From positions 372,001 to 436,000 of the forward strand of contig NW_002476317.1 in assembly GCF_000189635.1 (NCBI RefSeq): 64,000 bases of DNA, read 5' to 3'. Below the pieces are notes generated by a model. The model saw nothing but the letters and a program-made list of their open reading frames with translations, ran no database searches and was not told the origin of the DNA. Positions 1-64,000 of the stretch are shown one piece after another (the first letter of the stretch is position 1; each line of letters opens with the position of its first letter). The translations under genes and the position numbers were made by a program. Source of the stretch: Tetrahymena thermophila SB210. Lineage: Eukaryota; Ciliophora; Oligohymenophorea; Hymenostomatida; Tetrahymenidae.

Positions 1-455
1 AAAAAAAATAATGTTAGAAAATATTAAACTGTTTTGAGAAAAGCAAATAAAAATTGAAAATTTTTCTTAATTTATTTATCTTTAATTAAATTTAAGTATT
101 TGCTTATCTTATTTTGCTTTCATCATAATACTTTTAAGATATAATATGCAGCATGTCATTTTTATAAATAAATATATCCAAATTGTAATTTTAGTTGTGA
201 AGATTAAATAAATTATGGGTTAAAAAATAATAAAAATTAAAATGTAATCTTTGTCTATAATCAATAACTTCATATTTCATTTTATTTTATTAATATAATC
301 TAATTTTTTGCTTATCAGACATGCTTAATTTACTTAGTTTTTTACATCTTAATGAACTGAAATTAATTAATTTTTGTAAATTTTGCTTGCTCATCTTTAT
401 TAGAATACAAACAATCTTTAAAACTAAATAGGAGTGCAAAAATACTCTTTGATTA
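1..455. other. AT-rich intergenic, left edge
   Basis: Very AT-rich sequence with no reading frame that looks coding on either strand. It carries the 5' flank of the plus-strand gene starting at 456; an in-frame TGA at 450-452 closes that frame just upstream. Confidence 0.6.
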
Positions 456-1090
456 ATGAATTTTGGATTTTAATCAAATAAGGCGATCCTACATAATCGC
501 AATGAATAAGCAAACGCAAAACCTAACTAAAATAAAGCTAAAAGTTCTTCACTGCTATCTAGCTAGGTGTAAGTTGCTCCTAAAATAAGGGGCAGTGTAC
601 AAAGTTAGATTAAGCATGGCTAATAAACTAAAAATCTACACTAGTAGAGCGATATTGAATATAGTAAGAAAAAAGAAGAATAAGTGAATAATATTTTAAA
701 ATACTTCAAATAAATTGATAACCATGATATATTGTAATTAAAATTGAATTTTTATTTAAAATACATGTATGCTTTTTTTTTTTGAGTTTAATTATTGATA
801 GATATTTAATGCATTTGAGAATAACTAAGCTCTAATTATTAATAATATAACATTTAACTCTAATTTAGTTTTTTAACTCAAACGAAGAATGAAGGAAGAG
901 ATATGAAATTATTGTAATTCTAGGATATCAGATCTGAATTGAGTCAACTAAATAGCAAAAATGTCATACAGATAGGGCTTAATATCGAGTAAATGAAGTT
1001 ACTAATATTTTATCTCACAAAAGTAATAGTAAATAAAGAGGAGATTAAGTTACATAAATTAATTATTTTAGTGCGATAGACACTACATGA
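456..1090 (+). CDS. small hypothetical protein, Gln/Lys-rich (3 exons)
   Basis: I do not recognise this protein. The start MNFGFQSNKAILHNRN is fixed by an in-frame TGA immediately upstream. Proposed exons are 456-733, 869-988 and 1072-1090, giving about 138 residues; the phases close and both introns begin GTAA and end TTTAG. GC content in the exons is clearly above the flanks, and the reading uses TAA/TAG as Gln repeatedly. The second exon carries a helical stretch, DIRSELSQLNSK. An alternative donor near 1022 would give a slightly different C-terminus ending near 1116, so the 3' end is the weakest part. No membrane segment or known domain is visible. It is convergent with the next gene. Confidence 0.5.
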
Positions 1091-1261
1091 TAAGAAATTA
1101 AGAGTGAACGAACTCCTCTCCTTTAAATTTCTAACTTTCTATTTCACTCTTTTTTAATAAATTAAGTAATTAAATAACTAAGAAGATTTTTAATAAATAA
1201 AAAATAGTATACTTACCTCAAATCAATTATCTTAATCAATATTTTCCTTTTTCAATCTCTT

Positions 1262-2110
1262 TCAAGCGGTTTCTGGATTTTATTTAAAATCAAGGTAAGA
1301 TTAATAATAAATTCTTTTAGCCTCATTTATTTCTTTACATTTTGCTTTTAAAAAAGTTGATATCTTTTTTAAATTTCTTACACTGATTTAAAATAAAACG
1401 GGTAGGCAGCATTGTTCTATTAATAATGCTCTTAATCTATTTTGACTAACAAATGTCATATTTTTTATTGAACTCATTTAGTCTGACAATATATTTATTT
1501 ATCAATACTCATCATTCATTATCCTGCAAATATTTCCTCGTCATACAATAATTTTAATGCTTTACTAACATTACTCACTTTTATTTTCTCTAAATTAGAG
1601 CGAAATTAACTTTAGCAAATGCCGAGTACCTGAGTGCTTTGGCCAAAGAAATCGTCACAAGGACACCACTTCTTTTAACTCTGAATATTTATCTTAAGTA
1701 ATTTCTTCATATTGATTGATTCTGATTTTATAGATTCATTAAGATTTTAATTGTATTTTCTATTTTCATATTTTTCTATGTTCCAACATTAATTGTCTCT
1801 TTCATCTTTGTTACTTTTACTGAAATACGTAAAATCCGTAAAGCAAATTTGACATTTTCTACTATAATTTTCAAACCCACAAAGTTACATCTGTTTATGC
1901 GTTCCATCTTTTAGAGATTTCTAAAAATATGATGTCTTACATTCGTAATTTAAGAACTTCTAATTAACACGATTTTCAAAAAGAAAATTTTTTTTAATGA
2001 ATTAGAAATTCGTCTTAAAATTTATATTTTAATCTTATAATATGCTAACTAATCTTTACTCGAAAACTAAATAAGCTGGTCAATAAGCCTGAATCAATCT
2101 CAATAAACAT
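1262..2110 (-). CDS. hypothetical protein with CxxC-type cysteines (3 exons)
   Basis: This is an unrecognised protein of about 236 residues. Exons read as 2110-2060, 2013-1575 and 1482-1262; all phases close and the stop is TGA. Two cysteine clusters stand out, RKCQICFTDF and KKWCPCDDFFG, which could be a small zinc-binding unit, although no family is obvious. The C-terminal third is basic and helical, ending in DFKQNPETA. The start is uncertain: an upstream ATG at 2159 could be used with a poorer GTTTTT donor, giving a different N-terminus. A plus-strand reading of the same GC-richer patch near 1610-1680 is short and is taken as a shadow. No membrane helix is seen. Confidence 0.58.
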
Positions 2111-3238
2111 TTTTAGATATTATGTTTTTGATTGAAAATTTGAAAAACCTGACAGCCATAGAACTTTGTTTGATGTAATGCAATTTACTGCTTAATGTTT
2201 TTTCTTTACTTTGTTTAAAAAAGGTGTTTATGTATATCTTTTTATTTAATTAAGGAAAACTGATATATCAAAGAGCTAAATAATGAGACTCGCATAATCC
2301 ATTATGGATCTTCCTTACTTATTAAAATTAAATCTAGTCGTAGAGTAAAAATTTATTTTTATAAATGATTATAATCAATCAGTTATTTCATTTTGTTAAA
2401 TAATAATTTTTATTTAAAAAACAGCAAACACTTAAAGTTAATTGACTTAATTGAAAGTTATTATAATGCGAAAAATCAAATATTGTCTATTCTTTTGCTG
2501 AAAAATAAGTTAAAACAACAAATATTAACGAATTAAATTATTTTAGAATTAGTTACTTTTTGATACATCAAAAATGAAATAGAAATATTTTTTTATCATA
2601 AAATGAATAGTATTTCTAAAATTATACACTATTTTGTAACTGTATTGGGTGATATAAATCAAATATTTTAACAGCAATCTTATTTTTTTAACTATTTATT
2701 TCAATCTATCTTATTTAGTTTAGTAATTAACTTCCTTTGAGTGGAAATAGATTAAATTTAGAAAGGTCGAAAGAAAAAAGAAATACAAATAAAAATGCTT
2801 ATAGATAATTTTTTTTTTTCGATTATAATTTCAAATCTATATTTACATTATTCTAATCTAAAGAAATTATCTAATTTTTATATATTATTTGTTTTATTAT
2901 AGCAACTACCATATGAAATAAAAAAGCCCAATCTTCCCTAAAAAATGATGTATTATAAAAATCTTAATTTAGAATAAGAGAAAATTATTAATTTTTTATT
3001 AGTAATTTAAGAATAAAAACAAAATAAAACTTAAGTGTTTAACCTTAAAATACTAAATAAATAAATTTTTTTTTTTACAAACAGACAAACCAAATAAAGA
3101 ATAAAATAATATGAATTTGTTTAACATTTTACAACATTTTTCTTGCCAAATTTAAAAAAATAATACATCTTGTATCATACAAATATCAATTGGTATAATA
3201 TAAATAATTATATAAAAAATAAATGCTGTTCATTTTAA
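2111..3238. other. AT-rich intergenic
   Basis: Sequence of more than 80% A+T by eye, with homopolymer runs and no coding-like frame on either strand. It separates the 5' side of the minus-strand Cys-containing orphan from the 3' end of the MON2-like gene. No tRNA or repeat array is visible. Confidence 0.6.
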
Positions 3239-6200
3239 TCAGTAATATTAGCTTACTCCTAAAACTTGATAAATTTTTTAAAAAATAACATTTATTGATG
3301 ACTCAAATTGGTTTTAATGTGATGTCATGCACTACTTTATTAAAGGGAAGAGATATATAAGGTGTCCATATTCACTATTTAAAGCTTAACTTTCAAAATT
3401 GTTTTGGATGTCATACGGTAAATCAATCCCTTTTTAATCTTCCTAGATTTAAATATTGTGGAAACTATTTGAGTTTATCTCTAAGTTTTTTAACATTTAA
3501 AGAATGTAATCTATATCTTTAATTTTAGTCCTATTGATTTAAAAACAAATGGTTAATTGAATTAATATATTTTTAAATATTGCTTACGCTTTATAGTATA
3601 CAGAGCCTACCATATATTTTTATTCTTACAAAAATTATTCGAAGGTTAGACGACATCTATTCAATAAAAATGGAAGGAAGAGTACTGCTTTTTCTTAATT
3701 TTCTTTATCCTTATCTGCTTAAGCTGCTTTAAATAGTAGATTTAAGCAATTTTTTGAGAAGTTTATTCCTAAATCATCTAAATTGTACTATGTTTATGAT
3801 TACTCACTCTCAATTTTAAATTAGCTATTTTGGTAAAGAACATACCCAAAAAGTCTAAGATTCTATTTAGAGATGCAAGGTAAAGGAAGAAATTTTGAAA
3901 TAATCAGATCTAAAAGTATCCTTTCACATTCAAAGTACTCTTTTAGCATATCAGAATTATAGTATTTTATAAGATTAGCTAAGTATTTTATAAAAATATT
4001 TTATTCAAAATTAATAAATATTTTATTTACCTATATCATATTTATTTTGAATGAAATATTCACATAAGATTTAATACAATTTATGGATGAATTAAGGTTC
4101 TTTTTATATTAAAAAGAGTGATAAGTCTTATAGACATTCTGTGCTTGTCATCCATATAGGCTTGTTCCTTGAAGAAAAACAATTTTATTGGGTTAACTCC
4201 ATATACTTAATGTTGTTTTTTGTAAAAATTGTTGTCTAAATAGAAAGAACGAATTGATAAATATATTATTTTTCAAAATTAGTTTCATTTTTTATTTGCT
4301 AAATCATAAGAGGGATTATCTTTTTTTGTATGTTATCAATCAAAAGAGAATTTAATGGTAAGTTAATGATTTTTCGTATAAGATTTATGTATTCTTCTTC
4401 TAAAATTGGAGATTCTTGCATGGCTTGCATGCATCTCTACAAGATTTCAATGTAGTATTTTTCATCAGGGAAAATCTTGTTTGCTTATAGTTCATGTTCA
4501 TCATTAACAAGCTTTGGAAATAAAATTATCAGGTAAAAAAGTTCAAAAACATTTGCTATTTGAGAGTTTTGTAATTTTTTATCTTCCTATTATAAAAATA
4601 TTTTATTAAAATATATTTTGGCTATCTTTAAAAATAAAATATTCACATCATTCGTAAATTTGGTTTAAATGAAATCATCTATCCACCCTAAAACTTCTGG
4701 CTAAAACTACTGAAATATGCTTTTCACGTTTTTAACTTATGGAGGAACAGTTTAGAAAAACGATTAAAGGTAAACAATGATGCTTAAGAACATTTGATTA
4801 TTTTGCAGTGTTTATAGTGGCTTTAACCCATATAAATCTCTCATGCATTTTATGGATTCCTTGTTTAAATCATTAAGATTTATTTCAAGGAATTTAAGTA
4901 GCAGTGATAAGCATTTTTCTATTAAAGAAACAATACTCTTTTAATTAAGAGCTAATAATTCCTAATATTCTGATTGATTCTCTAAATCAACCCCATTTTC
5001 TTGTTATTCTTAGCCTGGCTTTTAAAAACTTTGAAATGATTTTTAGATGCTATAAAACATAGTATCAGAATCTTCCATTAATGTGGAACCTTAACTGAGA
5101 GTTTCTTTTTTATCAAGGATGTTAATATAGCGTTTTGTTATTTTAGTCAAATGTTAGCATGTATTAGAAGCTGTCTCTTCCCATTACTTTATCTTATCTG
5201 AACCATTTCTTATTTCTTATTTTAAATTTGTTATAACACTTTCTCCCATGTTCCACACCATGTTTTCTAAAATTTAAACACTAGACTAAGCTCTAATTAA
5301 TAAAATCTTTCTCAAGCAATATTAAAGAAGTAAAATAAAATTACGATAATTTTGAAAAATTGTGAACGATCAGTTGTTAGAATATATGCTGAGCTGAATT
5401 TCTTGCTTCGGCGTGAGGATCTACACATAGTGAAAGTAGTTTTTCAAGGATAGATGTAATAAGCAAGCCAAACTCTTCTTTGCTTATGAATTAAGAATCA
5501 GTGCTGCTTTAGATGTTTGTTTATTTTTTGGCAATATGGTCTCCTATATGCCAAAGCATATCACAGCTTAAATAATTAATATTATTATCATCTTTTATTT
5601 ATTTTAATAAAAAACAATTAATTGTTCATTTTGAAATAAATAATCAATAATATATAATTTATTTTTAAAATAGCAAATTTTTACTAGAATATTTTTTAAA
5701 GTTTTCAATAATCATGAGCAAAGTGGACATTTTAGAGTGATGTAAGTTACTTAAATATTAGTTAACCAAGAGTTCAATGCATTTAATGCCTAATATAATT
5801 AAAAGTTTTTTTTTGAATAAATTTAAACAAATTAATTAATTAACCTGTAAATATATAATTTTAAGAAGAATCTGTTGATATTCCTTTGAGTATGTCTAAA
5901 ATTTGGCTCCATCCACTTTAATTGATAACATGCCCATTATTTTGTAAAATTTTTAATATATTATTCATTATGATGTCCTTTGATTCACTGTGACACTAAA
6001 TATCAATCCAGGGCTAAAATAGAGTAAACTACCAGTTCTCTTTGGTCCACTTTTCCTTATCCTTAAAAGTGGGCTGCTTTACATCAACCTTACGGACATA
6101 TGTAGTTGTTGAGTTTTCTTAGTATTCATCTTCTAAATATTGGAATGACTCTAAAACAAAATCTCCCAACGTCTCCACAGCCTTCTCTCTAAAAAATTTA

Positions 6201-9042
6201 TTTCTAGTAGTTGCTATAGACAGAAAATTTGCAGAAACTGTCTCCCACATTCTTTGTATTTACAAATTAAATTAAAAAATTTATTAAATTTAAAATATTT
6301 TACAAATCTATTCTATAAAGGTTCACTTTTAGTGTTTCGAGAAGCTTTTGCAAGCTAAATATTGACTACTTGCTTTTAACGTTAATACTAGCATCATTTT
6401 TTTTTTATGCAGAAGAACTGTTAGATAAAGAGGCGCAATTTTTTTCATCAGAAATTTAATCAACGATTAATTCAAATAAAGAATTCAATAAAGTAAGAAG
6501 ATGGTTGTTTTCATAATTCTATGAATTTTCAAATAAATAGTCTAATGTGTTTTATAATGTTTAAATATCTGTTAATTTTGAAAGTTCCTCCTAGGTGTTA
6601 TCTCTAGCTATCCTATTTTTATTGTAAAGACTTTCACTTTTCTAAAGGAAGACGAGAATATAAATCCAACTGTTCATCTCAAGTAAATCTAAAAAATAAA
6701 TATATTTTTAGCAACAAAAATTAATGATCAAAGTAAATTTTCTGGAAAATTATAATTAAAGAAAGCAAATTTTCTTAAAAATTACTTCCTAAGCAGTGTG
6801 CTATATTTAAGACCATTTTATTTGTTTGTATATTACGGGGAGTCATATCAGAGTCTTTTGGTAACGAATAATTACAAATAGCTTTTATGAACTGATCTGA
6901 AGCTGTTCTGTTTGATATTGTACCTGAAATATTTGTAAATGTTTGTATAATATTTAGAATATTCTAAAACAACGATTCATCTACAGTTTATGCAAGTAAT
7001 ATTTTAACAGAAGAATAAACTTCTTTCCATATCAGGTCAAAAATGCTTTTGAATCCTTCATATTATGAAGTTCTATTATTTTCTAATATCTTTTATCCTA
7101 ATTCAAATCCTAGTTTATTTCTGCAAATTATTTCTAAGGAATTAGAAAGCTTTAAGAAAAAATCTATTGCCTGCTTAATCTATAAAAATGAATTTATTTG
7201 AGGAAACTCTATATCTTAGTCATTAGTTTCAATAGCTTTTGCTGTTTTTATATTTATTTGTTATGATTAAATTACCCTCTGTTATCCATATTCATTTTAT
7301 TGCTGATTTATTTGTTGGACTACCTTGACTGCACATTACAGTATTTGCATAAATGTCTAATCAAAAAAAATCACTTAAAACGTCGATGTATTATAAAATT
7401 AATTTACATTATTTGGTTGTTTTTTGAAGTTGTAAGCACAAAACATCTAATAAAGTGTTTCGTACTCAGAAACTACAAAAATCAACCCTTCAAATGACCA
7501 ATATTTGACTTAAGATAGTTCTTTTCCTAAAGCAAGTTAAACAAGAGTTTCTAAAACTTCAAATTCATCATTGAAAATGGTTATAGTTTTTGTTAATCCT
7601 CTTATCAAATTAAGAACTTTAAATTTAAATATTAAAAAAAAAAGATTTTAGTTGAAATGAAAAATTTTTAATTAATTTTTTACTTTAAATATTAGTATTG
7701 CTATTATTAGTCAGTGATTTTTTTATAATTGGGAAAAAGTTAAATCTGAAAACACTTTGAATTTCTTTGTAAGTTTAAACATTTTTGCCGATTTCTAAAA
7801 GTGATTAAAACAATATATTAAATCCTATTTTATATTTTATTTATTAATTTTTACATTCTTTTGAATTTACTTATTATTTAAATTACCTAATTCTTTATCT
7901 ATAGGAATAGTTTTAGGCCACCATTAACACCTTTAATCATCTGCAAGCATTACAAAATCATACAGTACTTATGCCAAAAATCTAATTTTCTCTTCTTAAG
8001 CAGTTATACTTACATTAACTATTTTTACTCCATTTTCTCTCTTTAAAGGAGAACTATTATTATTGCTACTAATCTCTTTCCTCTCTGGAGAACTATTTTC
8101 TTCTCCAACGTTTTATTGCTAGTTTGTATTAATAGTTGATTCTTTAATTATATTTGACATAATTTAATTTAGAGAACTAATTGAAGTGTTTGCAATTAAA
8201 GGATTTTTAGAGCTTTTCATTAAAATCAACATAGTAAACACCTATTAAATAATTTATAATAAGTTTAATTGACTTTAATAATATTTTTTAAAAATTGAAT
8301 ATAAATTTGTAGCTATTTTTATTGCATTACTTGCTTATTAAACCTAAATAAAAACAATTTATCTTTATTTTTTTAAAAATATTTCATATTTCAATTTAAA
8401 TACAAATATTACTTTTTCTAAAAATTCTATATTTGTAACTGTTAAAGTCGTCTAGCTGACAAGTATGCAGAATGTCTGCTATAATTTAATCTACAGTGCA
8501 TCATTATTGATTTCTTGGATTTTTAATAGGTAATCTAAGATTTAGCTATGAATAGACTATTTATTAAATTAATGGATCAATTTTAGATAGTAGAAACTAG
8601 CATCGTGAGATAAAAATTAAGAAATAAAAATGATAACTAAAGAATTACTGTATTTATTATTTATAGAGTGAGCAGATTCTATACAAATCCTAAAATCAAT
8701 ATATTCACTTTTGCTTTTTTGATGTCTCCTATTATGATTAAAATACGCTATAAACAGTCTATGGGAAAGACAAACGCTCTATTTTATTACACATAAACTT
8801 TTTAACCTTCTATATCATTTTGCAGTAACTATATATTCTAATTTTAACATAAAAAAATGAAGTAATCCTATCGAAAAAGTATATTTTTTTCATTTATTTA
8901 GTATATACATCATCAAATGTATAAATCTAGATAAACTTAATGATAAGTATTAAAGATTTACATCACGTAAAAGAGTGTATTTTTTCTTGATGTTATTCTT
9001 TAAATTTTTAACTTCTTCTATGATTAACCCTAATTTGTTCAT
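3239..9042 (-). CDS. MON2: MON2-family protein (DCB/HUS, HEAT-type; Golgi/endosome trafficking)
   Basis: MON2 proteins resemble large Arf-GEFs without a Sec7 domain and act with DOP1 at the Golgi/endosome. The reading starts MNKLGLIIEEVKNLKNN (start codon at 9042), like the N-terminal DCB region. It continues with FLSHDASFYYLKLIHQF and LQIKLQQTFCILVSQTTL, matching the repeated helices after the SHE motif in MON2. The middle holds SEYETLYQMFCAYNF, the counterpart of the LLRSFCxxYD segment. Near 6000-6200 lies REKAVETLGDFV followed by IMNNILKILQNNGHVI, matching the hallmark of MON2 in which a conserved ILQ segment precedes a W-x3-L helix. The C-terminus, GHLIYLFPLIKQCMTSH, ends at TGA 3239-3241. 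Several AT-rich introns interrupt it, including large ones near 8250-8400 and 5560-5850; not all were resolved. Its 5' end is divergent from the CSC1-like gene. Confidence 0.86.
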
Positions 9043-10240
9043 TTTATGATACAGCTAATTGATGAAATAAATGCAATGAGTCTCTACTACTTATCTAATT
9101 ATTAACTAACTCTCTTTATAATTAATATAGAGCTTGATAACTATTTTATCTGATGATATTTTGATTATTTATGCAATTATTTATTTTAGCGTTTTGATGG
9201 TTTTCTTTCTCAATAAAATAGTCGGAATATATAAATTACTTTAAAAGTGTATAATTTGCACAATCTTCAAAAATTTATTTGTTTTAATAGTAATAAAAAG
9301 TACATATCAAAATCTATTTAAGGTTTGTTAATTTTCTTATTCAGCTTATTACATTTATTTATAAACAATATTTTTTTTTATTTACATTAACTAAATACAT
9401 TCATAATTAAAATAAATTTTGCGATCTTATGAATTTTGATGTTGAAAAAGTTAAATTTTTTTAAATTGTTCTTTTTCTTCTTTAAATACCAAGCATTTTA
9501 ATGTAGATTTTTTTTAATTCATTTCATTATTATTGGTTTAATTATCAAAAAAAATCTAATTTATTTTATTTATTAAAATAAATTTTGAAAATGTAGAATT
9601 ACTACAAAAAAAAAGTTCTACTTTTTAAATGTTTTCTATTTAAAAGACTTCATATATGCATAAATACTTAAATTTCTTTAAATAGTAATTATTAAACAAA
9701 AAAATTAATTTATTGATCAAAAAAATAATTTTATTTTAGAAAACTCTTCAATTAAATAAAAATAAAATTTTTTAGTTTTAATTGGAAAACTAAATTTTTA
9801 CTATTAAGAGAATGTTAAATAAAGATAAGATTTTATGAAATAGATTTTGAGTAAATATTAATAAGTAATAAATATTTTTATCTATTTTAATATATATTTC
9901 TTGAATCTAGTATAAAGCGTGCTATTAGAGTGTTTTTGAAAACCTATTAAAATACTTGTGCTTGTAATATCCAAATAACTTATTAAATACACAATTAAAA
10001 CGAATTATGCATGTATTTATGAATAATCATCATAAATTTAAGGAACAAAAGATCAAAATAAAATTGAATTACTCTGAATTATTGCAAAAGCTCATAATAT
10101 AATTTAAGTATCTTATTAATTTATATGTATTATTTAATTTATTTAAATTAAATTCTTAATAAAGTTATAAACAACCTGAAGAAAGTTTAAGCGAAAAAGG
10201 ATTTGTTTAGTTTAGTTTAGTAGATAATATAAATTTTAAT
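9043..10240. promoter_or_regulatory. divergent intergenic/promoter region
   Basis: About 1.2 kb of extremely AT-rich DNA between two start codons that point away from each other (MON2-like on minus, CSC1-like on plus), so both promoters must lie here. There are many poly-A and poly-T tracts. A short GTTTA-type repeat sits at 10205-10220, close to the plus-strand start. No specific factor site can be named. Confidence 0.55.
10205..10220. repeat. (GTTTA)3 short tandem repeat
   Basis: Three exact copies of GTTTA followed by a partial copy, 20 bp upstream of the CSC1-like start codon. Probably a simple 5'-flank repeat. Confidence 0.6.
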
Positions 10241-13009
10241 ATGTTAACACATTCTTCAAGTAGAGGCTAGTTATTGATGCCCCTTTTAAGTAGAGATACT
10301 TCAATGCAGGAACTAAGATAAAATGTTTTACCTGTCTATGATCCATTCAAATCACCTCCAGATTTTACTTTAGTTGACATGCACGCAAAGGCTTGCCTTG
10401 TTGGTAAACTCGAGGAGAAATAGGACAATATCGAATGCTGTCCTTGCTGCAATAACTTTGTTAATAAAGGAAATATGGATATTAATTGCAGCGATTAAGA
10501 TTTGGAGTTTTTAGGAGCTGCTTATCCATTATTTTTTAAAATGACAATCTATGTGATTATTTTTATTCTTATCCTTTTTTTCTTTGGAGGCTCTATGCGT
10601 ATTATGTGGAGTAACTGGAATTGCGAGGATGATTGTGTAAGATTCTTTGGATATTTTGTAATTATGGATTCTAGTAAAGAGCATGAATAGTTTAATGGCA
10701 TGTGGTATGACCTTCTTACATCTTTAATTCTTATGGCAGCTGTTATAGTAATAAAGCCTCAAATTGCAAATAATATAAATGATATCAATATTGGATTTAT
10801 TGATCCAGCATCATTTACTATTGCTATGAAGAATCTTCCTCAAAACACAAAAAAGGAAGACATTGAAAATTTCTTCAAGCCTGTATTGAAGCGTTCAAAA
10901 GATTAGCCTAAAATAGAGAAAATAAATTTTGCTTATTCAGTCGATTAATATTTTGCTGCTTTTAATTCAAAAGTAATTTAATTAAAAAATAGAAATTTAG
11001 AAATTTCATATTAAAAAGAAGGAATGAACAAAATTAAAAAATGATGAAATAATTAATGAATGAATGAATGAATTATTGTTATTATTTAGGTACAAATAAA
11101 TTATTAATTAACTTTTATAAAAAATATAGATTAGCTGCATCACTTAGATAAATAAAATCAATTTAAAACTTAATGATAACTTTTGTGAAGAAAGTAAAAA
11201 ACCTAAGTTGAGACAGTAATTAGAATATCAACAAAACCTTCTCAAGTAGCATGAAGAGCAATTGGAAAAATTCAGTAAAGAATGCGAAAAAGAAGGTTAT
11301 ACGGAAAATTTTACAGGAACGGCGTTTGTTACATTCAACACTTAAAAAATTATTAAACCTATTCTTAGTGAATGGGGCAATAGCACAAGAAGAAGTTTAC
11401 AAAATTTCCTGTTTGGGTGCTTTTAATCACCTTACTAGGATTTCAAGGGTAATAAATTAATCATTACAAAGGTAAAATTAGACTTAAAGGCTTTTTACTT
11501 TAATTGAAACAATTTAAATATTTAAAGGCTCCTACTCCTACTGATATTCTTTGGGACAACCAAAAATTCTCCTTCTTCAGAACTTATTTGAATAATTCAC
11601 TTATGATTTTTGTTGCCCTAGCTATTTTGTTTGGTAGTTTTTATCTTCAATATATAATAATGAAAATAGTTTATCCCTTCAGAAAGAATGCAAGCTAAGA
11701 TTTCGGTAAAAGAATCTAAGCTTATGCTATGTCACTTGTAGTCGTCACTTGTAATGCAATTCTAAGATTGGTTGTCATGTATTTTACACAGCTTTAAAAG
11801 CTAGACTCATAAGTACGCTATAACTCTGCATATATTAATAGGTAATTTTATATTTAAATTTTAATTAATTATTAAATAAATTTTATTTTATAATTAATAG
11901 ATATGTCGTTCTTTTGTTTTTTAATAGTGCTTTTATGCCTTACTTGATTCATAAGAAATGGGATGATGATATTTAAGTTAGCTCAAACCTTCTTTTGCAA
12001 GATATTACTTTCTTATTTTTAACTAATGCTTTCTCAGAGCCCTTAGCCAAAATATTTAATGTTTTTTGGGTTCACAGAGTTTACATGAGATACATAATTA
12101 GGAAGTATGAGCCAAACAAATGCCCTTACACTTAGCACGAAGCAAATTACTGGCATGAAGGTCCTTCATTTTTTATAGCGAATAGTTATGCTTACATATC
12201 TCGTACTTTATTTTTATGTACTTGGTATGCTTCTGTATCTCCTTATGGGCTATTGTTTTCCTTAATAGGTAATCTACCTTTCTCAAGAATTAATTCAAAT
12301 CTAAAACTATTTTAGATTTTTATAATGAAAATATTTTTAATTTAAATAAATAGGTTTAATCTGTAATTATTATGTGGACAGGATCTTACTATTGAGATAT
12401 TGTTCATGCCCTGAATCCTAAAGTGAAGACATAATTACAGAAGTTGTGAATTCGCTTCCTTTCTTGCCTATTATTTATATTTGTGGTGTGATATAATTCT
12501 AAAATAGATCGAAGTTAGAGGTTAACGAAAATTTATTTGTTTTCTTTGGTTAATATTTTGAATATGGATTAACTTCGGTAGCTATGTTTGTGTCTTTTGT
12601 TGGATATCTGCTGATAAACCATTTGTAAAAAGATAAAAAAGAATAATTTAGTGATAAATTCAACATTCAGTATAATGATGCAATTAGTGAGTTTAGAACT
12701 GAATATGAAAAAGTCAACCCTATCACTTCTTTTAAAGCAAATATGGAATGGACTAAAGCCATGAACAAAAAAAGAGCAAATAACGTAGTTGGTAATTAAA
12801 TGACTAATGTGTAAAATAGAAATACTAGAACAACAAATTATTTTGCTTTCGGTGGTGCTAATATAAGAAATTCAACTTTGCTGTAACGTAACAGTAGTTT
12901 GGGTAATTTAAATGCATTTAGGTAAAGAATACCTGAAGTAGATCACAGGCTACCTATGACGTCTTCTTAATCGAATTTAAATGCTTTTGAATTGATTAAA
13001 TTTAACTGA
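10241..13009 (+). CDS. CSC1/OSCA/TMEM63-like membrane protein (putative ion channel)
   Basis: CSC1/OSCA/TMEM63 proteins are plasma- or endo-membrane channels gated by osmotic or mechanical stress. Exons are 10241-10972, 11130-11471, 11528-11841, 11901-12268 and 12354-13009; all phases close, giving 803 residues. The order fits the family. A Cys-rich N-terminus (ECCPCCNNF) precedes a first hydrophobic helix and a second helix ending MAAVIVIKPQ. A cytosolic RRM-like domain follows (FTIAMKNLPQNTKKEDIENF, then FTGTAFVTFNT), with a charged helical linker. Next comes APTPTDILWDN, the family's conserved AP-x-P-xDIxW entry into the 7-TM region, then at least six more hydrophobic segments. The tail is hydrophilic. 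The TM region is more divergent than in fungal or plant members, so channel activity is inferred, not shown. Confidence 0.9.
11054..11073. repeat. (AATG)n microsatellite in intron 1 of the CSC1-like gene
   Basis: About four tandem ATGA/AATG units inside the first intron (10973-11129). This intron also carries several in-frame TGA codons, consistent with its removal. Confidence 0.7.
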
Positions 13010-13804
13010 AAGCAAGGTTTATATAATACAAAATCATTACTTTAAATAAAAGCTATTTACTTAATATTAAAATAAATAAATAAATATTTTTATTTTTGAG
13101 TAATGAAAAAATGATGATTGTATTATATTTTAGGAAGGATATCTAAATAATTAATTAATTAATTCTCTTTATTTCAAAAATATAGCTTAGTTAGTAAATT
13201 ACTAATTACTTAACTGGATAAATTTAAAATATAAATTGAACTCTAAATTCATGAATAATAAATGCATAATTACATAGATTAATTTAATAACTTTTATAAT
13301 AATCAAAATATTAAACTAAAAACTGTTTTATCACATAACAATATTTACATAGTATCTAAAATAAACAATTCAAACAATTCTTTCTTTTTTATTTATAATT
13401 TTGATAACATCTCTTTGTTTTTCATTGAAAATAAATAATTAACCTTCAAATAAAATACCAAATGTAATTTATTAAGTTTAAACATTTTTATCCTTCCTTG
13501 TTTACTGAAAAAATTAACAAAAAAATTGAAGATAACTTTCATAATTTATAAAATTTAACATGTTGATTTATTTATATTGTTAAAAAATAATAATCCATAG
13601 AAAATCAATTAAAAAACCAAAAGAAAATAATTGAATAATTTTTTATATTCTTTTAGAATAATTTAAGTAATATAAAATAATTTATTAGATCATTTAAATT
13701 TATATTTTAAGAATTATAAATAAATTGCATTAAATATTAATTGAATTTAATTTTAGCTTACTTGCTACTAACTATTTTTATTTTTAATTTTATCAATTAC
13801 TCAC
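13010..13804. other. convergent AT-rich intergenic
   Basis: This is the 3'-3' spacer between the CSC1-like gene and the minus-strand coiled-coil gene. It is almost pure A+T with no coding-like frame. Poly-A/T tracts near both ends probably serve 3'-end formation, but no signal can be pinned down. Confidence 0.6.
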
Positions 13805-16365
13805 TCATTTTTATGTTTTTTATTCATAATATTTATCTAAATACTGCTAAAGCATGTCAGATAAAGTCTCAGTCATTTCACTTGAAATATTATATATCTT
13901 AGAAAAATTATAGGCTAATTCAGATGCATTATCTCCTTCATGCAGAGTGATTTTTCCCTTTTTAGTTTTTGTTATATTTATATCAACATGACCTATTAAC
14001 TTTCTTTCTTCTTAAGGAAGCTTTTTCTTTTAATTTTTTTCATCAAAACTAAATGGTAGTACTTTCTTAGATCCTTGTTTTTGATTTTATTATGAAAGCA
14101 AATATCTTTACTTTTCAAAGAACATTTCTTTTTCTAGCTTCTCTTTTCTGGCTTTGTACATTCTTTGTAATTACTAATTAAGACCTTTAATATTCTAAAG
14201 CTATCCTTCCTACAGCATTTCTTTATTTATTTCACTAGTTTAAGGTTAAAAAGTGCATTGCTCTAACTCTTACTCTTAACGATAAAATTCAACGTATTCT
14301 TTTATTTCTTTAATTTAATTCTATTTTCTGTTATGTATCTTAAATAGCTGCTCATACCTCTTTTAATTTTCTTCATATTATTATTGCTCATCTTCCTAAT
14401 TATCATAGAAGCCTTCTTATTAATTATATTTAGAATTTTTTGACCTTTGTTCCTTCCTTAATATTTTATTTTACATTTATATTTTAGTATTTTCGAAGTA
14501 AAAAATAAAAAATTTACATTTTTTACACATTTGTTTGAGGTTTGAATGTGCATTATTAAACTTCTTTTTAAAGCTTTTCAACCTTTTGTTGCTATTATTT
14601 TTCTTATTTAATTTTGTGTTGGTCAAAGAGAATTTCATGCCTTTTTTAATTTATGCAAGATTTTGACTACTAAATCATTGAATCCATAACCCTACTTCTT
14701 TAATTGATTTGAGGATGAAAAGACATTTCGCTATTTTCATAAACGCTGCTTTAAACAGCTAATTTCTTATTCCAATTAGCATAAAAGTCCATTAAAGTCG
14801 TTTTATCATCAAAAATTTATCTAAAATTCTTTACAAGTTATTCTAGAGTCCAGTTGTGTTGTACAGAAAAATAAATATCAACGACTTCTTAACCTCTATT
14901 AAAATCTTCACTAAATAAATTACACAGAATAATTTCGTTTAACAAAAGTTCACTTTATTAAACAGTAAGCTTTAATTCTAATAAAACCATAGTAATGTCA
15001 AATAAACATTTACTCGATATTGATTCTATTTCCTCAGGCTCTTTATATTAGAGCTAATCGATTGACATTATCTTCCATAGCTCCTCATGAAAAGTCATCT
15101 CTTATTTCATTCTCTCTATTTCTATATTATTTAAACCTTTTAGCTGGCTAATGCTAATATCACCATTCTCATTTTCTTCAAATTTTACACTTCTAAAAAT
15201 TCCCAATTACTAAAAAAAGAACCCCACTCCTTCAAACTTTAACACCTTTTTTTTAGTTGTAGAAATGTCTTTACATACATCTCCTTCTTCTTAATATTAA
15301 TTTTCTTGAGGATTTTTATCATCATCATCCTCTTCAATACTTGCAATCAATGCCTGCAGAAATTCCTTTTGTATAAAATGAAAATTATATTTTATAAATC
15401 TCAAAACATAAAATGCTTACTTCAATTTTACTCAAGATAATTTTTTGAGAATTAACTCCTATTTTTGATTAGTTTGTCTACTTTTTAGTTTCTTTAATCA
15501 TTTATTTTTCCATTTGTTCTTGTTTTTATTTTCTTAAAACTGCATCTTCGTACAGATGATTTGGAGTTAAGTTTCTCGATCTTTAATTTTAAATTTCTTT
15601 TTCTGATTAAGGACAGCTCATATAGCTATTCTTCAAATCGTTAGGCTTGAAAGTACACTCATAACTATTATTATCCTGAAATTCTATATCTTAAGTTTTT
15701 GTATTATTAAAAAATTACTCCTAATTCATTTTATCCTAAATGTAATTATTTTTTAATGTTTATTTTGAGCTAAATGAATCAATATTTTCTTATTTAACTA
15801 TCCTTTGAGTGCTTATATTTGATTTTTCATTACTTGATTGAGATTATTTGATGATGGTAGTTTCATAATTTTATTTCGCTCCCATTTTTTATTTTTATTC
15901 TTTATCAATATTTTTTTTCTACTAATTATAAATTTATTCTTTTGAAGGTGAGCATCTAATATTATCCATTTTATAAGTTAAATTTTCAGCATCTTTTTAT
16001 TGCTACTTTTAATTATTATTATTATCACCCTTCATATTTTTTAAAGAGCTTTAAAACTCCTTTTGCTAATTACTGCTTTTTTCTTCTAAAATTCTAAATT
16101 TTTCTCCCAATCTATCTAAATATTCCCAATCTTTTTCATTCAGTAGGCCACTTTGCTTATCATTTTATTTTTAAACTTTGTCTTAATTATTCTAAGATTT
16201 ATTTTACTAAATATTTTAATTGATAACACCTTTACTTTTTCTCTCATATTCTTCTGTCTTTAATTTATCTTTATTATATTGAGTTTAATCGCTTTCATAT
16301 TTTTTTGCCTTTTCACCTATATTATTCTTCCAAATATCTTCAAATGTTTTCAATTTAGCAGACAT
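13805..16365 (-). CDS. coiled-coil protein with C-terminal GDxAxELAxxF motif
   Basis: Starts MSAKLKTFEDIWKNN at 16365 and ends DKYYEQKTQK plus TGA. The body is Gln/Asn/Lys-rich with long predicted helices (EKDWEYLDRLGEKFRILEE and similar) and a Ser/Asn-rich middle. The last ~75 residues are better conserved in character: LIGHVDINITKTKKGKITL, then HEGDNASELAYNFSKIY, then EMTETLSDMLQQYL. This pattern (a short beta-hairpin that is also basic, then GD-x-A-x-ELA-x2-F and a helical pair) recurs at the C-terminus of several centrosomal/ciliary coiled-coil proteins, so a cytoskeletal role is a reasonable guess, not a demonstration. One intron is clear at about 15369-15420 (GTAAGC...AAAAG); others may exist. 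It is divergent from the Rab gene. Confidence 0.75.
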
Positions 16366-17400
16366 TTTGTATGATAAAAAATATAAATTTTTTAAATTTC
16401 AATAATCAAAATTTAATTAATATTATTTATTGTTTAAATTTTTGTTTGTTTATTTGTTAGACTCTATATTTATTTGTGTATATCTGTTTATATTAGAAAA
16501 ATTATATGAAACCTAATTGTAGTATTGAATGAATGAATACGAATAAATATCTTATTTACTTTTTAATTTTCAAAATCTCTTAAATAAGTGATCAGTATTT
16601 ATTTTGCCATTAAAAACAGGGTCTTTTATGATTTGCTATTTAAAATTTTAAGATTTATATATAAATTATAAAGAAATGCTAATTTTTAATTTTCTTTTCA
16701 GTTAAAAAGAGTGTGATTAGGACAGAAATTAAAAAAAATATTTATTATTTTTAAAGCCTCAAAATAGTAATTATATCTAAAAGATATTTAAATAAATGAA
16801 ATTTATATCTTTATCTGTTATAGTTTGATTTGAATAGTTTCTATTTAAAGAGAAACTGCGATACTAATGAGTAAGCTAGATATCGAACTACATAAATTAG
16901 TGCTGGATAAAAATAAGAAATTCATAAGAGAAAAATATTCAAAAAATAATACAAGTCAATAAAAATGTTAAAATAGTTATAGCAATTTATCATTTAACAT
17001 TTCTATAAAAATAGCATCTTTACTGAATCAAATTATTTTACTAGAGTATATTTCTATTTATAAATCAATGAATATGCAAAAATAAATAATAAGAGTTATT
17101 TTAATATTCAACTCTATTTTATTATCTATATGATTCAAGCAATTAGAAGTTTTTAATAATTATATAAAAATTTTGAAAAAAAAATAGTCAGAATCCATAA
17201 ATAGCTATTAAAAATTAAATATATAACTAAAGGAAAATATATTTTTCTTTCTTGCTGCTTAGCATATATATATATAAATAAATAGATTCAGTTTATCAAG
17301 AAATTTGTTTAAGCTTAAAAATTTGAGTTATTAAAAATTATTAAATAAAAAAACTAAGTATAAAAAGCTTTAAAAATATTGAGTTATTAAATTTTGAAAA
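16366..17400. promoter_or_regulatory. divergent intergenic with a possible small ORF
   Basis: AT-rich spacer between the starts of the minus coiled-coil gene and the plus Rab gene, so it must hold both promoters. It contains an (AT)n run near 17262-17274, a short GAATGAATGAATAC repeat near 16530, and the weak ORF listed separately at 16867-17133. Confidence 0.5.
16867..17133 (+). CDS. possible small ORF, weak
   Basis: ATG to TGA reading of 88 residues, MSKLDIELHKLVLDKNKKF at the start, open only in the ciliate code. The first third has coding-like composition; the rest is low in GC and Ile/Leu/Asn-rich. With TGA as the only stop, chance ORFs of this length are common here. It could equally be a 5' exon or spacer of the Rab gene. 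Confidence 0.22.
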
Positions 17401-18313
17401 ATGAAGGTCAAAGATTAAATGTTTAAGGTTCTAATTTTAGGTGATCCAGCAGTCGGAAAATCTTGTTTATTGCTTTAGTATTGCGATTAAACTTTTTAAC
17501 CAACTCATGTTGCCACTGTTGGTAAATAGAATATATTAAAATTTTCAATAGCTACATAAGCGAATAGTTTAATATTTTAAAATGAAATTTAAATCATTTG
17601 CTTAAAAAAAAAAACATTCTAAAAACAAAAATTAAAGGACAATAGGACTTAAAATTAAAATATTATTAAAATATAGGTATTGATTTTAAAATGAAAGTAC
17701 TCCAAATACAAGATTCAACTGTAAAGATGCAATTATGGGATACAGCAGGTTAAGAAAGATATCAAACATTAGCATCTACATTATATAAAGGCGCTATGGG
17801 TATAGTACTAGTTTATTCTGTTGATAATAGAAAAGCATTCGATGGTATTGCTAGATGGGTCAAGTAAAATAAATATTATTACTTAAATTAGAGTTATTTA
17901 TTTTCATAAACTCTACAAAATAAAATTCAAATTTTCCATAAGTTTATTCTTTGCAAATATAAATAAATAAATATCTAAATTTCTAAATATAAAATAGATA
18001 AATCAAAGAAAACACAAACGAAAGTATTTAGATCATATTAGTGGCTAATAAAAGTGATTTACCCAATAAATAAGTATCAACAGCTGATGGAAGAAGATTA
18101 GCTGAACAGTACTAGCTCGATTTCTTCGAAGTATCTGCAATGACAGGTGAAAATGTTAAGAATGCATTTGAAACTCTTGCTAATAAAATTTATGCTCATA
18201 TGAAACAAAATCCACCTCCAGTAGCTTAAGAATAAGAAACTGGAAAAAAATTAACTGTTGCCTAAGCAACTACAACAACACCTTCTAAGCAAAAGGGTTG
18301 TGCATGTGGTTGA
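17401..18313 (+). CDS. Rab-family small GTPase
   Basis: A membrane-traffic switch that binds GTP and is anchored by prenylation. Exons 17401-17521, 17677-17863 and 17998-18313 join in phase to 207 residues. All G motifs are visible: P-loop GDPAVGKS (residues 14-21), switch I with VATVGIDFK (38-45; the effector Thr is 39), G3 WDTAGQERY (61-69), G4 NKSD (120-123) and G5 SAM (149-151). The IDFK and WDTAGQERYQTL segments are of Rab type, closest in feel to Rab8/10-like proteins, but I would not assign a subgroup. The C-terminus ends KGCACG, with two cysteines available for geranylgeranylation. A second ATG 18 bp downstream is also a possible start. The first intron lies inside the switch I glycine codon. 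Confidence 0.97.
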
Positions 18314-18893
18314 AAATTTTTATTTATTCTTATGATAATTTTAAATACTGTCCATATTTTATTTTATGTTTAGTAAGTAAGCAATTCTCTCTTAGGCAAA
18401 TGAAATTAATTAAAATTTTTAACATTAATATAGGTATTTTATATTTTTTTACAATGAAAGCTAATTTTTAATTATCTATGTTAGTTAGTTCATAAAGTAA
18501 TGTTGCTTTTCTTTGATTTATTTAATACTAATTGTTTTTGAAAGATAATTATGTTATTAAATAACTTAAATAATATTAAGCAGAAGAAAAATATTTTAAA
18601 TTTGGTTAATAAATTATTTTGTTTCCATCCTTGAGTTACTAATTAATGTAATAAGATTATAAATAGTTTATTTTTTTTCAGTAATTTAATTTTCTCAAAA
18701 TAATATCCATTCAAAAAAAAAGATTTACTTTTAAATATTTAGTTTTCTTTTTATGCAAATTAATTTATAAATCAATAAAATTTTGTTTTTTTGGTTTCTC
18801 AATTTAATAAATTAAACAAATTATAAATAATTTCATAATCTATTTATTCATTTTGTTTATTGTGCGTATCTCATCTAAAAAGTAAATCTAAAC
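18314..18893. promoter_or_regulatory. intergenic between tandem plus-strand genes
   Basis: AT-rich, no coding-like frame. It holds the 3' flank of the Rab gene and the promoter of the following coiled-coil gene. Confidence 0.55.
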
Positions 18894-20850
18894 ATGAAAA
18901 AGTTGGAAAAGCAATATTCTCCAAATCAACCAAAGGCTAATCTTCAAAGAGGAGCATTCTCTTATGTAACCTAGAAGTATAATTAGTATTCAAAAAAATA
19001 AATTGATTAGTTGCTTTAGGATTTACAAAAAACACATGATTAATCTTACTTAGAATAAAGAAGTTATGAGATTCCATTAAATATCCAAAAAATAAAAAAA
19101 TTTGAAGATAGTATTGAAGAGTAGTATCCAAACAAAAGCTTAAATATAAATGAGTAAATTTCATTCAAAAGCTGCTAAGAACATAGTAACAATTCACCTT
19201 CTAAAATAAAAGGATTCTCAAACAATCAATTTTAAAATGATAATTTTCACTCGAGACTCATTAACAATAAGTCTGGTATATCTATTCAAATAAATCAAGA
19301 AGAATAAAATTAGTAGCTAAATATGCAAAACTAAAATATCAATTCTTTTTATTAAATGTGGGAGCTTAAATAGCAATTTGAAGACATGTGCTAAAACTCT
19401 TAAGATAAGACTTTGATCATAAATGACCTAGTTGAATAAATAAAATCTGAGTACTCAAACTTAAAGAATTTATAATAAGATTATTCTAACTTTAAGATAA
19501 AGAATGATATTGAAGTTATTGGGATAGAAAAACAGATAGAAGTTCAAAGAAAGTAATCTTTATTTATATACATTTAAAATTATTTATTTATAGAGTTCTA
19601 ATTTTAAAAATAAGAAAGTTAAAGATACTGAATTTGAGAATTTAACAAAAAGAAGATTTTGACATAGAAGAAATTGAGCTTAGATAAAAAATTAATGAAG
19701 AGTTTTAACATTTAAACGAATAAATATAATTTTTAGAAACAGAAAATTAGTTAGAAGTAGAATAATTCCAAGCAGAAATCCTTTTGGAAAAGTAAATATA
19801 AGCCTAAATGATTAAATAATTGGCATAAATAAATAATTAAATTGAAGAAAAGTAAAAAAAAAATAATTAAGAGGAGTAGCTGCTATTGCTTGAAACAAAA
19901 TAATAAGAATTAAAAGAGTTAGAGGATCGAAAGGTTAAAGTTATTACTGATATATAAGAAGTTTAGAATAGTTATAATAAATTAGACTAATAATATTAAT
20001 TGGCTATTGAATTAACTTAAAATGAATCCTAAATAGAGTAAACAGAGTTTAAAGTCACAATTTAGGAGCAAAATTTGCTAATTTAATAATTAATGAGAGA
20101 TATTAAAATACTTTCAGAGCTTATAACTAATTAGAGTAATGATTTAGCTGATAGTCATTTTGCATCTAATTAACTTAGCCAATAATTATATAATAATGAA
20201 ACACTAATAGATGAGGATTAAAGTTTAGTAAATAAATTAAATTATAATTAGAAATTAATATTTTATTTAAATTAAAGAAAAGCACAAATCATAGTAGTCC
20301 TAAGATGAAAGATAATGAAGTAAAAGAGCAAATTTATTCCTTTTAATAATTCTCACAAATCAGCCAAAACAAAATTTACTAAGCTATATAACAACAAATG
20401 CATGTTATAGATGAAGAAATTTAAAAGTCATAAATAGTATACGAAGATTAACTGAAGAAAAAAGAATCTCTAATTCAAGAAATAGAAAAAATAAAGGCAT
20501 CATCTACATAAAGATAAACAAATTTCAAATCAGAAATCTAATAGCTATAAGCTACTTTGGAAAAAGATAAAACGGAAATGTAAAATAACTAATCTCAGGT
20601 AATTCAAAAAGAAAATGAACTGAAAGAAATTGATAGCTTAATTGATGGTAATACTGATATAATAAATTAATACTAAGTAAATATAAAAAACACAAACATT
20701 TAAATTGAATAGCTATAATTAAATATAACTGATTTAAAAGACCAAATTAAAGAGCTTGAGGAATAATTCAGTAAAAAAAGTAAAAAAGGTAAAAAAAATG
20801 AAAAATTTACTTCTAAAAATTCATTTGAAATTTAATTTAACAAAGACTGA
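18894..20850 (+). CDS. Gln-rich coiled-coil protein
   Basis: Exons 18894-19552, 19594-20227 and 20278-20850 close in phase to 621 residues, from MKKLEKQYSPNQPKANLQRG to FEIQFNKD. The N-terminal ~170 residues are polar and Asn/Ser-rich. From about residue 175 to 605 it is an almost continuous heptad-type coiled coil rich in Glu, Gln, Lys, Ile and Leu (for example LLLETKQQELKELEDRK). A short basic patch, KKSKKGKKNEK, lies near the C-terminus. Much of the Gln comes from TAA/TAG codons, so a standard-code reading sees only fragments. No motor, membrane or catalytic domain is visible. A structural cytoskeletal or centrosome/basal-body role is an inference from composition only. Confidence 0.9.
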
Positions 20851-21774
20851 TCGTTTGAGAAAATCTTAAATCATTAATAAAAAAAACTACTATTGATTAG
20901 CTAAGAAAAGAAAATTTAAATTTTCTTAATAGAAAATATAATTTTAGAATATGATAAATTGTTAAAATGGATAACTGTTAAATTGAATAGTTTTTTGAAC
21001 AGATATTGACTATATATCTATCATAAGATATTAGCTATTTATATAAAAATAAATTTTAATCAAATGTAAATAAATAAACTTTAAAAATAATATATATTTT
21101 TGTAAATTTTTTTATAAATTTACAAAAGCAATAAAAAAATATTTAGTAATGAATGTAAAAAATTGACTGTATAAAATAATATTTTCAATTTTTTGCTAAA
21201 TTAAAAACACAATTTATCATAAAATAAGAAAATTTCTGTAAGTTGAGGGTGCTTTTGAATAAGATATTTTTGTTAATAATTATTATTTAATATTGAAAAA
21301 AAATAATTTAACCTTTAAATTAAAATACAAAAAATATTTAATTATAAATTGAGTTTATTGTTTGAATCCTAGTATGTAGATATATTTTAATTTTTACTAT
21401 TTTAATTGAGTTATATAAAATTTTTTTTAAAGAATTTTTGAATAATCTAAAAATTAATAACATTTAAAAAAATAATAAAAGATTTACTTAAAATTTAAAT
21501 AAAGATTAATGTTGAAATATTTATTGTTTATTGTTTGAAAATTGATTTTTGTTTAGATTTACTTAAAATTATTTTATTTTAATTCAGTTTAATAGAATAC
21601 TTTTTAAAAATAAATAAAAATACACTTAATAATTTTTTAATTGAGATAAATTATAGATCTAAAATAAAGGACTAATAAATTGGTTTATACAATCAAGATT
21701 AAATTAAATTACAATGCATTAAATTTCTATTTAAAGTTAACTAAATTTATATTAATTTAATAAATTTATTTTTT
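20851..21774. other. convergent AT-rich intergenic
   Basis: Spacer of more than 900 bp between two converging 3' ends (coiled-coil gene and LKR gene). Very AT-rich, with no coding-like frame and no recognisable element. Confidence 0.6.
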
Positions 21775-24291
21775 TCAATATGCAGATGATAAAGATTCAT
21801 AAATGACTAAATTAATCTTTTCAGCTAGCACTTCAATTTATTCAATAACTTCGATCATTGATTCGTGGTTATTAGCATACAATTAAAGAAGCATTTGAGA
21901 GGTTTGGTCTTCGTTTTATCCTACTAAAATATCAGCAACATTAAATTTGACTTCATACTTTTAGCATATATCCAAAATTTTATTGATAGCACCTGTATCG
22001 AATATGTGGCCTTCGATTTTTAAAGAAGAGAAGCTCTGAACTTTTTTGCTGAGACCTCTTTTAGGTTCAAAGTTTTTGCTAGCTTCTATTCTTTCATTAG
22101 CATCTCTTAGCTTTCTTATATATTAGTAGGCATGTGTTAAATCGCCATTATGAGTAATAACTGCTCTTTTAATACAATCTATAAGCCCACTTTCTTCAAT
22201 ATGTAAGCTGATGTCGCTCTCTGCTATATTTGGAATCCATTCTTTTAAGTGGTTGGAAAAGTGAGTGCCTTTTTTTAGATAAAAATTAATTTCAGTAAAA
22301 TAATGTGATTTTATAGAAAAAAAAATATGCAAAGTTAAGCTTGCTATGAAGAAGAAAAAAAAGAAACCAAGAAAAGACTAGGTACTTAATAGTGTTAAAG
22401 TAAAATACCTAAAATTAAAACAAATTATTTGAAAGATAAATACTTGAATAATAAAAATTGATAGAAAAAAATTCTTTTTTGAAAAATGATGCATTAATTA
22501 ACTTTTTTTATTTAAAAGTGACTCAATAAAAGTTAAGTGGAAGATAATTTTAATTTTTGTTTATTTGATTGTTTGTGATTTTTAATTTAGTTAGAAAACT
22601 TTAAATAAAAGTTGTGGAAAAAAAGACAAGATTTACGTGATGAAAATAAATAAATAGTATTGAATTTATTATTTTTTAGATCAAAAGAGTTTTTGATAAA
22701 ATTAGTTGATTTTGTTTGGTAGTACTATTTTTATTTTTCTAAATTCCAAAAGAAAAAATAGTTTTTAATTAACTTACTTGCATCAAAAGGAAGCTCGCAT
22801 GGAAGGAAATCGAGGGCTAGATAAAGAATACCATTATCTCTATATTTTAAGTCATCGTAAATCTTTTGTTCAATAGGTTCATATACATAGAAAGGTTAGT
22901 CAGGGGTGGTGAATTTTTTCAAAAATTCTATAGATCCTTCTAAGTCACAAGTGACGTCTGAAATACCTAATAATTTACTTTTTCCTTTTTGAGCTAATTC
23001 TTTCATGTGTTAATCAGTTATAAGACGTGGGAATTTGTAATCCCAATACATATTATGGAAGATAGATGATATGTAAGGCAAGTATTTTTCATGGAAAATG
23101 GGTACATATTCATGAGGATTTTCATAGTAGTGTTTCTTTTCAAAGTGGTCCTTATGCTCTGAATGTTCAACCATGTGTTCAGGCAAAATAGAGCAGCAGT
23201 AAATGGTTGTAGCATGAGCTGGGTTATCGATGTCATCATGAAGAGCTTTGAGCTCATCAGGGGAAACCTTCTTAATAGGAAGATTTTCTAGGACTTCCCA
23301 TGCTCCATTAGCGCAGCGTCCAGTTCCAGTAACTGCAAATACTAATGGACGCAATTCTTTAGGAATTTCTTATGATTCTAATTGCTATCCAACCTTTTAA
23401 AAAATAAACAATATATTTATAATGCATTAAAATAATATCTTTAATAAAATAATTTATCAAACTCTTCCTCAATTATTCTTTATTTTATAAACAATCAATA
23501 TCTATTTTTATATATTAAATAAACCAAGAAGAATTAATTCTACTCTATTTCTATTTTCAATTATATTGTTTATATATTTAGTTCATTAAATGTGCTTAAA
23601 TAAGATGTAAAAACTCTATAATCGATAGAGATTATTGCTTTATTAAGTGGATTTTTCTAAACTAGAAAAATTTATATAATTATATTATAGTTTAATAGCA
23701 ATGTAATATAAAGTAGAATATTTAAAAATTTACTGATTTAAGGTGGAGGTATGCTTGTTCTAAATTAAAGTATTTATAGCTCATGCTGATGTTGAGGAAA
23801 GCAGTTGAGATAGATTTGGTCATTAAGTATTAACCGAGGCCACTCAAATAATCTATGGTACCAGCGATACCAGCAAATCTACCAAAAGCTACAAGACGAT
23901 TGTTTTTTTCATCTGTGATTTTTTCATAGTCAATTAATCTAATCTTTTTCTAAATCATATCATCCAGAGCAGCCATATTTTACTTTTAAGCTTTGATTGT
24001 ATGAGAAAAGAACATGTATGTCTTCTAAGGATAAAGCTTTTCAATAGGAACTTCCTTAACGCATATAATTAGAGAGCAGTTTGTGAGATCTGAACTAATA
24101 ATAGCACCAGCATTTTCATATTCCTTGTTAGAAAAAACTCTTTTTGTGCAAGGTTCAACAATAAACTTGATATAAGGATACTTATCATGGATTTCTCTGA
24201 CATGCTTGGGGATAATAGGAACTCTTCTCTCCCAGTGACTTTTGTCTTCAGCTCTTACACCAACATAAATTATTTTATTTTGTTCGCTCAT
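21775..24291 (-). CDS. lysine-ketoglutarate reductase (saccharopine-forming), monofunctional
   Basis: Catalyses condensation of lysine with 2-oxoglutarate to saccharopine using NADPH, the first step of lysine breakdown. Exons 24291-23734, 23393-22778 and 22268-21775 join in phase to 555 residues. The N-terminus has the alanine dehydrogenase/PNT-like fold marker RAEDKSHWERRVPIIPKHVR. FGRFAGIAGTIDYLSGLGQ corresponds to the family's G-x-AG-x2-D segment. VFAVTGTGRCANGAWEVLE is the dinucleotide-binding turn. The C-terminal part, IEGHIFDTGAINKILDICQ, matches the LOR/SDH bridge domain found between the two enzymes of the bifunctional protein. The protein then stops (YESLSSAY plus TGA), so the saccharopine dehydrogenase half is absent. 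The second intron, 509 bp, is unusually long for this window. Confidence 0.96.
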
Positions 24292-24452
24292 TCCTAATAC
24301 CTTATTTTTTTTAACTTTTTTTCAAATATTTAATGCGAATGCTACTTTTTTTTTATTTTTTAATTTTTTGATCTATCAATTAATTATTTAATATGTTTAA
24401 ACTTTTTTGTTGATATAATATTAATAATCCTAAGCAACAAACAGGAAAAACT

Positions 24453-24650
24453 TCAATAATATTTATTTGCTCTTCTATGGTTCGCTTTCCAGTCATGCTT
24501 TTTATATGCAACTTTTTTAATTTCATTTTCAACTTAACGTAGATAAAGACCCCATTTTTAGTTTTGTTCAGCAGCTATGTGAATCTATTATTAAAATTCT
24601 TTATTTATTTCAAGCTGCTATTGATTTTCAATATTTTTTATAAATGTCAT
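24453..24650 (-). CDS. small hypothetical protein, 65 aa
   Basis: ATG to TGA with no intron. It begins MTFIKNIENQQQLEINKEF and ends with a very basic, aromatic tail, KHDWKANHRRANKYY. Composition is clearly coding-like compared with its AT-rich surroundings, with Trp, His, Gly and Ala codons that are rare in local spacers. I do not recognise it. The basic C-terminus suggests nucleic-acid or microtubule contact, which is speculation. It lies 161 bp upstream of the LKR start, on the same strand, and could be an independent tiny gene. Confidence 0.55.
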
Positions 24651-25077
24651 TTTTCACTTAATCTTTTTGAAATAATATGAGCTATTTGTTTATACCTTAT
24701 ATAATTTTAAAACGACTTTTGTGCATCTTTGGAAATGCAAATTTAAGCTCATTGGTGGGCATTAAATTAAATATTATAATTGCTTATTAACTTATATATT
24801 ATAATAAATTTTATAGAAAATTCATAGAATGTTGAGATAACAATTTTGCTATTAGTACGTCAAATTAATCTATCATCAGCTAATTATGATCAAATTTTTG
24901 AATTGTTCATAATAAAATAAAAATTACTAGAAATCATTTAAAAACAAATTTTATAGATAAAAGAAATAAAAATGTACATTATATCTTTTATATACAAATT
25001 TTATAAAAATAATTTTTTTTTCTCTTTATTTCTATAAACATGTCCATTGTATGGGGGAGAATTAGAAAGTAAAATTT
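24651..25077. promoter_or_regulatory. divergent intergenic
   Basis: AT-rich spacer between the small minus ORF and the plus-strand membrane orphan. It presumably carries both promoters; no specific site is recognised. Confidence 0.5.
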
Positions 25078-25986
25078 ATGACTACAGTACCCAATAAAAA
25101 TAACCATTTTGCTTAAAAATCTTATCCATCAACGAGTCTCAAAAGTTTCATCCCCCTAATTATAGGAATAACTTTTCTGTTTTACTTTATTATTTTAATA
25201 ATATGTAAATATTTAATAAGATTTAAATATTTATTTCTTCATTCGGATATAGGTAATTGTAATTTTTCTAAAGTTGCAGCCAACAATGATGGCTCTATGT
25301 AGTCTTAATAAACCTAGAATAAACCAAAAAATTTGAAAATCAATAATTTAACTAAATTGAAAAAATTATAAGCTCACTTATTAAGGTTCTTTAATTGTTA
25401 CAGATATATTAAAGGAATAATCTAATTTAAGTGAGTTAGAATATCTTTACGTAATCACAAAATGACAGAAGAAGTTTTTTAAGTAGATATTCAATTTATT
25501 TAAGAGCTTATCTTAAGTAAAAAAAACTACTTTAGACTTAAGTTAATTTGACTAAGATCTCTACTTAAGAGACAATAGTTTTTAACATGTTTTTTAATGT
25601 TTGTAATGCTTAGCCTCCTTCTCTAGTAGATGGATTTATGTTAAATATAGTAGGTAATAAGATTGAATATGATTAAGGTAAATAAATTACTAAATCTATT
25701 TCACCACAAGTCAACTTAATCCTTTAGCTTTTTTATGCAATACAATCGAATTGCAAAAGAAATAAGAGATAAAATGAAAGAAAATTTTGAAGGTCTTAAA
25801 AATATATGGGTAGAAATTAAAGAACTAGAACTTTGGTTAGCTTTCATTTAATTTGTATTTTTATCAATTTATACATATCAAAATAAATAAAGTGCCTTTT
25901 ATGCTTATTTTTCTTTAACTGCAACAAAAGCAGTTTTCTCTTAAAGATAATATTCAAATAACTTAAATAAGGATTAGAGAGTTTGA
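25078..25986 (+). CDS. hypothetical membrane protein (4 exons)
   Basis: Exons 25078-25204, 25253-25430, 25472-25677 and 25760-25986 join in phase to 245 residues. An N-terminal hydrophobic helix, SFIPLIIGITFLFYFIILII (about residues 23-42), looks like a signal anchor. A second, weaker apolar segment, LWLAFIQFVFLSIY, lies near residue 195. Between them is a basic, helical region with FLSRYSIYLRAYLKQKK and a short ordered-looking part, NVCNAQPPSLVDGFMLNIVG. No family is recognised. The splicing is the weakest part: exon 3 was chosen because it alone keeps a coding-like frame across 25472-25677. Confidence 0.68.
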
Positions 25987-27951
25987 ATTTTGTAATCTCT
26001 AACTTATAATATTTGCAGTAGCCTTAATTGTTATCTATTTAAGCTAATATATAATTGCTTCTAAACAATTGATAATTGATTATAAATGTTGGTTATTATA
26101 ATTTATTTCTTACTGAATTTATAATCAATTAAATTCTATTAATTAATCTTGAAAACTAAAAATAGTAAATAATTGAAATATAATTAGAAATCTTCAAATA
26201 TTTAATTTTTACACATAAGTAAACAATGAATGAATTTTTATATGCACAATAAAATCAATAAAAATTAAAATTATCTTATCATAAATATTTAAAATCTTTA
26301 AAATAAATATTAATTAAATACAATACTACTATCTAATTTGCTAAATTTTAATTTTTCATTTTAAAGGAATTAATATTTTTTTATTTTTTGTATTTTTTAA
26401 CTAAAATATTACTAAAGAAAAAATATAAATTATAAAAATAGTAATATTTTTAGACGATATACATTCAATTAAAATAAACTTCAACTTTTAACTAGATTAA
26501 TATTTATAGTGATAATAGACCATTATACAAAATCAAAACTATTAAATTGAGAATGTGTATTTTATTTGAAATTTATCTTATTTGAGTTACTATAATAACT
26601 TATATAATTATAATACCTTCTTTGTTGTAAAAAAGTTGTATTCAATTAATTTTATTTTAATTTAATGAGATTTTTAAAATTTATCAAAAGATTTAAATTT
26701 AATTATGACATTTTAAACTAAAAAATTTAGTTACAATTAAATTCTATAAGTTTCATTAAATAAAATCTCTAAAAATAAGCAAAATCACAATTTTATATTT
26801 TCTAGATAAATTCAGATTAACAAATAAAGTATCTTTTAATATTTAATTTTTTTAACAGATTAAAATCAACTGCAAGTAGTGAAAATTTATTTTATTTTAT
26901 TTAAATCTATCTAGTTTATAAATGAATGAGTAAATAATTTTATAAAAAATTAATAAAAAACTGAGATACTCACACATTCAGGTATTTTTTCTTTTTAATA
27001 AGTAAGAAAGAAAATTAAAAAATAAAAATTAATAAAATCATATTGAGGAGCTCTAATTATTCCAAAATATTATAGACAACTCTTGAATTGAAATTTGCTT
27101 ATGTGAATCTAACAGTTATTTATTACTCTCACTCAACAAAGACAATTTTATTTTGATAGAATCGAATCTTGATAAAAAATTTAAATAAAAATTAAGACTT
27201 TTAGATACAATTAATAGAGGTTGTTAATATCATGATTTTACTATTTTTTTTGTATAATATTAAAGGAATATAGTTTTTGACTATTCTATTAAATGTAAAA
27301 AAGAAAAAGTAAAATTAACAAATTAATTAATTAGAAATATTCTAGATTATTTCATTACATTTTTTTAATTTAGTTTACATCATTTAAATTTATAAATACA
27401 AAAACTATTTACACATTTAAAATTATTTTGACTATTTATAGGGGTAATAAAAAATAAAATTCCCTATAAAATATTTTGTAGATAAGAAATAACTGAAAAA
27501 ATATTGAAATGCCAAAATATATTAAAAAGAAATTACCTTCCCTTATTTAAATATAAAAAAAATGATTTAGTAAATATTCCCTTTTAGGAAAAATTAAAAA
27601 GATGAAATAAATGATATGAATATACTGGTAGTATAGATTTATATAATATTAATTAAAGAATTGAATTGTTGATTAGCTGACTATATTTAATAATGCGCTG
27701 AAATTAATTTGAATAATAAAAGGGTTTTCATTGTATAAATGAAAGAAGAAATGAGAAGAATTATTAATTATATTATTTACTTAGTTTGGTTCTATATTAT
27801 AGAGTACTTTTAATAATTAAAGAGTAAATTTATTTGAGAGAAGGATTGGTTTTTAATTATTTATTAAGAATAAGCTTAATGCTGATACTTATACTCAGTA
27901 ATAAATTTAAGAGACTGGCATAAGATTTAAATGAATTGCAAATTGAGCTCT
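25987..27951. other. 1.97 kb AT-rich gene desert
   Basis: Convergent spacer between the membrane orphan and the CCCH-finger gene. It is dominated by A/T runs, with no frame of coding composition on either strand and no repeat array, tRNA or GC-richer island. Confidence 0.6.
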
Positions 27952-28791
27952 TCACCATTAGAAGAAGTAGCTAGAAGATAGGAAGCTAGAATCAAGGGTG
28001 GGCAAAAGATTTTTTTGATTAAAGTCTTAATTTTTGTTATAAGTATTTGGTTCATTAAATGTCAAAGAGTTAGCAATTGGAATTTGATTGTAAACAATTT
28101 CTTATTAGAATGGGTTTCTGAAAAAATTATTTTCTTTTTATTATAATTGCAAAGTAGAATAAGGAGCTGTTAACTATTTAGCTTAGATTTCAATTTAATT
28201 ATCAACATTATTTTTATTAAAATTTTGTTAGAAAAATAGTAGTCTACTACTAGTGGAGCTAGAAGTATTTTATTTAGAAGCCTATGGTGTTGAAATAGTC
28301 AAAAGTTTCTTTTGGTAAAAAGTGCTTGGCTTAATTATCTCGTTGATAGATCTTGTATCATGATTATATTTGCATCTTTAGCCGTAAGGGCAAGTTAAAG
28401 TATTGAAAAACTCCTTACAAGGTCTAGTTTTATAGTATTAATTAGTTTTTCTTTCAGGTTTTTATTACAATTCGTGTCTTCCATGAGCATATTGACACTT
28501 TTTTCCATAATTGCATGTTCCATGTATTTAGTAATTTCTGCATAGCTCAGTTTTATAACGCTCCTTTTGTATTAAATTTTAGGGTTCAGTGGTAGATGAT
28601 GATTCTTATTAATTTTATGATAGATTTTGATTGTTTTCTCCATCTGAATCGGAAGATGTTGCAGTTGAGTATGATTCTTGAGGATGATTGGATGAAGTTG
28701 ACTACTTATGGTTTTACTTTTGTATATGCAAATCTTTTTAAGCAGCTGCAGAATCTATGAGATAGTTATCGTACTAATAGTTTTTAATCAT
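27952..28791 (-). CDS. TIS11/tristetraprolin-type tandem CCCH zinc-finger protein
   Basis: These proteins bind AU-rich mRNA elements and usually promote decay. The gene is intronless, 279 residues. Two C-x8-C-x5-C-x3-H fingers are exact: YKTELCRNYQIHGTCNYGKK leads the first (C84 to H103), and YKTRPCKEFFNTLTCPYGQR the second (C125 to H144). Both carry the YKTxxC lead-in typical of TIS11. The spacing from H103 to C125 is 21 residues, slightly longer than the 18 of animal TTP. The N-terminal 75 residues are Ser/Gln/Thr-rich. The C-terminal half is Gln/Asn-rich and ends SFLSSSYFFQW, low complexity that may recruit decay factors. In an AT-rich transcriptome the binding specificity of such a protein is an interesting question. 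Confidence 0.97.
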
Positions 28792-30927
28792 TTTTTCAGT
28801 ATAGATTTTGAATAAGATATGATTTATTATATTATTTTTCCCTTTTTTTATTCTTTCTAATTTAATTAATTGTATTATTTTTGATTGACAATTTTTTTAT
28901 AATTTTTTTTATTTTAATAATAATTATGATTTTTTTGATATTAATTAAACACAGATGTCTTATATAATATATAAGTTCCTTATTAATACGTAAATTAAAT
29001 GCATGCACTAAAATAGAAGTAACAAAGAACCTTTAAAAAAATAAATTGTTTATATGCAAATGCAAATCCTTACTGGTATTATAGACATTTTAAAAAATTT
29101 ATTAGGTTCCAAGGATTTCAATCAAGAGTTACTATTTATTTAATTTAATATTTATTTATTTTCCAGAATTTATCCACCAGCGAACAAACCAAGTAACTCA
29201 AAAAAAAAAAATTACTTTTAATGATTACATAATACATGAAATAATTAATTCTATTATCTTTTTTTAAAATGAAAGAGGTGATTATTTCTTCGTTTATTCG
29301 AATTAATACATCCTTTTAAACCTTATTCTTATATTTTTTGAAGTAGTTTATTGACATTTATTTGCAGTTTATGCATAAATAAGATATTTTGATTTGATAA
29401 ATAAAGTATTTGACCCATACCAAAATTAAATTCATGTAACATAAAATAACTTAATTTGCTATATTTAGCGTGTTTTGTCCTTTTATTTTAAACTTGTTAA
29501 TTAGTCGATGGAGGAGATTTAAAGAAAAAATTTGTCTACTTTAAAAATTTGCATTACTTTGTTTGATTGATGTAGATTTGTAAATAAAATTTTTTTTTTT
29601 GTAAATTTTGATTAATCCTAATAGTTTATTTAATAATTTTGTTTAATTTTTTTATAGTCAATAATATTTTATTTGGATTTAGAAATGGCAATTTTTTTTT
29701 TCTTAAATAGGCGCTATGAATGTTGGCCTTAGGATTAAATTGATTGTGGTAGTTAATTAACCCATGATAAAGAAATATTTATTCAATTATTTTTTTTTAT
29801 TCTTACAATAAGTAGATAGATTTTAAAAGATAAAATTCATTTAGAAAAAGATTGGAAGGTTATTTTTATATTTACTTTTTAAATTTTTTAATAAATTTGT
29901 AATTAATTTTAGTAATAAATAGAAAGAGGAGAAAAAAAAGAAATATTCTTTAGAAAAAATTAAACTGTTTATCGATTCCTATTATTTCTAAATTACATAC
30001 GTAATTTTAGATAGTAAATTTATTTAGAACATTTCCTGAATAGTTGTTACAATTAACAAAATCAATCAATAAAACTTAAACAAAATTCACAATAAAAATA
30101 GGCAAAAGTATCATCATTAATTGCTATGTAAAGTTCATAAATATGTTAATTCGAGTTTTGAAATATTAGTTTCTTTTTTGAAATAGAATTAAATTATTAA
30201 TTATTATCAAAATTAATCAAAATTTTATTGATTCTAATTTCAATGAAAATTTTGAGAAATTTTGAAGAAATTTTTTTCTAAGTGGTAATGGTTTTAATCC
30301 AATATTTTTACATTTTAAAAATATGTTTACGCATTATCATATTTTGCAAATATCTGCTTATTGCTTGCTGCTACTCATAAATATAAAAACTCACAATGCT
30401 TAAAATTATTGTTACTTTGAATTATCTTGAAAAGTATGGATAGATTAATCAACTATCAGTTTATTTCATTATTGAACTACTTGATGCGCATTTTGTCATT
30501 TATCTTTTATCTAAGAATATTATTTATCTAAATAATTACGTTTTTATATAAGAATTCTTTATATCACCTTATTTGATTGATAAATGCTAATTTGGATAAT
30601 TGATCATAATTTTTATCAATTTGGTTGACATTAGAGAGCGAAATAAAAATATCATGACATTAAATAAAAGATATTTTTAAATAACCAAATACCAGTAGTG
30701 TTAGTTAGATAAGAAGCAATTTTTTAAAAGAAAATTTTTAACAATTGGAAAAAAACAAATATTATAAATATTTTTTTAAATTTTTGAATAGTATAGACAA
30801 AGGATACTAATGATTAATTAAGTAATTGATTGAACTAAATTTAAATGATTAATTTCAAAAAATATACTCAATTCTATTTTATAAACTTTAATTTCTTAGA
30901 TGTTTTTTAATTTCATCTTTGTGATTT
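28792..30927. other. 2.1 kb AT-rich intergenic
   Basis: Lies between the starts of the CCCH-finger gene and the 3' end of the channel gene, both on minus, so it holds the CCCH promoter. I see no coding-like frame and no structured element. Poly-T tracts of 8-9 bases are common. Confidence 0.6.
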
Positions 30928-33900
30928 TCACTTTTTAGAAAACCTTGAAGGTTCTCTCTTTATATTTATAGATTTCTATTATTTTGCTTGAGGAGTTAAT
31001 GACATATATTTAACTGATTTTTAATTTATGATTTTATTATTATTTATGAATTTAATGGTAAATTGATCTTAATACTTGATATACTTTTTGATAATATTCT
31101 CCAAATTACCTAGAGGGAAATATTTTTAGAAGCTTTGTGGTATTTCAAAAGAGAAAATAAAAGTTAACATATCTTGTATATGCTTATTTTATAATTAAGG
31201 TGTCATTACAGTAACATTTTCAGGAATTAGCTAGCTTACTTAATTACTTTAATGTTATTAAGGTTATAATAATTATTATTGTGCTTAATTATTTGCAAAA
31301 GCTAAGCTTAAATCTTAAATTGAGTTTAATTTTTAAGCTTATGACTGTGAGTTAATTATTGGTGAGAAATAGATGTCACCATTATTATATGGTACTTTTT
31401 AAGGGTTCTAATTTTTCAAATGTTTTTATTAGACTGCTTGTTTATTTAAGTATGTTTAGTTTCTCATATTTTATTTAGAAACTTATTAAGAATTATTGCT
31501 ACTGTTTAACTTTTCCGGATTGATTAGAGATATTTGACTGTTTGATTTTTGGTCTTCTTTACTAATTTCTTGCAAATTAGAAAATTCTTATTTAAAGTTT
31601 TTGTTGTTGCTGTTGTTATTGCTATTTTCATTTATTTATTCTTGTACTTGTATGATATTTTCCATGTCAGTCATTAGCTTGCTAGCCCTAGGAGTTTTAT
31701 TTTTTTAGGATTAGATGTCCATGCTTATTGAAAGTATAGATTTTAGCTGTTTAAAACTCATTAGGTGTTTGCTTCTTCTCTTTATTCCTACTTTATCAGG
31801 TGACTATATTTACTACTTATATTCTTTCTTCTATATTAGATCTCCTATTTCTTATTAGGTCTTTTGAGTTGGTTCAATATCATTATTACTTCCTATAATA
31901 TTTAAATGTATATCCTATTGTTTTATAATGCCTGCTTAAATACTTTCTTCTTTTGATAAATTGCTTGCAAAGTTAGATTTTTTTTCAAGAGGCTTTAGCT
32001 AAAAGGGTTTCTCTTTTTCTTGAGGTTATTTTACTTTGATAAGATTATTATTATTATCTAATACATTTGCTTAATCTTATTAATCTAAGCAGCTTAAAGA
32101 AGTATCTGACATTTAAATCAAATTATCTTCTTCAGTAATACTTTTCAAGCTATTCTTATTCAAATTCTAATTATTATTAATAGGAGGAGGAATTAGCAAA
32201 TCTGTCAAGTGATCTAAGCTCTTATTTTAAATATTTTTTTCATAAATTTCTTCTTCTTCTTCATTTTAAATTTCTTCAAAGAGATCAAGTATATTTAAAT
32301 TATCTAAAGTTGTAGTGATATCATAATTTTATTCCAAATAACACTAAATAGCTATACTTCCTTCATATTCATCTTATTCAGCAGATGTTTCATACATATT
32401 TAATTGTTAATTCCAAGCAACTATTGGGCACTTAAGATAGAAGTACTCATCATTCTCCTGTGTGATTTCCATAAGTTATAATGTTTCTTATGTAAATTGC
32501 CTGCTTTTATTGGTTTAAACCTATGTTTTTTAAATCGAACCGTACTCTCTTAATTTATAAGCTTCTTCTTCATTAATTGATTCGCAATCCGCAGGATTAT
32601 TATTAAGTGCTTAAAATTAAGGAGATTCTAATTAACTCTACTTTTTAAGTATGTTATTAGATTCTATCAGTACAAATTTATTTTGCAATTCTTTTTGCAT
32701 ATTTTATTAAAGCATTTTTGTGCTTACGACAAGATGAACTCTGTACTCTTTAAGATCTTTTTTTATTTAGTACTGACTTTAGCCTAATGGGTTTAACTTT
32801 TTTCTGTTTGATCTTCTATAAAAAGACCTCTCTTATGCTAAAGAGTGACTGTATTTTAAAATAGCTTTTTATTTCTATTTTAAAAAATGCATTCGCGGGC
32901 ATGCATACGTTGAATGATCATATCTAGAACATGGTTGACATTTTATGTATTTATCTTATTCATAAAATACTAATTCATCTCTAAGCGCACAATATACTTC
33001 CTTTTTATATTAATTTTTATGAAAAAAAAAAACAAATAATTATTTTATTTTATTTACATAGTCTTTAGGAAATCTCTTGAGAACTTCTAAAAAATGAGAT
33101 CTTTAAATTTTTAAGACTGTAGTAAGCCCTTTACTCTGTGCTGTGAATTCATAGGGTACACCACACAAAAATTCTTTAACTGCAAAGCATTCTCCTACCT
33201 ATATAGAAATTTTTTTATATTTATCAATTTAAGCTTTTAAAATTGTTAATAAAATTGAAATAGTAAATTTATTGTTACTGAATATTTAGTCTTGGTATTG
33301 ATAAAAGTTTTTTTTGTTAGTCTAGAAATTCCATTATCTTAAAAGAGCAATACTTTGCCTTTTATAACGAGATAGATATTTTAGTACTGATCATTAAGCT
33401 TATTTTGCTCTTCTTCATGAAAATTTATTTATTGTTCTTTTTGGTAAAAGATAATTTCTCCTGGTCCAAAAACTTACTCCTTACATGCTACACTCAACAT
33501 ATCTAAAAATTGAGTTGAAAATTTAGAAGAAAAGAGCTTGCAAGACTTCAGATATCTTCCATAATAATCTTTGTATATGCTTTCTTTTAATTTAGGATTC
33601 ATGATTTCTATTACATTTTATCCACTCTCAGGTTCCCACTCTTTCTTTAACTTAAGCATTTCTAAATACTGGAATACTTTTGTTTGCAACTCAGAATCTA
33701 TATTTCTATTCTTCATATAGTTTGACATTTCATATCTTTGCTGTCTATATAAATAATCATTTAATTTTAACAAATATTCTTTTAATGTATAAAAATTAAA
33801 TATATATAAATTACCTGTATTCTGCTTCATTTATTTGTAGTTACTAAAAGAGAGATCCTATTATATTTACAACATAAGCAAATGTACCGCAACTGAAAAC

Positions 33901-35267
33901 AGTCATGCATGTAACGAATATTCTCTCAATATTATTAATAGGAGTAATATCTCCATATCCTACACTAATCATAGTTATAAACGAAAAGTATAAGCTTGCT
34001 ATATATCTGTCTAAAATACCTTTGTCTATCAGCTCTGCTTTATCAAGCCAACTTACATTGCCGCTATCATGCACTTTCAAGCCAATATACTAAAATATGC
34101 AACCAAAAACATGCGCTAGAATTGTTATTGCCAATATTAAGTTTGTTATGGTAAATGAGACAGGAAATCTCAAAGATAATTAGAATTTTTCTTCAATTGA
34201 ATTATACATTGATTTAAATTTGATAAAACGAATAAAAAATATAATTAAGATAAAAGCCACATAAGAATTTTCGTCTATAAGCCCTGTTCCAGCTATTCCT
34301 ATTGCATCCCACCAAAAATCTTTCTTAATATATCTTAGTATAATAGTGTACTTATCAGAAATAAGTTCTCCATGTTCAAAGTATTTTAAATTAAAATTTA
34401 AAATCATCTCCAAAATAAAAGGAATGACAAATATAGCTCTTAACATCTTTTCATTAACTGAGAATAAGTTAATCGAATTATATGGGAAACTTATCAAGAA
34501 GGGAAGCATGAACAACTAATAGGTTAGCTAAAGAGCCAGTATTATTTTGAAAACAATAATCAAAATTTTAGTATTTGTTGTTGAAGGAAAAAATCGAAAC
34601 ACAGTATAGAAAACTTAAGAAAGATTAGCTAAAAAATAGTCTAAAGAAACTAAGTCTTCAAAAAATTTCGTTTATTTCTCATCATATTGCCTATTTGAAG
34701 ATTTATCATCAATGATCATTAAATGATAATTCCTAAGCTTTGACCTAATTTAAAGCAAGCTAGATAGCTCTAATCTCCTAACCATGTATTTTAAGCTATC
34801 TATTCTTTTTTTAAGATTTAACCACCCAAAAGGATTTTTATTATCGCTTATCTTTTAGATACCATCTAATTGTGGGCTAACTGTAACTTTTTTGGTTCTT
34901 TAATAGTTATCGTTTAAATTTTAGCCATCTTTGCTACTATAAGACAATTACCTATTTTTTTCATCACAGCTATTGTTTTATATTTTTATTTAGTTATTCT
35001 CATAGCTGAGTTATTGATCAATATGTATTTCTTTTTATGAGCTCCTTTATTAAAACAAATTCTGCTTTGTAACAGGCTATTAATTAGACTATCATTTATT
35101 GTAATTTTTAAAGTTAATTTAATCTTTAAAATTAACAACTAATTTACTTCATCTTTAAATAACTAGCGCTTCGAGTTGGATGTCAATAAAATCTTATCTT
35201 CATTCTAATCGAATTCTGTGTTCAGGTTAGGAGTATTATACTATAGATCTTTTTAATTATAATTCAT
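30928..35267 (-). CDS. EAG/CNG-type potassium channel with cyclic-nucleotide-binding-like domain
   Basis: Exon 1 (35267-35148) starts MNYNQKDLQYNTPNLNTEF and splices in phase at 35088. After a polar N-terminus the six-helix core begins near 34560. The pore is unmistakable: FSFITMISVGYGDITPINN carries the GYGD filter of K+ channels, followed by S6 with CGTFAYVVNIIGSL. The S4-like segment, FILIIFFIRFIKFKSMYN, has few regularly spaced positive charges, so voltage sensing may be weak. An intron (about 33814-33744) joins NEAEY to RQQRYEMSNYMKNRNI, the C-linker. A cNMP-binding-like beta roll follows (VFGPGEIIFYQKEQ ... VIKGKVLLF ... VGECFAVKEFL). The long Gln/Asn/Ser-rich cytoplasmic tail ends REPSRFSKK. 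Ciliates carry many such channels, which control ciliary beating. Ligand binding is not shown. Confidence 0.93.
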
Positions 35268-36979
35268 TTATACTATTTAATAGGTATTTACAATCAAAAT
35301 TAAATTAAATAAAGTTTTTTGAAGAAATTATTTATTTATTTAAATTAGAAAAAAAAGCTGTTTACTTTTTTAAGGTCAATAAATAAATAACTATTATCTG
35401 ATAATACTTCAAAACCTCAAATTTTACTCATTAATGTAAAAAAATATCAAAAGAGATTTGAAAGTTAGATAGAAAAAATTAGATCAATATGATGAACATT
35501 TTTCTAATGAATTTTTAACAAAGCAAACGATATTTTTCGAGACTGTAATTAAAATTTGATCCATTACACAATATTTATTCAAATAAATATATATTCAAGA
35601 AAGCATATTTTTAGAGTCTTTATAAAAATACAAAATCTATCTTAATAGTCTACAGAAATAATTAAGAAAATAATTTAATTTATTTAGCATTTGTAAAATT
35701 TTTTGAAATCTTGAAAAATTATCTTTTTTACCTTAAAATAAAACAATTCTAGCAAGTAGTACTTACTGTCTAAAAACTTAAAAAGTAGATTCACAAATAT
35801 TTTTGAATACTTGATTAACTTTTTTATTATAAAATTTCCTATTTAAAATTAATTTGTAATATTCTATTAATGTATTCTTTTAAAATATCATATTTTCCTA
35901 ATATGTTTTAAATCATTACTATTCTAAAATATATAAACTAATATCATTAATATTTTAATAACATTATTTTAATCACTTTATTCAATTAATAAAAGCAATT
36001 AATGTTTTTTCGATTATCAGGAGTCTAATTGAGAAGAAGAAAATTCAAATAAAATAATTATTATCAATTAATTTTGAAATATTTTAAGTTATTTAAAAGC
36101 GAAAAATTATATGAATAGCTAACTTTTTTATTTTGTACCATAATCAAAACAGTGCTGTTTTAAATTTACAAAATATTTAGAAAATAGTTTGAATTAAATA
36201 TTTTAATTTAACTTTTTTAGATTATTTTAATAATTATTTATTTTAATATTTTATGTAAAGCTATTCAGAACTTTTATAAGTTAATAAGAAATTGTTAATG
36301 AATATTGTATATATGAATTATAATAATTATTAGTAAATAATTTTTTCTTTTTATATTTAAAATTTTTAGCATTTTAGCCTTTAAGATAACTTTTCTATCT
36401 ATTAATTGGTAAAATATTTGAAAAATATTAATATAGAATTATTGAATTTGAAGTCGAATTATTTTAGAGAATATAACATAAATAAATTTTTCCTAAACAA
36501 CAATAAATATAATTGATTTTCATACTTCTAGTTTAAATTATTCTAAGACTGTTTCTTAGAATATTAAGATATCTTTATAATTTAATCTATTAATTAAATA
36601 ATTTTTCAACTTTTTGTTTTTGGGAAAATATTTCTAAAATTATGATCCCATTTTTATTTCTTTCAAATAAAAGCAAAAAAATTATTCAGAATCAAGTCAT
36701 ATTTTCATATTTTGATATGATTTTTAGTCATTTAATTTATTTTTAAGCTTATAAGAATTTTGAATCTCTTCAATTTTTATGATATCTTTTAGAATAAATG
36801 ATTTTTTGTTTTATTTTTGATGATAGTTTTGCAAATTAACTTTTTTATCAAAAATAAACACGCGCTCTGCTGTTTTTGTTTTTGGCTTTTTATAAAAACT
36901 AAGATATTAAAAAAAAAAATATTATTTATTAAATAACTATTAATTTAAAAATAAAATAAAAAAACTAAAGTAAAGAAAA
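35268..36979. promoter_or_regulatory. 1.7 kb divergent AT-rich intergenic
   Basis: Spacer between the starts of the potassium channel (minus) and the ankyrin gene (plus). It must contain both promoters. No coding-like frame, tRNA or tandem repeat is visible. Confidence 0.55.
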
Positions 36980-38128
36980 ATGTCATAGGATTTATTAAAA
37001 GAAGTAAAGAAATAGAATTGTGAAAAGGTTAAGGAGCTATTAGCTTCTAAGAGAGACAACATCGACATAAACTTCATAGATAGCAAAACTAAACTAGGAT
37101 TTTTGCATTTAGCAATATAAAACTATGATTATGATACACTTTAAGCTTTGTTAGGTGATAAACATGAACATAATTAAATAGATTTAAATTTACTGAACGG
37201 AGATGGGCTAACTCCTCTTGCTCTTGCATCATCATTAGGATATTTAGAAGGAGTAGAGCTTCTTTTAAAACAAAAAAATATAGATATTAACTTTTCTCTT
37301 AATTATGAAGACGGGAGAACAGCTTTTCATGTTGCTTGTGCAAATAAAAATAATTAGGAAGTCATTGATAAGCTAATCAAAAGAGGTGCTGATCCTAATA
37401 TTGTTTCCAAAGGATTAGGTACTCCTCTTAAGATTGCAATTGATGAGGGAGATAATGAAAAAGCTATATGGCTAATCCATAATCCCAAAGTTGACGTAAT
37501 GCTAAAAGATGATAATGATAATACATGCTTGCATACTGCAGTAGAGGCAGGTTTAGGTGATTTTATTAATTCATTATTCCAAATTTTTTAGGATAGAATT
37601 TAAGAAAAGCCTTCAACTGCTGAATTAATTAAAAGCTTTATGAACTAGTAAAATGATTAAGGAAATACTTGCCTACATTAAGCTGTATTAAGTAACAGAT
37701 TAAGTATATAAAAGCTTTTAAAATTAACTGGTGTTAAGTTAGGACTTGATGTAAACATTAAAAATAAGTAAAATAAAACAGCAGAAGACTTGTAAACAGA
37801 AAAAGAAGAAAAGAAAAAGTAGTAAGAAGCATAAGAAATGTAAAGAAAAAATGAAATAAAAGTAGAAAAAGCACAAGTAAAGGAAGAAAAAAGAAGAATT
37901 GAAAAGCAAGAAAGAGAGCAAAAAAAAAAGGAAGAAGAAAACTTCGAATAAATTCAACAAGAAATGCTTGAAAAGAAATAGTAAACTAACAGAAGAGCCT
38001 TATTTGTGTTTTTCCTTATTTTCTTAATGGTATTTGCAGGAGTAGTTCTTTTCTTTTAGGCTAAAAAGAATATTGAAAAGTAGCCATATATACCTAAACC
38101 AAGAACAGACTATGATGATTTCTTGTGA
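36980..38128 (+). CDS. ankyrin-repeat protein with coiled coil and C-terminal membrane anchor
   Basis: Intronless, 382 residues. At least five ankyrin-like units span residues ~10-275, recognisable from GDGLTPLALASSLGYLEGVE, GRTAFHVACANKNNQEVIDK, GLGTPLKIAIDEGDNEKAI, DNDNTCLHTAVEAGLGDF and NQGNTCLHQAVLSNRLSIQ. A highly charged Lys/Glu/Gln helix (about 278-333) follows, then one hydrophobic segment, RALFVFFLIFLMVFAGVVLF (~339-358), and a 23-residue polar tail ending PRTDYDDFL. This layout (soluble ankyrin head, coiled coil, single C-terminal helix) suggests a tail-anchored scaffold facing the cytosol; which membrane it sits in cannot be told. Protein partners are unknown. Confidence 0.96.
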
Positions 38129-38652
38129 AAAAGAAGCTTCAATTAATTTAATAAAACAACAAATGAATGTTCGTATGAATATTTTATAGTTCTTTAAATA
38201 TCTATTCAATTTCTTGAAAAAATTTATTAATCTTAGATTAAATTTTGTACAAATCAATAAATTGATACTAATTCTTTAAATAAAAAATCTAATTTAAAAA
38301 TTAATCTAAATTATTTTATTTATTTACAAATTTTTTTTATAAATTAACTAAAACAAAAATCATACTTTAAAAATTCAAATATTAAAGTTAATATTTTTAC
38401 ATTAAATTTTATGTTTGAAAATTTAAATTACTTTTTGGCTTGTGATTTTTTATTTTTTAAAATTTGTTCATAAATAGGTAAGGAAGTAGATGAATAAATT
38501 GTATTAGCTTTACATATAAATGTTAATTATTAAATTAAGATTTGCTTTTATATTATTTAAGATATATTACTAATTGAAATTAAATATTAAAATACAATTA
38601 ATTATTACACATATTCAAAATGTCTATTTTTATGCGAAAAGAGTTGTTCCCT
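38129..38652. other. convergent intergenic
   Basis: 3'-3' spacer between the ankyrin gene and the dynein-like gene. AT-rich, with no coding-like frame. Confidence 0.6.
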
Positions 38653-40290
38653 TCAATTCCCAAAAGTCTTATGGCTTACGTGAGTTGAGATATAAATAGT
38701 ATTTCGTCTGCATGTAAGAATATGAAGAAGAAGTGCAGGGATTTTTGAAAGGTATTTTGATTACAAAATTATATTTTGATTAAGAATAAATATCATTAAA
38801 TTTGAGCTCCTTTGGTGCTAATCTATTGAAATTTTATTAGGCTTGCTTATAGCTACTAAAATCGTCTTTATTTGTGTTATCGACTTTTTATTGTTCATTT
38901 CCTTTTGTTGGGCTTATTGAATTTTAAGCTCTTTACTTACCTTTTACATTTTTTTTCTATTAAATGCTGCCTCTCTTTTCTCCTTATATACCTTAAGACA
39001 TAGCATTTGTCAAGGAGTTAATATTATTTTACTCTAACTTTGAAGTTTCAGCATTTATTTAAGTTCCATCGTAATTATAAAGATCTATAGGATGTAATTG
39101 CTAGAACAAAAATTCATTTTCCATATCATATCTATTTAATAATTAATTAATTAAAATAAGAAAAAATATTTTGTTTTATGAGTTTTTACCTTAAGACTTG
39201 AGTACCTGGATCATTAAGCTCGATAGCTATAGATTATTCATAGTTGATTGATATCTTTTTTTATAGAAATTAATATTAATTACAATATCATATAACAAAT
39301 TTTTACATTTTTGTATATTTCTTATCTACTTGACAATTTTCTTTCTATTTTTAGTAAATAAACAGGAAATTCACTTTAGAACTGCCTTATTTCTTCTTCA
39401 ATTAAAGATAAATTATCTTTGTGAACTGCGCCATTAGTTAAATATAAACCTTTGATATAGAATCCATGTTCAGGCTAAACATTTTTTTATACTTCAGCAT
39501 ATGTAGTCTTTTGGAGAACAAATTTCAATTAATGAATATCAACCTGTTTTATTATAAGTTAATTAGATTCATGTAAAAATTAAAAAATAAATATACATTA
39601 TTTGCTTCTGCATAGTTATATAAATAAGACCCTAAGAAAGTATGGGAATCAACTAATCTATCAAGCTAAATTACAGTAGGAATTTATAAGTTAGGTCCTC
39701 TTTCCACTAAAATTTAAATATACTAAATTTTTTAAAAGAGCTAAGAAAGGTAGTTAGCCAAATTTCTTTAGAAAATTTTAAAGCTAAGCTTTCTCCAAGT
39801 TTCAGGAATGGTATTTTACTATATATCATATATTAACTGTTTCAAGTAGTTTCTTTATCCTAATGGTTATAAATCGAATTGGTTGCTAATGTAGTCTAGA
39901 ACATTTCTAATGTCAGTCTTCATTTGCATTATTAATCTAAACAAAATAATACATTCGTTTAAAATAGTTGTTTTAAAAGTATTCTTTTCAACATCTTCGA
40001 TAATATCAACATCATCTGAGCTCTATTCATCTGAACTTGTCTCACTAGAATTACTTGAGTTCTCACTTGATTTTTCTTTGTCACTTTCTTCCTATAATAC
40101 AACATCTCTATGAATTCCTCCTAGATCTCCGAATTTCAAACTACTTTCTCTTCTGCTGCTTATAATCTTTTAGTTTTCTTATTATTTCATATATTTTTTT
40201 TATTCTTCCTAAAAAATATGAGCTGACGTAGACTCTCTTCTTGATTATCTAATTTTCTCACTAAATGATGATTTCCTAAATTAATTTTAT
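38653..40290 (-). other. C-terminal domain of the dynein-like protein
   Basis: After an acidic Ser-rich stretch, QQNTIPETWRKLSFKIFQ matches the family's xxxVPxxWxxxxYPSLKPL. EHGFYIKGLYLTNGAVHKDN equals GVxVxGLxLEGAxWD. The end, LTCRRNTIYISTHVSHKTF, has the place of CPVYxTxxRxG. This means the extended C-domain of axonemal/vertebrate type is present. Confidence 0.85.
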
Positions 40291-43200
40291 TTATTTAATT
40301 TAAATTAACCATTAAAATACAAAAATCATTCTTAATTTGAAGATTTTTGATTTATCAAAAATATAGAAAAATAAATAGAAAATTAAGTTCATTTTAAAAC
40401 AATATTTTTTAATATTTTTAATTATTCATATTAATTACAAAAAAATATCTTAAAAAAGTTAAAAAACAACTCTTACCCTCCAAATAAACTTCCCATCGCA
40501 GGTGATTAGCTCATTTAGGTGATTTATCGATTCTAGGTAGATTGAGGAGAAAAACTTAATTACAAAGAACTTCTCTTTGGAGACTAAAGAAGCTCTGAGT
40601 TTTTCCTTAGATTTGGAGATAAAGCAAAAGCATATTGGAGATTCTTATTTTACTTAGATCTAAAAATGACTAAATCTCCTTAATTTTCTAAATCTTTTTA
40701 AGTAGTCACCCACTGTTTAATAAATTCAGGATATTCCTCTGGCTGTTTGTAAGAGAATTTAACATTTTAATGATATTTTAAAAATTTAATATTTTTAAGA
40801 TGGAATTCATAGTTAAGATTCTTCAAAAGTAGTTCTAAAGTCGATTTAATGTCTTTATATTTTTCATGAGAACTCATGATATTTCTGTAGTATACTTTAA
40901 AGAAACTCTTTTATTAATGTGATATCTTTTTTATTAACTCTTCCAACTAATCAAATTCGTAATTTTATGAAAAATTGTAAGAAACACTTTTTTGCAATGG
41001 TGCAAAATTCAATTCCTCATTATTTTCTAAGTGTGGTAAAAGCTCAGGAATTGGAGGAGACTAAGGACTTAATAATTCTTTTGATTCATTTCCACTTCCA
41101 AATAATAATCCTAATGAAGGATTTTTTGTAAAGAGTTTAAGTTACTAGTTTTTTACACTCCTTCTATTTTCTTAAATTTATTAGGATGTCATTTATTATT
41201 ACAAACTCAGTAATTTTTATGAAGAGTTCTCAACTACCAAATTAGCGATTGAGGGTTTTCTGAAGATTTCATTTGAAGAAATATCAAATACTTTTTCACT
41301 ATCATACTTATTAAGGTTAGCATCTGTTTACTTGCTTAAATTAAACTAATTCTAAAATTTATTTTATAGAGTTTTAGATTTTTGGATATTAGCCTGTCCT
41401 GAGTTGTTTGAACGAGGAATAGGTGATAAAATACCTGAATTAAATTATATTTCACCAGAAGCTCTAGTTTTTTATTATTTTTTGAAATTGATATCTTTCA
41501 AAATAGTATCTTTTTAAATATCATTGAATTATTAGATTTTCTTAATTTTTTCTAAATACTTAAGGCTTTTTACTAAAGGATTAGACAACCATTCATCTTC
41601 TATTAAATTTATCTTACGAATAAATTATTTTGATTTAGCATAATCTTAAACCAGAGAACTGTTAAAGCTAGAGAAAAATAAATCTAAGGGGTCAGATTTT
41701 GTTGGGAACTACAGAGCTAATATTTTGGTGATTCCTTCCTCCACATAGTCAAAAACTCCTGTATTAAAATCATATAAAAGATATGATTAATCCTTTACAA
41801 TCAGCTTTACAGTGCCTTCCATATTACTGAATACAAAGTGAAGCATCATGTTAATATAGTATGGATTGTTGTAGCCATATATCATCTTAAAATAGTTTTC
41901 TAAGAAAGCCTTAGAATTAGTGGGATAGTATTATAAAATGTTAAATACTGACTGGATTTCTTGTTAAAAATCTAAATCTGTTTCAAATATTTCACGAGGA
42001 TTTTGATCTAGTTAAGAATCGTAGCTCTTTAAAATAGTGTTAGTCAATTCTCTTTTTCTTCCTAAACAATTATGCAAAAAGGCTAAACTAAATTTGAACT
42101 TATTTTGAAATCTATTAAAGATGGTTTTGTAATTTTCCTTTTCATGAGTAATTGGGTCAATATGGATATGACGAGAAGAATAAGTATGAGAGATTGCTTT
42201 CTTATCAGCATAGTCTATCAGACTAAATATATTCAAATATTTAGGACTAAGTGAAGTGATTTACTGAGCAACAGAAAGTGAGGATTAATTATTAAAAAAG
42301 CCATCATCAATTGTTTCTATAAATGGATAAGGAATTAATCCTTATCTAATATTATGCTTTCTCATCATTTGAACAACATTGCTATATATCATATTTTTCT
42401 TGATAGTTATTTCTTTTTCCTTTTTTAAGTAATATTTTTAATTAGAAAATTGAATCAACAATCAAATTAGTAAGCATAAAATTTATTTTTTTTAAAATTC
42501 AAATTTTATATAAAATTTTACAATCTTGGTGATGTATTAGTCTGCTTCTTTACCCTGCTTCGTCTTTGTATTTTAAACTTTTGGCTGTTCTGAATTGTAT
42601 CTGTAATCATGAATACTCCTAAAATAGTATCTCTGCATTGATTATTGGACATTTTTAGGTGTAGTATAATAAATTTTCCAACAAGTTTGATAGTATGCTA
42701 ATAAAATTTCGCTATTTTTGTTAAAGTCGAAAGGTTTAAATTAAAAAGGAGAGTTTTGTCGACTTAAAGTTGATGAGTGTGTTATCCAAACTCTAAAAGA
42801 ATTTGTAGTTGTGCTAGCTTCTAGTTCTTAATCGAGAGATTTTAGTAAATATTTGAGATCATTTGTTTCCATTTGCTCAATTTCCTCCAGTAATATCCAT
42901 CTTCCAGCACCTGCAGCTTAGTCTATATTTTGATTAATAGTTTTATTTTATAATTTTTAGTTAAATCAATCAATAGAAATAAATTAAATTACTGATTTAA
43001 TCAATGATACTTTTTATAGATGTGTACCCTAAAGCTATTCTAAGCAGTTAATTTTCATGGTTTTAAATAGATTAAAGTAGCTCTAATTTTTCATATATTC
43101 TGTTTTAAACTTGATCATGAAGTAAAATAGTTGGTCTTCTTTACCAATCTTATTCGCAATGATTTTCTAAGCTGAAAGGAGCTTGATCATAATCTATATA

Positions 43201-46200
43201 ACTTCTCAATATTTTCTGGCTAATGTATTCTGCTACTTAAGGCAAAAAGTCTGGTCTGTTGTTGTGATAATATTATAAATGTTAAAATAAGTTTTTTATG
43301 ATTTTTTATTACCTGAAATGCTTAAAAATAAAAAGCAATTAAAGATTAGAGCAGTTTTAAAGTATTTCTTTTGGTAAAAAAGGAATGTATTTTATTGAAT
43401 TAAAGCTGTAGTTTTGATATAATTTTTATTTTTTTTATTCTTAATTATCATCTTCATCTTCTTCTATGTCATCCTCATCTTCCTAAATGTCTTCTCCTTA
43501 GTTCTATTAATTTTCTTATTTTATTTCTTCATTTATCTCTTTCAAAATTTCATCTTTAATTTCATACTCTGATAGACTTTTCTAAAAGAATTCAATCCTA
43601 AGAAATAAAAGAAAGGAATGTGATTAATTTTAGATAGATTTTAAAAATAAATGAAAATACCATTAATCTGGCTAATCAACTAAGCTATTGACTGCTATCT
43701 TAATTCCGTTCTTGGCCTAAAAGCTATTGTAAGACTCTATAAATTTTTCAATAAGCTCTTTACCCATTAAATGAATTAACTTTTTAGAAACTTTTTCCAT
43801 TATAACTTAGGGTTAAATATTTTTAAAATTAAATTCGCTTTTAGGTTTAATAGAGTCGCCCATTTGAACTCTTGCAGTTAATTTTTAAACAGAGTTATTC
43901 ATAATTGATTTTGAGGTTTTGAATGGACTATTATACTTTTTGGTATCATTTTCTATTACTTCATCTTCATCTATTTATGTTGGAGAATTTAATTCCTATC
44001 TATCAAAGAATTTTTTAAATAAAGGATTATATTCATTTTATTTAGAAGGAGAAGAATCATATGAGCTTTTATAAAACGATTCATCTCTTGAATTTTGGCG
44101 ACTAACTAATGAAAAATTATTGCTTTGTGACCTTTAAGAATTATGAGGACTCTCACTTATACTTTGAGTGCTTGCACGCCCTCTTTATTCTATTTCTTAT
44201 TTTTCTTTTTCAATGTATTATTATTTTAAAATTTTCTCTTTTAAACCAAGTATTTTTGCTACTGGAGAATAACCACCTCTAGAAAAAGAATTTTCTTTGC
44301 TATCAACAAGTAGCTCCTTTCTTTCAACAAACTTCTCAAGAAGACTTTATTTTTCTATTATATTTAAAAAAATATAAATTATTAATGATGAAATTTTATT
44401 TAAGTTATAAAATATCTGTTTGATGGTTAAATGTATTTGTTAATTACCTTAAATATAGCATTAAAGGGGAGCAATAATATAGTTAGGTATTTTGTAAAAG
44501 TTTATAATCTTAGAATTTAGTTTATTATAATTATTTTTATCCATTTAGTATTATTGTTTCAAAGATATTTTGTTGTTTTTTTCTGCATGTTGTCTCCTAT
44601 TTTTTGCTGTTTTATTTTATTCATCTTATAAAATCATTTCTAATAAATTCTCATCATTATTTTCAGCTTATGAGCTTAACTTAGGAATTTGCCAGTTCAA
44701 AAATAGCCTCCATTCTTTTTCAGAAAAACTCTTTGTTCCTCTAGAATACATCATGCTGAGATAAAAACTGAATAGAAGGCGATGGTCATCAGCTAAACTT
44801 GAATATAAAAGATAGAATACCGTTTCACAGAACTTTTTGATGAATGTTTTTTTCTAAAATAATAAATGAATAAATTAATAAATAGAAATTTACATAAGTT
44901 TAAAATTTATTAAATTTTAACAAATAATCTTTTACAATTTTTGATGGCTGGGATGAATAAGAAGAGGGAGTTACATTTAATTATTTGCACCTCACACAAG
45001 CTTGTTAGACAATCATAAAAAAGAAAATATCAGAGAAAGAATAGACTTTACCCAACGCTTTTTCTAAATTGATGTAATTGAGTTTAATTGCATAAAGAAA
45101 ATCTAAAATTTCTTATAAGCATCCATTCTAAAGAGTTATTTCATCTAATTAGAAATAATTTTAAGCAATAAATCCAATTGTGTTTTCTCTTTCTCTTTGT
45201 TTTTAAGTTTAAACTTGCAGTATTTTTCTTTTCTTTTACAAATTTTTAGCAAAACTTTTTTAAGTTTTCAATTGTCTTTTTTATTCCTTTTGGGTCGTCT
45301 ATTCATTTTATTTAAGTTTGTTAAAGTCAACAATAATTTATAGATTCTTTATTGTTTCAGCGCCTATTGTCATACTTCTTCTAATACTAGTAGCTGAGAC
45401 TTAAGGTAATAAATTTGCTTATTTCTGTTGATTATCATTGTTACTATTTTATTAATTTGTTTGAGTACCTTCTATATTCTAAGCTGATTGCAAATCTAAT
45501 GCTTGTATTGTTCTACTTTTCTTGATTATTTATGAACCTTTTTCATTTTGATCCTATCCTTAATCTTCTTAAGCTACTTACTCTTAGTTAATTTCCATAT
45601 TAATTAAATCATTTATTTTTTTATCTTACTCTTGAGTCTTTAGTTCTTGCTATTCTTCATCAGCATCTTATTCTAACTCAATTTTTTCAATTAAATTATT
45701 TTTATTACCTTGGTTGTCTCCTACCTATACGAGTTCTTTTATTATTCTTTTAGGAGAGCTTACATCTTCATCACTATGTCCTATTATTACAAAATAAAAA
45801 ATTAACTTTGTTTTATTTATTTATATTATATACCTCTGTTAATAATTGGTGCATTTAATTAATCGCTCTACTAAGAACCAATATATTTTTTAATTTACTC
45901 TGAGTTATCGATTAACATCCTCATAAATTCTGTATCCTCGCAAGTAGTACACTTCTCTAAGCCAATAGAAATTTAGCTGAATAACTAGTTAAAAAAAAAT
46001 TTTTTTAATGTATTTAGTAAATAAAAAAATAACTACTTTTGACATATTATCTCTCTTACTGGTGTAGTGATCTATTTTCATTTAAACTTAGTTTTATTTT
46101 GCTTCAAAATTTAAATTATTAACAGCATGGTCAAACATGGCTTATTTCCATTAAATTTCGTCTTCTACTTCACATTACAGTAGAATTATTTTTGTAAAGA

Positions 46201-49200
46201 TAGAGTGTGAAAATGAAAAATTAATATTGGTAGTGATCAGCATAAGCCTAAAATTTTTATTTACTGTAATTTCTTTGCCATTAAACAAGAGAGGTTGTTA
46301 TCGAGTTAATTCATTAAAATCAAACAACGCTTAGTTATGCCACTGCATCTCATAATTTAGTAAGCTCTGGTTAGGGTCAATATTTTATTTTTACCAAATT
46401 TATTCACCTTCGCTATTCTGTATCATAAATCTTAATAATTTCATCATTCTCTTGTATTTCCATTCAATAATTGGCATAATTTGTTGTATTGTTTTCTCAT
46501 CAATATTTCTCATTAGCAAGAAACCTCCTTCCTAAAGAGCTTTTTCTATATTTTAATATGATTCCTTTTCAATAAGTGTATTGCTCTCTACGACTATAGT
46601 TTTCTCGTATTTTTTCTTAAAATATTACTAGTAAAGTCCAGTTTTATCATTAACCCAAAAGTAATAATACAAATCATTTTCACTTTAATTATTAAAAAAA
46701 ATTATTAAAAAAAATTATAAATTATTAGTTTTATATAAGTTAAATATATTGTGTGAAATTTTAGATAAAACTCAAAAAAAAAGCTAATTTTATTATTTTT
46801 ATTTTATAAATGATAAACAGAAACTTAAATTAAATTTTAACTCAAAAAAAATTAATAAACTAAATTTTAAAATTTTTAATAAAATGAAATTTAAAATTAA
46901 AAAAAAAATGAGTTACTATAAGAAATCTGTAATGGTAATCTTGTCTACGAGATCTTAATTAAGAGGTATTTAGTATGAGAAAATTTAGAAATAGTATAAT
47001 GGATTATAGAGAGCATTAAATAACTTTGTATTTTTTAAATGCTAGCTCTTTTAGAGGCAATCTTGAATAAGCTCTTAAAATTTATTCAAGAAATAGAAAG
47101 GGTATTTAAAGAGAAAAGTAACTTATAAAGCTAATTGTATTGATATTTCTTAAAGATACGAATTATTAATTAATTGGCAACTTTCTTCATTAACTAAGTG
47201 CTTAAATTACATTTTAAACTTTTCTAAATGGTTGTTAAATTATTGCTATCCATCCTTCTTTTAAACTATATGAACCATTAGATTTCTTTGCTCTTTTTTC
47301 ATTTTTTCTATCAAAGTAGGATGATCCTTTATTATCTAACGAGGTTTAATAAAATTTTATTCAATTTGACATTTTTCTCTTTCTGCTTTAAGCTGTCTCA
47401 AATTTTCTTTTTGCTTTAAATAAATTAGGTTAATAAATTTGATTAAATTTTAATTTAAATATTACTTCTGTTGAGCTAGTTTGAAGGTTTCTCACTTCTA
47501 AAGTTAATCTGTACATTTCAATAATAAAATCTATATACTTCAATATTTCTCTTTGGTGAATATTTAAATTTCCAGTCAGAGATATCATATGTCCATGATC
47601 TACAGATCCTCCTTCTTTATTTAAGCACTTAAAAAGATCAAAAGTGTTACTTTTAATGTGTTCATCCTTAAAAGTAGTAATTATATTTTTGAATTCATCA
47701 CTGTCTGAAATAATTTATTAGAATTTTTCTCTATAAAGATCAATATTATTGAAGTTATTAGAGTTTTTATTAACTTCGTCTATACTATCAACAATATCAT
47801 CTGCAAGCTGCTGCATATTTATGTTGTACTTATTTAATATAACAAATATATATTTAGTTTAGTTTAAAATATTTTTAAAAATAATAAAGTAATTTACTCT
47901 ATCTGGAATATTTCTATGGAGACCAATCAAAAATATAAGAATGTAAACAGTCATTTATTTGATTTGTACAAATTAAGTAGGCTTAATCTTTTTATTAATA
48001 TGATATAATTTTATTATTAATTTAATATTTTTAAATAAATAAATAAATAAATAAATAGATAACTTACTTCATCATTCCAGCTATTTTTGCTTATTTTAGA
48101 AATTTTGTAAGCTGTTTCATTCATCTAAGATTAAATCGCTTTGAATTAATTTTCTATTTGAGTACATTTTGCGATAAGGTCCTACAAATTTTTTTCTTTG
48201 GAGTTATAGCCTATTTTTTATTAATTATTTGTTAAATATTGCAAATAAATAAAATATTTTATACTCTCCTCTAAATTTTTAAGCTCTTAAAATTTCTCTT
48301 CTGCCTCTTTTAATTCTCTGAGATGCTACTTCTTTGTTTCTTTAATTTTTACAAACTCTTATTCAGCATTTTCTATTTCAATCCTAAATTCTATGGACTT
48401 CTTCTCCATTTCTTGAATAATTTTGAAAAATCCTCCCTTTCTTCTTAGCTTTTCTATTTTAAGCCTAATTTAATTGTAAACAACACTTCTTGTTATATAA
48501 AATAGACTGTATGTTTCTTCATATGTTCTTTAGAAATTTTATTTTGAATAATCTTCAAATATTTTTTATACTTCCTATTTATTTTTTAAAAATCAATCAA
48601 AATTAAAAAACTTTGAAAAAAATATTTTTTTACCAGCTCTTTTGAATACGCTTACATTACCATAGCTTTGTGCTTGGAATTAATAAAATCAGGAATGTAC
48701 TTAAACATTTCTTCAAAAAGCATATTTTGAATTTGATTAGATTCATCGTCAGAAAGTGGAATGTAATAAATATTTAATTTTGTGAATTACTAAAACATAT
48801 GATTAAATTCATTTTATAAGCATTCTAAGGTGTTGTCCTATCTTACTTGGAGATCATAATGTAAAATAAAACGCAATTGAGTTTTAAGTCTTAAACTAAA
48901 TATATAATTTAGGATGTAATTATTGAAACGAGGATACTTAGTTTTCATGTTCCATTTTTGCATTAAAAATTCTAATTACTAAGTTGTAAATAAAGATTAA
49001 ACTTCTCCTCCTTCTACTATGTGATTAATGATATCGTAAATGTTACTTATTGACTCAAGTCTAAGTTTTTATGCATTTTTTTAATTTTTATTTAGATCTT
49101 CTGTTTCATCGAGCTAATTTTCTTAAATTTTTTCATCTAATACAAGTAAATTGCTTGATAATTTAATATAAATGATAATCATCTAATTTTCTTCGATAAA

Positions 49201-52200
49201 TAGATTTTGGATTGCAGAAAATAGGCAATTTTAGAATCTCTATTAAGTTTTATTTGCGCTTTCTTCATTTTGAATTGTAAATTCAAATGCATTGAAATTC
49301 AACAAAGAACAACTATAATACACAAGATGCTCTGTTATACGTTATGAAAGAGTGGATTTCAAATAGATATTTTGAGAACTAGATTATAGTAAGTGGATTA
49401 ACTTAATAGCGTGAGTTAGGAAACAATTAATATTGACTTCTTGTATTAAAACAAAATCTAGTAAATCTCCTCCTCTCCAGGTGTATATTTACATATTACT
49501 TCTTTCTGTTGACTATAAAGGATCTTAATTAACAGTATTATTCTTTAAATTTTAGATCTCTTCCATTTGTTATGTACTAAATTTGAATACATCTTTTTTA
49601 TTTTTTTTCTTTGCAGATACCAAAGGATTTTACAAAATGTTTATACTAGATGATGCATAATTAACTATACCTACCTAATTACTGTTATTTTAGGATAATG
49701 AAAATTAACTTTTATCTTTTATAGAATCTTAACTTTATAACTTCGCGATATTTGTATTTAAGAAACTATCTGAGCGTTTGGCTTTATGAATTCCCTTCTT
49801 AAGCTACTTTTGTTAAAAGTCATCAAACATTTTGTTAAGATCAATCTACCTTTTATTATTTATTCCTTCAATACTCTATGCTTAGTTTGTATCAAAGCAA
49901 AATTATAATAGCTTTTAAACTAAAAACAGAAGTATTTTTTTTCTCCTTTTATCATTTAAATAAATGAAATCAAGCTCTTCAAATAAATTCATTTCCAAAT
50001 TAGCCAATTTAGCTGTGCTTTTTATTCCTAAAGCACCTTCATTTAAATCTTTTGTCTTTTACTTGGAAATTTATTGATTAAGATCAGTTAGTAATTTATT
50101 CTTATGTATAAGTGATAAATTAAAGAAAAGAATATCCTGTCTTTATTTTAAAATTTATTTCCATAAATCAACTGATACACTGCCTCTCTATTTTTTTTAG
50201 CTCTTAATCGTCCTTTGAGTTTTTAAGTTATTTTCAGCTTACTATGCTAAAAGTAATTCTTATACAACTTGGCTTGTTAATTCTATCGTAAATTAATCTG
50301 GTAGAGTAGAGAAGAAACTGAACATAAATTCTACATTTTAGAGCTTTTAAAGGATCTCATCTGTTTTTTGCAAAGAAGTAATACCTTAAATCTAGTTTGA
50401 ATTGCCTATATACTACAACTTTTACGCATTAGTAACATCTCTACTAATTTAGTAATGTTAACTACCTGTTTTTTTTTCTTGCTAAATGAATCTTCTTTCT
50501 TCTATTTTAGCTTATTTCTAAGCCTCTAATTAAACCTACTGCTATTTAAATTAAAGAATGTTTAAATCAGTATTTTCTTGATTCTAATGAGTTGTAGGTA
50601 GAAGCTTAGCGCTTTTCAATGCTAACTAAGTAATTAAAGTAGCACTGTAGTCATACAAATCACTTAAAGACTCATCTTCTACTTCCTTTGAGTTAACACT
50701 TGATTCTTCTTATTTACTTTCATCTAATACATGAATTGAATAGTCACCCTTATTATTATTTTTTTTGTCTTCATACGCTATTTTAAATTTTGAAGATTGC
50801 TTTTCTAAACCTGAATTAGAAACAAAGTAAGATTCTTAATCCAACAGTTTCTTGTTAGGAGAATTTATCTTTTGTTACTGTTGTTCCTTTTAATTTTCTA
50901 ATATATCTTAAGAATATTAATCATCCACCTTGAACTCAATTTAAGGAAGGTCTAACATGCCTAAAAACCATTCAATCTACATATAAAAATAATATAATCA
51001 ATTAAATTAAATTAAATTTAAAATTATACCTTTTTGTCAGATGAAAAATTAAAGTTCTTTCTAATTTCATCAATTTAATTTAAGTTTAAGATTTTAAATT
51101 TTTTGTTAATTATATTTTTATTTTTCCTCTAATTAGGGTTTTTGTTTTTGCTTTATTAATTCTATGACTGTGCATTATCGTTATCAGAATATTTTGAAAG
51201 TTCAGCGTTCTGTGACATTTCAGAAGAATCAGAATCTTCATCTTCTTCTTCATCATCATCATCATCGCTTTATTCTTCATCTTCTTCTTAGAGTTTTTCT
51301 TCCAAACTTTAATTATTTTCTATACGACTATTCTATTTATCTACTGCTTCTGAAATAGTTTTGAGAGATATTTGATCTATTTCCTTTACCTAATTTTTTA
51401 CTTAAAAAAATATACAAAAATAAAATTAGATAGATTTCTTTCATAAATTTTATACATTTTTCAAGACTGCCCATATTCGGATAAGGCTGATGGATAAACT
51501 CAGAAGAGTAGAATTAATTAATTAAAAATACTAATGATTTAATTAAATTTTCGTAATTGATTGCTTTTGTACTTTTGTCATAAAATTAAAAGGAATTTAG
51601 ATTTTTAACAATTTCTAATCCTTTTCTTATTGATAAATTTGCATTAAATTAGCATGAAATTTTCTTAAATTCGCTTCTGTATTTGTCATTCAATAAACCA
51701 ATTAATGAGCAAAAGTCCTAAATGATGCCTGTAACTTTTTTATTTGCCTTCATGCCAGGATGGTTAATAGAATTATTGTGAAGCTAGAAGATGCTGATTA
51801 TATCTAATAATTTATAATTTTTAACAAACTTTTTAAAAAATAAAATTAGTTACCATTCTTTTCTAAATCTGGTACTTTTAAAGAAGAAATTTTTTCGAAA
51901 AGTACAGTGTTAATTGAAGGTTGAATAGAGTTTATATCAAAGTATGAAAAAACAGCTAATAGTGTTATCATACTAAAATTAATAAACTTAAACTTATTAT
52001 TACTAAACCATCCATCATGCTACACAAGAGACCTGATTGCACCTATAGGTGAAATTCCACTAAATGTTTATTTAAGAAAAAAAAAAATTAAGTTAATTTT
52101 TTAATTGATTTGTTTATTTACTCTTTGGATAAATTAAGGTCATCAATAAAGATTAGACTGATGGTTTAGTGAATTGAAGTGAGATGATTACTATTTTTCC

Positions 52201-55200
52201 AAACTAAATTTTTTTCAATTCTTCTTTAAAAGCTGCTTATTGTGGTACCTCTTGAAATCGAGTTATTAATGCAGCTAAAAGAATGATGCTCTAAGAGATT
52301 TTTAAGCTTATTTTTGATTATTGATGTGATACCATTAGATTACTAGGCTAATAAAATATAAGGCTTACAGTATGCAGAAAAATACTGTATAAAGAATTTT
52401 GTGATTTTGGACGCTCTTGTTTCTATAAAAAGAATATTTTCTGGAATATAAACCTCCCTTTTTTCTTATGTCAGCTTTGTGTTGACTATACTAATTGCTA
52501 AGGGGTTTAATCTTTATTTAAAAAAAATAAATTAACAATAAATATAAATAAATATTTTTTTATGATGATCTTATTAGATATTTATGTTTTGAATTGAATT
52601 GACATATAAATACGAAAGAAATGGTATGAATAAATGCATACCTAACAATTTCTCTGTTATTTAAATTGTTTGATTCAAAAGATCCACTTATTTCACTGCA
52701 TTCTTCAAGATAAAAATTCCTCCATTTAATCCACTTTTGTTTATGAATATCAAAAATATAATCAAATATGTTAACATCCTTTTCTTTAAGCAATATTCTT
52801 AAATCAATAGCAAATGGATATGATTCATTTGTATATTTAACGTTCGTGTATTCAGACCTAAACCTATTTTGTCATTTAATGAATATAATTATATAAATTT
52901 TTTTTTGAAAATGTTTACCTGCAATATCTTTCAATTTACTCATTTAAAAATTCTATATAAGTTTATTGATAAGAATCTTTTATTTAATTAGCTAAAGACC
53001 AAGTCATACAAAAGACAAATGCAGATTCAAAAGAAGAAATCAGTCGAGACTCTGTATCTAGTAAAATATTATTATAAATTATCTCATTGTTGCTCGAGTC
53101 AACATAGTTCTTTCCATTTTTTTAAGCATTTTTATTCTTAGATCCTTTCTATTTTTCACTATCAGCATCGCTATTACTTTCACTATCACTACTTCTTTCT
53201 TCATCACTCTCTTCTTCAATGAATGGTTCATTTGAATTATTTTAGTTAGTTTAAGTAAATTATGGAGCAATATTTCCACTACCTCTATCTAAACGAGAAG
53301 AGAGAGCTGTTGTTAAACTTGAAGTTATATGATTCTTGCGCTCTCTTCTTAAATTATTAGAAGGGAGATTCATACCTTCAGCTTCATACTCTCCTATTGC
53401 TATTTCAAATTTACGTATTTCGTTTAAAAATATCTCTAAATAATCTAAAAAGCATTTTAGTTCGCTCTTTTGGTTTCTCTTAAAAATCAAATGCTATTTT
53501 AAATTTAATTAAATATTAATTATAATTTTTTTTATTTTGAAATAATTCTCTTAAGAAATATTTTATGGATTAATTGGGTAGGTGTTGTTAGCTTGGATTT
53601 TTAAAAAAATTGAAAAAATTAGATTTTATATTTGCAAGAAAAAAAATTTTTAATTAAAAAATCAATTTATGAATCCCTATTAAAGTGATAGTTATATTTC
53701 TAATTAAATGGTATTCAATTAATTTTTATTTTAAATTATAGAATAATATTTATTACTGAAGAAGGAATGCTCTCAATCATTTAAAAGAATGGCTCCAAGA
53801 AATATACAAACATTGATTTGACTATTGTGTGGAATTTAGAAAAAAAGTTATTCTATTGAACTTTTCTCAAATACCAACTGGTGTATTCATCACTTAACTT
53901 AACCATTTGATTAGAAAAGAAGAACATCATGTATTTGTTAAAAGAAGAAGGTGATATATTTTGTAGCTTCTCTAAAGAAAAAACAACTGTAGCAGCAGAA
54001 GGTACTCTTAGGAAGTCACCATCACCTAAGCTAAATTATTTGTTTTCAAATCCATCTAATAATTCCTCTATAGTATGATTTTGAGGTATCTAGTTCATAC
54101 ATTCAGCACATCCATCTACAACAATCCAATCATTTTGTGATCTTTCAACTACTTTTTTCTTTGTGTTTCTATTATTTTTATTTTTTAAAACTAATTTTAA
54201 CAATAAATTAATTTTACTTCAGCTTTTCAGTTATAGTATTAGCAATATAAGTACTAAATATAGTCTATTTTCCAAGCATGGTATCAATTATTTCTGAATT
54301 TTCATTGTTTTAGATCTTCATTGTATCAATTAATAAATTTAAGAATCCTTTTTTCTTTTCTGAATAAAAAGTTTTAATGGTAAGTATTTCTATATTTTGA
54401 AAATTAATTAATTAATTACACTTAAATAAAATAGATCCTTAAATATCGTCATCTACATCAAATTCTTTTTTAGAAGATAACAACGTTTCTCTTTCAACGC
54501 TGTCAACATTTAAAAAATTGACATTGAAGTTTATTTCTATTATTTATAAAATAAAGTTAGGATGTAAGAATAATAAATAAATAAAAAACTAAAGATAACC
54601 TTTTGAAACTGACACCAAGAAACTCAGAAATTATATAAATAGATTCTTTTTTGAAGAGTGAGGACCATAAATAATCAAAGGAACATTTTTTAAGATCAAA
54701 GGGAGTATAATTCCGGCTTGTTCTGAGAATTAAGATTAAAATGGATACTTATGAAAGTCAAAGAATTAATTCATTTATTCATTGTATTATTTTACGAACT
54801 CTACATACTCAACACTTTGAAGAGAATTCATTTCCATAAATAGCTTATTAAAAATATTTTTCATATAGTTAAAAGCTCCTGATGGCATTATTCCTTTGAA
54901 GTAATTTTCAATAGCAGATTTGAGAGCTGTTTTATGGGTGTATGGGGTCTATTATTTGCGTGTTTCTTACATGTAAAATAGAGCATTTCTAAGTATAACT
55001 AAAATTGATTTTAAACTTATCAATCTTTATTACTTTTCACTTCTTTAATGGATAATTTATTAGAAATCAATGTAAGTCAATTTCTTTGAGTAAGAAAATT
55101 GCTAATTGTTTGTTACTGTACAAATAAATTCAAAAAAGAAAACAAGTTTTTGAGATTTTTCATGAACTTCTTCTTTATCAAACCCTATTATAAGCAAGTA

Positions 55201-58200
55201 GTTCTATTTTTAAAATAAAATCTATTAATATTTTATTATTTAATTAAAATATTTAATTACCTTTATAATTTCATTCGAGTCAGGTTTTAAAAATGTTATA
55301 ATTCTGAAAGATTCTTGCACACTTTTTGGCATTGTCTAAAATGATATATCTGATGGTTACGGAAGAATATTCATAGTACCAAACAATCCAAAATATTAAC
55401 TCACATCTACACACTTGGAATAGTATGATAATTATGAAGTTCCCATTGAAATGGTCTTACGAATCTAAAAAGATATGTTTGCAATTAAAGATAGAGTAGC
55501 TGAAGGCAGATTTTCAAAATTGGTAACATTAACCCAATAGTTACAGGATGCTGAATTCAAAAGTATTTATTCTACTATTGCAAGAGACTAGTTTTAGAAG
55601 TTACATTCGAAAATAGATCTTCCAAGAATAGCTGCTAAGCTATTGATAATAGACTTTTTACCACTGCTTGGAGAACCTCTTAATATGCAACTAAAATTAC
55701 TAGATATAGTGACAACTGCTTGGTGAATAACTCTTAGTGTATTTTCTGTAAATATAAAGTTATTCATTGTAGGAACAAGCTCAAAAGAATAAGGAATTTT
55801 GTGGAAAAAGCAGTTCAAAGTAATTTATAAATCTTAAGGTCTTTTTTTAATGCTATTTATATAATCTGATTTAAAGGCTATCAATGGCATGTTAGAATTA
55901 TTTATTTCAATTTCTTAATTTTGCTAATTTTATACTTATTGTATTTGCACCACCTAATTTGATTTTTTTGTATTAGTTGTAAAATGCCCTTCTTCTAATT
56001 TTTTTTCTGCTTCTTCTTCATCGTATTTCTTTTTTTTAAGAATAAGAATTGTGGTTAATATTTTAAGGGAAAAATTTAGTTTTACTTGCTGAAGAGATTC
56101 TTAAATTGTTTTTCTAGACGACTGTATCATTTATGAAACATCTCCTTCATCGATAGGAATTTGAAGGGTAAATTTAGGTAGAATCAAATACTCAAAGCTA
56201 TTTAAAGAAAAGGTTACTTATTTGATAGCTCTTTAGAGTATGTCTAGATGTTGTTAAATTTATATTATTGCCCTAAATTAAAAAATTTCATAAGTTAGAA
56301 AAAAAATTTTCTAAAAAGAATTTACTAAGTAAATTGAATTGATTGAGTTGTCGATAAGCCAACCTTGATGACTGTCTGATAATAAGAAATAAGATCATCA
56401 AAATTCAACTTAAGGTGATCATAAAAGCGCTTTATATCTTAATATTTTTATTCTAATGATAGTAACATGGTAAGGTCATGCATAAATAGTATATCGTTAA
56501 TAAGATAGAATGATTAAAAGATAATATATTTTTTTATTAAAAAGTTATTCCATATTTTCCAATAATTATAATTTTTTGAAGCAACAGGTTTAAGATGCTA
56601 CATGATTTAGAACCTAAGGTACTTTTTCATTTCACTTTCTATTAAATTCACCATACCCAAATTTGGAGGTTTTTCCATATACTTGAGAACATATGGTATC
56701 TGTTAAATAACATAAAAATATTTTTAAAATTGAAAAAAAAATTCAAATATTTTACAGGAAAGGATAATTCTATCACTTCATCGTAATGGTTAATTATTTT
56801 ATTTATTTCCCAGACATTCTCGTTACCACTCTAAGGATCATCACTTAAAGGTTAGCATTAGAATTCTTTGACTCCAGGAAAAAGTAAACTTATTTTATTT
56901 AAAAATTCCTATTTTATTATTAAAAGAACACTATTAAATATTTCTTTTATTTAGTTAAATAAATTACTTAAGGCATAAAAAGAGATTGAGAGATTTCAAA
57001 AATAAGTTCATCTGAAACAAAAGCATATCTTGGATGGGTTTGTCTGACTGCATTAACTATATGGTAGACTTGGCTTTAAATCTTTTCACAGGTTAAGTAA
57101 ATTTGCATAAATATTTCAAATATTTCTGATTAATTCTTGCTGTCAGGGTTATCTAAAGAAAACAAATTCATAAAATAACTCATTCCTCTTTTTGTTATTT
57201 CTTCTGTATGCTTTTTAAATTCAGAAACAACCTTACGAAATAAAATTTCAATTCCTTTATACTTTTATTCGCTTTCTTTAAATCTAAAGATTGGGGCAAA
57301 TTTTACTATGTAATCTTATATTTTAGCAATTATTTTTAACACTTTCCTTGTATGCTTAACAAAGTGTTTTATCTTTTTAAGTTTTTCTAAATAATCATTT
57401 TTCTAATAAGCTTTGTTTCTAAGCAATTCCTATCTAAATATTTAAAAATTAATCAATATTTTATTTTAGAATCAGTTATTCAATCAATCAATCAGTCAAT
57501 TTAATTTATTATTTACACTTTGAATTCTTCGTTTCTTAAACGATCTATGATTTATCTGATATCAATAATAACTAAAGTGGAAAAGTAGTTGTGTAATTAA
57601 AATTTTAAATTAGAAAACTCCTATTCAATATAGCTGACACTTTGCTAACTCTTGAATTCATCTTTAGCTTCCTATATTTAGGTATGTATATTTTGAAGTC
57701 AATGTAAATTATTAAATTTTTTTTTACAACTGCGATGACTTTGATGCTTTAGATATAATCTAACACTCCGTCAGAAATGAGATTATATAGGTTAAAATTA
57801 GTTTAATCATCCATTCTCTTCATTTTTTTTCTCTTTTCTTCATCTTTATCGTAAATGAAGTCAAATATTTGCTATTTTTATAAAAATTTAATTTTGCTAT
57901 TTTATTAAATTCATTAATCTTTTGATTAAATTATACATGCCAGTGTTGAACTTTAAATGATTCATCTTTCACTTAGACTAGAAGTTCATATACAGATTAA
58001 AAGTCTGTGATTTCTTGACTAATAGCTTCTATAAGAGGAAGTATATCAGGATTTTCTTATTAAAAGAAAGGTTCTACTTCTCTAAGTACTTTATTTCCTC
58101 TTTCTAAAGTGTAGGATATATCCCTGATATCTGTGATTTGTAAGCACTATGCATTTTAGCTTGAGTTTATTAATGGTTTGAATAACCAAATCTGTTTTTT

Positions 58201-61200
58201 CTATTCATTAGTTAAGTTATTATTACTAATGATATATTTATCGTATAAATTTTAATTACTGTTGTCCAATCTTAGGTGTATTACCATATCTTCTCATAAT
58301 TTTCAAAATCTTCTGTCAATTTTTCTATATCTATTTCAGAATCAAATCCTAAACCTAAATTAATTCCATCTTATTGAAGCTATCTCACTTATTGTCTATG
58401 TTAATTTTATTATTCGAACTCTTAGATTAACTAATAAAAAAATTTGTTTACCTTAATTGATAGAGGAGTGTTATGACCGCCTCACAATCTCTTGATTATT
58501 ATTCTACTAAACTAAAACTACTAATCTTCCTAATTTATTCTACTTTTTCTTTTACTTCTTCTATTTTTTTCTTAACTTTCTCTTTTTCTTCTAAGTGCAT
58601 TTAAATAAATTTGGGATGTTCTTTTTCTTGTTTTTCATCTTTTTTGTTCTTTAAATCAACAACTTCTCTATGAATCAATTCAGCCCCTATAATCTAAAAT
58701 ATTTTTTAAGTGTAAGACTATACTAAATGATTTTTAAAAATACTTTAACAAGATCTTCTTGGCTTATGTCTATAAGGAGTAATTATTGTTTTTCAATAAT
58801 ATTTTAGCTGATATGAATTAGGTTTAACATATTATTAAAATCTGCAAATAGCTCCTCCCCCTACAAATATAAACTTAGTTTAATGTATTCCCTAACATCT
58901 TTTGGTTCATCTTACATTTTGGTTAAAATTTTTTCTCCTAAAGCCATGCAAGACTCAATACTTTTTTTAAATTTTTCCTTTAAAATTTTTTTAGAAAAAG
59001 CTATTTTTTATTTTATTTCTGTGATTAGCGTTTCTTTGAACTCTTTAGTGTCAATTAAAAATACTCCTATTGGCATTTCATCTAATAATCTATTTTTCAA
59101 AAAGCTTAGGTCACTTTCCATTTTATCAACTTCAGAAAATACTATTTCCAATTCCTTAAAATTAAAAGTATAAATTCATAAATATAAATTAAATATTTAA
59201 ACTAAAATTTACATCAGTATCTACTCTCTTTTACAAATACCTTTCATATTTGTGAGAATAAAGAAAATAGAATTCAAATCTTTGCAATACAATAAAGAAT
59301 GAATATAATCCATAAAATGAGTAGGTGAGAAATTCTTCTATATCGTCATTCAAAGAATTCAATTTTTCTTATATATCTGAGTAATTTATTAAATGATCCT
59401 CTAATATTATAAAACAATAATTGAGATTAACATTTTTAAATTTATTATAATAAATTTTTCATGAAATTACTCCTGTAATATATGTTTATTTTGCAAATCT
59501 AATCAAAAATATCCTTGATTAAAAGCTTAAACCTAGATTCAAACTCTGGTAAGCTAGGCTCATACACGATAGTAAAGCAGTTAAGATTAAACCAGCCCAT
59601 TTTCTTTATAGTAATAGTTTTATCCTATTGATAATCAATTTTAAGTTAGCTACATTTGTTTAAATTTGTATTAATTACTTTTATAGATTCAAAATATGTG
59701 TTTGGGTCTATTTCTTCAAAGTTTCTACATGCTATTTCCTAAAATATGTCCTTCATGGTAGCATTTAGCTCCTCCAATTTCCAAAACTTTTCTCTTCCGT
59801 TATCTATCATATCTTCCATATTAGATAGATTTTACAGTCTTTTGAAATTTATTCTCTTAGTTATATTGTCTAACTGTTTTTTCCTATATAAATAAGCCAA
59901 GTATTTTAAAAATTTATTTTCTCTTAAAATAATTTTGAAAGTTATACTCAGCTGGTATTTTTTCATTTAAGAATTTGGCTTTGATCCTATAAATAGGTTT
60001 CAATATTTTTGAATCAATTTTCTCAAATCTTATGTGCGTTAATTTATCTATTATGTGTTTTATTGAATAAATAATTATTTAGAAACTCTTATTTATAACT
60101 TACCTGTCAAAAGAAGATTAACAATCTATCTATATAATTTATAAATAATGTTTGCTTCTTTGTAGAAAGGCCAGCACTCTTCCATTAATTACTAAACTTC
60201 ATTATCTTACACAATCGAAGAATTATTTATCTATTTATAATTAAATTTTTTGTTAAACTGTATAAAATCTTAAGCTTACTAAAGATTAATTTCCAGATCC
60301 TAGTGAAAAAGAAGCTAAATTAAACTCTCTTAATGTGCTTCGTCTTGCTTTTACATGCTAAGTTATTAAAGTTTTAGACACATCTAATTCTTATTTGCTT
60401 GTGTTAAAAAATTATTAGGTTTGATGTAAAGACTCATTGCTTTTCTTTTTAAAATTTATAGTATTTAGTTTAGAGGAAAAAATATATCTAAATTTAAACT
60501 TACTTCTATTTTTTTAAACTTGACTGAGGGTGCTATAATTAATAACTAATATATTGAAAAATAGCTTTACAATTAATTGCCAAAATTCTGAAAAATATAT
60601 TTACTTATTTGTAAACTTCATTAGATTCTCTTAAGAAACATTTCTTCTAACTCTCAAATTATTTTTTATAAATATGATCTATTTTTAATTCATGCTACAA
60701 AAACTCAAAAGGAATGATAGAAAAAAATAAGTTAATTTATTATCTAAACTCTTCTATTTGCTCTCTTATCATATCTATAAGATGAGACTGTACAACCTTA
60801 ACAGTTCTTTTAATTAGAATAAAAACATATGTTTAAAATATTATTATCTAAATAGTCTTACAAATCTACAAAGCTTTAGTAGAACTAGTCAGTCCATAAA
60901 AAGTATTTCTTACTATCTTACTAGTTTTTCTTTTTATTGAGTGTTTGCATTTCGTATATCATAATCTTAGTTAAGATATTCAAATAGTAAGTAAATATAT
61001 ATACATTTAACAAAAAATTAATTAGTTTTACTTCAAACTTTTCTACATTTTTACTTAGGTTTGATATTTTCTGCTTAACAATACTATTCATTTCTATTTA
61101 AAATTATTTAAAAATTAATTTTAACTTAGCTTTTTAATTAAATTTTACAAGAAAGAGTAAATAATGATGGCAATTAATATGGAGACTTTATTTCTTTTAT

Positions 61201-64000
61201 AAATTAGAATATGTTAACCGATCTAAGTTCCTATATTCTCTTTGCAATCTATTAAATTTAATTTATTTTTACAATCAAATTAGAAAACTTAAAAATAAAT
61301 CATTAAAAGATGATTTTGAAAGACTTACATTTGGAACTATTCTTTTGAAGACAGTGTTATGATATTCATTAGAGAAATAGAAGTTTTGTAAAAGTTTTTC
61401 TTTCAAAAAAGGAAAGTAAGGATGTGGGATAGCGTAATGCTAAAAGAATATCTAAGCTTTTTCCAAATTTAATTTATTCTCTTTATCTTTTTAGTTTAAT
61501 TTCTCAGATTAAGTGTATTTAAAAACATTGTGGTCATCCTATTTTGGAGTTTGTAATTCTTTTTCTTACACTTCAAGCTATCTTTTGATGTTAAATGTGT
61601 AAACCTCTTCTGTTAAAAATTCATAATCATTAAATTTAACTTGGCTGAGTATAGAGTCGATTTGGCTCATCTCTTCTTACTGAGTCTGTCTTAAGGATAT
61701 AAATTCATTAGTATCTGGCGAGAGCAGATACTAAGATCTTTTGAAATTTATCTGACTAATACCATTTATAGATCCTGGTTAAGTTATGTTAGCTGATTTA
61801 AAGAATGTAAATTTATTACTTTATATAAAGAGAGATGAATTTCTCTTATTTTCCAAATTAATCTTAAACTAATCATTATTTTCTTCATTTTAATTTGTTT
61901 TTTCAAGATTTTAATTTGTGTCATTTTCTAATTACTTTTTTTGATCAGATTCATTTAAAACTTCTAAATTAGTTTATTTTTCTTAGTGGCCTTAAATATT
62001 TTGGAAGAATGCTGATTTTTTTTTATGACTATTTTGCTATTCATCTTAATTCGTTTTATCTATAGATTGGTCATCATGTTAAGTGCTGTTTAGTATATTC
62101 TTTTGACTATTGCTCTAAAGGGTCTTATGTAATTTAGATTTTTTTAGATTTTTATATTACTCCTTAATAATATTTTGAGTTTAATTCTAATTGTCATTTT
62201 CTAAAGGTAGGTATTCATCATGCTCTTTCTAATTCTCTAGGTGCAAGCTTTGAAAAGTCTTATGCTTTATCAAGGTGCTTTAGTCAGTCTTTTTTTTATT
62301 TTATACTTTTTATTCTTCTAACAATCTTTCTGGGTAGTTTTAACAATTCATAACAACATCATATAAAAGATTTTGTTTTTTTTTTAGTGATTGCTTTAAT
62401 TCTGGAAAATATGCCTCAAAGAAATGGTCAAGAGAAGGCACAGTATTTATTTCACATGCAAACTTAATTACTTCGTACTTAAACATTTCAAGTATCTCTT
62501 CTACTACTCTTTTGTAGTTCATCCTCTTTAGCTTTCTAGAATTTTTAGAATTAAATACTTTATCAATAACATTTAGCAAAGTCTGTTTTGAATAGTAAAT
62601 AGATTTATCTTAGCCTTTTTCTTCATTAACAAATATTTTCATGCCCATATAATACAAAAGTTACTCTCTTTTTTTTAAAGCCTCTTTATTTCTCTTATTC
62701 ATCATCTCTTCATTTTCCCATTCATACATCAGATTTAATCTTGTTACCTTATTAAAAAAATATTAATTTGCTTAAAAATACTTAAATAAGGTTATTAATT
62801 TCCAAATACATACCTCTTTCATACGATCATTTGATATCCATTTAATTAAGAATCTTTTTGTAGTTGGATTATATTTAATGACTTAGCAATCCTTCCATAC
62901 ACTTTCTCCATCAGGCTTTACCCATCTAGAGTATGCTCTTATAGAGGATTCCTTGATTAATTAAAGAGGATCTGGATCTTAATTTAAATATGAGTCAAAT
63001 AATTCAAGAGGTTGAATTTTATAATTTTGTAGATTTGGAATTTTTATAATTAAGAGTTCATCTCCTGTTTAATTAACTAAAATGCTTAAATCTTCATCTT
63101 GTAAAAAAGGGTTGTTGTTCATTGTTGTATCACCTTCTCTCTAATCTAAATACCCTATTGATGATCCAGCTATAGGATTAGATGGTCTCATATCTAATTC
63201 AGTTTAGAAAGAAAGAATTGGATTAATCATTGTATTATCTACTAAATTATCGGTTTTTTTCCCAATCATAGAGCTCTCATCTACAAAGATTTAATTGGCT
63301 GGAATTTGAGTTTAATTAATTACAGTTTAATTCATTTAAAACGTAGTATCTTTCTATTTAGATAAATTTATTGAATTGCAGCTACTTTTTCTTCCAAAAC
63401 TGTTTATATAAAAACATAGGTTAATTTATTTTACTAAAAAATATACAAATGATTTTTTTTTTAAATATTAAAAAAATATTTACAATTTTTTGCTTTTAAA
63501 TATTGGGTTTTTTTTAACCATAATACTTTAGTCTTAATCGAATTTAATATCTTCTTAAGAAGGAATTAAATGTTAGCTCTAGTTTAACTAATACTCATTA
63601 AGTTATTTATTATTCTGTTCAATTTAATGCAACAAGTTTTAAATTTAATGCTTTGATTGAATCTGCTAGGGAATATTTGAGTAAAACTCCTAATTTTAAA
63701 TGACTGAAATAGAATTATTTTGATTTCCTATTGAATCATTCAGAAACTCAGTTGGTATAGTTTTCTTTGATTACTTTTTATTATATGTTTAAATATATAC
63801 ATAGTAATTTAATATTTATTAATCTTTGTAAATGCTTATTACTCATTAAATAAATAATAAACATTTTTAAATAGAAATTAAATGAATGAAGAATTTTACT
63901 ATTTAAATTTTTGATACACTCATTAATTTAGAGGATTCTAGCTTTCCTTTTTATTCGCTTAATTGCAACTTACTTTCATTAATCCCAATTTTACCAATTT
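38653..64000 (-). CDS. dynein heavy chain with degenerate ATP sites (5' end beyond window)
   Basis: One gene of more than 25 kb, many short introns, N-terminus running off the right edge. The tail starts in the window with KIGINESKLQLSEQ and later has SRWVKPDGESVWKDC, typical of axonemal heavy chains. The linker ends with HPRYAFVSDELIFEISQ (near 57.0 kb), matching the family's PRFxFLSxxELLEILS. AAA1 to AAA4, the stalk, AAA5, AAA6 and the C-terminal domain follow in order down to PALLLHILTCRRNTIYIST and TGA 38653-38655. Splice at 40280/40480 (SLFGG to KSSFSEK) was checked in phase and shows that the C-terminal block belongs to the same gene. Every Walker A motif is damaged, so ATP-driven motility is unlikely; this resembles the vertebrate DNHD1 class in concept. 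Large acidic, Ser-rich or Gln-rich inserts make it longer than usual heavy chains. Not all introns were resolved. Confidence 0.92.
40300..43270 (-). other. AAA6 and following region of the dynein-like protein
   Basis: RPDFLPQVAEYISQKILRS matches the LRPDRLxxAxxxFVxxxLG segment of AAA6. AGAGRWILLEEIEQMETND followed by NSFRVWITHSSTLSRQ corresponds to GxWVxLQNCHL and FRLWLTSxPSxxFP. KFKFSLAFLHNCLGRKREL matches the KLLFxLCFFHAVxxERRKFG helix. This fixes the AAA6-to-C-domain transition. Confidence 0.86.
43400..45780 (-). other. low-complexity inserts between AAA5 and AAA6
   Basis: Polar stretches such as NNSNNDNQQKQANLLPQ, SESPHNSQRSQSNNFSLVSR and the acidic block GEDIQEDEDDIEEDEDD (about 43441-43500) are in frame. 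Between them lies the conserved ADDHRLLFSFYLSMMYSRG (near 44.8 kb), the family's KDKLLFSFLLCxKIL, so these are inserts and not a separate gene. Confidence 0.75.
46050..46680 (-). other. AAA5 module of the dynein-like protein
   Basis: IEKALQEGGFLLMRNIDEK corresponds to the family's LExAIxxGxPVLLENVxE. Further on, QPLLFNGKEITVNKNFRLML and ITTNINFSFS match xLGDxEIxYxPxFRLYLTTKLxNPHY. Confidence 0.82.
47240..48560 (-). other. stalk coiled coil and divergent microtubule-binding region
   Basis: A long charged coiled coil starts after RLKIEKLRRKGGFFKIIQEM and includes KETKKQHLRELKEAEEKFQE (CC1). A second polar helix follows around 48.1 kb. Next comes IKPTQFVQIKQMTVYILIFL, in the place of the family's MRxPPxxVKxVMxAVxxLL. 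The region to 47.25 kb is helical but the usual microtubule-binding signature is hard to see, so track binding is doubtful. A (AAAT)n repeat at 48032-48058 sits in an intron here. Confidence 0.7.
48032..48058. repeat. (AAAT)n microsatellite
   Basis: Six to seven tandem AAAT units in an intron of the dynein-like gene. Confidence 0.7.
48600..49500 (-). other. AAA4 module of the dynein-like protein, no Walker A
   Basis: CFLTHAIKLIHLLQ aligns with the helix before AAA4's GVGGSGKQSL, but is followed by SSSQNIYLKSTLSQRITEH with no glycine-rich loop. The later text still follows the family: LLNFNAFEFTIQNEE for xxxxxVFQI, then IVEGGEVQSLFTTQQLE for INNxLxxGEVPxLFxxDE. Confidence 0.82.
51237..51300 (-). 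other. acidic Asp/Glu/Ser tract within the dynein-like protein
   Basis: A run of GAT/GAA/GAG codons gives SLEEKLQEEDEEQS followed by a block of Asp and Glu, in frame between AAA3 and AAA4. It is the core of a polar insert of several hundred residues between about 51.4 and 49.6 kb that normal heavy chains lack. Confidence 0.75.
51840..52500 (-). other. AAA3 module: Walker A lost, Walker B kept
   Basis: Where GPTGTGKS is expected, the protein reads AQQSNGITS (52325-52348), losing the Lys. In contrast Walker B is intact in SLIFIDDLNLSKE (52121-52156), as in canonical IFVDDLNMP. The following exon has SPIGAIRSLVQHDGWF, matching PPIELLRQWMDHGGWY. Confidence 0.87.
54000..54790 (-). other. AAA2 module of the dynein-like protein, degenerate Walker A
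   Basis: VPLIIYGPHSSKKNLFIQFL occupies the place of VGPTGTGKS: at 54643-54666 GPHSSKKN keeps GP and a Lys but lacks the final Gly and the Ser/Thr. Later, NDWIVVDGCAECMNQIPQNH and VPSAATVVFSLEKLQNISPS match the AAA2 consensus WVVFDGPVD...MNTVLDDN and MxFEVxDLxxASPATVSR, which secures the assignment. The final SR pair is replaced by Asn and Lys. Confidence 0.85.
55360..55830 (-). other. AAA1 module of the dynein-like protein, degenerate
   Basis: Family AAA1 has GPAGTGKT (Walker A) and CFDEFNR (Walker B). Here Walker A reads RGSPSSGKKS (55651-55680): the GK is present but the next residue is Lys instead of Thr. Downstream, LGRSIFECNFQNQS aligns with the VFNCSD segment, and NYWVNVTNFENLPSATLSLI takes the place of GAWxCFDEFNRI, so both acidic catalytic residues are absent. 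FGTMNILPQPSD then matches the sensor region FITMNPGYAGR but without its Arg. Hydrolysis at this main site is not expected. Confidence 0.88.

Follow-up and report, generated by a model that had tools for sequence, protein, structure and literature searches.

Can a dynein heavy chain be conserved once the residues with which it should hydrolyse ATP have been replaced? The question is raised by a locus on contig NW_002476317.1 of Tetrahymena thermophila SB210, within the 64,000-nucleotide stretch that we analysed (the window). A sequence-only reading had noted here a giant heavy chain gene that looked catalytically dead.

A giant heavy chain gene on the minus strand

The window reads by the ciliate code, with 47 frames of at least 250 codons open under table 6 and none under table 1. 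The gene was modelled by spliced alignment to P0002, its orthologue in T. utriculariae, with introns restricted to GT-AG and frameshifts disallowed; stops were penalised but permitted, and none was used. The exons run from 63998 to 38618 on the minus strand with no in-frame stops, and a TGA stop codon occupies 38615-38617. The 5' end falls outside the window: the orthologue's first 176 residues map beyond position 64000, and the start lies at about 64602, some 600 bases further on. The end points first proposed, 38653..64000, are corrected accordingly, with the gene ending at 38615 and starting beyond 64000. A homologue-blind gene model placed 36 exons on the same strand, and 26 of its 35 introns agree at both ends with introns of the guided model, which has 53. 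The gene and its modules are as follows.

38615..64000, minus strand: putative pseudo-dynein heavy chain gene (54 exons, 7159 codons within the window)
62583..62963, minus strand: N-terminal module (residues 276-380, one intron within; phmmer and Smith-Waterman)
56968..57433, minus strand: linker (DHC_N2, partial; Pfam 30.9 bits, slightly below the cut-off of 31.9)
54973..55827, minus strand: AAA1 (Pfam AAA_6, 68.6 bits)
48634..49455, minus strand: AAA4 position (positional; conserved in the genus, unrecognisable as AAA4 on its own)
47159..48436, minus strand: stalk / microtubule-binding position (coiled-coil-like by eye)
46037..46681, minus strand: AAA5 (Pfam AAA_9, 33.0 bits; family profile E 1.6e-4)
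42555..43434, minus strand: AAA6 / D6 (Pfam Dynein_heavy, 27.9 bits on the orthologue; cut-off 30.5)
39597..40274, minus strand: Dynein_C (Pfam 45.8 bits on the enclosing frame 39528-40325)

The window also holds an ankyrin-repeat frame (36824-38125, plus strand; Ank_2, 123.6 bits), which converges with the gene at its 3' end, a CCCH zinc-finger frame (27955-29121, minus strand; 60 bits), an ion-channel frame (33760-35091, minus strand; Ion_trans_2, 45.3 bits) and a Ras-type GTPase exon whose P-loop, GDPAVGKS, is intact (17398-17691, plus strand). A plasmid search gave no match.

Domain organisation

Pfam models matched along the protein in the order DHC_N2, AAA_6, Dynein_AAA_lid (36.4 bits), AAA_7, AAA_9, D6 and Dynein_C. 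The modules were compared by Smith-Waterman with P0001, a heavy chain most similar to DHC2 and DNAH1. Out of 300 shuffles none equalled the score of AAA2 (z 11.1), AAA3 (z 12.4), the AAA5-6 junction (z 11.7) or AAA6 (z 13.8); the scores for AAA5 and the stalk were weak, being reached by 15 and 14 of 300 shuffles. A profile of the paralogue family described below could be aligned with P0001 from linker to AAA3 over 1355 columns (E 2e-37). In the PDB the D6 part matched one dynein, at E 0.15. Single-sequence AlphaFold models had a mean pLDDT of 31.9 for the AAA1 exon and 39.3 for the AAA4 exon.

The AAA4 position was not recognisable against P0001 by Smith-Waterman (117 of 300 shuffles reached its score), and neither was the microtubule-binding domain (306 of 1000). 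At the AAA4 position Pfam gave no AAA_8 match, and no dynein appeared among the Pfam or PDB matches. When hhalign was used with the genus sequences alone it detected neither AAA4 nor the stalk, and the family profile brought AAA4 only to E 0.04 and a probability of 1%. The same segment is identical to its congeners at 262 and 266 of 274 residues. Because AAA4 and the stalk are only positional by the shuffle tests, the earlier description of linker, AAA1-AAA6, stalk and C-domain as all recognisable and in order was too strong: it stands for the linker, AAA1-AAA3, AAA5, AAA6 and the C-domain, and no significant match was obtained for AAA4, the stalk or the microtubule-binding domain. Among the Pfam models it had named as a check, DHC_N2 (just under its cut-off), AAA_6, AAA_7, AAA_9 and Dynein_C matched and AAA_8 did not. 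Since the linker, the ring modules and the C-domain follow the canonical order, the sequence indicates that the gene belongs to the dynein heavy-chain lineage.

The nucleotide sites are degenerate

55654..55677, minus strand: AAA1 Walker A position (GSPSSGKK for GPAGTGKT)
55519..55524, minus strand: AAA1 Walker B acids (TN for DE; VTNF for FDEF)
54643..54666, minus strand: AAA2 Walker A position (GPHSSKKN; register set by eye and from the alignment of the family)
54102..54128, minus strand: AAA2 Walker B position (WIVVDGCAE; Smith-Waterman z 11.1)
52322..52348, minus strand: AAA3 Walker A position (AQQSNGITS, lysine to I; Pfam AAA_7, 54.3 bits)
52133..52153, minus strand: AAA3 Walker B (IFIDDLN, kept)

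The AAA1 loop reads GSPSSGKKS in the window protein and GSPSCGKKS in T. malaccensis, against GPAGTGKTE in dyneins; the Walker A lysine and the sensor-1 TMN are retained and the Walker A Ser/Thr is gone. The pairing of GK[ST] with DE at AAA1 that marks a motor is thus replaced by GSPSSGKKS and TN. At AAA3, AQQSNGITS aligns to GGAGVGKTQ of 7kzm_A, and at the AAA4 position no GK is seen where a P-loop would be expected (register by eye). The pattern [AG]xxxxGK[ST] occurs nowhere in the gene model or in any of the six reading frames across 38-64 kb, which bears out the claim that AAA1-AAA4 hold no canonical P-loop; the whole window contains it twice, both times outside the pseudo-dynein gene, and the control dynein P0001 three times. 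AAA+ proteins that lack both Walker B acids and the Mg-binding Ser/Thr are not expected to hydrolyse ATP. Since all of these are lost at AAA1, no hydrolysis is predicted there.

Conservation within the genus

A protein search over a length range of 4653-14805 aa, in which matching depends on shared 5-residue words, returned two Tetrahymena orthologues and one midasin-looking protein at E 7.8. The orthologues, P0002 (T. utriculariae, 7332 aa) and P0003 (T. malaccensis, 7191 aa, partial), are both unnamed hypothetical proteins. A shorter range (1792-5702 aa), outside which the full-length orthologues fall, returned one oomycete dynein, P0001. The protein P0004 was rejected as a dynein, its six P-loops being midasin-like.

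The window protein is about 90% identical to each orthologue (6400 of 7137 aligned residues for P0002, 6403 of 7092 for P0003). Identity to P0002 is 257/266 in AAA1, 263/271 in AAA2 and 303/316 in AAA3, compared with 256/313, 121/168 and 166/211 in three inserts, and across the species the contrast is between 96-97% in AAA1-AAA3 and 68-82% in the inserts. No nonsense change was observed on the branch of the window gene, where about 7.1 would be expected under neutrality. These comparisons indicate constraint on the tail module, the linker and the greater part of the AAA ring. The degenerate sites of AAA1-AAA3 are themselves the same in all three species, apart from an S/C difference within the AAA1 loop and a V/I difference next to Walker B. 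Two further claims of the sequence-only reading are upheld by these results: that the frame stays open over about 25 kb with splicing and is no decaying pseudogene, given the absence of in-frame stops and the identity between species, and that a non-hydrolysing heavy chain has been conserved, which finds sequence support in the replacement of the AAA1 catalytic residues in three species. We are highly confident that the gene is real and encodes a conserved dynein heavy chain predicted to be dead for hydrolysis.

A family of divergent paralogues

Relatives were sought in one genome, the window's own (101,022,631 bases). An AAA_6 search gave 73 exon matches, which we grouped by hand into at least 25 conventional and at least five divergent loci, both counts being lower bounds; the five divergent loci all scored above the family cut-off. 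A search with the N-terminal module added two loci, C140 and C290, which have no AAA_6 match and in which 5-kb pieces further downstream hold relatives of AAA1-AAA3. The divergent loci are thus at least seven: C214 (the window), C114, C206, C273, C297, C140 (L051) and C290 (L052), the last two being still more divergent members.

In C114, C206, C273 and C297 the tblastn matches of P0002 cover 3739, 3684, 3944 and 1434 of its 7332 residues, and are collinear with it from the N-terminal module to near the C-terminus. The corresponding models are giants of 6652, 6968, 7239 and 6915 residues, each with 3-6 introns longer than 300 bases; they disallowed TGA inside exons, so their freedom from stops holds by construction. 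For C140 and C290 the reading covered 5-kb pieces and the stretch that carries the N-terminal module rather than full models.

At AAA1, GTGKTE and DEFN are present in 25 of 25 conventional loci; odd letters at the three positions before GTGKTE in C176, C259, C322 and C381 are put down to exon edges. DE is kept in none of the seven family loci, the Walker B pair being TN in C214 and C114, KS in C206, KN in C273, QN in C297 and C290 and CN in C140, and GK[ST] is kept in one (C206, GPQATGKSS). For C140 the AAA1 Walker A, SQPSSGKVS, comes from a separate reading of its 5-kb piece, because its columns were misaligned in the genome-wide motif alignment, and the registers of C140 and C290 are the least sure as the pieces score only about 40 bits each. 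Scans for [AG]xxxxGK[ST] found no match in the models of C273, C114 and C297, one in that of C206 (at AAA1), one in the pieces of C140 (GKCGSGKT, at AAA2) and none in those of C290. GKT is retained at AAA3 in C140 (SSSYKGKT), C290 (SQRGQGKT) and C297 (STPQAGKT), which counts against a uniform loss. With P-loop residues kept in part by C206, C140, C290 and C297, the window gene is among the most eroded members. Membership of a ciliate-wide clade without P-loops had been proposed as support for a dead motor; here seven loci group together, in a clade known from one genome rather than ciliate-wide, and C206 and C140 each keep a canonical P-loop.

An AAA1 tree was built from 34 rows, with P0003 omitted because it nearly duplicates P0002. 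In it a branch with 100/100 support separates the eight family rows from all the others, and in a second tree without P0002, P0003, C140 and C290 the five family rows were again united at 100/100. The tree is midpoint-rooted, its stem measures about 3 changes per column, and the program flagged a meeting of long branches. Identity in AAA1 is 19-38% within the family and 15-27% to the conventional loci, and because these ranges overlap AAA1 identity alone is no proof of one origin. The collinearity outside AAA1 is an independent argument for one family. Judged from these sequences, the window gene is very likely one of at least seven dead-motor paralogues.

The N-terminal module points to inner-arm ancestry

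With the N-terminal module as query, phmmer returned six matches, of which three were non-dyneins and three were the dynein chains 9e5c_6a (E 0.0037), 8glv_JG (0.023) and 9y6s_6k (IDAa heavy chain, 0.48). Smith-Waterman z scores were 13.3 for 9e5c_6a, 15.1 for 8glv_JG and 7.5 for P0001, reached by 0 of 1000 shuffles each. The 8glv_JG module found the same three dynein chains, itself included, and three non-dyneins (E 1.7e-4 to 0.058), while that of P0001 found nine chains, all dyneins: IDAa, DHC2 (dynein d according to an excerpt of PMC9776847), three DNAH1 and four that bear no class name. The conventional AAA1 loci C278 (L034), C176 (L007) and C178 (L035) also have the module on their strand, 4-5 kb upstream, and we take module and AAA1 locus to be one gene in each case; C178 and C278 pair at 100/100 in the AAA1 tree. 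Its fold may be SH3/Tudor-like, which is a guess.

Other regions speak less clearly. The IDAa heavy chain was the better of two PDB matches to the C-domain (E 0.0079), AAA3 alone matched several kinds of axonemal chains, and AAA1 alone matched midasin best (41 bits), along with cytoplasmic and axonemal dyneins alike, so the case for ancestry rests mainly on the N-terminal module. Because the module matches inner-arm heavy chains (IDAa, DHC2/DNAH1), inner-arm ancestry is best supported and appears likely from sequence; the protein carries the module that membership of the a/d type would entail.

Motor, switch, ghost or scaffold

Strong divergence from conventional dyneins could signal a decaying pseudogene or, with GT-AG introns imposed by construction, an artefact of the gene model. 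The 90% protein identity in three species, the different rates of modules and inserts, the recovery of 26 of 53 guided introns with identical ends by a model blind to homologues, and four collinear paralogues make this explanation hard to credit. The sequence-only reading had suggested a counterpart of vertebrate DNHD1, by which a dead heavy chain would be ancient and common to animals and ciliates. DNHD1 is indeed an orphan dynein-like heavy chain, termed a 'ghost gene' in an excerpt of PMC8754002, and the sperm flagellum is disrupted when it is mutated (excerpt of PMC9916431). The latter source gives it 4753 aa, however, against about 7300 for the window protein, and the search whose range spans that length returned only the two Tetrahymena proteins and the midasin-looking one; its absence is weak evidence, since the search needs shared 5-residue words. 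We regard orthology with DNHD1 as quite improbable.

The family might instead consist of nucleotide-dependent switches that still bind ATP at one site or more and produce no force. Residual nucleotide binding at AAA1 of the window protein is possible, with its lysine and sensor-1 TMN in place, and the intact AAA3 Walker B (IDDLN), together with the Walker A motifs of C206 at AAA1 and C140 at AAA2, means that binding may persist in the family. The window member has a canonical Walker A at no site, and switches seem unlikely. We favour, with some confidence, a non-hydrolysing pseudo-dynein, with at least seven paralogues, derived from an axonemal heavy chain of the inner arm (dynein a or d type) and probably serving as a scaffold. 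With AAA1 stripped of its two Walker B acids and of the Ser/Thr in Walker A, and the P-loops lost at AAA2 and AAA3, the ring would be unable to run a power stroke, and a protein with such a ring would serve as a fixed arm or scaffold. An inner-arm-type tail could dock it in cilia or cortical microtubule arrays, where the arm would space, link or restrain neighbouring active dyneins.

The chances seem even that the family amounts to a second dynein set, of at least seven giants that lost AAA1 catalysis before they radiated and now form non-motile structural arms on an inner-arm chassis. If so, cells would combine active and dead dyneins within a single system. No paper on the divergent family was found among the literature matches listed (titles, starts of abstracts and passages, with most subscription journals outside the coverage), and in the same matches the 'ghost gene' DNHD1 is the only precedent for a dead dynein heavy chain. 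With at least seven conserved members in a tractable ciliate, such a family would open the role of a non-hydrolysing dynein to direct tests.

Comparison with known dyneins

Catalytically dead enzymes retained for structure are well known. The window protein shares with inner-arm heavy chains (IDAa; DHC2/DNAH1, dynein d) the same ordered N-terminal module, linker, AAA1-3, AAA5, AAA6 and C-domain. Unlike them, it is without the hydrolytic residues of AAA1, its AAA4 and microtubule-binding domain are unrecognisable, and it is about 3000 residues longer, partly owing to low-complexity inserts. With DNHD1 the likeness, as far as the excerpts go, is to an orphan dynein-like heavy chain that was doubted as a normal gene and is required for the sperm flagellum. 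The conventional Tetrahymena DYH chains belong to the same heavy-chain lineage and differ by GKT and DE at AAA1 in all 25 loci. A published count of T. thermophila heavy chains, in an excerpt of PMC3341644 (Table 6), is likewise 25, a figure set beside ours as a total rather than mapped locus by locus; the seven divergent loci are additional to the 25 conventional ones, and the family would enlarge that count.
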